Of a stretch of 50,404 nucleotides of DNA, positions 1 through 50,404 are shown piece by piece. The notes beneath the pieces were generated by a model. That model was not told where the DNA came from. It made no database searches and worked only from the letters and a program-made list of their open reading frames with translations. The stretch's first letter is position 1; each line of letters opens with the position of its first letter. The position numbers and the translations under genes are program-made. The stretch lies in contig NZ_JAMBOL010000022.1 in assembly GCF_023715605.1 (NCBI RefSeq), forward strand, positions 1-50,404, read 5' to 3'. The DNA comes from Halalkalibacter oceani. GTDB lineage: Bacteria > Bacillota > Bacilli > Bacillales > Bacillaceae_D.

Positions 1-231
1 GGATGGACACACCGCTGGTGTACCAGTTGTTCCGCCAGGAGCATAGCTGGGTAGCTACGTGTGGACGGGATAAGTGCTGAAAGCATCTAAGCATGAAGCC
101 CCCCTCAAGATGAGATTTCCCATGGAGGTAATCCAGTAAGACCCCTTAGAGATGATGAGGTTGATAGGTCTGGTGTGGAAGCGTGGCGACACGTGGAGCT
201 GACAGATACTAATCGGTCGAGGACTTATCCA
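1..231 (+). rRNA. 23S ribosomal RNA, 3' end (partial)
   Basis: The first 231 bases are the 3' terminal part of a 23S rRNA gene that begins outside the window. The conserved end is visible, including the segment at about 204-230 with TAATCGGTCGAGGACTTATC, which closely matches the Bacillus 23S 3' terminus. The exact mature end (about 229-233) is inferred from that family pattern. It is followed by a 23S-5S spacer and a 5S gene in the usual operon order, which supports the assignment. Confidence 0.96.
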
Positions 232-460
232 AGCAATTCTTGACACTTGCACAATCATGATCTAGTTTTGAAAGAATCAAGTCCATGTCCCTGCCTTTTC
301 GGGACATGGACGCGGCAATGTGCGGAGTCGCTACAAGTTTTTCAAAGTCTAGAGAGGAGTGGGGTTCTCCACTCTAGACGAGTAGCGTACGGAGCCATTG
401 CGATCTTCCCCGATATAGATTGATCAAAGAGAACTTAACAAGGTAATCTGCCGATCAAAA
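232..460 (+). other. 23S-5S spacer with nested hairpins
   Basis: This is a transcribed spacer without a gene. It contains a perfect 11-bp stem (GTCCATGTCCC at 281-291 with its complement at 301-311). A longer nested structure runs at about 312-402: the outer arms around CGGCAATG and CATTGCG enclose CGCTAC/GTAGCG, which enclose GTCTAGAG/CTCTAGAC. Such stems usually act in pre-rRNA folding and RNase processing; that role is inferred. Confidence 0.6.
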
Positions 461-577
461 GTCCGGTGGCGATAGCGAAGAGGTCACACCCGTTCCCATG
501 CCGAACACGGTCGTTAAGCTCTTCAGCGCCGATGGTAGTTGGGGGCTTCCCCCTGTGAGAGTAGGACGTTGCCGGGC
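461..577 (+). rRNA. 5S ribosomal RNA (copy 1)
   Basis: A complete 117-nt 5S rRNA gene. It contains the conserved core GGTCACACCCGTTCCCAT and the GAACACGG and TAAGCTCTTCAGCGCCGATG segments, with self-complementary ends (CCGG near the start, GCCGGGC at the end). It is the last gene of the rRNA operon and is followed by a rho-independent terminator. It is base-for-base identical to the second 5S copy at 5782-5898. Confidence 0.97.
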
Positions 578-582
578 GATAA

Positions 583-612
583 AGTACAATCCAAATGGAT
601 TGTGCTTTTTTT
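583..612 (+). terminator. rRNA operon terminator
   Basis: A short inverted repeat, ACAATCC-AAAT-GGATTGT, is followed by C and seven T residues directly after the 5S gene. This is a typical intrinsic terminator for the rRNA operon. Confidence 0.85.
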
Positions 613-826
613 ATTGCACAAAGGATAACGCACAAGGCGCGAAGAGCACTCGTTCGGAAGAACGAGCGGCTTCTATGAAAAGCCGATGGGTCTGCGTGAG
701 TAAACAACGAAGCAAAGCAACTTGTCCCCCTGTGAGACGAGCGGTTTGTCTTCGTAAGACTTCATGAAAAGGGGCCCGAGGAAAGCGACAAGAGCATCAT
801 CCCCGTAGAAGACAAATGGTGAGCCT

Positions 827-875
827 GGACGTTGCCGGGCGATAAAGTACAATCCAAATGGATTGTGCTTTTTTT
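827..875 (+). repeat. truncated duplicate of 5S tail plus terminator
   Basis: These 49 bases are identical to 564-612, which is the last 14 nt of the 5S gene, the short linker and the whole terminator. The rest of the 5S gene is absent. The intervening 613-826 holds small hairpins (CTCGTTC/GAACGAG near 649-666 and GGCTT/AAGCC near 668-684) but no gene. It looks like a remnant of recombination at the end of an rRNA operon. Confidence 0.85.
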
Positions 876-945
876 GTGTATGAGGAAATGAAAAAGTTGA
901 TGGAGCTGCATGAGTAAGTGCGAAGGAAATCGTGTTGCTCCCTTG

Positions 946-980
946 GTTGCCGGGCGATAAAGTACGCTCCTAAATGGAGG
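946..980 (+). repeat. second, more degraded copy of 5S tail
   Basis: The 20 bases at 946-965 equal 568-587 (5S end plus linker). They are followed by a different small hairpin, CTCC-TAAAT-GGAG, in the place of the terminator stem. With 827-875 this makes three serial copies of the 5S 3' end before crcB. I see no fluoride riboswitch or other gene in 578-1052. Confidence 0.75.
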
Positions 981-1052
981 GGATGGCAAAAAGACTTGTC
1001 ACTTGATCCTTTCATACGTTAAAATCGTACTATTCGCAAGGGTGGGGATAGG

Positions 1053-1463
1053 ATGAAGATCTCTGTGATGAAAAATATTGGGGCAGTTGCGGCAGGGGGA
1101 GCCATTGGCACTTTGCTTCGCTATTATGTCAATTTATATTTACTGACAAGCAGTTTTCCAATGGGAACATTAATTGAAAATATAACAGGCAGTTTTGCAT
1201 TGGGGGCGTTGACTGGCTGGTTTTTGTCCCGGCAGCGCCGCGAATGGCTGAGAGTTGGCCTCGGAGTTGGGATATGCGGGGGCTTCACGACGATGTCGAC
1301 CCTTGCTGCCGACAGTACGGCTTTGCTGTTAGAGGCACAATGGTTGCCTGCTTTTCTCTACTTGCTGCTGTCAGTCTTTGGAGGCGTGATGAGTGCGTTA
1401 GCCGGCCTTTTACTTGGCCAAAAGTTGGCAGCTAAAAGGGGAAGAGAGGTGAAGCTGAATTGA
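1053..1463 (+). CDS. crcB1: Fluoride channel subunit CrcB/Fluc (degenerate Phe-box)
   Basis: A small four-helix membrane protein of 136 residues in the CrcB/Fluc family, which exports fluoride as dual-topology dimers. Visible family marks are GGAIGTLLRYY near residue 15, MGTLIENITGSFALG near 37-51 and GGFTTMSTLAADS near 75. Most Fluc proteins read TTFSTF at the last motif, where two phenylalanines line the fluoride path. Here they are Met and Leu, as reported for one partner of obligate heterodimeric pairs. The gene overlaps the next crcB gene by four bases, so the two products are made together. An ATG start at 1053 follows GGTGGGGATAGG. Confidence 0.9.
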   Translation: MKISVMKNIGAVAAGGAIGTLLRYYVNLYLLTSSFPMGTLIENITGSFALGALTGWFLSRQRREWLRVGLGVGICGGFTTMSTLAADSTALLLEAQWLPAFLYLLLSVFGGVMSALAGLLLGQKLAAKRGREVKLN

Positions 1464-1840
1464 ACTTTGCGTTACTGTTTGCCAGCGCGGGAGGAGCAGC
1501 AGGGGCGGTGTCCCGCTATGTCTTGGGACTTTACATTATGAAAAAGCTCGTCTCTCAACCTTTCCCTTTGGCAATGTTGATTGTAAATGTTCTAGGTTCA
1601 TTTGGGCTGGGTTTTTTTTATGGAGCTTATTTTCAACAAATTCCTCAAGCTTATGAAGAGCCGTTATTTCTTTTTCTGGCCCTCGGTTATTTCGGTGCAT
1701 TTACGACTTTTTCGACTTTTAGTGTAGAGGCTGTTCAATTGTATCAGCAAAGACGATGGCTGCATCTGTTTCTTTATATGGGGTTGTCGATTTTCGGATC
1801 GATTTGTTTGTTTATGACCGGATTTATGGTAATGAGATAA
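1460..1840 (+). CDS. crcB2: Fluoride channel subunit CrcB/Fluc (canonical)
   Basis: A second CrcB/Fluc subunit of 126 residues. It keeps the full motif set: GGAAGAVSRYVLG near residue 11, LAMLIVNVLGSFGLG near 37-51, and GAFTTFSTFSVEA near 78 with both pore phenylalanines. It starts with TTG at 1460, inside the TTGA that also holds the stop of crcB1, and is preceded by AGAGGTG at a good distance. The paired arrangement with a Phe-poor partner suggests a heteromeric fluoride channel. Fluoride function rests on family knowledge. Confidence 0.9.
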   Translation: MNFALLFASAGGAAGAVSRYVLGLYIMKKLVSQPFPLAMLIVNVLGSFGLGFFYGAYFQQIPQAYEEPLFLFLALGYFGAFTTFSTFSVEAVQLYQQRRWLHLFLYMGLSIFGSICLFMTGFMVMR

Positions 1841-1861
1841 AAGCGATAAGGAGTGGGGAAG

Positions 1862-3010
1862 ATGAAAGAGTCACATTTTAATACGAGAACGGTTCATTTT
1901 CAAAAAAAAGAGAAAGCGCGAAATATGAGTAAGGCAAAGCCGATCTATCAGACCTCAGCTTTCGTATTCACCGATCTCGATGATATGGAAAGCTTTTATG
2001 AAGGGGAGAAGGAGTATTTATATACTCGCTACAGTAACCCTAATACTGATGATCTTGGAAAAGGAGTTGCTTTATTAGAAGAAGCCGATGATGGGGTTGC
2101 GGCGGCTTCCGGAATGGCGGTCATTTTGGCAGGGATTCTTGCTATCGCGAAACAGGGAGATCACATTATCGCTTCAGATGATTTGTACGGTGGGACGTAT
2201 ACTCTCTTTGCCCAAGAGCTGGCGAACTTTGATATTGAAGTAAGCTTCGTTTCCTTTAAAAATTTGGATGACGTAAAAGACGCGATCACTGAAAAAACCG
2301 TTTTGCTCTATACCGAGTCGATCACGAATCCGCTCCTTCGCGTAGAGCAGCTGGCAGAGGTCATTCAACTGGCGAAAGCGAAAAAGATAAAGACGATCAT
2401 TGATAATACATTCGCAACGCCGTATTTGCTACAGCCGATCAAGCTGGGCGCTGATCTCGTTGTGCATAGTGCGACAAAATACATCGGGGGACACAGTGAT
2501 GTGACAGCGGGTGTATTGGCTGGAGAGCAGTCATTAATCGATGCGGCCAGAGCAAAAATTGTTACGTTTGGAAGTAATTTAACGCCATTTGAAGCTTGGC
2601 TGGCATGCAGAGGATTAAAGACGTTAAGCATTCGCATGGAACGGCAGAGTGCAAATGCGGCTGCTTTGGCTGCCGCGATGGAGGAAAACGAAGGCGTTTC
2701 CCGTGTTTATTATCCAAAGGATGTTTCCGAGAAAGGGAACGGGGCGATGGTAAGTATAGATCTTAAGCAAACCGTTAACGTCGAGACCTTTTTCAAGTCG
2801 CTTGGATGGGTAAAAATTGCACCGACTTTGGCGGGCGTTGAAACGACGGTCTCGTATCCAATACGGACTTCGCATCGAACGATTCCAGAGAAATTAAGAC
2901 AGGAGCTGGGGATTGGAGAACAACTTGTTCGTATTTCGGTCGGAATAGAAGATGAACGTGATATTATTGAAGCTTTTCAGCGCGCGATCACTTTAGCTCA
3001 GTCGAAATGA
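1862..3010 (+). CDS. PLP-dependent Cys/Met metabolism enzyme (cystathionine synthase/lyase family)
   Basis: A 382-residue PLP enzyme of the Cys_Met_Meta_PP family, cytosolic and normally tetrameric. Visible motifs are YTRYSNPN near 57-64 (phosphate-binding Tyr/Arg from the neighbouring subunit), a SGMA phosphate loop, DDLYGGTY, DNTFATPYL, and SATKYIGGHSDV with the Schiff-base lysine at about residue 206. The cysteine typical of true methionine gamma-lyases after the LYG motif is replaced by Gly, so cystathionine gamma-synthase or gamma-lyase activity is more likely; the substrate cannot be fixed. The start was moved to ATG 1862, eight bases after AAGGAG at 1848-1853. It lies only 21 bp after crcB2 and may be cotranscribed. 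Confidence 0.85.
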   Translation: MKESHFNTRTVHFQKKEKARNMSKAKPIYQTSAFVFTDLDDMESFYEGEKEYLYTRYSNPNTDDLGKGVALLEEADDGVAAASGMAVILAGILAIAKQGDHIIASDDLYGGTYTLFAQELANFDIEVSFVSFKNLDDVKDAITEKTVLLYTESITNPLLRVEQLAEVIQLAKAKKIKTIIDNTFATPYLLQPIKLGADLVVHSATKYIGGHSDVTAGVLAGEQSLIDAARAKIVTFGSNLTPFEAWLACRGLKTLSIRMERQSANAAALAAAMEENEGVSRVYYPKDVSEKGNGAMVSIDLKQTVNVETFFKSLGWVKIAPTLAGVETTVSYPIRTSHRTIPEKLRQELGIGEQLVRISVGIEDERDIIEAFQRAITLAQSK

Positions 3011-3095
3011 GAGAGGGACAAAACTAGTTAGCATTAGGGGCTGTGTCAAGAGGTAAAACAACCAACCTTTTGGCGCGGTCCTTTTGTGCTCAATC

Positions 3096-3149
3096 TTTAG
3101 ACAAACATTAGCATAGCTTAATCTTTCCTTTACATTCGTTCAGTATGAT
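3096..3149 (+). promoter_or_regulatory. Pho-box promoter of the SLH phytase-like gene
   Basis: Four hexamers resembling the PhoP-binding sequence TTNACA lie exactly 11 bp apart: TTTAGA (3096), ATTAGC (3107), TTAATC (3118), TTTACA (3129). A -10 box TATGAT lies at 3144-3149, nine bases after the last hexamer, and no good -35 box is present. The hexamers would span about -60 to -22, as in B. subtilis Pho promoters. The same layout recurs at 12650-12692 and 14374-14427. Confidence 0.65.
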
Positions 3150-3186
3150 GAAAACTGAAATATAAGGAAAGAAAGGAAAGAAAACA

Positions 3187-5355
3187 TTGAAAAAACTTTT
3201 AACAGGACTCACATTAGCAGGAACACTTTTATTCTCAGTTCAGCCTTATCATGTACTGGCGGAAGCACCACCATTTGTTCAATATGGTCAAACAGGACTT
3301 CACGTGTCACAGCTCGCCCAGTACGACAGTCGAGCGGGAGAAGGCGGGACGGAGATTCTTGCCTACGATGCTGCAAGTCAAAAAGCTTTTGTCACAAACG
3401 GGGCGGAAGCAGGGTTGGATATTTTGTCGTTTGCCGAGCTAACTTCCGGAGAGTTTCGCCAAATAGAATCAATCCGCCGTATTCATGTAGCTGATTTCGG
3501 TCTTGAGCAGGTGGAGGATATTACAAGTGTAGCTTCACACCCGAGTGAGGATCTCATTGCTTTGGCAGTTGTCAGTAATCCGAAGACAGATCCAGGCTAT
3601 ATTGTATTTTTAACGAAATCAGGCGATTATCTTACCCATGTTCAAGTCGGAGCACTGCCGGATATGGTGACGTTTTCGCCGGATGGTACGAAAGCGCTTG
3701 TCGCAAATGAAGGAGAGCCTAACGATGATTATAGTGTCGACCCGGAAGGATCAGTTTCGATCATTGATCTGACAGCCGGGGTAGCAGCCGAGAGTTCATT
3801 AAACGTGAATACGCTTCTGTTTGATGAAAAGCTGTTTGATGAAAACGTACGTGTTTCCTCAAAAGGCAGTGTAGAACAACAAATCGAACCTGAATACATT
3901 GTTGTCAGTGAGGACAGCAGCACGGCTTATGTAGCTTTGCAGGAAAATAACGCTGTGGCGATTATTGATTTACAAGCGGAGAAAGTAACAGCAGTTAAAG
4001 GATTAGGGGAAAAGGATCATTCGATTCCTGGTAATGAACTGGACGGGAAAGAGGATGGCGAAATCAATATTGAAAACCTGCCGTTACTTGGCTGGCGTAT
4101 GCCGGATGCGATTGATACTTTTAGCGTGAATGGCCAAACCTATATTGTGACTCCGAATGAAGGGGACGCCCGTGACTATGATGCCTATTCCGAAGAAGTG
4201 AAAATCGGCGAGATACTTGATCAAATTGAGTTAAATGCAGAGCATTATCAAGGATATTCACAAGAAGAGCTTGATGAACTCGTTGAAGCAGGACTACTTG
4301 AAAGCATGGAGGATACACTCGTTACAGCGGAGAATGGAAAAAATGATCAAGGTATTTATGAAGCTCTCTACTCTTTTGGTGGGCGAAGCTTTTCCATTTT
4401 TAACGCCGATACGATGGAACTGGTCTATGACAGTGGGGCTGAATTTGAACAGATAATGGCAGAAGCTATGCCTGAACATTTTAACACGACGAATGATAAG
4501 TTGCAGTTTGATGGGCGGAGCGATGCGAAAGGTCCTGAGCCGGAAACTGTTGTGACCGGGCAGATTGGCGATTCCATCTATGCTTTTATCGCCTTAGAGC
4601 GTTTTGGAGCAATTATGGTCTATGATGTGACAGATCCGGAAGCTTCCGAATTTGTGACGATGATTTCCAGCCGGGACTTTACTGTAGATGTTGGCGGAGA
4701 TGTCTCGCCGGAAGGCCTTGTTTTTATTGACGCAGCAGATAGTCCGACCGGATATCCACTCCTATCGGCGACCCATGAAATCTCAGGTACGGTGGCAGTG
4801 TATGAGATTCAAGAACAACTTGGGGAGCCGACGCCAATTCCTGATGTTGAGCAGGAACATGAGGCTTATTCATATATTATGGAATTGTTGGAGAGGGAAG
4901 TAATTGATGCCGGAGAATTTCGCCCAGCGGCGACTTTGACAAGAGAAGACCTGGTCGTAATGGTGAGTCGCGGGCTTGGGCTGGAGCCAAGTGATCAATC
5001 AGGAACGTTTACTGACGTTCATGGAGAAAATGCGTCGCTTATCCAAGCCGCTTATGAAGCCGGGATCGTGAATGGAACAGCCGATCATCTATTTGCGCCG
5101 GAGGAGTTTATTACAAGAGAACAAATGGCAGTCATTTTTACTAGAGCTTTTCACTATATAAACGAAGAAACAGTAGAAACAAGCGAAGTTGAATTTATGG
5201 ATGATGAGCAGATTAGTGGTTATGCGAAGGCCGCTGCTCAATATGCTGTTGATCTGGGTTGGATGAAAGCGACGGAAGAAGAGTTTCAGCCGAAAGCGAA
5301 TAGCTCACGGGCTGAAGCCGCGGAAATGATTTCCCTTTTTCTGAATGATTTGTAA
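3187..5355 (+). CDS. Secreted SLH-anchored choice-of-anchor I (phytase/esterase-like) protein
   Basis: A 722-residue exported protein. Residues 1-25 form a Sec signal peptide (KK, hydrophobic core, end near VLAEA). Residues about 35-545 resemble the choice-of-anchor I/esterase-like phytase beta-propeller family, with repeated blades and motifs such as VANEGEPNDDY, TPNEGDARDY and VSPEGLVFIDA. The C-terminal 170 residues carry three SLH domains (TREDLVVMVSRGLGL, FTDVHGENASLIQAAYEAGI, and the third near EFMDDEQISGYAKAAAQYAV), which bind cell-wall polymers. The start is TTG at 3187 after AAAGGAAAG. A phosphate-scavenging role is inferred from the family and the Pho-like promoter. Confidence 0.85.
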   Translation: MKKLLTGLTLAGTLLFSVQPYHVLAEAPPFVQYGQTGLHVSQLAQYDSRAGEGGTEILAYDAASQKAFVTNGAEAGLDILSFAELTSGEFRQIESIRRIHVADFGLEQVEDITSVASHPSEDLIALAVVSNPKTDPGYIVFLTKSGDYLTHVQVGALPDMVTFSPDGTKALVANEGEPNDDYSVDPEGSVSIIDLTAGVAAESSLNVNTLLFDEKLFDENVRVSSKGSVEQQIEPEYIVVSEDSSTAYVALQENNAVAIIDLQAEKVTAVKGLGEKDHSIPGNELDGKEDGEINIENLPLLGWRMPDAIDTFSVNGQTYIVTPNEGDARDYDAYSEEVKIGEILDQIELNAEHYQGYSQEELDELVEAGLLESMEDTLVTAENGKNDQGIYEALYSFGGRSFSIFNADTMELVYDSGAEFEQIMAEAMPEHFNTTNDKLQFDGRSDAKGPEPETVVTGQIGDSIYAFIALERFGAIMVYDVTDPEASEFVTMISSRDFTVDVGGDVSPEGLVFIDAADSPTGYPLLSATHEISGTVAVYEIQEQLGEPTPIPDVEQEHEAYSYIMELLEREVIDAGEFRPAATLTREDLVVMVSRGLGLEPSDQSGTFTDVHGENASLIQAAYEAGIVNGTADHLFAPEEFITREQMAVIFTRAFHYINEETVETSEVEFMDDEQISGYAKAAAQYAVDLGWMKATEEEFQPKANSSRAEAAEMISLFLNDL

Positions 5356-5395
5356 GGCTTCCTCTAAGGAAGGAAATTGAGTAAACAGGTAGGAA

Positions 5396-5440
5396 AATGG
5401 GGTGGTCAAAAGGGATGTTTTCCCTGATGATCACCCCATT
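5396..5440. terminator. Hairpin between convergent genes
   Basis: A strong inverted repeat (AATGGGGTG at 5396-5404 with CACCCCATT at 5432-5440) contains an inner AGGGA/TCCCT stem. It lies between the SLH gene and the convergent small gene at 5456-5605. The T-run is weak on both strands, so bidirectional termination is probable but not certain. Confidence 0.5.
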
Positions 5441-5455
5441 CATATTTAGAGACCA

Positions 5456-5605
5456 TTAGTCGTATTGATGTAAATATTCAAAGAACTGCTGCAGAAGTGG
5501 TACATCATCTGTAGCGATGAGGACTGGAAGAACTAACACAGCGAGTAACAGACCAACCGGTGTAAGTAACATCACCCGAAATGGATTCATCATTTTTTTT
5601 AGCAT
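5456..5605 (-). CDS. Small membrane protein (49 aa), unknown function
   Basis: A complete 49-codon gene on the minus strand. It starts at ATG 5605 after AAGGGGGAG at a good distance and stops at TAA 5458-5456. The predicted peptide begins MLKKMMNPFRVMLLTP, has one hydrophobic segment at about residues 12-31 (runs of Leu/Val) and ends in an acidic, aromatic tail (FFEYLHQYD). It lacks a lipobox. Codon structure, Shine-Dalgarno sequence, promoter and cre site together argue that it is real. I do not recognise the family. A single-span regulatory or accessory peptide for a membrane complex is possible but is speculation. Confidence 0.65.
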   Translation of the reverse strand: MLKKMMNPFRVMLLTPVGLLLAVLVLPVLIATDDVPLLQQFFEYLHQYD

Positions 5606-5658
5606 ACTGTTCTCCCCCTTTTTGTAAAAGTGAATGTTTTGTGAATTTTCTTGTTTAT

Positions 5659-5688
5659 ATCATAACATGTAAGCGCTATCATTATCAA
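5659..5688 (-). promoter_or_regulatory. Promoter with consensus cre (CcpA) site for the 49-aa gene
   Basis: On the minus strand a -35 TTGATA (5688-5683) and a -10 TATGAT (5664-5659) are separated by 18 bp. The spacer holds TGTAAGCGCTATCA at 5668-5681, which matches every position of the cre consensus TGWAANCGNTNWCA. A CcpA site between -35 and -10 normally represses, so carbon catabolite repression of the small membrane protein is predicted. Confidence 0.65.
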
Positions 5689-5733
5689 GTTTTTTGTACA
5701 TTTTGTGAATAAATCTTTTTGTTGATAAAAAGC

Positions 5734-5762
5734 TTGAAGTGATAAGCTCAATATGGTATTAT
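5734..5762 (+). promoter_or_regulatory. Promoter of the stand-alone 5S-tRNA unit
   Basis: TTGAAG at 5734-5739 and TATTAT at 5757-5762 are spaced by 17 bp, about 20 bases before the 5S gene. This gives the second 5S its own sigma-A-type promoter, needed because no 16S or 23S gene precedes it. Confidence 0.6.
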
Positions 5763-5781
5763 GGATCTTGTGTCAGAGACA

Positions 5782-5898
5782 GTCCGGTGGCGATAGCGAA
5801 GAGGTCACACCCGTTCCCATGCCGAACACGGTCGTTAAGCTCTTCAGCGCCGATGGTAGTTGGGGGCTTCCCCCTGTGAGAGTAGGACGTTGCCGGGC
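5782..5898 (+). rRNA. 5S ribosomal RNA (copy 2, detached from 16S/23S)
   Basis: A complete 117-nt 5S gene identical to 461-577. It is not part of a local 16S-23S-5S operon: upstream are a protein gene on the other strand and a promoter-like sequence at 5734-5762. No terminator follows directly, so it is probably cotranscribed with tRNA-fMet at 6346-6419. Identity with copy 1 indicates concerted evolution or recent duplication. Confidence 0.97.
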
Positions 5899-5976
5899 TG
5901 TTCTGCATAAAAGATGAACAAGTTGGCCATACTTTCATTAAGGTCATACATGTTACATAATGCAGTTGAGAGAATA

Positions 5977-6345
5977 AGTAAGCTCGACGCATGAAAGCTT
6001 CCTTGAATAATCGGGAAGAGGAGAGTTCTAATCTTCTATGTAAAAGCATCATTCAATAACTTTTTAACGACGCGGGGTGGAGCAACGAGCAAAGCATCCG
6101 CCGAAACAGCGACGAGTAAGCTCGACGCATGAAAGCGTCATTGAACAATCAAGAAGAGGAGAGCTTGTCACTTCCTTGAGAAACAGCATCCGAATACTTA
6201 ATAGCGACGCGGGGTGGAGCAACGAGCAAAGCATCCGCCGAAACAGCGACAAGTAAACTCGACGCATGAAAGCTTCCTTGAATAATCGGGAAGAGGAGAG
6301 TTCTAATCTTCTATGTAAAAGCATCATTCAATAACTTTTTAACGA
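5977..6345 (+). repeat. Tandem repeat of about 138 bp carrying tRNA-fMet 5' stumps
   Basis: There are three successive units: 5977-6114, 6115-6251 and 6252-6345. Each begins with AGTAA(G/A)CTCGACGCATGAAAGC. Units 1 and 2 end with CGACGCGGGGTGGAGCA plus a 30-base tail rich in GCAAAGCATCCGCC. The first 14 bases of the tRNA (CGCGGGGTGGAGCA) recur at 6071-6084 and 6208-6221. Unit 3 runs directly into the intact tRNA. Units 1 and 3 are nearly identical over their first 90 bases, while unit 2 differs in the middle. No protein gene is credible here. Confidence 0.85.
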
Positions 6346-6419
<74 letters not shown>

Positions 6420-6423
6420 TACC

Positions 6424-6454
6424 AAAAACCGAAGCGGATTGTTTCGGTTTTTTT
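6424..6454 (+). terminator. Terminator of the 5S-tRNA-fMet unit
   Basis: An inverted repeat, AAACCGAA/TTCGGTTT with an 8-10 base loop, is followed by a run of T immediately downstream of the tRNA. Confidence 0.85.
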
Positions 6455-6565
6455 CTTATGTTCGGACAGGAAATAGGCATTTCGCATGAAATCGGATAAA
6501 CTAGAAGAGAGATGAGGTTCATAAATTTTGAAAAGTTCTAGCCTGGGTAAAGGAGAGTCGTAAAG

Positions 6566-7555
6566 ATGGATGAATTTGCTTTCATCAACAGTATTATGCC
6601 GAGTCAGGCTCAGCAGCCTTCTCTAATCAAAGGGATCGGTGATGATGCCGCTGTGTACAAAACTTCAGGGCAGGCGGACCAGGTTGTCTGTGTAGATACT
6701 CTCGTCGAGGGGGTCCATTTTCGGCGTGATACGCTCTCCCCTTATCAGATTGGTGTAAAAGGACTCGCCAGCAATATTAGCGATCTCGCTGCAATGGGGG
6801 CGACGCCGGCCTTTTATCTTGTATCGATAGCGGTTCCTGAATCATGGAATGAAAAAGAACTGCGTGAGATTTATCAGGGCATGGAGGAACTGGCAGCGGA
6901 ATATAGAATGGATTTAATCGGCGGTGATACGGTTTCTACTCCTGCGGCGCTTGTGCTGACGATCACAGTAATTGGTCAGGTGGAGCGCACAAAGGCCAAG
7001 TATCGTCATGATGCACGGGCGGGAGATCTTGTGTTTCTGACAGGCTATGTCGGATCTTCAGCAGCCGGGCTGGAACTGTTGCTGAAAAGGGGCAGAACGG
7101 GGAGTTTTTCGGAGAAGGAGCTGGCATTGGTGAAAGCTCATCAGGAGCCTTCTCCTCATGTCGAGCAAGCTGGTCTGTTCGCGGGATTTGCCGGACGAGT
7201 GGCGTTAAATGATATTAGTGATGGGGTCGCTAGTGAAGCGTATGAAATAGCAGAAGCGAGTGGTGTGTCGATTGTCATTGGCGCTGATTCCCTTCCGTTT
7301 CATCCTGGCATGGACGAGCATTCCTTTCAACAACGGCTTGACTGGGCGCTGTATGGCGGGGAGGATTATGTTCTGCTCGGAGCAGCAGCGCCCGCTGATG
7401 TAAAGGAATTAAAGGAACGTTTTTCGGCCAGGCAGCTCTCTTTTTTTGAAGTGGGACATATCGAAGAAGGAGAGCCGGGTGTTTTTTTAAGGCACAACGG
7501 TCAGCTGAAAAAACTGGAGAAGCAAGGCTATAATCATTTTCAAAAGCGCAGGTGA
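6566..7555 (+). CDS. thiL: Thiamine-monophosphate kinase ThiL
   Basis: A 329-residue ATP-dependent kinase that turns thiamine monophosphate into thiamine diphosphate in the cytosol. The AIR synthase-like fold is recognisable: GIGDDAAVY near residue 22 binds metal and nucleotide, VCVDTLVEGVHFRRD near 42 is the substrate/metal segment, and DLIGGDTV near 117 and ALNDISDGVASEAYEIAEASG near 211-230 are typical ThiL motifs. The length is normal for the family. It opens the thiL-tsaE-tsaB-rimI-tsaD cluster, the same order as next to rrnE in B. subtilis. ATG 6566 follows AAAGGAGAG. Confidence 0.96.
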   Translation: MDEFAFINSIMPSQAQQPSLIKGIGDDAAVYKTSGQADQVVCVDTLVEGVHFRRDTLSPYQIGVKGLASNISDLAAMGATPAFYLVSIAVPESWNEKELREIYQGMEELAAEYRMDLIGGDTVSTPAALVLTITVIGQVERTKAKYRHDARAGDLVFLTGYVGSSAAGLELLLKRGRTGSFSEKELALVKAHQEPSPHVEQAGLFAGFAGRVALNDISDGVASEAYEIAEASGVSIVIGADSLPFHPGMDEHSFQQRLDWALYGGEDYVLLGAAAPADVKELKERFSARQLSFFEVGHIEEGEPGVFLRHNGQLKKLEKQGYNHFQKRR

Positions 7556-7560
7556 AGAAG

Positions 7561-8016
7561 ATGCAGGAATGGACAGTGGTGACCCGCAGTCCTGATGAAA
7601 CCGCGGGATTGGCGGAGCGGCTAGGTCAGCTGGTGGCGGCAGGTGATGTCATTACGCTGGCAGGAGATTTAGGAGCCGGAAAAACGAGCTTTACAAAAGG
7701 GCTGGCCAAAGGTCTTGGCGTAAAGGGAGTCGTAAATAGTCCGACCTTTACCATCATTAAAGAATATCAAGGGCGGTTACCGCTCTATCATATGGATGTG
7801 TACCGAATGGAGGACGAAGCGGAGGAGCTCGGCTTAGAGGAATATTTTTATGGTGAAGGCGTTTCGGTGGTTGAGTGGCCGACAAGGATTGAAGAGCAGT
7901 TGCCAGAGAATCATCTCAGTATTGCGATCTATCATCTGGATGAGACGAGCCGAAAGTTGACGGTAACAGCGTCAGGAGAGCGAGAGCAGCAGCTCGGTAA
8001 GGAGTGGCTGGAATGA
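7561..8016 (+). CDS. tsaE: tRNA t6A biosynthesis ATPase TsaE
   Basis: A 151-residue P-loop protein that joins TsaB-TsaD to make threonylcarbamoyladenosine at tRNA position 37. Visible are the Walker A segment GDLGAGKTSFTKGLAKGLG near 36-54, the conserved VNSPTFTIIKEY near 58-69, and HMDVYRMEDEAEELGLEEYF with VEWP. The start is taken at ATG 7561, just after AGGTGA. A GTG at 7552, overlapping the thiL stop, is the alternative. Its 3' end overlaps tsaB, so translation is coupled. Confidence 0.95.
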   Translation: MQEWTVVTRSPDETAGLAERLGQLVAAGDVITLAGDLGAGKTSFTKGLAKGLGVKGVVNSPTFTIIKEYQGRLPLYHMDVYRMEDEAEELGLEEYFYGEGVSVVEWPTRIEEQLPENHLSIAIYHLDETSRKLTVTASGEREQQLGKEWLE

Positions 8017-8726
8017 GTAAACAATTAGCAATTGATACATCTTCCTTTATTATGGGAGTGGCGCTGACGGATGATGAACGAACGGTTGCCGAGCTGACGA
8101 CGAATCTGAAAAAAAATCATTCGCTTCGTTTAATGCCGGCGATTGAGCAGATGATGAAAGAAGCGGAGATTTCTCCCCGTGAGCTTGAGAAAATCATCGT
8201 CGCCAAGGGACCAGGTTCGTATACCGGGGTGAGAATCGGTGTCACGACAGCGAAAACGATGGCGTGGTCGCTCGGCATTCCGGTCGTTGGCGTATCCAGT
8301 TTGGCGGTGCTGGCCCAAGCGGGGCGTTTCTTTCACGGTGTAATCGTTCCTCTGATGGATGCGCGGCGCGGTCAGGTTTATACCGGGAGCTACATAGCGG
8401 AAGGGGTGGAAGTCAGACCGCGGGGAGAAGATCGTCTCCTGATGCTGACAGATTGGCTGGAATGGTTGAGTAAGCAGGAGCAGGATGTGCTGTTCATCGG
8501 TCAGGATGTGGCGTTGCACAAAGAGACAATCGTCGAACGCTTAGGGGAACGGGCCTGTTTTGTGCCGGGAACTGCTCAATTACCGCGGCCGGCTGAGCTT
8601 GCGAGATTAGGCCGCCATCTTCAAGGAGAGTCGTCCCCTCATGCGCTCGTTCCTGATTATTTGCAGCTGGCGGAGGCGGAAGCGAAATGGCAGAAAGCCC
8701 AGATGGAAAAGGATCCAAAAGCATGA
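8013..8726 (+). CDS. tsaB: tRNA t6A biosynthesis scaffold TsaB
   Basis: A 237-residue ASKHA-fold protein that binds TsaD and helps form the t6A complex. It begins MSKQLAIDTSSF, and the GPGSYTGVRIGVTTAKTMAWSLGIPVVGVSSL segment near 68-98 is the most conserved part of TsaB. The catalytic metal-binding histidines of TsaD are absent, as expected. ATG 8013 overlaps the tsaE stop (ATGA) and lies eight bases after AAGGAG. The C-terminal DYLQLAEAEAKW is also typical. Confidence 0.95.
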   Translation: MSKQLAIDTSSFIMGVALTDDERTVAELTTNLKKNHSLRLMPAIEQMMKEAEISPRELEKIIVAKGPGSYTGVRIGVTTAKTMAWSLGIPVVGVSSLAVLAQAGRFFHGVIVPLMDARRGQVYTGSYIAEGVEVRPRGEDRLLMLTDWLEWLSKQEQDVLFIGQDVALHKETIVERLGERACFVPGTAQLPRPAELARLGRHLQGESSPHALVPDYLQLAEAEAKWQKAQMEKDPKA

Positions 8727-9181
8727 TTGAACAAGAACGGGAACTCATTCGCTTTATGACAGAGGACGATATTAAGGACGTAATGGACGTGGAGCGGGAC
8801 GCTTTTTCCGTTCCGTGGGATCCGGCTGTTTTTCATAATGAATTAACGTCCAATCAATTTGCTCATTATCTTGTATATGAATATGAAGAGCGTGTCATTG
8901 GGTATTGCGGGCTTTGGGTGGTGATGGACGAAGCTCAGATTACAAACATCGCCATCCATTCGCGCTTTCGCGGGCAAAAGAGAGGTGAAAAGCTGCTCAG
9001 TTTTGCGATGGCTTTCGCGAAACAACTGGGAGCGGCGACCTTATCACTGGAGGTTAGGGTATCAAATGAAGTGGCGCAAAATCTTTATCGGAAGCTAGGG
9101 TTTGAGCCAGGCGGAATTCGAAAAAATTATTATGCGGATAACTTGGAAGACGCATTAGTCATGTGGGTGAAGCTAATATGA
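8723..9181 (+). CDS. rimI: Ribosomal protein N-acetyltransferase RimI (GNAT)
   Basis: A 152-residue GNAT acetyltransferase of the RimI type, which acetylates the N-terminal alanine of ribosomal protein S18 using acetyl-CoA. Visible are [14 protein letters not shown], the strand [20 protein letters not shown] (acetyl-CoA-binding R/QxxGxG/A variant), [31 protein letters not shown] and the closing EDALVMW. The start was moved to ATG 8723, which overlaps the tsaB stop in ATGA and has AAAAGGA nine bases before it. The ATG at 8687 lies inside tsaB and is less likely. Confidence 0.93.
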
Positions 9182-10185
9182 AAACGGAAGAATTGATCCT
9201 TGCAATCGAGACGAGCTGTGATGAAACATCGGCCGCTGTGATCAAAGGAGGGACAGACATTGTTAGTAACATTGTCTCCTCGCAAATTGAGAGCCATAAA
9301 CGTTTTGGCGGCGTCGTGCCGGAAGTGGCGTCACGTCATCATGTTGAACAGATTACACTGATCGTCGAGCAGGCAATGAAGGAAGCGCAGGTGAGCTTTT
9401 CCGACCTTGATGCAGTGGCGGTGACGGAGGGGCCGGGGCTTGTTGGAGCGCTGTTAATCGGTGTGAACGCAGCAAAAGCGATTGCCTTTGCTCGGGGGCT
9501 TCCTTTAATCGGCGTTCATCATATCGCCGGACATATTTACGCGAATCAGCTTGTGCGGCCGTTAACGTATCCATTGCTTGCGCTCGTTGTCTCGGGCGGC
9601 CATACCGAGCTTGTTTACATGGAAAAGGAAGGAAGCTTTACGATTATTGGTCAAACCCGGGATGACGCGGTTGGCGAAGCGTATGATAAGGTGGCAAGAA
9701 CATTGGGCTTGCCTTATCCGGGCGGGCCGCATATTGATCGGCTGGCGGCTGCGGGAGAAGCGACGATTTCCTTTCCGCGTGCCTGGCTTGAGAGTGATTC
9801 CTACGATTTCAGCTTCAGCGGGCTGAAATCAGCTGTCATTAATACGCTTCACAATTACAGGCAGCGCGGTGAAGAGGTAAAAGTCGAGGACGTCGCCGCA
9901 AGCTTCCAGCAAAGCGTGATTGATGTGCTCGTCGGCAAGACAAAGCGGGCGGTTGAGGAGCTGGAGGTTAAGCAGCTTCTGTTGGCAGGAGGGGTAGCGG
10001 CCAACAAAGGATTGCGTGCTGCATTGGAGAAAGAATTTTCCTCTTCGGTTGAACTGATCATTCCCCCGCTCGAGCTGTGCACCGACAATGCGGCGATGAT
10101 AGGCGCGGCGGCCAGTATAAAATGGAAGCAGCAGCGTTTCTCAGGCTATGAACTAAACGGAAATCCAGGTTTATCATTAATGTAG
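9178..10185 (+). CDS. tsaD: tRNA N6-threonylcarbamoyltransferase TsaD (Gcp)
   Basis: A 335-residue catalytic subunit that transfers the threonylcarbamoyl group to A37 of ANN-decoding tRNAs. It starts [14 protein letters not shown]. The metal-binding [10 protein letters not shown] motif (two histidines) is near residue 111, followed by [34 protein letters not shown] and the C-terminal [10 protein letters not shown] and CTDNAAMIG. All catalytic features are present. ATG 9178 overlaps the rimI stop. A terminator at 10203-10245 and a DnaA-box cluster follow. Confidence 0.97.
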
Positions 10186-10202
10186 CGATAAATATTTGTT
10201 TA

Positions 10203-10246
10203 AAACCATTTAAGGGTGTAAAGGCTATCCTTAAATGGTTTTTTTA
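10203..10246 (+). terminator. Terminator of the thiL-tsaD operon
   Basis: A perfect 13-bp inverted repeat (AAACCATTTAAGG and CCTTAAATGGTTT) with a 13-base loop ends in a T-rich tail, 17 bases after the tsaD stop. Confidence 0.9.
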
Positions 10247-10281
10247 TGCTAGTAAAGTGGGAAAAAGGGACTGCGGCCGAG

Positions 10282-10466
10282 TTGTGCACAGTATTTATCC
10301 ACATCATTGTGAGTAATGGGGATAAGCTCTGAAAAAACGATAAAATCGAAGGATGAGCTGTGGTTAATTAAAATGTGGATAAAGCTGTTCATAATGTGGA
10401 TAAATAAAAGGATAGTAGGAAATACGCTGTTTTTTATGTGAATAAGTTTGTGGGTAATGTGGATAT
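10282..10466. promoter_or_regulatory. DnaA-box cluster downstream of tsaD (gcp locus)
   Basis: The 313-bp gene-free interval after tsaD is packed with matches to the DnaA box TTATNCACA. Matches without mismatch are 10295-10303 on plus (TTATCCACA), and 10374-10382, 10395-10403 (both TGTGGATAA) and 10437-10445 (TGTGAATAA) on minus. One-mismatch sites lie at 10282, 10308, 10317, 10359, 10449 and 10458. B. subtilis has a functional DnaA-box cluster at the same gcp locus that lowers initiation by titrating DnaA. The role here is inferred from that. No origin genes are nearby, so it is unlikely to be oriC. Confidence 0.8.
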
Positions 10467-10498
10467 GTCAGAAAATTAGGTCGAAATGAGGAAGGACA

Positions 10499-12643
10499 AT
10501 GTCGAAAAAATCGCTTATTGGATGGCTATGCGTCATCTTCTTGATTTGCCCTGTGGATACGTGGGCGGCAGAATCAGAAGCGAAGCAGGTCGTTGTCATG
10601 ATTGTACCCGGCCTTTCCTTTCATGAAGCAGGCTGGTTTCTTGAGCAGGATGACTCATCTATTTGGGACAAGGCGGCGATGGGGGCGATGAATATCCGCC
10701 CTGACGGCCCTTATTCTTATTTGAATAATATGATGACGTTAAGTTTAGGAGTGCGAACAGTCGGCGTTAAAGGATGGAACAGCTACCAGCTTGGCGAAAG
10801 CTTTCAGGAGATGGATGTTGCTCAGTGGATGTCCCAGGTCGGTTGGCGGACGGCAGGTGGAAATCTGTTTCACCCTTATTATCCACAACTTAAGAAAAAG
10901 AACACGGCTGTGACGACCGGTTTATTAGGGCAAATGCTTGAAGATGCTGGGGTTGAACGGCGGGTTTTTGGTCATAGCGATACGACTGCTGAACAGCTGC
11001 GTTACGGTTCCTTGCTCATTATGAATCAACAAGGGGAAGGTGAGGGAAGCTTACTCGAAGCTGTGCGCGCTAATCCACAGGCTCCGTCCGGTGTTGAGAT
11101 GAATCCGGCTTTTCTTATGGAGCAGTTGGCGGAAGCAAAAGACCGGCGGCAATTAAGCGTAATTGAATGGGGCGACTTACACCGGCTCTATGAGCAGAAA
11201 CCTTTTATCGAGGAGCAGCTTTTTGCGGATAAACGCCAGCAGCAATTACAGCGGTTAAGCAGCTTTTTACAGGAGCTGGAAGAGAGCGGCTATGCGGAGG
11301 AAATCTGGTTATTGGCACCGATGATGAATGAGGACGCTTATCGCGAGAAACAGCAGCTGGCCCCGGTGTTTTATTGGGGAGAGAAGAAGGGAGAGATGCT
11401 TACGTCGTCGACGACGAAGCAGCCGTATTTGGTTAGCAGTCTTGATGTCATCCCGACGCTGCTTGACTCTTTCGGCCTATCAAGCGGTGAAGTGCATCTT
11501 ACCGGAGAGATCATCCGCCAGGAGCGGAGCGACGGCGGAAATATTTCCAAGGCTGTCGATGAAATGGTCCTTATTTATAAAAGTCGCGCCAATGTGTTAT
11601 CAACCTATATTTCCTTTCTCGTTATCGCCCTGATTACAGCGGGAGGGTTCAGTTTCATCACAGAAGGATCGAAACAGATGTACCGCAAGCTAATCCGTCT
11701 CCTGCTCCTTTCGATGCTCTGGTCGCCGTTTTGGTTTTTGGCGTTGGCCCGGCTGACACCGTATACAGGGGTGTGGGGCTTTATCATCCTGTTAATTATT
11801 AGTTCGATTACATGTGGATATCTCGTGGATCAAACAAGAATTCCGATTTTCTGGACGGGTCTTGTCACCTTTTTGCTGCTGACGTGCGATGTTGCACTCG
11901 GCTCTCCGTTTATGCAGCGCTCGTATTTAGGCTATGATCCCATCATTGGGGCGCGCTATTACGGCATGGGAAATGAGTTTGCCGGGGTTTATTTGATCGT
12001 TGCTTTAATGGTGTTGATGCCGTTATTATCTTATCCCCGCAAATGGCTGGCGCTTACCGGGGCGGGAGTGCTGGCGATCGTGGTGATTCTCGTGCTCGGA
12101 AAAAGCACGCTGGGGACGAATGCCGGGGCGACTTTATCAGCGATGATTACATTCGCTTTCCTGCTATCTCGCCTCTGTCAATCGCGTTTGTCAGCGGGGA
12201 GGTTTGCGATAATGACGCTCGCTGTGCTGGCCGGTGGCGTCCTGCTCTTGTTTATTCTGCAGCTAACGGGTGAACGGACTCATATTGGCTCGGCCTTTGA
12301 GCGGCTTTTACAGGGGGATGTAAGGTTCATTATCGACTTGATCCAGAGGAAGCTGGCAATGAACTTCAAGCTGTTTAAGCATTCCAACTGGACACAGCTG
12401 TTAGTAACAAGCTATTTGCTCGGGGCGATTGTGCTGTGGAGAAAGCGGCGTCAGTTAAAAAGAGCTGATATGCAGCTTTTTATGCAGGCCGGAGTCGTCG
12501 CTTCGTTCTCTTTGCTGCTTTTTAATGATTCCGGCGTCGTGGCGGCGGCTACTTCGATGTTCTGTGTTGTATCGAGCTATTACTTCTGGCTGGTTAAATC
12601 TGCAAAAGAGCCGGAAGCTGGAAAGGATAACAGCTTTTTATAA
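10499..12643 (+). CDS. Large membrane protein with a degenerate phosphatase/sulfatase-like exterior domain
   Basis: A 714-residue protein that I do not recognise by name. It has an N-terminal signal peptide (LIGWLCVIFLICPVDTWAA) and an exported domain of about 345 residues. That domain has loose alkaline phosphatase/sulfatase-superfamily traits: VVVMIVPGLS at the position of the usual VDG motif (metal Asp missing), and SLDVIPTLLDSFGL near its end. About 11 membrane helices follow from residue 365, with a conserved-looking loop GYDPIIGARYYGMGNEFAG. ATG 10499 follows GAGGAAGG. The promoter region coincides with the DnaA-box cluster, so DnaA might influence it. Enzymatic activity is doubtful because key ligands are not visible. 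Confidence 0.7.
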   Translation: MSKKSLIGWLCVIFLICPVDTWAAESEAKQVVVMIVPGLSFHEAGWFLEQDDSSIWDKAAMGAMNIRPDGPYSYLNNMMTLSLGVRTVGVKGWNSYQLGESFQEMDVAQWMSQVGWRTAGGNLFHPYYPQLKKKNTAVTTGLLGQMLEDAGVERRVFGHSDTTAEQLRYGSLLIMNQQGEGEGSLLEAVRANPQAPSGVEMNPAFLMEQLAEAKDRRQLSVIEWGDLHRLYEQKPFIEEQLFADKRQQQLQRLSSFLQELEESGYAEEIWLLAPMMNEDAYREKQQLAPVFYWGEKKGEMLTSSTTKQPYLVSSLDVIPTLLDSFGLSSGEVHLTGEIIRQERSDGGNISKAVDEMVLIYKSRANVLSTYISFLVIALITAGGFSFITEGSKQMYRKLIRLLLLSMLWSPFWFLALARLTPYTGVWGFIILLIISSITCGYLVDQTRIPIFWTGLVTFLLLTCDVALGSPFMQRSYLGYDPIIGARYYGMGNEFAGVYLIVALMVLMPLLSYPRKWLALTGAGVLAIVVILVLGKSTLGTNAGATLSAMITFAFLLSRLCQSRLSAGRFAIMTLAVLAGGVLLLFILQLTGERTHIGSAFERLLQGDVRFIIDLIQRKLAMNFKLFKHSNWTQLLVTSYLLGAIVLWRKRRQLKRADMQLFMQAGVVASFSLLLFNDSGVVAAATSMFCVVSSYYFWLVKSAKEPEAGKDNSFL

Positions 12644-12649
12644 GGAAAC

Positions 12650-12692
12650 TAAACATTCCCTTAATAATCACTTAACAATGTAACCGTATAGT
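12650..12692 (+). promoter_or_regulatory. Pho-box promoter of the metallophosphoesterase-glpP unit
   Basis: Three PhoP-like hexamers lie 11 bp apart: TAAACA (12650), TTAATA (12661), TTAACA (12672, matching the consensus exactly). The -10 box TATAGT lies at 12687-12692, nine bases after the last hexamer, and no -35 box is seen. The spacing is identical to the promoters at 3096-3149 and 14374-14427. Transcription would start near 12699 and run into the leader terminator at 12741. Confidence 0.65.
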
Positions 12693-12740
12693 GAACGTAA
12701 GAAGTAAATAAACAAAGACCATTAAGGTAGAGAATAGGAG

Positions 12741-12786
12741 AAACCTTGCTTACTGTCTGCGAAGGACAGTAGGAGAGGTTTTTTCA
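12741..12786 (+). promoter_or_regulatory. Leader attenuator, probable GlpP target 1
   Basis: An intrinsic terminator lies inside the transcribed leader: AAACCT and AGGTTT form the base, TACTGTC and GACAGTA the upper stem, with an internal loop TGCT opposite GGAG and then a T-run. The same layout and internal-loop motif (CCTTGC opposite GGAG) occurs at 14468-14534. Since glpP is encoded downstream, GlpP binding that prevents termination when glycerol-3-phosphate is present is the likely mechanism. Confidence 0.65.
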
Positions 12787-12889
12787 TTTTTTTGAAAGAG
12801 AAGCCGTTCAAAAAACGAAAAAACCACCGACAGATTTTGGATTGTTGGACAAGCCGATGTTCCATGATGATTGAAACGAAGAGAGGAGA

Positions 12890-13738
12890 ATGAAAGTGAA
12901 ACTGGCACTTATCGGGGATTTGCACTATCCGGACATTGATGCAGCTATTGACGGGTTGGCTGAAGCACGGGAAGTCTTTTACAAAAGGTTTATCGATCAC
13001 TTTCTTCAAGTTGAGGCGGATTTGTATCTTTCACTTGGTGATTTGACCAATTACGGCCACTCAAGTGAATTGGAGGATATTTATCGTCTGATTAACCATC
13101 ATCAAAAAAACTTCATTCACGTTCTAGGAAATCATGATCTTTACGCGCAGCCGCGGGAAGCGGTGCTGACGATTTCGGGTCAAAAGCGCTATCACACGAT
13201 TGAGACCGATGAAGCTGTCCTCGCTTTTCTTGATACGGCGAAAGAAATGGATTATGAAGATTGGGGCGGCTGGCTGGACGAAGAGCAGCTTGATTGGTTA
13301 GAAGAGGTTGTCGCTGAATCGGGGACGAAGCCGCTACTTGTCTTTGCCCATCATCCGGTTTATCAAACGACGAAGCGCTCTGATCATGAAAAAGGGTCGA
13401 TTCATCCGGAGATCGATGTCTGGTCGATTTTGGAGAAAAAGCGCGGAATCGGAATGTATTTCAATGGTCACACCCATATTGATTCGATTGTGAAAAAGGA
13501 AAATTGGACCTTTGTCCAAGTGTCGGCTTGTCTTGATCAGCATGCGCTGCGTCTGATTGAGCTTACGCCGGAAGAAATCATTGTCTCGGCGGTGGATGTA
13601 GAGGATCTTGTCATGGCGGAAGCCGCTCCTGTTGTCTACAAGCATATGAATCACTTCACCCATCAAACCGATGTACGGGGAGAAGCGATTGATCGTGAAT
13701 GCCGGGTGTCGCTCTTGCCGGTTGTTGATGTAAGCTAA
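12890..13738 (+). CDS. Calcineurin-like metallophosphoesterase (possible glycerophosphodiesterase)
   Basis: A 282-residue cytosolic protein with all metallophosphoesterase motifs: GDLHYPD near residue 8 (Asp-x-His), GDLTNYG near 52, GNHDLY near 81, FAHHPVYQ near 152 and GHTHID near 196. It resembles class III phosphodiesterases (CpdA/GpdQ type). Placed before glpP and the ugp-like operon, hydrolysis of glycerophosphodiesters is a reasonable guess but unproven. ATG 12890 lies very close to GAGAGGAG, so the in-frame GTG at 12896 may be the true start. It follows a Pho-type promoter and an attenuator. Confidence 0.88.
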   Translation: MKVKLALIGDLHYPDIDAAIDGLAEAREVFYKRFIDHFLQVEADLYLSLGDLTNYGHSSELEDIYRLINHHQKNFIHVLGNHDLYAQPREAVLTISGQKRYHTIETDEAVLAFLDTAKEMDYEDWGGWLDEEQLDWLEEVVAESGTKPLLVFAHHPVYQTTKRSDHEKGSIHPEIDVWSILEKKRGIGMYFNGHTHIDSIVKKENWTFVQVSACLDQHALRLIELTPEEIIVSAVDVEDLVMAEAAPVVYKHMNHFTHQTDVRGEAIDRECRVSLLPVVDVS

Positions 13739-13771
13739 ACCTTTTTAAAGCTTCAAGAAAGGGGAAAAGGA

Positions 13772-14380
13772 ATGAACGGGACAAAGGATATCTTTACGCG
13801 CATAGCAGAGACGAAGAAAATCGCCGCGGTGAAAACGCCGAAGCATATTGATCTTGTATTGAAGCTGCGTGAGCAAATCGGCAGCGTCTTTCTCTTAACA
13901 GGCAACATAAATGTGATTAAGCATTATGTCGAGGTGCTAATTGAAGCCGGCCTGCCGACATTCGTCCATATCGAGAAGATCAAAGGATTAAGCAATGATA
14001 GCGACGGGCTTGATTTTATCGCCAACTATGTCAGACCAACAGGCATCGTCACAACAAAGCCGAGTTTGATCGCTTCTGCTAAGAAGCGTCAGCTTTTGAC
14101 GGTGCAACGAATCTTTATGATTGACTCCGAGATTCTCGTCAACCTTCCCGTGCAGCTTGAGAGAAACAAGCCTGACATTATTGAAATTATGCCGGCCCGG
14201 ATTCCTGAAATCCTCGCGGAGATTAAAACCTTTACAAAGGATGTCCCGATTATTACCGGCGGGCTGCTGACGGAAAAGGAGCATGCCGAGGCGGCTCTCG
14301 CCCATGGGGCGTTGGCTGTTTCGACCTCTAATCGGGATGTGTGGAAAGCGGACCTGGCCGGGGCGGTCGCTTATTCATAA
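13772..14380 (+). CDS. glpP: Glycerol-3-phosphate-responsive antiterminator GlpP
   Basis: A 202-residue GlpP-family RNA-binding regulator. In B. subtilis GlpP with glycerol-3-phosphate binds leader mRNA of glp genes and prevents termination. Family blocks are clear: FVHIEKIKGLSND near 62-74, GLDFIANYVRPTGIVTTKPSLIASAKK near 78-104, QRIFMIDSEIL near 111, PDIIEIMPARIPEI near 133, IITGGLLTEKEHAEAALAHGALAVSTSN near 154-181. It is 33 bp downstream of the metallophosphoesterase, and the ugp-like operon follows. It is probably autoregulated through the leader at 12741-12786. Confidence 0.93.
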   Translation: MNGTKDIFTRIAETKKIAAVKTPKHIDLVLKLREQIGSVFLLTGNINVIKHYVEVLIEAGLPTFVHIEKIKGLSNDSDGLDFIANYVRPTGIVTTKPSLIASAKKRQLLTVQRIFMIDSEILVNLPVQLERNKPDIIEIMPARIPEILAEIKTFTKDVPIITGGLLTEKEHAEAALAHGALAVSTSNRDVWKADLAGAVAYS

Positions 14381-14427
14381 AAGCTTTATCTTTCTTTCAT
14401 GTTCTCTTAATATTTGAAAGCTATGAT
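14374..14427 (+). promoter_or_regulatory. Pho-box promoter of the ugp-like operon
   Basis: Four hexamers at an 11-bp period overlap and follow the glpP stop: TTCATA (14374), TTTATC (14385), TTCATG (14396), TTAATA (14407). The -10 box TATGAT lies at 14422-14427, nine bases after the last hexamer. The layout equals that of the other two Pho-like promoters. Phosphate control of ugp genes is well known in E. coli; here it is inferred from the sites. Confidence 0.65.
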
Positions 14428-14467
14428 GACCCTAACAAGTAAATAGAATAGTTGGTGCGATGAGCAG

Positions 14468-14534
14468 AGAGACCTTGCCGAATAGAGATGAATGATTCTT
14501 TCATTCTGTCTATTGGAGCGAGGTCTCTTTTTTT
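14468..14534 (+). promoter_or_regulatory. Leader attenuator, probable GlpP target 2
   Basis: A strong terminator lies between the promoter at 14374-14427 and ugpB. AGAGACCT pairs with AGGTCTCT, AATAGA with TCTATT, and ATGAATGA with TCATT at the top, followed by seven T. The internal loop TGCCG opposite GGAGCG mirrors the loop at 12747-12775. It can also serve as the glpP terminator. The shared motif suggests GlpP-dependent readthrough. Confidence 0.65.
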
Positions 14535-14588
14535 AGAGTCTAAGGCAAGGAAGAGGAAAATAAAAGCAAATAAAAGGAGATGGATCAA

Positions 14589-15902
14589 ATGAAAACCAGA
14601 TTGTCGATGTTGCTCGTTTCAGTAATGGTGATGCTTGTGTTAGCTGCTTGTCAATCGGCCGATGATACGGCCTCCGATGCTTCGGCTAGTGGAGATGAGG
14701 GGGCTCAGGGCGGAGAGGGAGACAAAATTGAAATCACATACTGGTACGCCTGGGGAGATAAAATCGGTGAAAATAACGAGAATCTAGTTAAGATGTTTAA
14801 CGAGTCGCAGGATCGCATCCACGTCACAGCTGAATATCAAGGCTCCTATGATGATTTGCACGCGAAAACACAAGCGGCGTTTGCTGCCGGGAATGCGCCG
14901 GAAGTGACGCAAAATGAAATTGCCTCCGTGGCGATTTTTGCCAACTCAGGAATGACGGAAGACTTAACGCCATTTATCGAGCGCGATGATATTGATATGG
15001 ATGACTTTATCCCAGGTCTAATGGGGAATTCCTACGTTAATGAACGCTTATATGCACTGCCGTACTTACGCAGTACGCCAATTCTTTATTTGAATGCGAC
15101 CCTGCTTGAAGAAGCCGGGCTTGATCCATCTGGTCCAAAAACATGGGAAGAATTTGAAGAGTATGCGAGAGCTTTGACGGTTGAAGGCGAGCGGGTTGGG
15201 ATGACGTTGCCTGTAAACATTTGGTTCTATGAGGCCTATGTCGCGCAAAGCGGAGGCCAAATGATTGCCGACGATGAGCAGTCTGTCGCCTTTAACAGTG
15301 AAGCAGGAGTCGCGCCGGTTGAATTTTGGAAAAGGATGAACGATGAAGGGATTATTAAAATTCCGACAGGGGATGAAGCCGGGGACACGGCAAAGCAGGA
15401 TTTTGCGAATGGGCGTGCGGCCATGACCTTCAGTTCGACGGCCGACCTTTCCTACTGGCTGGCAATGGCTGATGAGCAGGGCTTTGAGTTGAATACAACC
15501 TTCATGCCGGCCAATGAAACTTACGGGGTGCCGACAGGTGGTTGTAACTTAGTCATGACTGCCGGGCTGGATGAGGAAAAGCAGGAAGCTGCGTGGGAAT
15601 TTATTAAATGGATGACCGCGACGGAGCAGACGGTTTATGCGAGTGAGTATACAGGATATCTTCCGAGCCGTTCTTCCGCCGTTGAAAGTGATGTGATGCA
15701 AAGCCTGTATCAGGAGTTTCCACAATATGAAGTCGCTGTCGAGCAGCTTGAGTATGCGAGACCGCGTCCAATGCTCGATCAATACCCGGAAATCTCAAAG
15801 ATTCTGCAAGATGAAATTACACGCTCGCTCATTAATGAGGATAGTAGTCCCGAAGACGCGTTGAATACCGCGGCGGAAAAGGCTAATCAGTTATTGCAGT
15901 AA
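14589..15902 (+). CDS. ugpB: Glycerol-3-phosphate/glycerophosphodiester-binding lipoprotein (UgpB-like)
   Basis: A 437-residue solute-binding lipoprotein of an ABC importer. The start was placed at ATG 14589, nine bases after AGGAG, giving the signal peptide MKTRLSMLLVSVMVMLVLAAC with the lipidated Cys at residue 21. An acidic linker follows, then family-1 extracellular binding protein motifs (ITYWYAWGDKIGENNENLVKMFN, VTQNEIASVAIFANSGMTEDLTPF, ALPYLRSTPILYLNATLLEEAGLD). Carbohydrate-binding relatives are similar; the glycerol-phosphate substrate is inferred from GlpP, UgpQ and the Pho-like promoter. It opens the operon that ends with ugpQ. Confidence 0.85.
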   Translation: MKTRLSMLLVSVMVMLVLAACQSADDTASDASASGDEGAQGGEGDKIEITYWYAWGDKIGENNENLVKMFNESQDRIHVTAEYQGSYDDLHAKTQAAFAAGNAPEVTQNEIASVAIFANSGMTEDLTPFIERDDIDMDDFIPGLMGNSYVNERLYALPYLRSTPILYLNATLLEEAGLDPSGPKTWEEFEEYARALTVEGERVGMTLPVNIWFYEAYVAQSGGQMIADDEQSVAFNSEAGVAPVEFWKRMNDEGIIKIPTGDEAGDTAKQDFANGRAAMTFSSTADLSYWLAMADEQGFELNTTFMPANETYGVPTGGCNLVMTAGLDEEKQEAAWEFIKWMTATEQTVYASEYTGYLPSRSSAVESDVMQSLYQEFPQYEVAVEQLEYARPRPMLDQYPEISKILQDEITRSLINEDSSPEDALNTAAEKANQLLQ

Positions 15903-15980
15903 TGCCCTGAACATGAAGGTCAAAGCGGGGTTGCGAAGTGTTGCAGCCCCTTTTTCAGCATAAGAATGGAGGTCGGATGA

Positions 15981-16817
15981 ATGCACCCGTTTCAAACGAG
16001 TAAAGTGGCGATTTTTGATTTAGATGGAACCCTTTATCAGGAATATTCCTTCTTGGAGCGTTATATCACCTATTTATTAAAAGACAAACTGTCCGAGAGA
16101 GAGGTTCACCAGACGGTCAACGAGGCGTATCAGATTTTAGCAGGCGAGCACCCGATTCAATTAGGACATTTCCTCGATCGGGAGAAGAAAATTGTTTTTC
16201 TCTATAAGGAAGAGAGGATCGCAAAAGCTTTTTCCTGGGAGGGAGTGGAGCAAACGGTAACGTCCGACCTTGTTAATTTGGAAAGCGAGCAGCTTGCCTA
16301 TCTCGGTGATCCGTGGTGTGTGGCGAATTTCTATATTGAAAAGCATCAAATTGCTCAAGAGAAGTGCGTGGCGGCTTTTAATCAAGTAAGGAAAGAAATG
16401 CTGCAATCGCCGTTTTCGATTGAACGCTGCGAGCCGTTATTTACCGCGATTGAAAAGCTGGAGGTGGAAAGAAAAGTGTTCATGACGAATACACCGTCCC
16501 CCTCCGGCGAAGAGTTTGTCAACTATTTGAACATCGGCGGGTTGTTTGATGAATACATGTATGACGCGAAAAAACCGCTTGGAATGAGCGCCTATGTGAA
16601 ACATTTACTGGAAGAGGGCTACAAGCCTGAACATATTCTCTCAATTGGCGACAATCCGTGGAATGACCTGTATCCTGTTAAAGCGGTCGGAGGAAAGACG
16701 TGCCTGATTACGCGCTATACGCATCATGGGTTATTGATGGAACCGGATGTTACTGTAAAAACGGTTGACCAATTAGCCGAAGTACTTACTGCGAGAACGA
16801 TTCAGATCACAGGGTAA
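15981..16817 (+). CDS. HAD-family hydrolase (possible phosphatase)
   Basis: A 278-residue haloacid dehalogenase-like protein. Motif I is IFDLDGTLYQEY near residue 11 with the nucleophile and acid/base aspartates; motif II is near MTNTPSPSG; motif III/IV is ILSIGDNPWNDLYPVKAVGGKT near 217-238. A large alpha-helical cap lies between. Its position inside the importer operon, between ugpB and ugpC, suggests dephosphorylation of an imported phosphate ester such as glycerol-3-phosphate, but the substrate is unknown. ATG 15981 follows GGAGG by eight bases. Confidence 0.8.
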   Translation: MHPFQTSKVAIFDLDGTLYQEYSFLERYITYLLKDKLSEREVHQTVNEAYQILAGEHPIQLGHFLDREKKIVFLYKEERIAKAFSWEGVEQTVTSDLVNLESEQLAYLGDPWCVANFYIEKHQIAQEKCVAAFNQVRKEMLQSPFSIERCEPLFTAIEKLEVERKVFMTNTPSPSGEEFVNYLNIGGLFDEYMYDAKKPLGMSAYVKHLLEEGYKPEHILSIGDNPWNDLYPVKAVGGKTCLITRYTHHGLLMEPDVTVKTVDQLAEVLTARTIQITG

Positions 16818-16849
16818 CAACGAATTGAACGAGAAAGGGGACCTACAAA

Positions 16850-17920
16850 ATGGCAAAAATCGTCTTGAAGAATGTCACAAAGGCCTTTGATGAGACACAG
16901 GTCGTGAAAGATGTAAACGTAACGATCAAAGACGGCTCCTTCACCGTGCTGGTTGGACCTTCTGGCTGTGGCAAATCGACAACGCTGCGAATGATTGCCG
17001 GACTGGAAAAGCAAACAAGTGGCGACATTTGGATCGGTGATCGCTGCGTCAATGAAGTGCCGCCTGGAAAGCGCAATATCGCGATGGTGTTTCAAAATTA
17101 CGCGTTATACCCAACGATGACAGTGAAAGAAAACATTGAGTTTGGCCTGATTAATAAAAAAGTGCCGAAAGCCGAGCGGAAAAAGCTGATCAATGAAATT
17201 GCCGAAATTGTCGGTCTGACGGAGTATTTAAAGAAGAAGCCGCAGCATTTATCCGGCGGACAGCGCCAGCGCGTCGCCCTGGCGCGGGCAATGGTCAAAA
17301 AGCCGCAGGTGTTTATATTGGATGAACCGTTATCCAATCTTGATGCGAAGCTGCGCAACCAGATGCGGACGGAGCTGATCGAGCTGCATAAACGGCTCGG
17401 CACGACATTCGTTTATGTGACCCATGACCAAGTGGAAGCAATGTCAATGGGGGATGAAATTATTCTATTAAATAAAGGAGAGGTCCAGCAGATCGACAGC
17501 CCGATGAAAATGTACCGCGATCCGAATAATACGTTTACGGCTGAGTTCATCGGCACGCCGGCGATGAATGTCGTTCCGTATCAACAGGTCAGGATGTATC
17601 TTCCGGATGTCAATCTTAAGGCGGGCTATGTTGGTTTCAGACCCGAGGTCGTACGGCTAAGCGGTTCGTCCCATCATGATAACCAGCTCATTATTCCGGG
17701 AGAGATCGTGACGCGGGAAACGTTGGGCGCCGAGATTATTTACAAGGTGAAAACGGCAGCCGGTTTTTGCCGGGTGAAGCAGTTTCAAACGAATGTCGAG
17801 GAAGCGACAATGATTCACCTCGCGATTCCGCTGGAGAAGCTCTATTTCTTTGATAAAGACGGAATGCGGATGCGCCATGTCTCAATTGGACAAAAGCCGC
17901 TTGTGCTGGAGGGGGTTTAG
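16850..17920 (+). CDS. ugpC: ABC importer ATPase (UgpC/MalK family)
   Basis: A 356-residue ATP-binding subunit of a carbohydrate-type importer. The Walker A GPSGCGKSTT is near residue 37, followed by the Q-loop MVFQNYALYPTMTV, signature LSGGQRQRVALARAM near 134, Walker B VFILDEPLSNLDAKLR near 156 and the switch His in VTHDQVEAMSMGDEI. The C-terminal third (from about 240) is the TOBE/OB regulatory domain, which in E. coli UgpC responds to phosphate or PhoU. It is followed after four bases by the first permease. Confidence 0.93.
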   Translation: MAKIVLKNVTKAFDETQVVKDVNVTIKDGSFTVLVGPSGCGKSTTLRMIAGLEKQTSGDIWIGDRCVNEVPPGKRNIAMVFQNYALYPTMTVKENIEFGLINKKVPKAERKKLINEIAEIVGLTEYLKKKPQHLSGGQRQRVALARAMVKKPQVFILDEPLSNLDAKLRNQMRTELIELHKRLGTTFVYVTHDQVEAMSMGDEIILLNKGEVQQIDSPMKMYRDPNNTFTAEFIGTPAMNVVPYQQVRMYLPDVNLKAGYVGFRPEVVRLSGSSHHDNQLIIPGEIVTRETLGAEIIYKVKTAAGFCRVKQFQTNVEEATMIHLAIPLEKLYFFDKDGMRMRHVSIGQKPLVLEGV

Positions 17921-17924
17921 TTAC

Positions 17925-18794
17925 GTGAATTGGATGGTGCTGCGCCCTTACATGATGATTGCGCCGGCGGTGATCATTTTCTGCCTGTTTTTTATTTATC
18001 CCATCTTCTACATGATTTACTTAAGTGCCTTTGATTGGAATTTCGTCAGTCCGACGAAGGACTTCGTTGGATTGGAAAACTTCAAATCGCTGCTGGCCGA
18101 ACGGGAATTTATCGAAGTGATGCGCAATTCGGCAGTCTATACGTTTCTGACCGTTTTCTTTACGCTGACCATCTCGCTGTTTTTGGCGCTTTGGCTCAAT
18201 AAGCAGGGGGTCATCTACAGCTTTGTCCAAGGAGCGATTTTCAGTCCGCATATTATTTCGCTCGTCTCGATTTCGATGCTGTGGATGTGGATGATGGATG
18301 TTGATTACGGTCTGCTTAACTGGTTTCTTGGACTGTTCGGGATTGATAAGGTGCAATGGCTCACCCACCCGGACACCGCGTTGTACTCCTTAGTCATTGT
18401 CGCCGTCTGGAAAGGGGTCGGTTTTAATACACTTGTCTTTATCGCCGGCCTGCAAAGCATTCCAAAAGACATGTACGAGGCAGCATCTTTGGACGAGGCG
18501 AGTCCGTGGAGAACATTTACGAAAATTACGCTGCCAATGCTGTCGCCGACGCTGTTCTTTTTGGCTGTGATCAGTATGATTGGCTCCTTTCAAATCTTTG
18601 ATACGATTTCGATTATGACGCAGGGAGGGCCGATCAATTCAACGAACACCTTCGTCTACTACATCTATGAAAATGGTTTCCGTTTCTTTAAAATCGGCTA
18701 TGCATCCGCGGCTGGTGTCATCCTGCTGATTGTCGTCAGCCTATTGACGATTATATACTTCCGCCTGCTTGCCAAACGCGTTCACTACCGCTAA
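17925..18794 (+). CDS. ugpA: ABC importer permease (UgpA-like)
   Basis: An inner-membrane permease of about 289 residues with six predicted helices. The EAA loop that docks the ATPase is visible as YEAASLDEASPWRTFTKITLPMLSP near residue 180-205. The start is taken at GTG 17925, just after the ugpC stop, because the GGAGGGGG at 17908-17915 is well placed; longer in-frame starts would lie inside ugpC. It pairs with the next permease. Confidence 0.9.
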   Translation: MNWMVLRPYMMIAPAVIIFCLFFIYPIFYMIYLSAFDWNFVSPTKDFVGLENFKSLLAEREFIEVMRNSAVYTFLTVFFTLTISLFLALWLNKQGVIYSFVQGAIFSPHIISLVSISMLWMWMMDVDYGLLNWFLGLFGIDKVQWLTHPDTALYSLVIVAVWKGVGFNTLVFIAGLQSIPKDMYEAASLDEASPWRTFTKITLPMLSPTLFFLAVISMIGSFQIFDTISIMTQGGPINSTNTFVYYIYENGFRFFKIGYASAAGVILLIVVSLLTIIYFRLLAKRVHYR

Positions 18795-18808
18795 GAAAGG
18801 AGATGCTT

Positions 18809-19636
18809 ATGAAGTACAAAGTAGTTGCTCTCAAGCTGCTGCGCGCGATTAGCCTGATTTGCATCGTGATCATCTTTGCAATGCCGTTTGTTTGGATGAT
18901 GTCGACCTCGCTTAAATCACTGGGCGAGACGATCATTTTCCCGCCGAAATGGATTCCTGCGGATTTTCATTGGAGCAATTTTGAAAAGGCGTGGAACTCG
19001 GGTCCGTTTCTGCGGTTTTTCGTCAACAGCATCCTCGTGTCTGTCGGGATTCTTATCCTGCAGTTTTGTACGATCATCCCGGCGGCATACGCCTTTGCGC
19101 GCTACCGGTTTAAAGGGGATACTTTTTTCTTCGGTTTGACGATGATTACGTTGATGATTCCGGCGCAGCTGATCTTTTTACCAGTTTACTTGCAAATGAG
19201 TGCATGGGGCCTGCTTGATACGCTCTGGGCACTGATTCTTCCGTTTGCTTCAAGCGCCTTCGGTATTTTTCTGCTGCGGCAATCCTTTAAGCAGGTGCCA
19301 GAGGAGCTGATTGAAGCGGCCAGGCTTGATGAGGCGAGTGAATGGAAGATCATTATCAAAATTATGGTACCGATGGCCAAGCCTGTATTAATTACGTTCG
19401 GTTTGTTCAGTTTTATTACTCATTGGAATGATTATTTCTGGCCGCTCGTCATGACGACGTCCGACGCTTCGCGGACATTGCCTATTGGTGTTACGAAATT
19501 GCTGCAGGTCGAAGGTGGTGTCGCCTGGCATATTTTAATGGCCGGCAACATGATTTTGGTTCTGCCGATTTTGATTGTCTTTTTCTTCGCTCAACGTCAA
19601 ATTATCCGGGCGTTTGTGTATACAGGAGTAAAATAA
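18809..19636 (+). CDS. ugpE: ABC importer permease (UgpE-like)
   Basis: A permease of about 275 residues with six helices. The EAA motif reads EELIEAARLDEASEWKIIIKIMVPMAKP near 165-195. ATG 18809 follows AAAGGAG by six bases and is preferred over the ATG at 18803. C-terminal FFFAQRQIIRAFVYTGVK is characteristic of MalG/UgpE-type permeases. It completes a binding protein-permease-permease-ATPase set. Confidence 0.9.
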   Translation: MKYKVVALKLLRAISLICIVIIFAMPFVWMMSTSLKSLGETIIFPPKWIPADFHWSNFEKAWNSGPFLRFFVNSILVSVGILILQFCTIIPAAYAFARYRFKGDTFFFGLTMITLMIPAQLIFLPVYLQMSAWGLLDTLWALILPFASSAFGIFLLRQSFKQVPEELIEAARLDEASEWKIIIKIMVPMAKPVLITFGLFSFITHWNDYFWPLVMTTSDASRTLPIGVTKLLQVEGGVAWHILMAGNMILVLPILIVFFFAQRQIIRAFVYTGVK

Positions 19637-19657
19637 AAGCAGGAAGGTGACGATAGG

Positions 19658-20386
19658 ATGAAAATTATTGCACACCGGGGTTGGTCCGGACAAGCGCCTG
19701 AAAATACGCTGGCCGCTTTTCGGCTGGCATTGGACGAGCCGTTCATTACCGAAGTGGAGCTGGATGTCCACCTGTCGAAGGATGGCATTCCGGTCGTCAT
19801 TCATGATCATACATTAGAGCGGACAACGAATGGCAGAGGCGCCGTCCGCGATTATACGTTCTCCGAGCTGCAGCAGCTTACTGCCGGCAGCTGGTTCAGC
19901 CAGGAATTCATGGCGGAGAAGATTCCTTCTTTAGAGCAGGTATTTCAAATGTTCAAAGGCCGGACGAGTCGTCTCGTGATCGAGCTCAAGCAAACCGCAG
20001 ACCATTATCCAGGATTGGAGGAAGCCGTTGTGAAGCTGATCCAGTCCTATCAGCTCGAGCGTCAGGTTACCGTCATTTCGTTTGACCACATTAGTGTGAA
20101 GACGGTTAAAGACGCTGATGCGGCGATTGAAACAGGGCTCGTTTACCTTGGCCGGCCGACTCTTTTAGTTGAGCAGGCGCGCTATACAGGAGCAAGCTTT
20201 ATTTCGATGCATTACGCCTATATAACGGAATCATTGATTAATGAGCTAATTCAGGCGGGGATCAAGATCGGCGTCTGGACAGTGGATGATGAGGACACGC
20301 AGAACAAGCTCGCAAGCTTTCACGACGAGCTGCGGGTTACGACAAACTACCCCGAGCGCATCATCGCGCTTCAGGCTGCGCACTAA
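19658..20386 (+). CDS. ugpQ: Cytoplasmic glycerophosphodiester phosphodiesterase (UgpQ-type)
   Basis: A 242-residue GDPD-family enzyme that splits glycerophosphodiesters into glycerol-3-phosphate and an alcohol. Catalytic marks are IAHRGWSGQAPENTLAAF near residue 4-21 (His-Arg and Glu-Asn), EVELDVHLSKDGIPVVIHDHTLERTTNG near 32-59 (metal Glu/Asp and the second His), and the later VIELKQ and VWTVDDEDT. There is no signal peptide, so the substrate must be imported, which fits its place as last gene of the ugp-like operon. Confidence 0.93.
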   Translation: MKIIAHRGWSGQAPENTLAAFRLALDEPFITEVELDVHLSKDGIPVVIHDHTLERTTNGRGAVRDYTFSELQQLTAGSWFSQEFMAEKIPSLEQVFQMFKGRTSRLVIELKQTADHYPGLEEAVVKLIQSYQLERQVTVISFDHISVKTVKDADAAIETGLVYLGRPTLLVEQARYTGASFISMHYAYITESLINELIQAGIKIGVWTVDDEDTQNKLASFHDELRVTTNYPERIIALQAAH

Positions 20387-20402
20387 AAAAGACTGAGACA
20401 GC

Positions 20403-20445
20403 AAGGGCTGGACAAAAGGTTGTTTTTACCTTTTGTCCAGCCCTT
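20403..20445. terminator. Bidirectional terminator between ugpQ and ABC-F gene
   Basis: A perfect 18-bp inverted repeat (AAGGGCTGGACAAAAGGT with its complement) around a T-rich loop lies between the two convergent genes. T-runs are short on both sides, but position and stem strength favour termination. Confidence 0.75.
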
Positions 20446-20461
20446 TGTAGGACGAAGTGCT

Positions 20462-22387
20462 TTATTCCTGCAGCTGCTCCCATTCTTCCATGTATCTCTC
20501 GATAGTTGGATGAAGCTGATCGATTTTTTGCTGGAGAGCCAGAGCCTTCTCGTGATTGGAGTAAATCTCGGGATCACAAAGCGCTTCTTCACATTTGGCA
20601 AGCTCCGTTTCCGCCTGTTCAATAAGCTGCTCGAGCTCTTCAATTCGGCGTGTACGCTGGCGTTCCAGTTTTTTCGCTTCCTTGTCCGCCTCATAATTCC
20701 GTTTGTCGGACTGTTCTTCTGGTTGGGTCGGGTTCCCGGCTTCCTCCTGTTCCAATTGCTCGCGCTGTTGCATTTCCGCTTTTTTCGTTACATAGTAGTC
20801 GTAATCACCAAGATAATTCGTGATTTGACCATTCTCAAGCTCGGCCATTCTTGTCGCAATCCGGTTGAGGAAGTAACGGTCATGTGAGACGAAAAGCAAG
20901 GTGCCAGGATAATCAATCAAGGCCGCTTCCAGCATTTCTTTTGCGTCGAGATCGAGATGGTTCGTCGGCTCATCAAGAATCAGGAAATTGGCTTTTTGCA
21001 TCATTAGCTTCGCCAAGGCAAGGCGCGCCTTTTCGCCGCCGCTTAACGCCGACACTGGCTTGAGCACATCATCCCCACTGAATAGAAAGTTGCCGAGCAC
21101 GGTCCGGATTTCCTTTTCAGGTAATAACGGATAGTCATCCCACAGCTCCTGCAGCACAAGCTTGTTCGATTTGAGATTCGCCTGCTCCTGATCGTAATAG
21201 CCAATCGTTACGTTGCTGCCGAGTCGGATCGTTCCGTCCTGAAGCGGGATTGCCTTCATTAACGCTTTTAATAGCGTCGATTTGCCGGCTCCATTTGGAC
21301 CGATCAGGGCGACGCTTTCGCCGCGGTCGATCGCCAAATCAAGATTGCGGAAAATCGAGTGCTCGCCGTAGGCTGCATGAAGGCCGGTTGCCCGCAGCAC
21401 TTCATTTCCGCTTTGTCTGTCAATCTCAAAAGAAAAGGAAGCGGATTTCTCGGAACCTTGAGGCCGGTCGAGCCGCTCCATTTTCTCAAGCTGCTTGCGC
21501 CGGCTTTGTGCCCGCTTTGTCGTCGAGGCGCGAACGATATTTTTTTGAATGAAGTCCTCGAGCTTGGCAATTTGCTCCTGCTGCTTGTCATATTGCTTTA
21601 CTTCAAGCTCGTAGCGCTTTGCCTTCTCCTCGAGGTAATCACTGTAATTTCCGTAGTATTTGGTTGACTTCGTTCTGGAAATCTCAACGACCTTTGTGAC
21701 GATTTTATCGAGAAAATAACGGTCATGGGAGACGATCAAAATCGCTCCTTTATAGCCGAGCAAATAATGCTCAAGCCAGGTTAAGGTGGAAATGTCGAGA
21801 TGGTTGGTCGGTTCATCAAGAATAAGCAGGTCCGGCTTTGTCAGAAGCAGCTTTGCTAAAGCAAGCCGCGTCTTTTGCCCGCCGCTTAGCGTGGCAATTT
21901 TCGTGCTGTATTCGAAGTCGGCAAAGTTCATCCCGGCAAGCACGGTCCGGATGTCGGCTTCATATTGATAGCCGCCTTTATCCTTGAAAGCGAGCTGCTT
22001 TTCATCGTATTCCCGCAGCAGCTTTTCATAGCGCGTGGCGTTTTGCAGTAAATCAGGGTCGGACATTTGCGCTTCCAGCGTGCGCAGCTGTTGTTCCATT
22101 TGGCGCAAAGGCTCAAAGACAGTCAGCATTTCATCCCAGATCGACAGGTTGGATTCGAGTCCAGTGTCCTGGGCGAGGTAGCCAAGCTCCATCCCTTTAG
22201 GGAGCATCAGCTCGCCCTCATCATAGGAAAGCTGTCCGGCAATGATTTTCAGCAAGGTTGATTTGCCGGCTCCATTACGTCCGACGAGGGCAAGACGTTC
22301 TCCAGTTTGGATATCTAGTTTAATATTTGATAAAATAGGCTCTGCACCGAATGATTTTGAAAGATTGATGCACTGTAAAACAATCAT
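20462..22387 (-). CDS. ydiF: ABC-F family ATPase (YdiF-like)
   Basis: A 641-residue soluble protein with two ABC domains and no membrane part. Walker A motifs are GRNGAGKST near 37 and GPNGAGKST near 355; signatures are LSGGQKTRLALAKLL and LSGGEKARLALAKLM; both Walker B motifs end in DEPTNHLD. The linker and a charged coiled-coil C-terminus (residues about 540-635) are typical. Such proteins act on the ribosome as translation factors or antibiotic protectors. Its place beside rex and tat matches B. subtilis ydiF. ATG 22387 follows GAAAGGGA. Confidence 0.93.
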   Translation of the reverse strand: MIVLQCINLSKSFGAEPILSNIKLDIQTGERLALVGRNGAGKSTLLKIIAGQLSYDEGELMLPKGMELGYLAQDTGLESNLSIWDEMLTVFEPLRQMEQQLRTLEAQMSDPDLLQNATRYEKLLREYDEKQLAFKDKGGYQYEADIRTVLAGMNFADFEYSTKIATLSGGQKTRLALAKLLLTKPDLLILDEPTNHLDISTLTWLEHYLLGYKGAILIVSHDRYFLDKIVTKVVEISRTKSTKYYGNYSDYLEEKAKRYELEVKQYDKQQEQIAKLEDFIQKNIVRASTTKRAQSRRKQLEKMERLDRPQGSEKSASFSFEIDRQSGNEVLRATGLHAAYGEHSIFRNLDLAIDRGESVALIGPNGAGKSTLLKALMKAIPLQDGTIRLGSNVTIGYYDQEQANLKSNKLVLQELWDDYPLLPEKEIRTVLGNFLFSGDDVLKPVSALSGGEKARLALAKLMMQKANFLILDEPTNHLDLDAKEMLEAALIDYPGTLLFVSHDRYFLNRIATRMAELENGQITNYLGDYDYYVTKKAEMQQREQLEQEEAGNPTQPEEQSDKRNYEADKEAKKLERQRTRRIEELEQLIEQAETELAKCEEALCDPEIYSNHEKALALQQKIDQLHPTIERYMEEWEQLQE

Positions 22388-22501
22388 GATTTTCCCTTTC
22401 TATCTTCTGGCAAGATACGACGTGTTTTCAAAAAAGCTGTATACTGTGAGTGTATCGCAGAATTAATCTTTCAACAACTTATTGAACATGAAACGAAACC
22501 A

Positions 22502-22530
22502 CTTACAAACTGTGTGAAATGGTGTACAAT
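22502..22530 (+). promoter_or_regulatory. rex promoter with Rex-like site
   Basis: TTACAA (22503-22508) and TACAAT (22525-22530) form a sigma-A-like promoter with a 16-bp spacer, or 17 bp if the -35 is read as CTTACA. Within it, GTGTGAA-ATGG-TGTACAA at 22512-22529 partly matches the Rex operator TTGTGAA-N4-TTCACAA (11 of 14 arm bases). Weak autoregulation by Rex is plausible. Confidence 0.5.
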
Positions 22531-22574
22531 GAAAAAATGAGGATCATGTCCTCGCAGGTAGGAGGGAGGCGCTG

Positions 22575-23210
22575 ATGAAAAGTGAGCAAACGAAGATTCC
22601 CCAAGCAACTGCAAAGCGGCTGCCTTTGTACTATCGGTTTTTGGAGAATCTCCAGGCCTCAGGAAAACAGAGAGTATCGTCAACAGAATTGAGTGAGGCA
22701 GTGAAAGTAGATTCAGCGACCATTCGTCGCGACTTTTCCTATTTTGGAGCACTTGGGAAAAAAGGCTATGGCTATAATGTCAATTATTTGCTTTCTTTTT
22801 TTCGTAAGACACTTGACCAGGATGAATTGACGAAAGTGATTCTTGTCGGTGTCGGCAACCTTGGGACAGCCTTTTTGAACTACAATTTTTCTAAAAATAA
22901 TAATACTGAAATTGTGATGGCGTTTGATGTTGATCAGGAAAAGGTCGGCAAGGACATTGGTGGAGTGACGATCTATCATCTTGAACAGCTGACTGAGCTG
23001 ATTGATCCGGAGGTGACGGTCGCCATTTTGACAGTCCCGGCTCTCGCTGCGCAAAAGATTGCCGATCAGCTCGTGCAATCAGGAATTAAGGGAATCCTTA
23101 ATTTCACACCGGCCCGGCTGGACGTGCCCGAAGAAGTCCGCGTCCATCACATTGACCTGTCCGTCGAATTACAGGCGTTAGTTTATTTTCTAAAGCATTA
23201 TCCCGTATAA
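22575..23210 (+). CDS. rex: Redox-sensing transcriptional repressor Rex
   Basis: A 211-residue dimeric repressor that senses the NADH/NAD+ ratio. The N-terminal winged helix (residues 1-80) includes [18 protein letters not shown] and the recognition segment [25 protein letters not shown]. The Rossmann domain starts with [18 protein letters not shown] near 92 and contains [11 protein letters not shown]. The C-terminal helix is swapped between subunits in known structures. Likely targets in this window are doxX, cydABS and itself. Confidence 0.96.
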
Positions 23211-23212
23211 TA

Positions 23213-23237
23213 GGAATACTCCGACCGGGAGTATTCC
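23213..23237 (+). promoter_or_regulatory. Perfect hairpin between rex and tatA
   Basis: GGAATACTCC and GGAGTATTCC form a 10-bp perfect stem three bases after the rex stop. No T-run follows, so it is a poor terminator. A second copy of the half-motif CCGGGAGTAT occurs at 23279-23288 and another stem (CTCAGC/GCTGAG) at about 23307-23326. An mRNA-processing or stability element is possible. Confidence 0.45.
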
Positions 23238-23355
23238 GAAAAGCAAACGGGTGGCGAACGGAGCGGCTTGACGGCCCACCGGGAGTATGACTGCAAGCGA
23301 AGTTCCTCAGCGAAGCTGTTGCTGAGTATGATAAAAGGACAAGGAGGTGCTACCT

Positions 23356-23535
23356 ATGGGATTAGGAGCAGGAAGTATTGCGATTATTGCGCTTGTTGCA
23401 TTGTTGATTTTTGGTCCGAAAAAACTGCCGGAGCTTGGAAAAGCTGCTGGGAATACACTACGTGAATTCAAGCATGCAACAAAAGGCTTGGCGGATGATG
23501 ATGACGATAAAAAGAAAGATAATAACAAAGCCTAA
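23356..23535 (+). CDS. tatA: Twin-arginine translocase subunit TatA
   Basis: A 59-residue TatA/E protein that forms the pore-like assembly for export of folded proteins. It has one N-terminal membrane helix (SIAIIALVALLIFG), the FGPKKLPELGKAAGNTLREFK hinge and amphipathic helix, and an acidic/basic tail (DDDDDKKKDNNK). ATG 23356 lies eight bases after AAGGAGG at 23341-23347; an upstream GTG at 23347 overlaps that sequence and is rejected. tatC follows after 17 bases, giving a TatAC pair as in B. subtilis tatAY-tatCY. Confidence 0.95.
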   Translation: MGLGAGSIAIIALVALLIFGPKKLPELGKAAGNTLREFKHATKGLADDDDDKKKDNNKA

Positions 23536-23552
23536 GCAGGAAGGGTTTATCC

Positions 23553-24311
23553 ATGGAACAAAAAGATATGTCGGTGATGGAACACATTGTGGAGTTAAGG
23601 CGGCGAATAATCATCACACTCGCTTTCTTTGCAGTGGCTTTTATCGCCGGCTTTTTTTTAGCGACTCCTTTAATCACATATTTGCAGAGCACGCCAACCG
23701 CAGCTGATTTGCCGATGAACGCCTTTAAAATGACCGATTCAATCCGGATCTTTATGACGTTCGCATTCGCGAGTGCGTTAATCTTAACGTTCCCAATTAT
23801 TCTGTATCAGCTTTGGGCTTTTGTCCGACCCGGCCTTCATGAGAATGAACAGAAGGCGACATTGTCCTATATTCCGCTTGCATTTTTGCTGTTTTTAGCG
23901 GGAATCGCCTTCGCTTATTTTATTTTGTTTCCTTACCTGGTTCAGTTCATGAGCAATTTAGCAGAGCGGCTCGGTATTACGGAACAGTATGGGATTAATG
24001 AATACTTTACGTTTCTTTTTCAGGTGACGCTCCCATTCGGTGTGTTATTCCAGCTCCCTGTGATCGTGATGTTTTTAACGAGACTGGGGATCATAACCCC
24101 GATGCTGTTAAGCCAGGTGCGCAAGCTAGCTTATTTTGTGCTGCTGGTCATCGCCGGGATGATTACCCCGCCTGAAGTCATTTCGCATTTAATGGTCACG
24201 GTGCCCCTCTTGCTGCTCTATGAATTCAGTATTTGGGTGTCATATGTGACGTACCGGAAAGTACAAAAAGCAGAAAGAGAACGGGAAGAAGCGGAAGCAG
24301 CCGATTCATAA
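23553..24311 (+). CDS. tatC: Twin-arginine translocase subunit TatC
   Basis: A 252-residue membrane protein that recognises twin-arginine signal peptides. The N-terminal VMEHIVELRRRIIITL is the conserved TatC start. Six helices follow, with FVRPGLHENEQK near 90, the FAYFILFPYLVQFM segment and the VRKLAYFVLLVIAGMITPPEVISHLMVTVPLLLLYEFSIW end. The tail is highly charged. A terminator at 24322-24358 closes the rex-tat segment. Confidence 0.95.
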   Translation: MEQKDMSVMEHIVELRRRIIITLAFFAVAFIAGFFLATPLITYLQSTPTAADLPMNAFKMTDSIRIFMTFAFASALILTFPIILYQLWAFVRPGLHENEQKATLSYIPLAFLLFLAGIAFAYFILFPYLVQFMSNLAERLGITEQYGINEYFTFLFQVTLPFGVLFQLPVIVMFLTRLGIITPMLLSQVRKLAYFVLLVIAGMITPPEVISHLMVTVPLLLLYEFSIWVSYVTYRKVQKAEREREEAEAADS

Positions 24312-24321
24312 TAAAGGTTGA

Positions 24322-24358
24322 AAAACGAGCAGGGAAACAGGTTCCTGCTCGTTTTTTT
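24322..24358 (+). terminator. Terminator after tatC
   Basis: AAACGAGCAGG and CCTGCTCGTTT form an 11-bp stem followed by a run of seven T. Confidence 0.9.
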
Positions 24359-24421
24359 GATTAGAGGAATCGATATGATCCTAGGGCAACAGCAGCAAAG
24401 GAACTATTCCTTCTTAATTTT

Positions 24422-25798
24422 GGCTCTAGAATAAATGTTGGGGTATTCGCACAATGAGGACAAAAAAAGACACGCAAGCTCCTTTGATCCTGTTATCCTT
24501 GAATTGACGAGAAACAAAGAAAGGATGGAGCAGCGTGCAACAAAAGTCTATCATGAAAATCCCAGGATTAAAAGAGGTCAACGTGACAAAGATAGAAGAA
24601 CGCGAGGACATGGTGGCGATTCATGTGGAGGTACCAAGGAAACCCCATGAATGTCCGGCCTGTCAAACGATGACGACGCGTGTGCATGATTATCGAATCC
24701 AAAAGATCCAGCACCTTAAATGGTTTGAGCGGAAGGTCGCTTTGTTTTATCGAAAGCGCCGGTATGCTTGTCCATGCGGAAAGAAGTTCGCGGAAACGGT
24801 ATCGTTTGTGAAAAAGTATCAACGCCAGACCATCGAGTGGAACCAGGCGTTGGGTATGAGGGTGATCGAAGGGAAGAACTTTACGGATACAGCCAAGCAG
24901 TTCCATACCTCTCCGACGACGGTGATGCGGAGGTTCGATCACCTGTCAGCTTCGCTGGTAAAGGAAGTGGATCAGCTTCCGCCGGTGATCGCGATTGATG
25001 AATACAAGGCAGACACGTAGGAAGGGACCTACCAGCTCATTCTAGCAGATGCTCAAACACGCCGCCCTCTCGACATCCTTCCCGACCGCTCTGCCAAGAC
25101 GTTACAACGGTATTTGGAGAAGAAGGGGGAGCATGTGCAAATAGTCGTGATGGACTTGAGCTACTCATTCAAATCAGCGGTACAAAAGGCACTTGGCAGC
25201 CCGGTCATTATTGGGGATCGGTTCCATTTTTCCCGCTACATGATTTGGGCCTTAGAGGCGGTTCGACGAACCGAACAGAAAGCCTTCCACCCCTATGACC
25301 GGAAGAAGTGCAAGCGACTCAGAAGCATTTTCTACAAGCGAAGAGAAGAGCTGACCGAGAGGCAGCTATGGTACGTAGAACGGTACTTGTCCCTTTCTGA
25401 CGCTCTACGAGAGGCCTATGAGCTGAAAGAAGCGTATATGGCATGGTTTGATCGGGCGAAAGAGCGGGGCAAGGAAGGCAAAATGGTGGAGGTCAAAGAG
25501 GGACTTTATGCGTTCTATGAAAAAGTGGAACAGAGTCACCTTGACGCCTTTCAGAAAGCCATTCGAACATTCCGGAACTGGGAAACTGAAATCTTAAATA
25601 GCTTTGCGTTTGGGTACACCAATGGATTTGTCGAAGGACTCAACAATCAAACGAAGGTCATCAAGCGGAATGCGTTTGGCTTTCGAAGATATGATCGGTT
25701 GCGCAACCGGATCTTACTTCACCATCAATACAAAGACATCACATTCGGGGTAGGATAAGGAGTCATCCTCTCGCTATCCCAACATTTGACGTAGAACC
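24422..25798 (+). mobile_element. ISL3-family insertion sequence, 1377 bp
   Basis: Imperfect terminal inverted repeats are visible: GGCTCTAGAATAAATGTTGG at the left end (24422) and, read inward on the minus strand, GGTTCTACGTCAAATGTTGG at the right end (25798), 18 of the first 24 positions equal. The element is flanked by TTAATTTT (24414-24421) and TTAATTTC (25799-25806), an 8-bp target duplication with one difference; 8 bp is the size expected for ISL3. It separates tatC from the Rex operator region of doxX, and its right flank abuts the first Rex-like inverted repeat. Confidence 0.88.
24535..25758 (+). pseudogene. ISL3-family transposase, interrupted by a TAG codon
   Basis: The reading frame runs from GTG 24535 (after AAGGATGGAG) to 25758 but has an in-frame TAG at 25018-25020, after IDEYKADT. 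The next residues, EGTYQLILADAQTRRPLDIL, continue the transposase in the same frame. The N-terminal zinc-ribbon-like part (HECPACQT, ACPCGKKF), the helix-turn-helix segment DTAKQFHTSPTTVMRRFD, the first Asp in IDEYK, the second in VVMDLSYSFKSAV and the GFVEGLNNQTKVIKR end with the Glu are all present. Unless the stop is read through or is a sequencing error, the element is not autonomous. About 407 codons is normal for the family. Confidence 0.88.
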
Positions 25799-25801
25799 TT
25801 A

Positions 25802-25917
25802 ATTTCACACAATAGTTTGTGAAATATTGAACAAAGTGTGAAATGTGTAAGATATGGTAGTCAAATTGATCTAAGTCCGATATACTTACCTTATAAACAT
25901 TGTGAAAACATTCACAA
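25802..25917. promoter_or_regulatory. Rex operator cluster upstream of doxX
   Basis: A perfect match to the Rex operator, TTGTGAA-AACA-TTCACAA, lies at 25900-25917. Upstream is an inverted repeat ATTTCACA/TGTGAAAT at 25802-25825 and a further TGTGAAAT at 25838-25845. All share the Rex half-site. The cluster sits between the IS and doxX, so Rex-controlled expression under low oxygen or high NADH is predicted. Confidence 0.75.
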
Positions 25918-25955
25918 TATCATTTTAAGTGAACATGAATGAGGGGGACATTTTG

Positions 25956-26489
25956 ATGATTGGACAATTTTTACGAGAAAACAAGGTAGTAGCAGGAATT
26001 ATGGTCATATTACGCCTCTATTTAGGCTGGGCCTGGCTATCTTCAGGAGTTGGCAAGGTAACAGGGGGATTTCATGCGGGAGGTTTTTTGGAAAGTGCGG
26101 TAACGAATCCCGTGATGAAGGGGGAGGAAGTTTTATATCCTGTTTATGTAACGTTTTTAGAATCTGTGGCGATTCCGTATGCCGATCTATTTAGTCTCGT
26201 TGTCGCCTGGGGAGAGATTCTTGTTGGTTTAGGACTGATTACTGGTATTTTGACTTCTGCCGCTGCTTTTTTTGGCGTAGCGATGAATATGGCCTTTTTA
26301 TTTGCCGGAACGATTTCTACAAATCCGCTGCTTATTTTGATTTCTATTTTTATTATGGCGGCAGGGGCCAATGCTGGACGGTTTGGGGGAGACCGTTGGG
26401 TGCTGCCTTATCTACGCCGGCAGCTTTTGCGAAAGAGAGAGGACTTGCATGTTAAGATTGAGCAGCGTGAAGGACTGCTGCAAAAATAA
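25956..26489 (+). CDS. DoxX-family membrane protein
   Basis: A membrane protein of about 177 residues with four hydrophobic segments in the DoxX/terminal-oxidase-associated family. Visible are ILRLYLGWAWLSSGVGKVTGG near the start, YADLFSLVVAWGEILVGLGLITG and a glycine-rich GANAGRFGGDRWVLPYL end. ATG 25956 was chosen because GAGGGGG lies eight bases upstream; a GTG at 25929 gives a longer reading. DoxX proteins are linked to respiratory or thiosulfate-related chains, but the exact role is unclear. Rex sites upstream and cydABS downstream support a respiratory link. A terminator follows. Confidence 0.85.
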   Translation: MIGQFLRENKVVAGIMVILRLYLGWAWLSSGVGKVTGGFHAGGFLESAVTNPVMKGEEVLYPVYVTFLESVAIPYADLFSLVVAWGEILVGLGLITGILTSAAAFFGVAMNMAFLFAGTISTNPLLILISIFIMAAGANAGRFGGDRWVLPYLRRQLLRKREDLHVKIEQREGLLQK

Positions 26490-26553
26490 ATGATTTAAAT
26501 GAATAAGCTCAGGGGCATTAAAGAGGCACTGACTATATTCACTGCTTTCAGAT

Positions 26554-26599
26554 CCGGGACACAGGGTGAAAAAAGATCATCCCTGTTCCCCGGTTTTTT
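26554..26599 (+). terminator. Terminator after doxX
   Basis: CCGGGACACAGGGTGA and its near-complement ending CCCCGG form a long stem followed by six T. It separates doxX from cydA, so each has its own transcription unit. Confidence 0.8.
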
Positions 26600-26694
26600 C
26601 TGCTTTCTCAAAGCAACCTAGCTTACAATCCATTGCGCCGCTGTGTTTAGAAATAATGAACAAATGGTATAGAAAAAAAGAATAAATCATGACA

Positions 26695-26712
26695 ATGTGA
26701 TTCCTTTCACAA
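26695..26712. promoter_or_regulatory. Rex operator upstream of cydA
   Basis: ATGTGAT-TCCT-TTCACAA matches 12 of 14 arm positions of the Rex operator. It lies in the 447-bp interval between doxX and cydA, which holds no gene; apart from the doxX terminator the remainder is AT-rich and probably contains the cyd promoter and a long leader. I could not fix the promoter. Confidence 0.65.
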
Positions 26713-26936
26713 AATATTCATTGATCATTTTCTCGGCGGCTTTTTCGATATGTTACAATCGCCTTGTAAAACCTATAGTGATAGTGGCAGTAGTGAAAAG
26801 CTTGTCTTGGCTCAATTTTAAAGCCCATTTTAATTTGAATGTGAAAAGGTGAGCATTTTGTAAAAGGATGAATAAAAAATTTACAGGATGATGAAAAAAG
26901 ATGCCTTTGGTGTTTTTCTAAGGAGGGTGAGGAGAA

Positions 26937-28268
26937 ATGATGGAGTACGATCCGGTGATATACAGTCGGATATTAACAGGTGTGACGTTGGGCTTTCACG
27001 CGATTTTTGCGACAATCGGGGTCGGTATTCCGCTATTAATTGCCTTGGCGGAATGGATCGGAATTAAGCGAAATGATGAGCATTACCGCTTGCTTGCGCG
27101 TCGGTGGGCGCGCGGGTTTGTGATAACGGTGGCGGTCGGAGTCGTGACAGGAACGGCTATCGGCCTCCAGCTAAGTTTATTGTGGCCCAGCTTTATGGAG
27201 GTTGCCGGGCATGCGATCAGTTTGCCAATGTTTATGGAGACATTCGCGTTCTTCTTTGAAGCGATCTTTCTTGGGATTTACCTTTATACGTGGGATCGTT
27301 TTAAAAAGAAAATTCATCACTGGCTGCTGGTGATTCCGGTTGTGATCGGCGCTTCGGCTTCGGGATTTTTTATCACGACGGTCAATGCTTTTATGAATTC
27401 ACCTTACGGAATTACAGTGGAGAACGGGGTTATCACGAATATTAACCCGCTTGCGGCGATGTTTAATCCGGCGACGCCGACCAAGGTCGCTCATGTTCTT
27501 TCATCAGCTTATTTAACATCGGCCTTCATTCTGGCCGCGATTGCCGCGATTTATTTACTGCGGGGCAATCAACATGTTTATCATAAAAAAGCTCTACATT
27601 TAACGATGACGGTCGCTTGTGTATTTGCCATCGTCACCGCACTGATCGGCGATTTGTCCGGTAAATATTTAGCGGAATATCAGCCGGAAAAGCTTGCGGC
27701 GGCTGAGTGGCATTTTGAGACGACGACGGAAGCGCCATTGATCTTAGGCGGAATTTTGACCGAGGATGGAGAGATTGCTTATGCGCTGGAGCTCCCGTAT
27801 GCTTTAAGCATTCTTGCCCACGGAGATCCGGGGGCAGAGGTAATCGGCCTCGAGGAATTTCCTGAAGAAGACTTGCCGCCGATGATCGTCCATTATTTAT
27901 TTGATTTGATGGTCATAAGCGGGATCTTCCTGGCTGCGGTTTCGATGTTGTTTGTCATCATGCGGCTCAGAAAGAAATGGAATGAGCATAATAAGCCGCT
28001 GCTGTGGGCGATTCTTGCCGGTGCTCCGATTGCGCTATTCGCGATTGAAATGGGCTGGTTCTTTGCAGAGATTGGCCGGCAGCCTTGGATTCTCAATGGC
28101 TTTATGAGAACCGCGGAGGGAGCGACTACGTCTCAGCATGTTGACCTGATGCTCTACCTCTTTATTTTGCTCTATTTGGTACTGGCGGTGTCATGTGTGA
28201 CCGTTTTACGGAAAATGTTTAAATCGAATCCGGTTGAACAGGAATTACTTGATCGGGGAATCGAATAG
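26937..28268 (+). CDS. cydA: Cytochrome bd-type quinol oxidase subunit I
   Basis: A 443-residue membrane subunit with about nine helices. It carries the hemes in known bd oxidases. Family features are ILTGVTLGFHAIFATIGVG (heme ligand His near residue 21), ISLPMFMETFAFFFEAIFLGIYLYTWDRF, the quinol-side EWHFETTTEAPL, and GWFFAEIGRQPWIL. The Q-loop is short, as in the YthA-type/Geobacillus bd enzymes, not the long E. coli form. ATG 26937 follows AAGGAGGGTGAGGAG. Rex control is likely. Confidence 0.95.
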   Translation: MMEYDPVIYSRILTGVTLGFHAIFATIGVGIPLLIALAEWIGIKRNDEHYRLLARRWARGFVITVAVGVVTGTAIGLQLSLLWPSFMEVAGHAISLPMFMETFAFFFEAIFLGIYLYTWDRFKKKIHHWLLVIPVVIGASASGFFITTVNAFMNSPYGITVENGVITNINPLAAMFNPATPTKVAHVLSSAYLTSAFILAAIAAIYLLRGNQHVYHKKALHLTMTVACVFAIVTALIGDLSGKYLAEYQPEKLAAAEWHFETTTEAPLILGGILTEDGEIAYALELPYALSILAHGDPGAEVIGLEEFPEEDLPPMIVHYLFDLMVISGIFLAAVSMLFVIMRLRKKWNEHNKPLLWAILAGAPIALFAIEMGWFFAEIGRQPWILNGFMRTAEGATTSQHVDLMLYLFILLYLVLAVSCVTVLRKMFKSNPVEQELLDRGIE

Positions 28269-28280
28269 AGGGGGGAGATC

Positions 28281-29294
28281 ATGAATTATGAATTAATTGG
28301 AATTACCGTGTTGTGGACATTCTTATATGGCTATTTAATTGTCGCGTCGATTGATTTCGGCGCCGGCTTCTTTAGCTACTATTCGACAGTAACCGGACGG
28401 GAGCATATTATCAACAAAGTGATCAACCGTTATCTTTCCCCGGTCTGGGAAGTGACCAATGTCTTTCTCGTATTCTTTTTCATCGGCATTATCGGTTTCT
28501 TTCCATCGACGGCGTACTACTATGGCACGGCTTTGCTGATTCCCGGGAGTTTCGCGATTGTTTTGCTGGCGATCAGAGGCTCGTATTATGCCTTTTATCA
28601 TTACGGCTTCCGTGGAAACCGGCTCTATAAGTTTCTGTATGGGGCGACGGGGCTGTTGATTCCCGCTTCCTTATCGGTTGTGCTGACGATTTCAGAGGGT
28701 GGCTTTATCGTCATCGAGAACGACAATGTCATGCTTGATTACGGCGCCTTGTTTTCCAGCTTCTACTCATGGTCGGTCGTTATTCTGGCGATTGTCAGCG
28801 TGCTTTACATTTCGGCCTGCTTCCTGACGTTTTATGCTTATAAAGCGCGGGATATGAAGGCGTTTGAGGTATTAAGAGGCTATGCGTTATTCTGGAGCTT
28901 TCCGACGATTTTGGCAAGCGTGCTCGTCTTCTTTGCCCTCAATCAGCATAACCCGGTGCATTTTGCCAAGATGGTGGATATATCATGGGTGTTCAGCTTA
29001 TCCTTTCTGTTTTTCCTTGGCGCCGTCTATTTTGTCTGGAAAAAGCGGCAGCTCGGTTTAGCCTTTATCTTTGTTATGCTCCAGTTTGCCACGGCCTTTT
29101 TCGGCTATGGAGCGTCTCATTTGCCGTATTTGCTCTATCCGCATTTAACGATTTATGACGGCTTTACGAACGAGGCGATGGCCATTGCGCTGATCGTCGC
29201 CTTCATAGCCGGTCTCTGCCTGCTAATTCCGTCACTCTATTTGTTAATGCGCCTGTTTCTGTTTGATAATAAATATGTGGAAGGACGAAAATAG
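28281..29294 (+). CDS. cydB: Cytochrome bd-type quinol oxidase subunit II
   Basis: A 337-residue subunit with about nine helices that pairs with CydA. It starts MNYELIGITVLWTFLYGYLIVASIDFGAGFF, typical of CydB N-termini, followed by the NRYLSPVWEVTNVFLVFFFIGIIGFFP segment. It begins 12 bases after cydA, preceded by GGGGGGA. Length and order are as in other short-Q-loop bd operons. cydS follows after 11 bases. Confidence 0.94.
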   Translation: MNYELIGITVLWTFLYGYLIVASIDFGAGFFSYYSTVTGREHIINKVINRYLSPVWEVTNVFLVFFFIGIIGFFPSTAYYYGTALLIPGSFAIVLLAIRGSYYAFYHYGFRGNRLYKFLYGATGLLIPASLSVVLTISEGGFIVIENDNVMLDYGALFSSFYSWSVVILAIVSVLYISACFLTFYAYKARDMKAFEVLRGYALFWSFPTILASVLVFFALNQHNPVHFAKMVDISWVFSLSFLFFLGAVYFVWKKRQLGLAFIFVMLQFATAFFGYGASHLPYLLYPHLTIYDGFTNEAMAIALIVAFIAGLCLLIPSLYLLMRLFLFDNKYVEGRK

Positions 29295-29305
29295 GAGGTG
29301 GGGTT

Positions 29306-29401
29306 GTGAACTTCTTTCTGATTATGATCGCACCGATACTCATCGTCGTACTGGCGGTACTCGGACTTTTTTGGTGGGGAGCAAGGGGGAAAAAGAACTG
29401 A
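29306..29401 (+). CDS. cydS: Cytochrome bd oxidase small subunit CydS (31 aa)
   Basis: A 31-codon gene starting at GTG 29306, eight bases after the strong AGGAGGTGGGG that follows the cydB stop. The product begins MNFFLIMIAPILIVVLAV, is one membrane helix and ends in a short basic tail (ARGKKN). It matches the shape of the third subunit CydS seen in the Geobacillus bd oxidase structure (single helix, FLIM-AP start, about 33 residues). The position after cydB is as expected. Such genes are easily missed by size cut-offs. Confidence 0.85.
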   Translation: MNFFLIMIAPILIVVLAVLGLFWWGARGKKN

Positions 29402-29576
29402 CAATGCTCACTTCGCTTTTACGTTAGTTTGTCTCGGGTTGGTGACGCTGGAGGAGAGGGCAGGTTGAAATCCACCGGCGTGCCGGTTCGTTCAACGCCC
29501 GCTTGCGGAAAGCGTGCCCCCATCCCGGGAGCGGGTTCAAAGCTTTGGATCGTGACAAATCCTTATACCAAAAAAA

Positions 29577-29651
29577 GCCTGTCGAACCTCTCGCTTTTGC
29601 GAGACTTTGTCGACAGACTGAAAGAAGTGACAATGCTCACTTCTTTTTTTT
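29577..29651 (+). terminator. Terminators downstream of cydABS
   Basis: The interval 29402-29636 has no credible gene. It contains a stem with CTGTCGA/TCGACAG around CTCGC-TTTT-GCGAG (29579-29616), then GAAGTGA-CAATGC-TCACTTC followed by a run of T (29624-29651). The 16 bases TGACAATGCTCACTTC occur twice, at 29399-29414 and 29628-29643, framing a GC-rich insert of 213 bp. The last codons of ydiK on the other strand lie within the second stem. Confidence 0.75.
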
Positions 29652-29852
29652 ATTTTGCTTTTGGACTTGTTTGATGCCCCGACGCAGGCGAAAGAAGCGC
29701 AGGGAGATCATAAAGTCGATCGCGGCGAATGAAATAATTAACAAGCTCCATACGGTCCAGCCTGTGCTGCTTACACTTTGAATCGCGAAAAAGACGAGCA
29801 GACAGCCGACAAAAAAGTAAAGAAGCGCCATCATTAATGGCGATGCTCTCAT
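29637..29852 (-). CDS. ydiK: YdiK-family small membrane protein
   Basis: A 71-residue protein with two membrane helices (MMALLYFFVGCLLVFFAIQSV and WSLLIISFAAIDFMISLRFF) and a Lys-rich tail. It fits the YdiK/DUF4305 family, found in B. subtilis between tatCY and groES beside ydiL. ATG at 29852 overlaps the ydiL stop (ATGA), with AGGAGG just upstream inside ydiL, so the two are coupled. Function is unknown. Confidence 0.82.
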   Translation of the reverse strand: MRASPLMMALLYFFVGCLLVFFAIQSVSSTGWTVWSLLIISFAAIDFMISLRFFRLRRGIKQVQKQNKKKK

Positions 29853-30574
29853 AGTAATCCTCCTGTAATCATTGACATTTGCTGTTCAAGTTCCTCAAGC
29901 TGTTCCAACCATCTCTCAAGATCATCAACAAGCAGGACGTTGACGACTGATACGAACAGGTTAAGGGAGACATGGGCAACAATCGGGACAAGGATCCGTT
30001 TCGTTCTGACATACAAGTAGGCAAAGACAAAGCCCATCGCCGTGTAAACGAGTAAGTGAGTGAAATCGAAATGGATCGCCGCAAAAATAAGGGAACTGAT
30101 AAAGCCGGCAATCCAGAAATTAAACCGTTTATACAACGCCCCGAAAATGACAAGCCGAAATACGATCTCCTCCAAAATCGGTCCAATCACGGAAACGACG
30201 ATAATAAAAGCCGGTAACGCCTGGGCAAATTCAATGATTTGCTGTGTATTCTCTGAGCCAGCTTCAATTCCGAACAGATAAACCTCAATTAAAGCGGCTG
30301 CATATTGGGCGGCGAAAACCATGAAAACCCCAATGATTGTCCAGCGTACTGCTTCGCCGCGCGAAGAACGCCCGCGAACCATATGGCGATCCCGCATATC
30401 GGGTGCAAGTAGAAGGAGGATAACGAGAAAGCCGAGACCAAAGCTGAACAGGCTCCAAATCCCGGGAATCTGCTCTTGTGCAACGCCGAGGTTTCTGAGA
30501 ATAATTACCCCCGGTATCGCTGATAGCTGCATGATGACATATGTGATCAGAATCCACCAATATCGTTTATTCAA
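29849..30574 (-). CDS. ydiL: CPBP-family intramembrane metalloprotease (YdiL-like)
   Basis: A 241-residue membrane protein with about seven helices. The CPBP/Abi motifs are visible: EEIVFRLVIFGAL near 143 (EExxxR), FAAIHFDFTH near 178 and HVSLNLF near 204, which together bind zinc. It matches ydiL by position next to groESL. Substrate unknown; relatives act in membrane-peptide processing or self-immunity. Transcribed away from groES with ydiK as second gene. Confidence 0.9.
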   Translation of the reverse strand: MNKRYWWILITYVIMQLSAIPGVIILRNLGVAQEQIPGIWSLFSFGLGFLVILLLLAPDMRDRHMVRGRSSRGEAVRWTIIGVFMVFAAQYAAALIEVYLFGIEAGSENTQQIIEFAQALPAFIIVVSVIGPILEEIVFRLVIFGALYKRFNFWIAGFISSLIFAAIHFDFTHLLVYTAMGFVFAYLYVRTKRILVPIVAHVSLNLFVSVVNVLLVDDLERWLEQLEELEQQMSMITGGLL

Positions 30575-30786
30575 TATGCTTTTCTCCTTTTTATATAAGG
30601 TCTATACATAATAAACTGTACTTATAACTAACAAGCATCTTCTCATTTTATCATATTTTATAGCGAAATAAGAAGGGAAGCGCCCAACTGAATAGAAAAG
30701 AACAAAGAGGGAATAAGCAGGAAGGATTTGGAGAAGCTAGAGGAGAAAATTGACTCGTTTTGTCGTTATTTTTTTTGATAAAAGAC

Positions 30787-30852
30787 TTGCAAAATAAGGA
30801 CGATATGATTATCATAATAATTGTGTTAGCACTCAGTGCTAATGAGTGCTAA
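30787..30852 (+). promoter_or_regulatory. groESL promoter with CIRCE operator
   Basis: TTGCAA (30787-30792) and TATCAT (30810-30815) are spaced 17 bp. The CIRCE element TTAGCACTC-N9-GAGTGCTAA at 30826-30852 is perfect and lies at the start of the transcript. HrcA-dependent heat-shock repression is expected. The rest of 30575-30786 is AT-rich spacer with no gene. Confidence 0.93.
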
Positions 30853-30890
30853 TAAAATTATAATCAAAGGTTTGAAGGAGGGTGTTTTCC

Positions 30891-31175
30891 TTGTTAAAGC
30901 CATTAGGTGATCGAATTGTGATTGAATTAGTTGAGTCTGAGGAAAAAACTGCAAGCGGAATTGTATTACCGGATTCTGCGAAGGAAAAGCCTCAAGAAGG
31001 AAAAGTCATCGCTGTTGGAACCGGCCGTGTAACGGACAACGGTGAGCGTATCGCGCTTGAAGTAAGTGAAGGTGACTCGATTATTTTCTCTAAATATGCG
31101 GGCACTGAAGTGAAATATGACCACAAAGAATATCTCATTCTTCGTGAAAGTGATGTTCTCGCTATTATCGGGTAA
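30891..31175 (+). CDS. groES: Co-chaperonin GroES
   Basis: A 94-residue co-chaperonin that caps GroEL. The start is taken as TTG 30891 ([15 protein letters not shown]), about eight bases after GAAGGAGGG; the upstream GTG at 30882 overlaps that sequence. The mobile loop [23 protein letters not shown] and the roof [27 protein letters not shown] are standard. groEL follows after 46 bases. Controlled by CIRCE/HrcA. Confidence 0.97.
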
Positions 31176-31209
31176 GGATCGAGAATAGGAACTACATACA
31201 ATCAATTAG

Positions 31210-32856
<1,647 letters not shown>

Positions 32857-32898
32857 TCATCACTTGAAACACTTTATTTAAGAAAGTTTCGCCTAGTA

Positions 32899-32947
32899 GG
32901 AGACCTTTCATAAGTCATCTGTAGACTTTTGGAAGGTCTCCTTTTTA
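32899..32947 (+). terminator. groESL terminator
   Basis: GGAGACCTTTC and GGAAGGTCTCC form an 11-bp near-perfect stem followed by TTTTT. Confidence 0.88.
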
Positions 32948-32981
32948 TTAAACCTTTAAAGTAAAACATTTAAAATAATAT

Positions 32982-33087
32982 TTGCAAGGTTATAATAATT
33001 ATGGTAATATTCAGTTAATAATTAAATATTTAGCGGGAAACCCCGATAGATAGCAGATTTCATCTGTCTATTTGTCGGGGTTTTTTT
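32982..33087 (+). promoter_or_regulatory. Promoter and attenuator-like hairpin for a 39-aa ORF
   Basis: TTGCAA (32982-32987) and an extended -10 (TGG-TAATAT, -10 at 33005-33010) have a 17-bp spacer. About 25 bases after the predicted start, AAACCCCGA...TCGGGGTTT with an inner TAGATAGCAGAT/ATCTGTCTA stem and seven T forms a strong intrinsic terminator at about 33038-33087. It ends just before a good Shine-Dalgarno sequence, so this is a leader attenuator or a short terminated RNA. Confidence 0.6.
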
Positions 33088-33107
33088 GTTGGAAGGAGGA
33101 TCGTTTT

Positions 33108-33227
33108 ATGTTTACATGTATTATAATTTTAGTAATTATTAGGGCTACTCTAGTAGTAAAAAGAGTAAAAAAAGCTAAATTTGTAAAAAAGGTTAAATCG
33201 GTTCAATTTAAGATAACATTTAGATAA
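33108..33227 (+). CDS. Small hydrophobic-basic peptide (39 aa), unknown
   Basis: A 39-codon reading frame starting at ATG 33108, seven bases after GGAAGGAGGA. The product begins MFTCIIILVIIRATLVV (one hydrophobic segment) and continues with a Lys/Arg/Val-rich tail (KRVKKAKFVKKVK). Base composition is much more AT-rich than the flanking genes. The shape resembles small membrane toxins or leader peptides, but I do not recognise a family. Expression would need readthrough of the hairpin at 33038-33087. Confidence 0.45.
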   Translation: MFTCIIILVIIRATLVVKRVKKAKFVKKVKSVQFKITFR

Positions 33228-33382
33228 AGAAGTGAAAGTTGTCGAGAGGCCTTGTTCTAGAAAAAATGCGTTTATGATACAGCCATCTGCTAACTGGTCT
33301 CAGCTTTGAAACTATTGTATGTTATACATAGACTAAGATGAAAAAACAGCTCGGGAAAAGAGCGAATGAAAGGGCGTTACGG

Positions 33383-33688
33383 ATGGAGCCATTTACGGAA
33401 CGGGCCATTCAGATTATGAAACAAATACCGGAAGGAAAGGTGATGACTTACGGACAAGTCGCCGCATTAGCGGGAAGCCCGCGTGGGGCAAGGCAGGTCG
33501 TGCGGATTTTGCATTCCATGAGCAAAAAGCATCGTCTCCCCTGGCATCGGGTGATCAATGCCAAGGGAGAGATTGGGTTGAAAGATGACGAGGCGTTTCA
33601 GGTGCAAAAGCTCTCCCTCGAAAGCGAGGGCATAGTGTTTACGGCTGATGGTCGTATTGAGCTGGAGCGCTATCAGCATCGGCCGTGA
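33383..33688 (+). CDS. Alkyltransferase-like protein (ATL, MGMT family without active Cys)
   Basis: A protein of about 101 residues similar to the DNA-binding C-terminal domain of O6-alkylguanine-DNA alkyltransferase. Conserved parts are IPEGKVMTYGQVAALAGSPRGARQVVRIL (helix-turn-helix with the Arg finger) and LPWHRVINAKGEIGL. The catalytic PCHR motif reads PWHR, so it cannot remove alkyl groups; ATL proteins bind lesions and hand them to nucleotide excision repair. ATG 33383 (MEPFTERAI) matches the family start and follows AAAGGG; an in-frame ATG at 33338 adds 15 basic residues without a good ribosome site. Confidence 0.88.
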   Translation: MEPFTERAIQIMKQIPEGKVMTYGQVAALAGSPRGARQVVRILHSMSKKHRLPWHRVINAKGEIGLKDDEAFQVQKLSLESEGIVFTADGRIELERYQHRP

Positions 33689-33694
33689 GAGAGG

Positions 33695-35047
33695 TCAGAC
33701 GGTCTTCTGCTGCAAAAATTTGTTGGCAGGCTTCGCTAGGCCAAGGTGGTCTCGAAGGGTTGAGCCGTGATAGTCCTGTCTGAAAAGACCGAGATCCTGG
33801 AGAATCGGGACGACTTCATCAGTAAATTCCGTAAAGCCGCCCGGAAGATACGGTGGCATAATGTTGAAGCCGTCCGCGGCCTCGCTCAAAAACCAGGTTT
33901 GCAAATTGACGGCGATTTCCTCTGGAGTGCCGATCAATAAACGGTGTGAGCGGGTGCCGCCGAAGCGTTTGCCAAGATCGCGCAAGGTGAGCTGTTCTTT
34001 CTCGGCCAGTGCCTGGACGAGCTTAAAGCGGCTTTGGTTGCCGCGTATTTCCGTGAGCGGAGGCAATGGGCCGTCAAGCGGGTATTGCGACAGATCATGA
34101 TTCATGCTGTCTGATAATAAAGCCAGGCCGGCTATCGGATCGACGAGCTGCTCGAGGTAGTCGGCTTTTTCTTTCGCTTCCTGAGGCGTGGAACCGATAA
34201 TCGGCATAACGCCGGGCATGATTTTCAGACTTCCCTGTGGTCTGCCTGCTTTGATTAAGCGCTGTTGGATGTCCTGATAAAAGTCCTGCGCTTTTTCCAA
34301 TGTTGGCTGGGCGGTAAAAATAACATCGGCTGAAGCAGCGGCGAAATCTCTTCCGGTCGGCGACGAGCCTGCCTGAATTTTGATCGGATGGCCTTGGGGA
34401 GGACGTGGGATGTTCAAGGGGCCGCGAACTTGGAACCATTCTCCTTCATGATCGAGGTAATGCACTTTTTTCGGGTCGGCGAAAAGCGGCGTTTCCTGAT
34501 CAAGCACAATCGCATCATCTTCCCAGCTGTCCCACAGCGAGGTGACGACCTCGAGAAACTCTTTCGCGCGTGCATAGCGCTCGCTATGTTCAAAGTGCTG
34601 CTCGCGGTTGTGATTCAACGCTTCTCCGTCATTCGTCGAGGTGACGATATTCCAGGCGATCCGCCCCTCTGTCAGATGATCAAGCGAGGCGAATTTGCGC
34701 GCCAGGGTGAACGGCTCATTATAGGAGGTTGATGCTGTTGCGGCGAGGCCGATCTTTTCCGTGACGGCGCCGAGAGCTCCGAGGAGCGACACCGGCTCTA
34801 AGCGGACCGGCGGAATGAAGGTCAAAGTCGCGTCAAAGCGGTTTTCGTAGCGGTCTGAAATCGCCAGCCGGTCTGCGAAGAAAATCATATCAAATTTTGC
34901 AGCCTCGGCTTTTTCGGCGATCTGCTTATAAAAATTGAAATCGGTGAACCCTTTCAAGTCGGTATCAGGGTGACGCCAGGCTGCGCCATGATGCCCGACG
35001 CCCCATATAAATGCTCCTAAATGAAAAGAACGTTCATGTGCTGTCAT
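33695..35047 (-). CDS. FMNH2-dependent monooxygenase, NtaA/SnaA/DszA (SoxA) family
   Basis: A 450-residue flavin-dependent luciferase-like monooxygenase. Family features are FIWGVGHHGAAWRHPDTD near 13-30, FFADRLAISDRYE, AATASTSYNEPFTLARKFASLDHLTEGRIAWNIVTS near 102-137 and HPIKIQAGSSPTGRDFAAASADVIFTAQPT. Members oxidise sulfur or nitrogen compounds (dibenzothiophene sulfone, nitrilotriacetate) with reduced flavin from a partner. It is the last gene of a sulfonate-type ABC operon, so release of sulfite or sulfur from an imported organosulfur compound is likely; the substrate is unknown. No flavin reductase is seen nearby. Confidence 0.9.
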   Translation of the reverse strand: MTAHERSFHLGAFIWGVGHHGAAWRHPDTDLKGFTDFNFYKQIAEKAEAAKFDMIFFADRLAISDRYENRFDATLTFIPPVRLEPVSLLGALGAVTEKIGLAATASTSYNEPFTLARKFASLDHLTEGRIAWNIVTSTNDGEALNHNREQHFEHSERYARAKEFLEVVTSLWDSWEDDAIVLDQETPLFADPKKVHYLDHEGEWFQVRGPLNIPRPPQGHPIKIQAGSSPTGRDFAAASADVIFTAQPTLEKAQDFYQDIQQRLIKAGRPQGSLKIMPGVMPIIGSTPQEAKEKADYLEQLVDPIAGLALLSDSMNHDLSQYPLDGPLPPLTEIRGNQSRFKLVQALAEKEQLTLRDLGKRFGGTRSHRLLIGTPEEIAVNLQTWFLSEAADGFNIMPPYLPGGFTEFTDEVVPILQDLGLFRQDYHGSTLRDHLGLAKPANKFLQQKTV

Positions 35048-35061
35048 TTTGTTTTCCCCCT

Positions 35062-36075
35062 TTATTCCTCGATGTTTATCATTGCTTCAGTGACGTCGAT
35101 TTCCCGCGGGACTTCTCCTGTTTGATAAAAGGTGTCTGCTACTTCCTGCTGTGCTTGAATCACTTCTTCGGTCAGCGGATAGGCGGAGCCCCATGCCTGG
35201 CGTGATAAGGAGCGTTCCCAGATGTTGACGGCGACTCCTGTATCCTGAAACAGCAGCTCGGCGGTTGCCTGAAGGTCGGCCTGAGCGCGGTCTTCCGCTT
35301 TGGCCAGCTCATCGATCGCAATGCGGAGAATATCCGAGTGCTCATTGGCAAACGGGCGGTACGCTAAATAAAAGTTATATTGAGCAGGGACGTCGGATCG
35401 CGTTGCCAGAGGCTTTGCCTGAATTGTGATTTCTGCATCGGCAAAGCGTGGGTCCGGCACGACCCAGGCATCAATATCCTTGCGTTCGAAGGCGGTGCGG
35501 CCTTCGCTGTACGCCAGATAAGTCGCCTCAATATCATCAAGTGTCAGCCCGACTGATTCCAGGGCTTTTATGAGGAAATAGTGACCGGCGGAGCCTCTGG
35601 CGGCGGCAACCTTCTTCCCTTTTAACTCCTTGAGACTTGATAAAGGAGAATCATGCTGCGTAATGATGCCATACCCTTCCTGGGAAGAGGGGGCATAGCC
35701 AACATAGGCAACGTCAGGACCATCGCCGGATTGGGCAAATACTGGCGGAGATGTCCCCGTATAGCCGAAGTGGATCTCGCCGACATTAAGAGCTTCCAAT
35801 AAAGGCGGCCCGACGGAGAATTCGACCCATTCCACCTCGATTCCCCGTGGCTCCAATGCTTTTTCCAGTTCACCACTTGCTTTTAAAATGGTCAGATTAT
35901 CGCCCTTTTGAAAGCCGACTTTAAAAACGTCGGGATCTCCACCAGCCGTATCTTCCTCCGGGTGCCCGGGCGCCGCTTCGCTTACTGAATCTGTTTCTTT
36001 GGCTCCGCAAGCTGTTAGCCAAAGCGCTGTAACGATTATCATGAAAAAGAAAATGCTTCGTTTGTTCGTCCGCAT
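35062..36075 (-). CDS. ssuA: Aliphatic sulfonate-type ABC transporter substrate-binding lipoprotein
   Basis: A 337-residue lipoprotein with signal peptide ending LWLTAC (lipidated Cys at about 23) and a short acidic linker. The mature part is of the SsuA/TauA type: FKVGFQKGDNLTILKASGELEKAL, VEWVEFSVGPPLLEALNVGEIHFGYTGTSPPVFAQ, and KGKKVAAARGSAGHYFLIKALE. ATG 36075 follows AAAGGAGAG. It lies between ssuB and the monooxygenase and should deliver an organosulfonate to SsuC-SsuB. The exact ligand cannot be told. Confidence 0.9.
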   Translation of the reverse strand: MRTNKRSIFFFMIIVTALWLTACGAKETDSVSEAAPGHPEEDTAGGDPDVFKVGFQKGDNLTILKASGELEKALEPRGIEVEWVEFSVGPPLLEALNVGEIHFGYTGTSPPVFAQSGDGPDVAYVGYAPSSQEGYGIITQHDSPLSSLKELKGKKVAAARGSAGHYFLIKALESVGLTLDDIEATYLAYSEGRTAFERKDIDAWVVPDPRFADAEITIQAKPLATRSDVPAQYNFYLAYRPFANEHSDILRIAIDELAKAEDRAQADLQATAELLFQDTGVAVNIWERSLSRQAWGSAYPLTEEVIQAQQEVADTFYQTGEVPREIDVTEAMINIEE

Positions 36076-36109
36076 AATATCTCTCCTTTTCTTTTTCTTT
36101 TTTTAAAAG

Positions 36110-36229
36110 AAGGGCGTCGGCTGCACCCGTTACGTGGCAGTCTGAAACAACCCCGTTTTCAGCCAGCCTTAAAAGATGGTAACGGATCCGCACGCCGCTT
36201 CTAAGAAAAGCCGCTACGCGGTTTTCTTA
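36110..36229. repeat. Intergenic inverted repeats in the ssu operon
   Basis: The 151-bp gap between ssuB and ssuA holds two stem structures: CCGTTAC (about 36127) with GTAACGG (about 36179) enclosing TCTGAAA/TTTCAG, and TAAGAAAAGCCGC with GCGGTTTTCTTA at 36202-36229. The block GTCGGCTGCAC...CGCCGCTTCTAAGAAA is similar to 45145-45198. The second stem overlaps the ssuB stop region and may limit readthrough or protect mRNA. Confidence 0.6.
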
Positions 36230-36991
36230 TTGAACATTTTGTCTCAACTGGCTTGAGGGCGGCGCATGGCCGAGAACGCGATCTAAAATGTCGCCGACGA
36301 GATTGGAAAAATGACTGTTGCGCCTGTCTCTTGGCCGCGGAAGGTCAATCCGGGTATTCATGGCGATCCTTCCATCCTCGATTACGATGACACGGTCCGC
36401 CATGACGACAGCTTCTTCGACATCATGAGTGACAAGCAGGGAGGTAAACTTCTGCTCCTGCCAAATGCCCTCGATTAATTGCTGCATTTCGATTCTTGTC
36501 AGTGCGTCAAGAGCCCCTAAAGGTTCATCAAATAAAAGCAGGCGGGGCTGGCTCATCAGCGCCCGGGCGAGAGCGACCCTTTGCCGCTGGCCGCCGGATA
36601 ATTTAGCAGGCCACTCGTTTATTTTGTCGGCGAGTCCAACTTTCTGAAGCAAAAGATGAGCCTCTTCTTTCCAATCTCCCTTTAGCCCAAGTCCGACATT
36701 GTTCAAAACCGTTAGCCAGGGCAGAAGTCTTCCTTCCTGAAACATCATCCGCATATCTTTGTGGATGCCGGTTAAAGGCTCGGTACCGGCTAAAATCTCA
36801 CCGGAAGTCGGCTGATCGAGCCCGGCAATTAAGCGGAGCAATGTGCTTTTTCCGCAGCCGCTTTTACCGACGATCGCGATGAATTCGCCTGGAGTGATTG
36901 CCAGGTTCATGCCTTTAATAACTTTCGTGCTTTGAAATGATTTATGAAGATTGACCGTTTTGATGCTGATTCCGGCTGGATGTCCCTCCAT
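36227..36991 (-). CDS. ssuB: Aliphatic sulfonate-type ABC transporter ATPase
   Basis: A 254-residue ATPase of the nitrate/sulfonate/taurine class. Walker A GKSGCGKSTL is near residue 44, Q-loop MMFQEGRLLPW, signature LSGGQRQRVALARAL near 128, Walker B LLLFDEPLGALD near 150, switch LLVTHDVEEAV near 181. The start was moved to ATG 36991 (MEGHPAGISIKTVN), well placed after AGGAGGGG and one base past the ssuC stop; the longer frame reads into ssuC. Confidence 0.93.
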   Translation of the reverse strand: MEGHPAGISIKTVNLHKSFQSTKVIKGMNLAITPGEFIAIVGKSGCGKSTLLRLIAGLDQPTSGEILAGTEPLTGIHKDMRMMFQEGRLLPWLTVLNNVGLGLKGDWKEEAHLLLQKVGLADKINEWPAKLSGGQRQRVALARALMSQPRLLLFDEPLGALDALTRIEMQQLIEGIWQEQKFTSLLVTHDVEEAVVMADRVIVIEDGRIAMNTRIDLPRPRDRRNSHFSNLVGDILDRVLGHAPPSSQLRQNVQ

Positions 36992-36992
36992 G

Positions 36993-37799
36993 TTAATTCC
37001 CCTCCTGTACGCTGTAATTCGGATGCCATTGCAACAGCCTTCTTTCCATAGCCCGGGCAATCACGTCCGACAGCTTGCCGAACAGGGCGTAAATAATCAC
37101 GCTTAACACGACGATATCCATCTGCATAAATTCACGGGCGTTGGTCGCCATATAGCCAATACCGGAATTGGAAGCGATTGTTTCGGCGACGATGAGGGTG
37201 AGCCACATCACGCCGAGTGAAAAGCGCAGGCCGACGATAATCGAAGGGAGCGCGGCCGGTAAAATCACCTTCCAAAAAAGTGAAAATCCTTTTAACCGGT
37301 AGACGATCCCCATTTCTTTTAACAGAGGATCGACGTTTTTAATCCCATGGTACGTGTTTAAATAAATCGGGAAAAACACGCTGGAAGCAATCAGAATGAC
37401 CTTCGATTCTTCTCCGATGCCAAACCAGACAATCACAAGAGGAATAAGCGCCAGGTTCGGAATGTTGCGGATCATTTGCATCGACGTATCCAGTACTTGT
37501 TCCGCAAGCTTCCAGATTCCGTTGAGCAGTCCGAGTAGAAAGCCAATCCCTCCACCAATGGCAAATCCGTAAAAGGCTCTGCTCGCGCTTGATTGAATAT
37601 AGTCGGGTAACAGGCCGGACTTCGTCAAGTCAACGGCGGCTTCCAGAACACTGAGCGGCGCCGGCAAAATCCTTGTTGAAATGATGCCGAGCTGAGTCAG
37701 CAATTGCCAGGATACGAGAAAACCAACGGGCAGGCACCATGGGAGTATCTGATTCCGGAACCAGCCATTCTTTGCGATGAGCGGTTTAAGAATAGTCAA
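36993..37799 (-). CDS. ssuC: Aliphatic sulfonate-type ABC transporter permease
   Basis: A 268-residue permease with six helices. The EAA loop LLKEMGIVYRLKGFSLFWKVILPAALPSIIVGLRFSLG near 150-188 is typical of the SsuC/TauC class, as is IASNSGIGYMATNAREFMQMDIV. It starts with TTG at 37799, eight bases after AGGAGG. It is the first gene of a four-gene minus-strand unit (ssuC-ssuB-ssuA-monooxygenase). Confidence 0.92.
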   Translation of the reverse strand: MTILKPLIAKNGWFRNQILPWCLPVGFLVSWQLLTQLGIISTRILPAPLSVLEAAVDLTKSGLLPDYIQSSASRAFYGFAIGGGIGFLLGLLNGIWKLAEQVLDTSMQMIRNIPNLALIPLVIVWFGIGEESKVILIASSVFFPIYLNTYHGIKNVDPLLKEMGIVYRLKGFSLFWKVILPAALPSIIVGLRFSLGVMWLTLIVAETIASNSGIGYMATNAREFMQMDIVVLSVIIYALFGKLSDVIARAMERRLLQWHPNYSVQEGN

Positions 37800-37855
37800 A
37801 CGTCACACCTCCTTGATTATTTCATGTTAGCCTCATCAGCAGCCCTTATTTTCAA

Positions 37856-37983
37856 CGAAAAAAGCACTCATTCCCGTGAGGAACAAGTGCTTTCGGTCGA
37901 CCGATCAGCTGGTTGAAAAATTTGAAATTTGCAAATTCGTGATGAGTAATCTTATACTAAAACATACTAATCTGATTTGTCAA
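37856..37983 (-). promoter_or_regulatory. ssu operon promoter and leader terminator (attenuator)
   Basis: On the minus strand TTGACA (37983-37978) and TAGTAT (37959-37954) are 18 bp apart. About 60 bases into the leader, AAAGCACT and AGTGCTTT form a stem with a run of T (37893-37856), directly before the ssuC ribosome site. Upstream in the leader lies the palindrome TCGGTCGACCGA (37904-37893), which could compete with the terminator. No known riboswitch consensus (S-box, T-box) was seen. The remaining 37984-38111 shows no gene. Confidence 0.6.
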
Positions 37984-38111
37984 GTGTGTTTTAATGGATG
38001 TAGTGTCCTTCTTTTCCCATCGGATGAAAATCGACTTGTAAAAAGGAAATACTTACCGCTATACTAGCCTTGAGTTGAATGCTGATTTTAAGCAAGAAGG
38101 AGGGGGAGCGT

Positions 38112-39257
38112 GTGGCGGCTTTTTGGATGTGGCTGATGCTGCTGATGGTGGCGTGGATTCTGGCAATAAACGGCTATGCCGAACCGGTTCATGCGATGCC
38201 GGAAAGAATTGCAGGGGCTGCCGGCTTTTTTGCCTTGTTTTTTCTTTCCCCGCTTTTTAGGAAGCAGGAAGGGCGCTTTACCGCTTTATTAGCTTGTGCC
38301 GCGGTAATGGCTATCGCCGCTCTATGGCCGGAGCAAGAAGGTGCCGTTAACCCTTATCCTTTACTTGTTTTTACGATGATCGCGGGAAAGGCTGTCTATC
38401 GCCTGAAGGCTGTTCAGTCTGCTTTGATTGGCGGGCTGCTATTGCTCGGTTCGATTCTTCCTGCCTTTTTCGGCTACTCCGTCTTTCATCCGCTGTTTCT
38501 TCTCGTTTACAGCGTGATGCTCGGAGCAGCATTTGTGATGTATCGCCGCTTGTTTCTGAAAGTCTCAGACGTTACGCTGCGAAATGAGGCTTTGCTTAGT
38601 GAGTTCCGTAGAATGAAGCGGCAGCTTGTGGCGGGCGAAAAGCTGGCGCGGCAGGAGGAGCGCGGGCAAATTGCCAGGGATATTCATGATTCTGTCGGCC
38701 ATAAGCTGACGGCCCTGCTCATGCAATTGGAAGTATTTCGGCTGGAGGCTGCCGCCGGGACGAAGGAGAGAGTGAATGAGCTGAAGCAATTGGCGAAAGA
38801 AAGCCTGGAGGAAACACGCAATGCGGTGAAGACATTGAAGGAGGATGATATGGCTGGATTATCGGCTATCATCAGCTTAATCCGCCGGCTGGAGGCCGAG
38901 AGCTATCTTCGCATTCATATGTCGGTGAAGCACGGCGCTTTCACGGCGCCGCTGAGCAACGAGCAGGCAACAGTCGTTTACCGGGCTGTTCAGGAAGCGC
39001 TGACGAATGTGATGAAACACGCGAAAAAGAAAGAAGCCACTATCTTATTTGAAGCCCCCGCGGGAACAGTTTTTCGTTTTGAAGTGGCGAATGCGACAGA
39101 TGATGAGCAGCTTTCCTTTAGAGAGGGGTTTGGTTTATCCTCGATGAGAGAGCGGGTCGAGCAGGCGGGCGGCCATTTGGACATACGGCATTATGATGGG
39201 AGTTTTATTGTACGTGGTACGTTGCCATTGCTGCAAAAAGGGAGGGATAGGGAATGA
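38112..39257 (+). CDS. NarL-type sensor histidine kinase (LnrJ/DesK-like)
   Basis: A membrane sensor kinase of about 381 residues. GTG 38112 was chosen because AAGGAGGGGG lies six to seven bases before it. About five N-terminal helices (residues 1-150) form the sensor. HisKA_3 has the phosphorylated His at about 192 in ARDIHDSVGHKLTALLMQLE; the HATPase part has AVQEALTNVMKHA (N box) and GFGLSSMRERVEQAGG (G box). The ATGA overlap with the response regulator and the ABC genes downstream mirror the LnrJKLMN linearmycin-resistance system of B. subtilis. The signal is probably a membrane-active compound, by analogy only. Confidence 0.88.
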   Translation: MAAFWMWLMLLMVAWILAINGYAEPVHAMPERIAGAAGFFALFFLSPLFRKQEGRFTALLACAAVMAIAALWPEQEGAVNPYPLLVFTMIAGKAVYRLKAVQSALIGGLLLLGSILPAFFGYSVFHPLFLLVYSVMLGAAFVMYRRLFLKVSDVTLRNEALLSEFRRMKRQLVAGEKLARQEERGQIARDIHDSVGHKLTALLMQLEVFRLEAAAGTKERVNELKQLAKESLEETRNAVKTLKEDDMAGLSAIISLIRRLEAESYLRIHMSVKHGAFTAPLSNEQATVVYRAVQEALTNVMKHAKKKEATILFEAPAGTVFRFEVANATDDEQLSFREGFGLSSMRERVEQAGGHLDIRHYDGSFIVRGTLPLLQKGRDRE

Positions 39258-39889
39258 TTCGGATTTTGTTGGCGGAGGATCAGGGAATGGTGCGCCAAGG
39301 CTTGAAAATGATGATCGAAACCGATCCTGAGCTTACGGTCGCCGGCGAGGCAAGCGATGGAAAAAGCGCCGTCGCTCTCTGTGAAAAGCATCTATTCGAT
39401 CTCGTCATCCTCGATATCCGGATGCCGGTCATGGACGGACTGGAAGCGGCGAGGATCATTCATTCGCGCTGGCCGGAGCAGATGATGCTGATTCTGACAA
39501 CATTTAATGATGAGCAATATGCACTGGAGGCGTTAAAGGCCGGGGCGAGAGGATACATGCTCAAAAATGCGGAGCCTGAAGAATTCATTCGTGCGATCCG
39601 CAGCTGTTTAGCGGGCGGGATCATGCTGCAGGATCAGGTGGCGGCGAAGGTGATGCCAAAGCTGATTGACGAAAGAGCCGAGGCGGAAAGCCCCGATCCG
39701 TCTCTGACGCCACGTGAGCTTGAGATTATTCGCAAAGTTGGAGAGGGAAGAAGCAATAAGGAAATTGCAAATGAACTAGGCTTATCTGTCGGCACGATCA
39801 AAAACCAGATTAGTGTCATTTTAGATAAACTGGAGCTAAGAGACCGAACACAGCTGGCGATTTACGCAATTCGCAGAAAAATTGTGTAG
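39254..39889 (+). CDS. NarL/LuxR-family response regulator (LnrK-like)
   Basis: A 211-residue two-domain regulator. The receiver has the acidic pocket LLAEDQG, the phosphorylated Asp54 in LVILDIRMPVMDG, the Thr in LILTTFNDEQ and Lys in MLKNAEPEEF. The LuxR helix-turn-helix is LTPRELEIIRKVGEGRSNKEIANELGLSVGTIKNQISVILDKL near 150-192. It overlaps the kinase gene by four bases. The palindrome at 39986-39999 before the ABC genes is a candidate operator. Confidence 0.93.
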   Translation: MIRILLAEDQGMVRQGLKMMIETDPELTVAGEASDGKSAVALCEKHLFDLVILDIRMPVMDGLEAARIIHSRWPEQMMLILTTFNDEQYALEALKAGARGYMLKNAEPEEFIRAIRSCLAGGIMLQDQVAAKVMPKLIDERAEAESPDPSLTPRELEIIRKVGEGRSNKEIANELGLSVGTIKNQISVILDKLELRDRTQLAIYAIRRKIV

Positions 39890-39900
39890 CAGCCATATAG

Positions 39901-39946
39901 GGGATTCCTTGCACGCCGAGGCGGCGGTTGAAGGAATTCCTTTTTG
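39901..39946 (+). terminator. Terminator after the two-component genes
   Basis: GGGATTCCTT and AAGGAATTCC form a slightly imperfect stem around a GC-rich loop, followed by TTTTT, so the ABC genes need their own promoter. Confidence 0.75.
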
Positions 39947-39985
39947 TTTTTCGAGGGGGCGAGGCAGGGCGCTGCTTCTAAGAAA

Positions 39986-40060
39986 ATGACTTAAGTCATG
40001 AAAAAAGCGATAAAGCAATGACGGAGGATAGTAGGCAGCGGACCGTCGGCGCTTTACAAT
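39986..40060 (+). promoter_or_regulatory. Candidate response-regulator operator and promoter of the ABC genes
   Basis: ATGACTTAAGTCAT at 39986-39999 is a perfect 14-bp palindrome; a further ATGAC half-site ends at 40021. A -10-like TACAAT lies at 40055-40060 with no clear -35, as expected for an activator-dependent promoter. The site would centre about 75 bases before the start of transcription. Confidence 0.5.
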
Positions 40061-40099
40061 AAAGGCACAAGGTAAGGATGGAAGAAGGAGGTAGGGTTG

Positions 40100-41032
40100 A
40101 TGCTGGAAACGGAGGAGCTATCAAAAAGCTTTAAAGGAATCACGGCGGTGGAAGGGGTTAACATTTATATGGAAAAGGGGGAGTCGATCGGCTTGCTCGG
40201 ACCGAATGGAGCAGGGAAGTCGACGACGATTTCGATGATTTCATCTTTGCTGCGGCCTGATTCAGGAGATGTCCGGCTTTACGGAAAAAGTGTGATTCAG
40301 GAGCCGAACGCGATTCGCCGCGTGTTGGGGATGGTGCCGCAGGAAATCGCTTTGTATCAAGAGCTGACCGCTTATGAAAACCTGAAATTTTTTGGCCGGA
40401 TCTACGGATTGCGGGGCAAGCAGCTTGAAGCAAAAATACAGGAGGTGCTGGAGCTGGTCGGCTTGACGGATCGGCAAAAGCAGCTCGTCCGCACTTATTC
40501 GGGCGGTATGCAACGACGCGTAAATATGGCGGCGGCGATGCTCCATAATCCTGAAATTTTGATAATGGATGAACCGACCGTCGGGATCGACCCGCAATCA
40601 AGAAGTCATATTCTTGAAATGGTAAGGGAGCTGAATCAGAAACAGGGGCTGGCGGTGCTGTACACCAGTCATTACATGGAGGAAGTAGAGCGCCTCTGCG
40701 ACCGCTTATATATCATGGATCATGGTCGGGTAATCGCGGCGGGGACAAAGGAAGAGCTGAAAAGTATTTTATCAGGAGAGGAAGCGATCCTGATTGATTT
40801 AGAACGGCCAAATGGCGGGTTGTTTAACGAGCTGGAAGCCAATCAAGCTATCATTCAAACGATTGAAACGGAAAAAGGGCTTAAACTGATTGTCCCGAAA
40901 GGAAGCAAAATGCTCGCTGAAATCTTTCAGGCGGCTGAACGGAACGATGCTCAGATTTTGCGCGTCAATGTCCAGGTTCCGACATTGGAGGATGTATTCT
41001 TGCATTTGACGGGACGGAAGCTGCGAGACTAG
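40100..41032 (+). CDS. ABC transporter ATPase (LnrL/CcmA-type, antibiotic export)
   Basis: A 310-residue ATPase of the drug-exporter DrrA class. Walker A GPNGAGKSTT is near residue 36, Q-loop MVPQEIALYQELTAYENLKFF, signature YSGGMQRRVNMAAAM near 135, Walker B LIMDEPTVGIDPQSR near 155, switch YTSHYMEEVERLCD. A C-terminal 80-residue domain ends VPTLEDVFLHLTGRKLRD, typical for this class. ATG 40100 follows AAGGAGGTAGGG; TTG 40097 is the alternative. Two permease genes follow closely. Confidence 0.92.
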   Translation: MLETEELSKSFKGITAVEGVNIYMEKGESIGLLGPNGAGKSTTISMISSLLRPDSGDVRLYGKSVIQEPNAIRRVLGMVPQEIALYQELTAYENLKFFGRIYGLRGKQLEAKIQEVLELVGLTDRQKQLVRTYSGGMQRRVNMAAAMLHNPEILIMDEPTVGIDPQSRSHILEMVRELNQKQGLAVLYTSHYMEEVERLCDRLYIMDHGRVIAAGTKEELKSILSGEEAILIDLERPNGGLFNELEANQAIIQTIETEKGLKLIVPKGSKMLAEIFQAAERNDAQILRVNVQVPTLEDVFLHLTGRKLRD

Positions 41033-41045
41033 AGGAGGAAAAAAG

Positions 41046-42311
41046 ATGATAGATATGCTGAAAAAGGACTTCCTCACCTTGATTCGTGATCGGACAGAGC
41101 TGCTCATTTTGCTGTTTATGCCGATTTTATTAATTACGATATTAGGATTTGCGTTAAAGGGCGTGATGGAAGGTGATGTCGCACAATTTGAGATAAAGGC
41201 GGCGATTGTCCAGCATGATCAGGCCGAGCATGGAATAGAGAGATTTCATACAATGCTGGATGAAAGGGATTATCCGGAAAATGTCGCTGCTGAATGGACG
41301 GAGCTTGCGGCGGAAGTCAGTCCCTATCAGCTGCTGACGGGGCTGTTTGACGATCATCTCGGTGGAGCGGTCGAGCTTATCGCGATGGAGCCGGACGAAG
41401 CCGGGAGCGCCTTAACGGAAGGAGAGATTGCCGCCGTTTTGACGATACCGGAAAATTTCACTTTTGATTCCTTGCAGAAAATGCTGCTAAATGAAGGTGA
41501 CGGGAGTCAATTGGAAATAACCGTCCATGAATACGGCTCTATATATGCGGGCATTTTTTCTGATATCATTGATCGTTTTGTTAATCATCTTAATTTTGAG
41601 ACGGCGCTCGCTTTCGCGGTCGGAGAAAGGACAGATTTCTCCGCAGAAGCGTTACGTCCAGGAGGGATCGAGACAGTAACGGAACGGGAGCCGGTCACCT
41701 CGTTTCAGTACTATACGATCGGGATGGCGGTCATGTTCGTTTTATATGTGGGCGCCACTCTTTCCAGTAAAGCGTTCGTCGAAAAAAAGCAGCATGCGTT
41801 GAACCGGATTTTGCTTTCCGGAATCTCGGTTTATAAATACTTGGCGGGAAAATGTATTTCAGCTGTCGTCATTTCCTATATTCAGACGGTGATTTTGTTC
41901 GGCTTTTCCGCCTTGGCTTTTGGGGGATACCAGCATACGGCCGAATTCTGGCTTGGTCTTGGATTGATTGCTTTTATCGTCTCTATCTGTATCGGCGCGA
42001 TTGCCGTTCTGCTGACAACGATCGTGATTCGCTTTGAGAGTGACACGGTTTCCCATATTTTTGCCGGCGGAATGGTGAGCCTGTTCGCCTTTGTTGGCGG
42101 GAGCTTCTTTCCGACCGCTGTATTGCCGGAGTTTGTCACCGCCATCGGCGGCTGGACGCCAAATGGCGCCGCTCTGACCGCCTATCTTCAATTGATGCAG
42201 GGGTTTGCGATGAGTGAGCTGCTTGTGCCGCTCAGCAGGATCGCCGGTTTTGCGCTGCTGTTGTTAATCGCCAGTGTCATGATTTACCCGGGGAGGTCGA
42301 TGTCATCATGA
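41046..42311 (+). CDS. ABC-2 type permease (LnrM-like)
   Basis: A 421-residue permease: one N-terminal helix (LLILLFMPILLITILGFALKG), an exterior domain of about 180 residues, then five to six helices from about residue 225 (YYTIGMAVMFVLYVGATL onwards). The conserved KQHALNRILLSGISVYKYLAGK segment is typical of ABC-2 permeases. It begins 13 bases after the ATPase after AGGAGG, and overlaps the next permease by four bases (ATGA). It is expected to form a heterodimer with that protein. Confidence 0.88.
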   Translation: MIDMLKKDFLTLIRDRTELLILLFMPILLITILGFALKGVMEGDVAQFEIKAAIVQHDQAEHGIERFHTMLDERDYPENVAAEWTELAAEVSPYQLLTGLFDDHLGGAVELIAMEPDEAGSALTEGEIAAVLTIPENFTFDSLQKMLLNEGDGSQLEITVHEYGSIYAGIFSDIIDRFVNHLNFETALAFAVGERTDFSAEALRPGGIETVTEREPVTSFQYYTIGMAVMFVLYVGATLSSKAFVEKKQHALNRILLSGISVYKYLAGKCISAVVISYIQTVILFGFSALAFGGYQHTAEFWLGLGLIAFIVSICIGAIAVLLTTIVIRFESDTVSHIFAGGMVSLFAFVGGSFFPTAVLPEFVTAIGGWTPNGAALTAYLQLMQGFAMSELLVPLSRIAGFALLLLIASVMIYPGRSMSS

Positions 42312-43405
42312 AATCTGTTTTTTTGCTGCAATGGCAGCGATTTAAAAGAGCGCCGGTCCTGGTCCTGTTTTTCTTTGGCCTGACATTATTGTTTGTGTTT
42401 TTTCTGGCGGGCTTCCGTTCAGAGAGTGAACTGACAGTTTACACATACGGTGATGAAACCCTTACAGTGGAGGAACGGGACGGCTGGTTGGAGAAATTAA
42501 ATGAATCCGGCGCCTTGCGCTTTGTGTGGGTTGAGGAAGAGGAGGCAAGGCATGCTGTCGCCACAGGGATGGTAAGCTTGGCGCTTCGGCTTATGAAGGA
42601 CGACTATCGTCTGCTAGTCGCTACTGATGAACAAACCCACTATGTCGTTGACAGCTACGTCAATCAAGTATTCACCGAGGAACTGCGCATAAGACAGCTT
42701 GAGGCGTCAGAAAGAGCAGATATCCGCTCCGAAGTAGAGCGTTTTTTGGCTGAACCTGTTCTTACGGTTTCCAGCACTTCATTAGCCGGAGCGGATGGCG
42801 TTTTTCTTGATGAGGAGCGGCTTCATGTCTTATTTGGGATGACGTTGTTTTTTTCGATCTATACGATTATGTTCAGTTTAATGAACGTCGCAGAGGAAAA
42901 ACGGGAAGGGACATGGAATCGGCTGATTGTTTCGCCACTCCGTAAATGGCAGGTCTACACCGGCCATCTTCTCTATTGCTTTATCATTGGCATCCTGCAG
43001 ATTGTGGCGGTTTTCTTCATCTTCTACTATCTGTTGGATTTTGAGCTTGGCAATCGCTTTGGTACCATGCTGATTGTCATTGGCTGCTATGTGTTTGCGA
43101 TTGTGGCTTTAGGAATGCTGCTCATCGGTCTCGTCAGAACATCCCAGCAGCTTCAGGCGGTTATTCCGATCACATCGACAGCGATCGCGATGCTGGGCGG
43201 TGCCTTTTGGCCGATTGAGATCGTGACGAATGAAGTGATGTTGCTTCTCGCACAGGCGATGCCGATTTTCTATGCGATGGAAGGTCTGAAAGGAGCGTCG
43301 CTCTACCAGTATGGCGTCGGCGAAATTGCCACCCCGTTATCGTTTCTGCTGCTTATCGGCGTAATCTGTATGGGGATCGGCATCAATTTGATGGAGCGAA
43401 AATAG
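42308..43405 (+). CDS. ABC-2 type permease (LnrN-like)
   Basis: A 365-residue permease with the same layout: N-terminal helix (VLVLFFFGLTLLFVFFLAGF), exterior domain to about residue 170, then six helices with NVAEEKREGTWNRLIVSPLRKWQVYTGHLL, the conserved cytosolic entry of ABC-2 permeases. Start overlaps the preceding stop. With the kinase, regulator, ATPase and first permease it completes a five-gene detoxification module. Confidence 0.88.
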   Translation: MKSVFLLQWQRFKRAPVLVLFFFGLTLLFVFFLAGFRSESELTVYTYGDETLTVEERDGWLEKLNESGALRFVWVEEEEARHAVATGMVSLALRLMKDDYRLLVATDEQTHYVVDSYVNQVFTEELRIRQLEASERADIRSEVERFLAEPVLTVSSTSLAGADGVFLDEERLHVLFGMTLFFSIYTIMFSLMNVAEEKREGTWNRLIVSPLRKWQVYTGHLLYCFIIGILQIVAVFFIFYYLLDFELGNRFGTMLIVIGCYVFAIVALGMLLIGLVRTSQQLQAVIPITSTAIAMLGGAFWPIEIVTNEVMLLLAQAMPIFYAMEGLKGASLYQYGVGEIATPLSFLLLIGVICMGIGINLMERK

Positions 43406-43484
43406 GAAAGGGCCCGGGCAAGGTCATCTGAAATGTTGGCTTTGCCCCAGGCTATAAAAAGCTAATGTGGAAGGAAGCAGATCA

Positions 43485-44282
43485 ATGAAAATGACAGCGA
43501 CAGTAGTCAGAATCGGAATTGTAATGTTGCTAGGCATTGCCGTTTGGAATTTTGTTATTTACATTAGCGACGTGACGTCCGGAGAAGAATACAGTCGCTT
43601 AAACCATTTCTTCATTGCTCTCCTTACTACATTTTTCACTATTGCTCTTTTAGGAATCGTATGTAGAATTGATAACATTTCGTGGAAAAACCTTGGTCAG
43701 GCATCTCTTCGAACAAACATCTTTTCATTTTTTGTCGGCTTTCTTCTCTGGACAATTCCTGCATTAGTCGGTTTAGTTATTTGTCTCATGCTTGGCTGGG
43801 TTGACATAACATTCCATACGGACTTTAATGCCTTGTTGCTGAGCATCCTGATTTTATTCATTACTGTATTTTTGATGGAGGCATTGCCTGAAGAGCTTAT
43901 TTTTAGAGGGTATATCTATCGTTACTTACATGTATCATTTCCCCATTGGCTCACGGTCATCTTGCAATCACTTTTGTTCACATTATTTGCTTTCTTTATA
44001 GGAGCGATGTATTCTGTGGAGCAAATTCAATTTATTCCTGGTTTCGCGTTTATTTTAGGGTATTTCAGAGCTGTGTCAGGAAACGTTTGGACATCAATTG
44101 GCTTTCATGTGGCGATCATGACCGCGACTCAAATATTAAATCCTTCTCATGGTCATTTTGATGTTAGTGGATTGTTTACACTTCGTTTTTTTGCTTTTAT
44201 TTTACTGCCGAGTACAATTGGTGCGATTGCATTAGCGTTCATTTATCCCCATCACAAGTGGAGCCATAAAGCACCTACATGA
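43485..44282 (+). CDS. CPBP-family intramembrane metalloprotease
   Basis: A 265-residue membrane protein with about eight helices. The CPBP motifs are MEALPEELIFRGYIYRYL near 130 (EExxxR) and GFHVAIMTATQI near 207. The middle FxxxH motif is less clear. ATG 43485 follows AAGGAAG by seven bases. The gene is more AT-rich than the GC-richer ABC genes before it, which may mean separate ancestry. Relatives serve in bacteriocin immunity or membrane peptide processing; the role here is unknown. Confidence 0.85.
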   Translation: MKMTATVVRIGIVMLLGIAVWNFVIYISDVTSGEEYSRLNHFFIALLTTFFTIALLGIVCRIDNISWKNLGQASLRTNIFSFFVGFLLWTIPALVGLVICLMLGWVDITFHTDFNALLLSILILFITVFLMEALPEELIFRGYIYRYLHVSFPHWLTVILQSLLFTLFAFFIGAMYSVEQIQFIPGFAFILGYFRAVSGNVWTSIGFHVAIMTATQILNPSHGHFDVSGLFTLRFFAFILLPSTIGAIALAFIYPHHKWSHKAPT

Positions 44283-44417
44283 TAAAGTAGCTGAACATCA
44301 TTATGCAATGGCTTGCTCGCCAATCGGTCAAAGCTAGTTTTGGCATAACTTCTTTCGTCGTTGTAGTAAAATAAAAGGGAGAATGCATGACAGATGAGAG
44401 GAAAGGAATTGACGAAA

Positions 44418-45059
44418 ATGAAGCAAGTAAACAGTTATATTGACTCGGTTTTCTACAGTCAGGATCGACTATTGGAGGGGGTGATTTCTTCCATTCAGGA
44501 AAACGGCATGCCTGCGATTTCCGTCTCTCCTTCTACCGGAAAATTGCTGACGCTGCTCGTGTCGATCACGGGAGCGAAGCATGTGCTGGAAATCGGTGCC
44601 CTTGGAGGATACAGCGGAATTTGTCTTGCCAGAGGCTTCGGGAAAGAAGGAACATTAACCTCACTCGAATTAAAAGAAAGCTATGCAGAACTGGCCCATG
44701 AAAGTGTGACAAAAGCGGGCTATGGCGGGCAGGTTTCTTATCTTACCGGACCGGCTTTGCAAAGTCTCGAAACGTTGGCTGAGGAAGAGAAACGCTTTGA
44801 TTTTTTCTTCATTGATGCTGATAAAGAGAATTACGAGAATTACGTAGAAGCCTGCATCAGATTAGCTGTACCGGGCGCATTAATTGTTTCTGATAATGTT
44901 CTTGCGGCAGGCAGTGTAATCGACGACACCGTTACACCGAAACGTTATACGGAATGTATGAAGAAATTTAATCATTTTGTAGCTGAACATCCTCAATTGG
45001 AGTCGGTGCTGATCCCGATTGGAGATGGGTTGACTCTTTCGAGGGTGAGGAAAGAGTAG
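44418..45059 (+). CDS. SAM-dependent O-methyltransferase (family 3, COMT-like)
   Basis: A class I methyltransferase of about 213 residues, close to the catechol/caffeoyl-CoA type. Visible are VLEIGALGGYSGICLARG near 60 (SAM loop), LTSLELKESYAELAHESV, FFIDADKENYENYVEACIRLAVPGALIVSDNVL near 126-158 with metal-binding Asp residues, and a C-terminal LIPIGDGLTLSR. ATG 44418 (MKQVNSYID) matches the usual start; ATG 44394 would add eight residues. Substrate unknown. A terminator follows. Confidence 0.9.
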   Translation: MKQVNSYIDSVFYSQDRLLEGVISSIQENGMPAISVSPSTGKLLTLLVSITGAKHVLEIGALGGYSGICLARGFGKEGTLTSLELKESYAELAHESVTKAGYGGQVSYLTGPALQSLETLAEEEKRFDFFFIDADKENYENYVEACIRLAVPGALIVSDNVLAAGSVIDDTVTPKRYTECMKKFNHFVAEHPQLESVLIPIGDGLTLSRVRKE

Positions 45060-45062
45060 CGA

Positions 45063-45109
45063 AAAAAAGTCAGTCGTAGAGCCTTTTTGCTCATGGCTGA
45101 CTTTTTTTA
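45063..45109 (+). terminator. Terminator after the O-methyltransferase
   Basis: AAAAAGTCAG and CTGACTTTTT form a stem with a 20-base loop, followed by T residues. Confidence 0.85.
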
Positions 45110-45144
45110 AAAGATAAGAAAGTATAAACATTTTCGGGATGATT

Positions 45145-45198
45145 CAGGGCGTCGGCTTCGCACGTCGCTTCTAAGAAAGGATGCTACGCGTTTTCTTA
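45145..45198. repeat. Dispersed intergenic element (second copy)
   Basis: GGCGTCGGCTTCGCACGTCGCTTCTAAGAAA followed by TGCTACGCGTTTTCTTA resembles 36112-36229 in the ssu operon. Both end in a hairpin of TAAGAAA and TTTTCTTA around GCTACGCG. The fragment GCTGCTTCTAAGAAAATG at 39971-39988 shares the core. Function unknown. Confidence 0.55.
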
Positions 45199-45211
45199 TC
45201 ACGTGCTTCTT

Positions 45212-45850
45212 CTACCACTTCGGATAATATGGATAGGATGTGTATGGATAAGGCTGGTACTGTGCCGGCATATAGCCCTGGGTCTGGTTGTGAGCCGGGG
45301 CAGTGCGATCGGCGTTTCTCGTACAGTCTGTTGTAGGACCGATAAAGGTGGAAGGCTGAACAGGAGCCGTCGTTTGCGTCCATTCATTTTCGTCCATGCA
45401 GTAGGTGTGAGCCATGATGTTGGCAGGGGTGAGCTTCAAAAGATCAGAGCCAAGAATGACTTCAGGGATTGGCGCGTCGAAGATCGCTAAAAGGTGGGTG
45501 TTATCCGCCGTAGCGACTTCATAATGCCACCAGGCTTGAGGAACATTTGCTACCTGTCCGGGCGTAATCGGATAATGGAGAAACTCCTTTGTAAACGGGT
45601 TAAGCAGGGAAACCGTGGCGGCGCCGGAAATGCAATAGACTAATTCAGCCGCATTTTGATGATAATGTGGCTCAATCACATTATTCGTGCTGAGAAAAAT
45701 ATCAAGCAACGAGACATTTTCCAACGTATTTAATTGATTGGTGCTTAAAATGTTAATGTAATTTTGACTGTCCTTATGCATCAGGTTACTTTGGTTGACA
45801 TCAAACGCGAACTCAGTTGAAGGTGATGTGTAATCCATATAGGAAGCCAT
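45212..45850 (-). CDS. Cupin-domain protein with a Pro/Tyr-rich tail
   Basis: A 212-residue protein. The cupin core lies at about residues 45-130, with EPHYHQNAAELVYCISGAATVSLL (metal-binding His, His, Glu) and the second motif PGQVANVPQAWWHYEV (third His). The last 25 residues are rich in Pro, Tyr and Gln (GYMPAQYQPYPYTSYPYY). Such tails are seen in spore coat and surface proteins, so a coat location is possible but inferred. ATG 45850 follows AGGAGG. No enzymatic activity can be assigned. Confidence 0.78.
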   Translation of the reverse strand: MASYMDYTSPSTEFAFDVNQSNLMHKDSQNYINILSTNQLNTLENVSLLDIFLSTNNVIEPHYHQNAAELVYCISGAATVSLLNPFTKEFLHYPITPGQVANVPQAWWHYEVATADNTHLLAIFDAPIPEVILGSDLLKLTPANIMAHTYCMDENEWTQTTAPVQPSTFIGPTTDCTRNADRTAPAHNQTQGYMPAQYQPYPYTSYPYYPKW

Positions 45851-45972
45851 TGATTATCCTCCTGCCTTTTCTATCAAGTACGATGAAGCTTATCTTCGGC
45901 ATACTATGCGTCAAGCGTCTCGCCTGTGCATGTACCCAATTGGCGGAGGAAAGGAGACGATACATTGCCCTT

Positions 45973-46839
45973 TTACCAGTGCTGTTTGCGAAAACGGGAA
46001 GGTGTCAGTCCACTGTACTTTTTAAAGGTTCGATGGAAATAAGGCAGGCTTTCAAAGCCGCATTCTCGGGCGATGGCTTCAACCGTCAAATTGGAGCCTA
46101 ACAGCATTTTCTTTGCCTTGAGAATTTTTTTCGTCATGATGTATTCTGACATTTTCAGCCCGGTTGTCTTTTTAAAAACTCTGCTTAAATGAGCGGTGCT
46201 GACATTGCCGTACTTGGCAAGCGTCGAAAGAGAAAGGTTACTGAGGTCCTGGGTTTCAATAAATGAAAGAATGTCATTCATCCAGCCGGGCGCCGTGTGA
46301 GGTAGGGGTGCTGTGCTGGAAGGATTGGACCGGGGCCATTCTCTGTTGATGAACAGTAGTAGCTTTTGCAGGTGAATGAGGGTGGCGTGCTTGTAGCCGG
46401 CTTTTTTTTCCGTTATTTCTGTCTGAATGGAGTCCAGCTCATTGATAACGGCTTGCTGCTGTGTTTCATCCAATTGATATGTATAGCTTTTTTGCTGTAA
46501 ACATGTTTCAAACAGTTGGAGAAAGTGAAACGAGTCTCCGAGAAAACGATCCTGGACAAAAACAGGATGAAAAAAGACAGCCGTTGAGGTCACCGGATTG
46601 TCCTTACTTGGGAGAGCCCGGTGAATAATGTTACTTGGAATGACGAACAGATCGCCGGCTTGCATCAACTGAATCGATTGATCGACTAAAAAGGTTCCTT
46701 CCCCATCATAGACATAAATTAGCTCATACCATTCGTGATAATGAAAAGGCAGTTCCCGCTGCAGACTCTTGGAATCTTTGTAAACGATTTCGAAAGGAAA
46801 GAGACTGCTTGCTGCAAAGCTTTTTTGAATCGGTTTCAT
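45973..46839 (-). CDS. AraC-family transcriptional regulator with cupin sensor
   Basis: A 288-residue regulator. The N-terminal half is an AraC-type cupin (FHYHEWYELIYVYDGEGTFLVDQ near 27-49). The C-terminal 100 residues carry two helix-turn-helix units: LSTLAKYGNVSTAHLSRVFKKTTGLKMSEYI and TVEAIARECGFESLPYFHRTFKKYSGLTPSRFRK. The start was put at ATG 46839 after GGGAGGACC; the upstream extension is AT-rich and lacks a site. It is divergent from the dehydrogenase-uxaB pair and probably regulates it in response to a sugar acid; TTATCA-N8-TGATAA at about 46917-46936 may be an operator. Confidence 0.88.
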   Translation of the reverse strand: MKPIQKSFAASSLFPFEIVYKDSKSLQRELPFHYHEWYELIYVYDGEGTFLVDQSIQLMQAGDLFVIPSNIIHRALPSKDNPVTSTAVFFHPVFVQDRFLGDSFHFLQLFETCLQQKSYTYQLDETQQQAVINELDSIQTEITEKKAGYKHATLIHLQKLLLFINREWPRSNPSSTAPLPHTAPGWMNDILSFIETQDLSNLSLSTLAKYGNVSTAHLSRVFKKTTGLKMSEYIMTKKILKAKKMLLGSNLTVEAIARECGFESLPYFHRTFKKYSGLTPSRFRKQHW

Positions 46840-46976
46840 TCCCTGGTCCTCCCTGTTTTCTCTTCTTACTAACCATATCAAAATAAGGTATGAATACGCA
46901 ATAATAGGCAATTTTTTTATCATCTGTTGCTGATAAGATGAAGGAAATAGCTAATAGATGAAGAGGGGATGAGAAG

Positions 46977-47990
46977 ATGAAAGTGGTTTACTGCCAGCAG
47001 CCGAATACATTTCATGAGCGCGAGGAAGAAAAGCCTGTACCGAAGGAAGGGGAGGCCCTGCTTCATATTAAGAGGATTGGCATATGCGGAACGGATATTC
47101 ATGCCTTCTATGGCAATCAGCCTTATTTTACGTATCCAAGAGTGCTCGGCCATGAATTAAGCGGCGAGATTGTAGAGATGAACGGGGAAAGTGAGTTTCA
47201 ACTTGGAGACGGTGTGACGATTGTGCCGTATATGGAATGCGGAAACTGTGTGGCATGCCGGAACGGGAAGCCTAATTGCTGCGTCAGCCTGCGGGTGCTT
47301 GGCGTCCATACTGACGGGGGAATGAAGGAATTTCTTTCTGTCCCGTTCTCTCATTTGGTCAAAGTGAACGATATCTCCCTTGATGCGGCGGCGTTAATTG
47401 AGCCATTAAGTATCGGCGCTCATGCGGTCAGAAGAGCAGAGGTGAAGGAGCACGAGCAAGTGCTGGTGATCGGCGCCGGGCCTATCGGATTAGCGGTGAT
47501 GAAATTTGCCGTGCTGGCCGGGGCGAAGGTGATCGCCATGGACATTAACCGGGAAAGACTGCGTTTTTGTCAGCAGTGGACCGGGGTTGATCATGTGATT
47601 CAGGGGGGGGAGGATGCGCTTTCAGAGCTTCAGCGGCTGACGAATGGGGACGGAGCGTGGACGGTGATTGATGCGACTGGAAATCAGCATTCGATGAACG
47701 AAGCGATCCGCTATGTTAGTCATGGCGGAAAGCTCGTCTTCGTCGGGCTGACCAAAGAGAATGTCAGCTTTCAGCACCCGGAAATGCACAAACGGGAAAT
47801 GACGGTGAGCGGCAGCCGCAATGCGACGAGGGCTGATTTTGAGTATGTCATTTCCTGTATTGAAAAAGGTCTGGTTGACTGTGAGGCTTTGCTGACAAAA
47901 AGAATAAAGCTTGATGAAGTGGCACGGCAGTTTGCAGCGGTCACTGATCCAAAGACGAATGTAATTAAAGTGATGGTGGAAGTGGAGTAG
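46977..47990 (+). CDS. Zinc-dependent alcohol dehydrogenase (L-galactonate/L-gulonate 5-dehydrogenase-like)
   Basis: A 337-residue medium-chain dehydrogenase. Catalytic zinc site: GICGTDIHAFYG (Cys near 38) and LGHELSGEI; structural zinc cysteines CGNCVACRNGKPNCC near 92-106; Rossmann motif VLVIGAGPIGLAVMKFA near 163. It resembles LgoD (YjjN), which oxidises L-galactonate to D-tagaturonate. The next gene, uxaB, reduces tagaturonate to altronate, which makes that substrate attractive, but related sorbitol-type substrates cannot be excluded. ATG 46977 follows GAGGGGATGAG. Confidence 0.85.
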   Translation: MKVVYCQQPNTFHEREEEKPVPKEGEALLHIKRIGICGTDIHAFYGNQPYFTYPRVLGHELSGEIVEMNGESEFQLGDGVTIVPYMECGNCVACRNGKPNCCVSLRVLGVHTDGGMKEFLSVPFSHLVKVNDISLDAAALIEPLSIGAHAVRRAEVKEHEQVLVIGAGPIGLAVMKFAVLAGAKVIAMDINRERLRFCQQWTGVDHVIQGGEDALSELQRLTNGDGAWTVIDATGNQHSMNEAIRYVSHGGKLVFVGLTKENVSFQHPEMHKREMTVSGSRNATRADFEYVISCIEKGLVDCEALLTKRIKLDEVARQFAAVTDPKTNVIKVMVEVE

Positions 47991-48014
47991 TAGCAGAGGG
48001 GAAGGAGGAAGACG

Positions 48015-49520
48015 ATGAAGCAACTATCCAAAGGTTTGATTGAGGAGAGCAAAGTGGAATGCTTTCGGGCGGAGCATCTGCCGGAAAAGGTCGTTCAGTT
48101 TGGAGAGGGGAACTTTTTGAGAGGCTTTGTCGACTGGATGATTCATCAGATGAATAAGCAGCAGCTGTTCAATGGCAGAGTCGTAGCGATTCAGCCGACT
48201 CCTCATGGGAAAGTCGTACCGAAATTGAAGGAGCAGGATGGCCTCTATACGTTTGTCATGCGGGGAGTCGAAGGCGGGCAGCCCGTGGACAAAAGTGAAA
48301 TCATCTCTTCGATTGCACGTGGAATTAACCCCTATACAGACTGGCAGGAAGTGCTGGAGGTCGCTGAAAATCCGGCGATCGAAGTTATGTTTTCCAACAC
48401 GACGGAGGCCGGGCTGATTTATATGCAGGAGGAGTATCACCAAGAGGGGTCCCCGCTTTCTTTCCCGGGCAAAGTAACGGCTTTTTTGTATCATCGGTAC
48501 AACGTCTTCAAAGGTGCGGATGACGCAGGTTTGCTAATCATTCCGTGTGAGCTTGTGGAAGACAACGGAACCGTGTTAAAAGAGCTCGTGATCCGCATCG
48601 CCAGGGAATGGGGGTTTCCGGAGGATTTTATGCAGTGGGTCGCTCGCGCCAATCAGTTCTGCAACTCCTTAGTTGACCGTATTGTGACCGGGTTTCCGAA
48701 AGAAAACAGTGACGCTTTTTTTGAGCGGCTAGGCTATCAGGATGTCCTCTTAACCGTGGGGGAGCCCTATCATTTGTTTGCGGTCGAAGCCGATAGCGCT
48801 GCCGCCGGACTGCTTCCGTTTACAAAGGCCGGATTGAATGTGAAATGGGGAGATAGTACGATTTACCGTGATTTAAAGGTCCGCTTATTAAATGGCGCCC
48901 ATACGATGATGTTTGCTGCAAGCTATTTAGCCGGGAGAGATACTGTGTTTGAAGCGATGAGGGATCAAACGCTGCTCAAGTATGTCGAGAAAGGAATGAA
49001 AGAAGAAATTCTGCCGTACGTCGAAGTGGAGGAGCAGGAAAAGCAAAGCTTCGCCGCCTCCGTGCTTGAGAGGTTTCATAACCCGTACACGAGGCATATG
49101 CTGACAGATATCGGCATGAATGCGGTCTATAAATTCCAGGTGCGGGTGATTCCGTCCCTGATTGCATACGTCAAGCACGAGGGCGCATTACCGCGGGTTC
49201 TCGTGTTTTCCCTCGCTGCTTTGATTATTTATTACCGCCCCGTACGGCGCGAGGGGGACTTTTTAATCGGAAGCCGACAGCAGGGGGAGGAGCACGTGAT
49301 TCGTGATCATGATCACGTCATTGATTGCTTTCATGAGACCTGGGCCCGCTATGGAGAGGACCCGGCCGAACTAGCGGAAGTGCTGCTTCAGCAGCGGGAG
49401 CTTTGGGGCATGAATTTGCTGACAATCGACGGCCTGAAGGAAGCGTTGCAGCAAGAGCTTGCCGATATTTTGCAATATGGGGCAAGGAGAAGCGTGAAGC
49501 AGCTGCTAATGGACGTATAA
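48015..49520 (+). CDS. uxaB: Tagaturonate reductase (altronate oxidoreductase) UxaB
   Basis: A 501-residue member of the mannitol dehydrogenase family. The N-terminal VVQFGEGNFLRGFVDWMIHQMN near 26-47 is characteristic of UxaB and distinguishes it from UxuB. NTTEAGLIY near 133, the IPCELVEDNG stretch, NSLVDRIVTGFP and the catalytic Lys-containing KVRLLNGAHTMMFAASYLAG near 290-308 follow. It converts D-tagaturonate and NADH to D-altronate in hexuronate metabolism. It lies 24 bp after the dehydrogenase gene, so both act in one route. Altronate dehydratase is not in the window. Confidence 0.93.
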   Translation: MKQLSKGLIEESKVECFRAEHLPEKVVQFGEGNFLRGFVDWMIHQMNKQQLFNGRVVAIQPTPHGKVVPKLKEQDGLYTFVMRGVEGGQPVDKSEIISSIARGINPYTDWQEVLEVAENPAIEVMFSNTTEAGLIYMQEEYHQEGSPLSFPGKVTAFLYHRYNVFKGADDAGLLIIPCELVEDNGTVLKELVIRIAREWGFPEDFMQWVARANQFCNSLVDRIVTGFPKENSDAFFERLGYQDVLLTVGEPYHLFAVEADSAAAGLLPFTKAGLNVKWGDSTIYRDLKVRLLNGAHTMMFAASYLAGRDTVFEAMRDQTLLKYVEKGMKEEILPYVEVEEQEKQSFAASVLERFHNPYTRHMLTDIGMNAVYKFQVRVIPSLIAYVKHEGALPRVLVFSLAALIIYYRPVRREGDFLIGSRQQGEEHVIRDHDHVIDCFHETWARYGEDPAELAEVLLQQRELWGMNLLTIDGLKEALQQELADILQYGARRSVKQLLMDV

Positions 49521-49687
49521 GTGGGAACTTGCTCCCTCTAGTTGCGGAGATTAATGTCAAAATTTGACGAACAAAAAAGGTAGGATCTTCCCTATTGATA
49601 GCGAACGATAGTAGGGAGAAAGACTCTCTATCACATCCAGAACATGCTTCTCATGTAAATCTATTTTTACGAAAGGACGTGTGTGCA

Positions 49688-49960
49688 TTGGTCGACAAGA
49701 AAATCCTTTATTCTTTTTGTGTTCGCAAATGGGAAGAGTTGGAACAAAAAGATGGCGAGTACAATCCCGAAAGGCATGACCCTATCGTTTTAAAGGCAGC
49801 TGGAAGGAAGTTCGGGATTACGCCGGAAGAGGCCGGGATTATTTATGATCAAGAGCTTGCCGTGCTGACTGAAAATGCGATTACAGGGAAAAGCAATTAT
49901 GTCCTGACACCGAGGTTAAAGGCTATTTTGGATCGAGAGAGAAAAGAAAGATTTAGTTGA
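49688..49960 (+). CDS. Hypothetical protein (about 90 aa)
   Basis: A small soluble, charged protein that I do not recognise. The start is placed at TTG 49688 (MVDKKILYSFCVRKWEELEQ), about ten bases after GAAAGGA; the frame is open upstream to 49595 but that part looks non-coding. Residues about 30-75 (PIVLKAAGRKFGITPEEAGIIYDQELAVLTENAI) suggest alpha-helical structure resembling a helix-turn-helix. No membrane segment or signal peptide. It is transcribed in the same direction as uxaB but separated by a 167-bp gap. Confidence 0.6.
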   Translation: MVDKKILYSFCVRKWEELEQKDGEYNPERHDPIVLKAAGRKFGITPEEAGIIYDQELAVLTENAITGKSNYVLTPRLKAILDRERKERFS

Positions 49961-50041
49961 AACGACAAAGCAAAACATGCTCCCAATATGGTAGACAGTG
50001 ACAGGGCCACTGAAAACTTCTTTTTTCGTAACTCGAAGAAG

Positions 50042-50171
50042 AGTAATGGCTTCGCACGTTGCGCGCCTTGCTGCGAGACACCCACTCGTAGCAAGGCTTT
50101 TAAAATTAGGCAACGGCTACGCTCATTACTAAGCTGCTGGAAAAGTGAAAATCATCCTTTTTCAGCAGCTT
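50042..50171. repeat. Nested inverted repeats in the gene-free end of the window
   Basis: Between 49961 and 50404 I see no credible gene. AGTAATG (50042) pairs with CATTACT (50130), GTTGC with GCAAC, and GCCTTGCTGCGAG with CTCGTAGCAAGGC (about 50065-50097) followed by TTTT. A separate stem, AAGCTGCTGGAAAA with TTTTTCAGCAGCTT, lies at 50131-50171. The 14-mer GACAGTGACAGGGC frames the block at 49994-50007 and 50173-50186. This could be a small non-autonomous element or a structured RNA. Confidence 0.55.
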
Positions 50172-50404
50172 CGACAGTGACAGGGCTGTTTACTTTATTG
50201 GGAGTTTTAGTGGTTTTTAGAGGGAGCTAATATTGTTTTTTTGCGAAGCTCTCTAGTTGTTGAGCTGATCTTTTAATTGAATCAATTTCATAAAGCCTAG
50301 TTCACGATTGTTAGACGACCCCCATTTCGCTTTTAGTGTTTTTAAAAAATTAATTACGCGGCTTGACTAGTCTGCTTGCTAGAAAGGGACTTGGCTATAC
50401 GATC

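Follow-up and report, generated by a model that had tools for sequence, protein, structure and literature searches.

Pho-type promoters and predicted GlpP-type leaders in a glycerol phosphate gene cluster of Halalkalibacter oceani

Known switches and the present locus

Bacillus subtilis promoters activated by PhoP (pst, tuaA and phoA type) contain tandem hexamers at 11-bp intervals about one turn before the -10 box and have no -35 box. A different kind of switch is found at the glpD, glpFK and glpTQ leaders of the same organism, which are described as a promoter followed by an inherent terminator, with antitermination by GlpP in response to glycerol-3-phosphate (PMC9604022). The same source names glpTQ as a GlpP target, and glpQ is reported to belong to the PhoP-2 group (PMC7732839) and to be PhoPR-dependent (PMC6232261). 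In Escherichia coli, ugp is a Pho-controlled importer with a phosphodiesterase for glycerol phosphates, and an extra cAMP-CRP promoter is described there, not an antitermination lock as proposed here (PMC4415409).

The present study deals with a window of 50,404 nucleotides from Halalkalibacter oceani (NZ_JAMBOL010000022.1, positions 1 to 50,404). The promoter layout is like that of B. subtilis PhoP promoters and no difference was seen, the pst layout in relatives having been checked at 30 loci, whereas the genes behind these promoters are different ones, here for an SLH surface protein and a ugp-type ABC importer. The leaders have the same promoter-leader-terminator order as the B. subtilis GlpP leaders and would involve the same antiterminator family, but here they lie behind a Pho promoter, before a ugp-like operon and a glpP unit, and none was found at glpD or glpK of this genome. 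As in glpTQ, inputs from phosphate starvation and from glycerol-3-phosphate are predicted to meet on phosphate-ester genes. glpTQ codes for the GlpT permease and the phosphodiesterase GlpQ, whereas the present cluster codes for an ABC importer, two phosphodiesterases, a HAD hydrolase and the antiterminator itself. It appears that two known switches are joined in a new setting, control of glpQ by both PhoP and GlpP being already known in B. subtilis. A full-text literature search gave, among the titles and abstract beginnings of the matches listed, none on ugp operons in which a Pho promoter is followed by a GlpP leader; this is no evidence of being unpublished.

Three Pho-type promoters and their genes

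Table 1. Features of the window discussed in the text (all coordinates on the forward strand of the window)
Feature	Position	Strand	Remark
Pho-type promoter of SLH gene	3096..3149	+	four hexamers at 11-bp period, 9-bp gap, -10 TATGAT
Surface protein, choice-of-anchor I domain and SLH anchor	3187..5355	+	722 aa
Pho-type promoter, metallophosphoesterase-glpP unit	12639..12692	+	three good hexamers (12650-12677), -10 TATAGT at 12687
AAGTAAATA block near expected RNA 5' end, metallophosphoesterase-glpP leader	12702..12710	+	
Predicted GlpP-type conditional terminator hairpin before metallophosphoesterase gene	12737..12785	+	GGAGAAACC ... GAGGTTTTTT
Metallophosphoesterase	12890..13738	+	distantly like PDB 2dxl/3d03
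GlpP, glycerol-3-phosphate-responsive antiterminator family	13772..14380	+	PF04309
Pho-type promoter of ugp-like operon	14374..14427	+	hexamers at 11-bp period, -10 TATGAT at 14422
AAGTAAATA block near expected ugp RNA 5' end	14437..14445	+	
Predicted GlpP-type conditional terminator hairpin before ugpB	14467..14533	+	GAGAGACCT ... AGGTCTCTTTTTT
UgpB-like glycerol-3-phosphate-binding protein	14580..15902	+	
HAD-family hydrolase, possibly phosphatase	15981..16817	+	
UgpC-like ATP-binding protein	16850..17920	+	
UgpA-like permease	17850..18794	+	ORF as listed
UgpE-like permease	18803..19636	+	
Glycerophosphodiester phosphodiesterase (GDPD)	19658..20386	+	

The three promoters, named here by the position of the -10 box, share one architecture (Table 1). 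TTNANA-like hexamers recur with the 11-bp period of Bacillus-type PhoP-activated promoters: TTTAGA, ATTAGC, TTAATC and TTTACA at 3096, 3107, 3118 and 3129 before the TATGAT at 3144; TAAACA, TTAATA and TTAACA at 12650, 12661 and 12672 before 12687, where a fourth hexamer (TATAAG at 12639) is poor; and TTCATA, TTTATC, TTCATG and TTAATA at 14374, 14385, 14396 and 14407 before 14422. In each case 9 bp separate the last hexamer from the -10 box, and a period of 11 with a gap of 9 was the best among 42 combinations tried. Of the possible -35 boxes spaced 15-19 bp from the -10 box at these promoters, the best agrees with TTGACA in only three of six letters. The initial annotation had given exactly these sites and this layout.

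A Pho matrix was trained on 20 pstS promoters of other species. Thirty of 40 pstS matches were examined and 29 of these 30 upstream regions show the Pho layout, own genome's included (L094 is the exception). Two of the 29 (L072, L073) were dropped as belonging to the window genome and to the nearest sister species, H. oceani P106, and so were seven near-duplicates picked by eye (L074, L075, L079, L081, L083, L085, L086). The promoters at 12687, 14422 and 3144 score 26.1, 24.9 and 16.3 and rank 1, 2 and 3 among 100,798 positions, both strands counted, and six window-sized Markov-1 sequences reach at most 11.7; the expectation that the sites would exceed randomised controls was thus borne out. 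The own pst operon promoter has the same layout and scores 37.0, which together with the ranks agrees with the earlier assignment to the PhoP-activated type. A background of 797,879 bp from this genome was also scored; it is not random, being made up of 19 stretches of C36, 20 of C58 and a single one of C22 that was chosen for phoP. Here a score of at least 16.3 is reached at five positions (four places, one within an ORF), and one position, in the stretch picked for holding phoP, reaches 24.8; a Markov-2 sequence of about that length peaks at 14.6. No Pho box was found upstream of phoP itself (best matrix score -2.4). A response regulator-sensor kinase pair adjoins mdh in this genome, presumably the phoPR position.

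Comparison between species, with one genome per species, gave a similar picture. Orthologous ugpB promoters of two further species score 32.1 and 29.8 and orthologous metallophosphoesterase promoters 23.8 and 23.0, and none of 240 shuffles exceeds 14.6. In G053 the ugpB score is poor (11.2), but the region upstream of its glpP scores 24.1. Pho-type promoters before all three units, as originally described, have conserved counterparts in other species, and PhoP-type activation of all three is a well supported prediction. They do not make up a closed local regulon: high-scoring sites occur also at the pst operon and elsewhere in the genome, and the first promoter is separated from the second and third by further ORFs, a 5S rRNA and a tRNA.

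As regards the genes, PDB 2dxl/3d03, the distant relative of the metallophosphoesterase, is taken by us to be a glycerophosphodiesterase. GlpP matches PF04309 with 180.9 bits (cut-off 27) and is the sole match to that family in this genome. The best NCBIfam matches of the UgpB, UgpC, UgpA and UgpE proteins are Ugp models, all below their cut-offs, and hence they are called Ugp-like; by homology the importer substrate would be glycerol-3-phosphate or its diesters. Since UgpA counterparts elsewhere are 289 aa long, translation of this ORF probably begins some 75 bases further 3'. The SLH protein had been called phytase-like, and this name has to be given up, as Pfam at E up to 10 finds just PF22494 (choice-of-anchor I) and PF00395 (SLH).

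Leaders between promoter and first gene

In two of the three units a terminator hairpin lies between promoter and first gene. The hairpin at 12737 folds with -26.9 kcal/mol (z -5.7) and that at 14467 with -38.7 kcal/mol (z -7.3). The SLH promoter stands only 38 nt before the start codon, which leaves no room for a hairpin. The AAGTAAATA block begins 9 nt past the -10 box in both window leaders and also in G016 and G022; the copy at 12702 probably corresponds to the AAGTTAATA of glpD leaders. H. oceani P106 has both leaders as well. Before ugpB, block and hairpin are conserved in all five genomes with this GlpP type, and in all five glpP is part of the cluster (the GlpP tree had 30 rows, a subset of all GlpP matches). 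In the hairpin-only alignment A3 (A1 and A2, with a misaligned 3' arm, were set aside) the lower stem has standard pairs in 97 of 98 cells (99.0%) and both sides changed in 3 of 11 pairs, counted over nine leaders, four of which are two sister pairs. Rfam at gathering thresholds gave no leader family, just rRNA and tRNA.

The hairpin model R1 gives 69.9 bits to the 14467 leader and 32.6 to the 12737 leader, both of them training members, and in the 797,879-bp background it does not exceed 19.0. The value of 32.6 is not far above R1 matches at sites that precede neither glpD nor ugp, namely 27.5 at 33034 in the window, 30.0 at C31:71496 in the same genome and 33.7 at L162 in G050. The match at 33034, where a short ORF follows a GGGAAACCCC stem, was not accepted as a GlpP leader. 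Of 1549 candidates in the whole genome 150 were scored with R1, and the 12737 leader escaped this search though it is a training member, which leaves room for other GlpP targets. R1 gave 28 matches in 16 of 40 genomes, of which a part was viewed. Among 12 loci inspected, five precede glpD-like ORFs; of the remaining seven, which do not, two (C31 and C102) belong to the window genome. None of the five glpD-like leaders was in the training set, and their ORFs were recognised by eye from the N-terminal letters. They have in common a GAGAGACC hairpin as well as AAGTTAATA-like and GGTTGGAGA-like blocks, compared by eye, and three sit 65-110 nt downstream of a glpP match. The two leaders behind Pho promoters resemble these glpD-like leaders, where the antiterminator GlpP would be expected to act.

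With terminator hairpins in two of three transcripts, phosphate starvation alone is probably insufficient. The idea of a single phosphate-starvation response is therefore upheld as far as Pho promoters occur at all three units, and it misses the second lock at two of them.

A model of two serial locks and its alternatives

We consider it probable that the cluster serves phosphate-ester scavenging under two serial locks, an AND gate of PhoP-dependent start and GlpP-dependent read-through. At low phosphate, PhoP on the tandem hexamers would start transcription, and for the SLH gene this would be the only lock. RNA from both glp/ugp promoters would meet the terminator hairpin at about nt 35-100 and halt, until GlpP with glycerol-3-phosphate acts on the leader and polymerase passes into the ugp-like operon and the glpP unit. 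Judged by homology, the importer would take up glycerol-3-phosphate or diesters, the metallophosphoesterase and GDPD would free glycerol-3-phosphate, and the HAD enzyme may free phosphate. Glycerol-3-phosphate could be playing the role of a signal of ester supply which opens both leaders; as the leader before glpP would also be opened by GlpP, a positive feedback loop is predicted. If true, an importer for absent phosphate esters is avoided, with starvation permitting and substrate confirming at two successive steps of one transcript. This would be a natural AND gate from two portable parts, and a carbon-use regulator would have been turned over to phosphorus supply.

Part of the evidence can be read differently. 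The site at 3144 is the weakest of the three, its second hexamer scores -3.4, and with a three-hexamer matrix it falls to rank 5, Markov-1 sequences equalling its score 0.33 times per window; of seven SLH homologues beyond the window species and its sister, four lie below the shuffle maximum of 14.6. Yet this promoter type is kept in the sister species (19.2) and the other three homologues, from three other genera, score 21.7, 26.0 and 29.4, which makes a chance or weak site, with Pho control only at the two glp/ugp promoters, not very probable. As this genome has 24 OmpR-type C-terminal domains above the Pfam cut-off and PhoP binding is a prediction, the hexamers might serve an OmpR-type regulator other than PhoP whose site has a similar period of 11 bp. 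We regard this as very unlikely, as the same matrix fits the promoter of pst, the standard PhoP target, at nearly every locus examined, and most of the downstream genes suit phosphorus supply.

It could also be that only the Pho lock matters and that the hairpins are ordinary terminators of the upstream genes (10499-12643 and glpP), with ugp RNA made by leakage. The hairpins start 94 and 87 nt past the stop codons of these genes (12643 and 14380), as ordinary terminators may do. However, a promoter lies between stop codon and hairpin in both cases, hence every RNA from it runs into the hairpin. In their 5' blocks and in the letters of the stem they are like leaders before glpD-like ORFs in five genomes, and block and hairpin recur before ugpB wherever this GlpP was found. 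Ordinary terminators are thus an unlikely explanation, and the two-lock model is preferred.

In this genome GlpP seems no longer to serve glpD or glpK. More tentatively, this GlpP lineage may have split from glycerol catabolism and come to serve phosphate-starvation importers as their private second lock, and the joining of GlpP and its leader to a Pho promoter may have happened several times, in operons of different gene order. In the window species GlpP might also drive its own synthesis, perhaps giving all-or-none scavenging in single cells, and starved cells that lack esters might pile up aborted leaders as short RNAs. The metallophosphoesterase-glpP unit of G016 and G022 has no GlpP-type leader, its Pho promoter standing only 36-39 nt from the start codon, which would confine the predicted glpP autoregulation to the window genome and that of its sister. 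For finding ester importers in other Bacillus relatives, a Pho box with a GlpP leader behind it offers a simple search pattern. G014 and G059, from two other lineages, have glpP-importer operons of different order; their hairpins before the first gene, judged by eye, were not listed by R1 at E up to 1, and their Pho boxes score 23.7 or 22.3.

Architecture and scoring of the Pho-type promoters

The initial annotation described three promoters with one identical Pho-box layout that form a local phosphate regulon. All elements were found in place (coordinates are in the table): hexamers that recur every 11 bp, -10 boxes, and a gap of 9 bp between the two. The best -35 candidate at spacings of 15–19 bp agrees with the consensus in three of six letters. 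A PstS search of 60 genomes gave a match in 38 at the threshold used, and 29 of the 30 pstS upstream regions examined contain four hexamers spaced at 11 bp and, after a further 9 bp, a -10 box. The Pho matrix was built from 20 of these 29 promoters, with the window genome and its sister excluded; the pst site of the window genome itself scores 37.0. The proposed check against random controls favoured the claim, as the three sites took ranks 1, 2 and 3 of 100,798 positions (26.1, 24.9 and 16.3) and the top score in six Markov-1 controls of window size was 11.7. With a three-hexamer version the 3144 site (SLH gene) moves to rank 5 and is equalled 0.33 times per Markov-1 window. The background of 797,879 bp from the same genome has five positions of at least 16.3 and one of at least 24.8, the latter in a stretch chosen for phoP; from this proportion about 0.3 positions of at least 16.3 would be expected in window-sized DNA, against 3 observed. 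Among 42 combinations of period and gap, period 11 with gap 9 was best (mean 22.4 over the three window promoters; runner-up 15.8). The Pho reading of the three promoters is well supported. Three further Pho-type sites of the genome are tabulated; the one at a chemotaxis protein ORF, whose true start is probably 3' of the site, hints at taxis under phosphate starvation.

Features of the window and of related stretches (G000, window genome; C, its contigs; L, loci taken from genomes)
Feature	Location	Strand	Setting
Pho-type promoter 3144	3096-3149		SLH gene
Pho-type promoter 12687	12650-12692		metallophosphoesterase-glpP unit
Pho-type promoter 14422	14374-14427		ugp-like operon
Leader hairpin	12737-12785		before metallophosphoesterase gene
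Leader hairpin	14467-14533		before ugpB
SLH gene	3187-5355		in window with rRNA, tRNA and other ORFs
5S rRNA genes	462-577; 5783-5898		equal scores; on either side of SLH gene
714-aa ORF	10499-12643		directly 5' of second Pho promoter
Pho-type site, 27.8	L121:10184-10237 (G000:C22)	+	top of 0.8-Mb background; just 3' of phoR, before Band 7/SPFH gene
Pho-type site, 24.9	L055:17131 (G000:C28)	-	5' end of methyl-accepting chemotaxis protein ORF; pst operon within a few kb
Pho-type site, 22.4	L124:17086 (G000:C58)	-	before ABC substrate-binding protein gene (PF04392); -10 begins 25 nt 5' of start codon
GlpP-like leaders, by eye	L062:4159-4218; L060, between 14501 and 14800		no Pho box; precede second importer operon type ending in glpP
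Terminator-like hairpins, GGGAAACCCC 5' arm	33034-33090; L153:1501-1557 (G000:C31)		likely ribosome-binding site immediately after

GlpP-type leaders and a proposed combined switch

Two of the three promoters are followed by a GlpP-type leader, which is of more interest than the Pho reading. Promoter and ugpB are separated by a stable hairpin with T residues after it, as are promoter and metallophosphoesterase gene. AAGTAAATA starts 9 nt past the last -10 base in both leaders of the window and in G016, G022 and G007, which is treated as a sister species because each species is represented by one genome in the set. The same word is present in G053, where the -10 is unclear, and it occurs 6 times in 1.6 million background bases (both strands). 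In an alignment of nine leaders, 99.0% of 98 cells of the lower stem AGAGAGACCTC/GAGGTCTCTTT are paired and 3 of 11 pairs have both sides changed; four of the nine are two sister pairs, and the shuffle control is inflated by relatedness.

Two of the nine leaders precede glpD-like ORFs (G015, G011), and R1, a covariance model built on the hairpin, found others before such ORFs in G003, G008, G044, G039 and G038, none of them a training member; glpD identity was judged from N-terminal letters by eye in relatives and from a family model in the window genome. In these five leaders there is a GAGAGACC hairpin along with blocks resembling AAGTTAATA and GGTTGGAGA; those of G003, G008 and G038 lie 65–110 nt 3' of a glpP match. 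No Pho score above 10.4 was found in the 250 bp upstream of each of the seven glpD-like leaders. R1 gives 69.9 bits to the 14467 leader and 32.6 to the 12737 leader, both training members, and the background (797,879 bp) reaches 19.0. Other places score near 32.6, namely C31:71496 of the same genome (30.0), window 33034 (27.5) and L162 in G050 (33.7), which does not precede glpD; the case for the 12737 leader therefore depends no less on its 5' block and its position than on the hairpin.

Because the leader sits behind two of the three promoters, the arrangement of promoter and leader is probably best explained by an AND gate, in which PhoP would start transcription at low phosphate and GlpP with glycerol-3-phosphate would allow read-through of the terminator. 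The single PF04309 match in the whole window genome is the window glpP. No GlpP-type leader was seen at the genome's own glpD (C36) or glpK (C36:63905), by eye or by R1 at E<=1. A separate R1 search of the whole genome scored 150 of 1549 candidates and missed the known 12737 leader, so other GlpP targets may exist. It seems that GlpP has been reassigned away from glpD and glpK in this genome. In B. subtilis the glpD, glpFK and glpTQ leaders are controlled by GlpP in response to glycerol-3-phosphate (PMC9604022) and glpQ is under PhoP (PMC7732839, PMC6232261); E. coli ugp has Pho boxes and a CRP-type promoter (PMC4415409). Each switch is therefore known, as is a phosphate-ester gene on which the two meet. 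Among the titles and abstract beginnings of the literature matches listed, none has both switches meeting on a ugp-type ABC operon or on glpP itself.

Conservation and other lineages

In a 30-row tree the window-type GlpP is a clade of five (support 100/100), and the gene cluster is present in all five genomes: the window, G007 (L009), G016 (a contig of Bacillus solitudinis, L010), G022 and G053, where the metallophosphoesterase gene is absent from the stretch examined. G016 and G022 each have a second GlpP. Pho scores 5' of ugpB are 24.9 in the window and G007, 32.1 in G016, 29.8 in G022 and 11.2 in G053, where the region 5' of glpP scores 24.1. Those 5' of the metallophosphoesterase gene are 26.1 in the window and G007, 23.8 in G016 and 23.0 in G022. 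For the SLH gene the scores are 16.3 (window) and 19.2 (sister species), and seven other homologues, some with uncertain starts, give 21.7, 26.0, 29.4, 12.7, -1.4, 8.6 and 12.2. Set against 240 shuffles from twelve of the scored upstream regions (99th percentile 13.2, maximum 14.6), the putative glp/ugp promoters are both strongly conserved and the candidate SLH promoter is conserved in three of the seven others.

The nearest group comprises the GlpPs of G015, G021, G044, G057 and G059 (weaker fork support, 81/73). In G015, G044 and G059 glpP is last in an operon of binding protein, ATPase, permease and a further gene, HAD-like by eye in G015. By eye, a GlpP-like leader precedes the importer operon both in G044, where R1 gives it 20.2 bits, and in G015, where R1 does not list it; neither operon has a Pho site of at least 14. 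The operon of G059 has a Pho box (22.3) and a hairpin. Yet another gene order occurs in G014, namely HAD (by eye), then GlpP, UgpC, A, E, B and GDPD (by similarity to the window proteins); this operon has a Pho box scoring 23.7 and a hairpin, GGGTGGAGA...GAGAGAACCC, whose T run is short. R1 lists neither the G014 nor the G059 hairpin at E<=1, so the GlpP nature of the G014 and G059 hairpins is our own reading.

Gene content and protein functions

Contig C39 of the 4.47-Mb genome is the window, and its GlpP is identical to that of Halalkalibacter oceani P106, the closest named relative found. The 714-aa ORF has no Pfam match at E<=1e-8 and none in NCBIfam at E<=0.001; 3' of it follow metallophosphoesterase, glpP, ugpB, HAD, ugpC, ugpA, ugpE and GDPD. 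The PDB matches of GlpP (3kts, 1vkf) are named glycerol uptake operon antiterminator proteins or related, and the best matches of UgpB are named glycerol-3-phosphate-binding proteins; matches to the Ugp models fall below the NCBIfam cut-offs. For the metallophosphoesterase the matches are 2dxl and 2zo9, with 3d03 as a further entry, under the name phosphohydrolase; these entries represent the glycerophosphodiesterase GpdQ. The SLH protein, 83% identical between window and G007, had been called phytase-like; a choice-of-anchor I domain and S-layer anchors were assigned to it, and the domain search found no phytase domain. The tabulated hairpins with the GGGAAACCCC arm are possibly attenuators of another kind.
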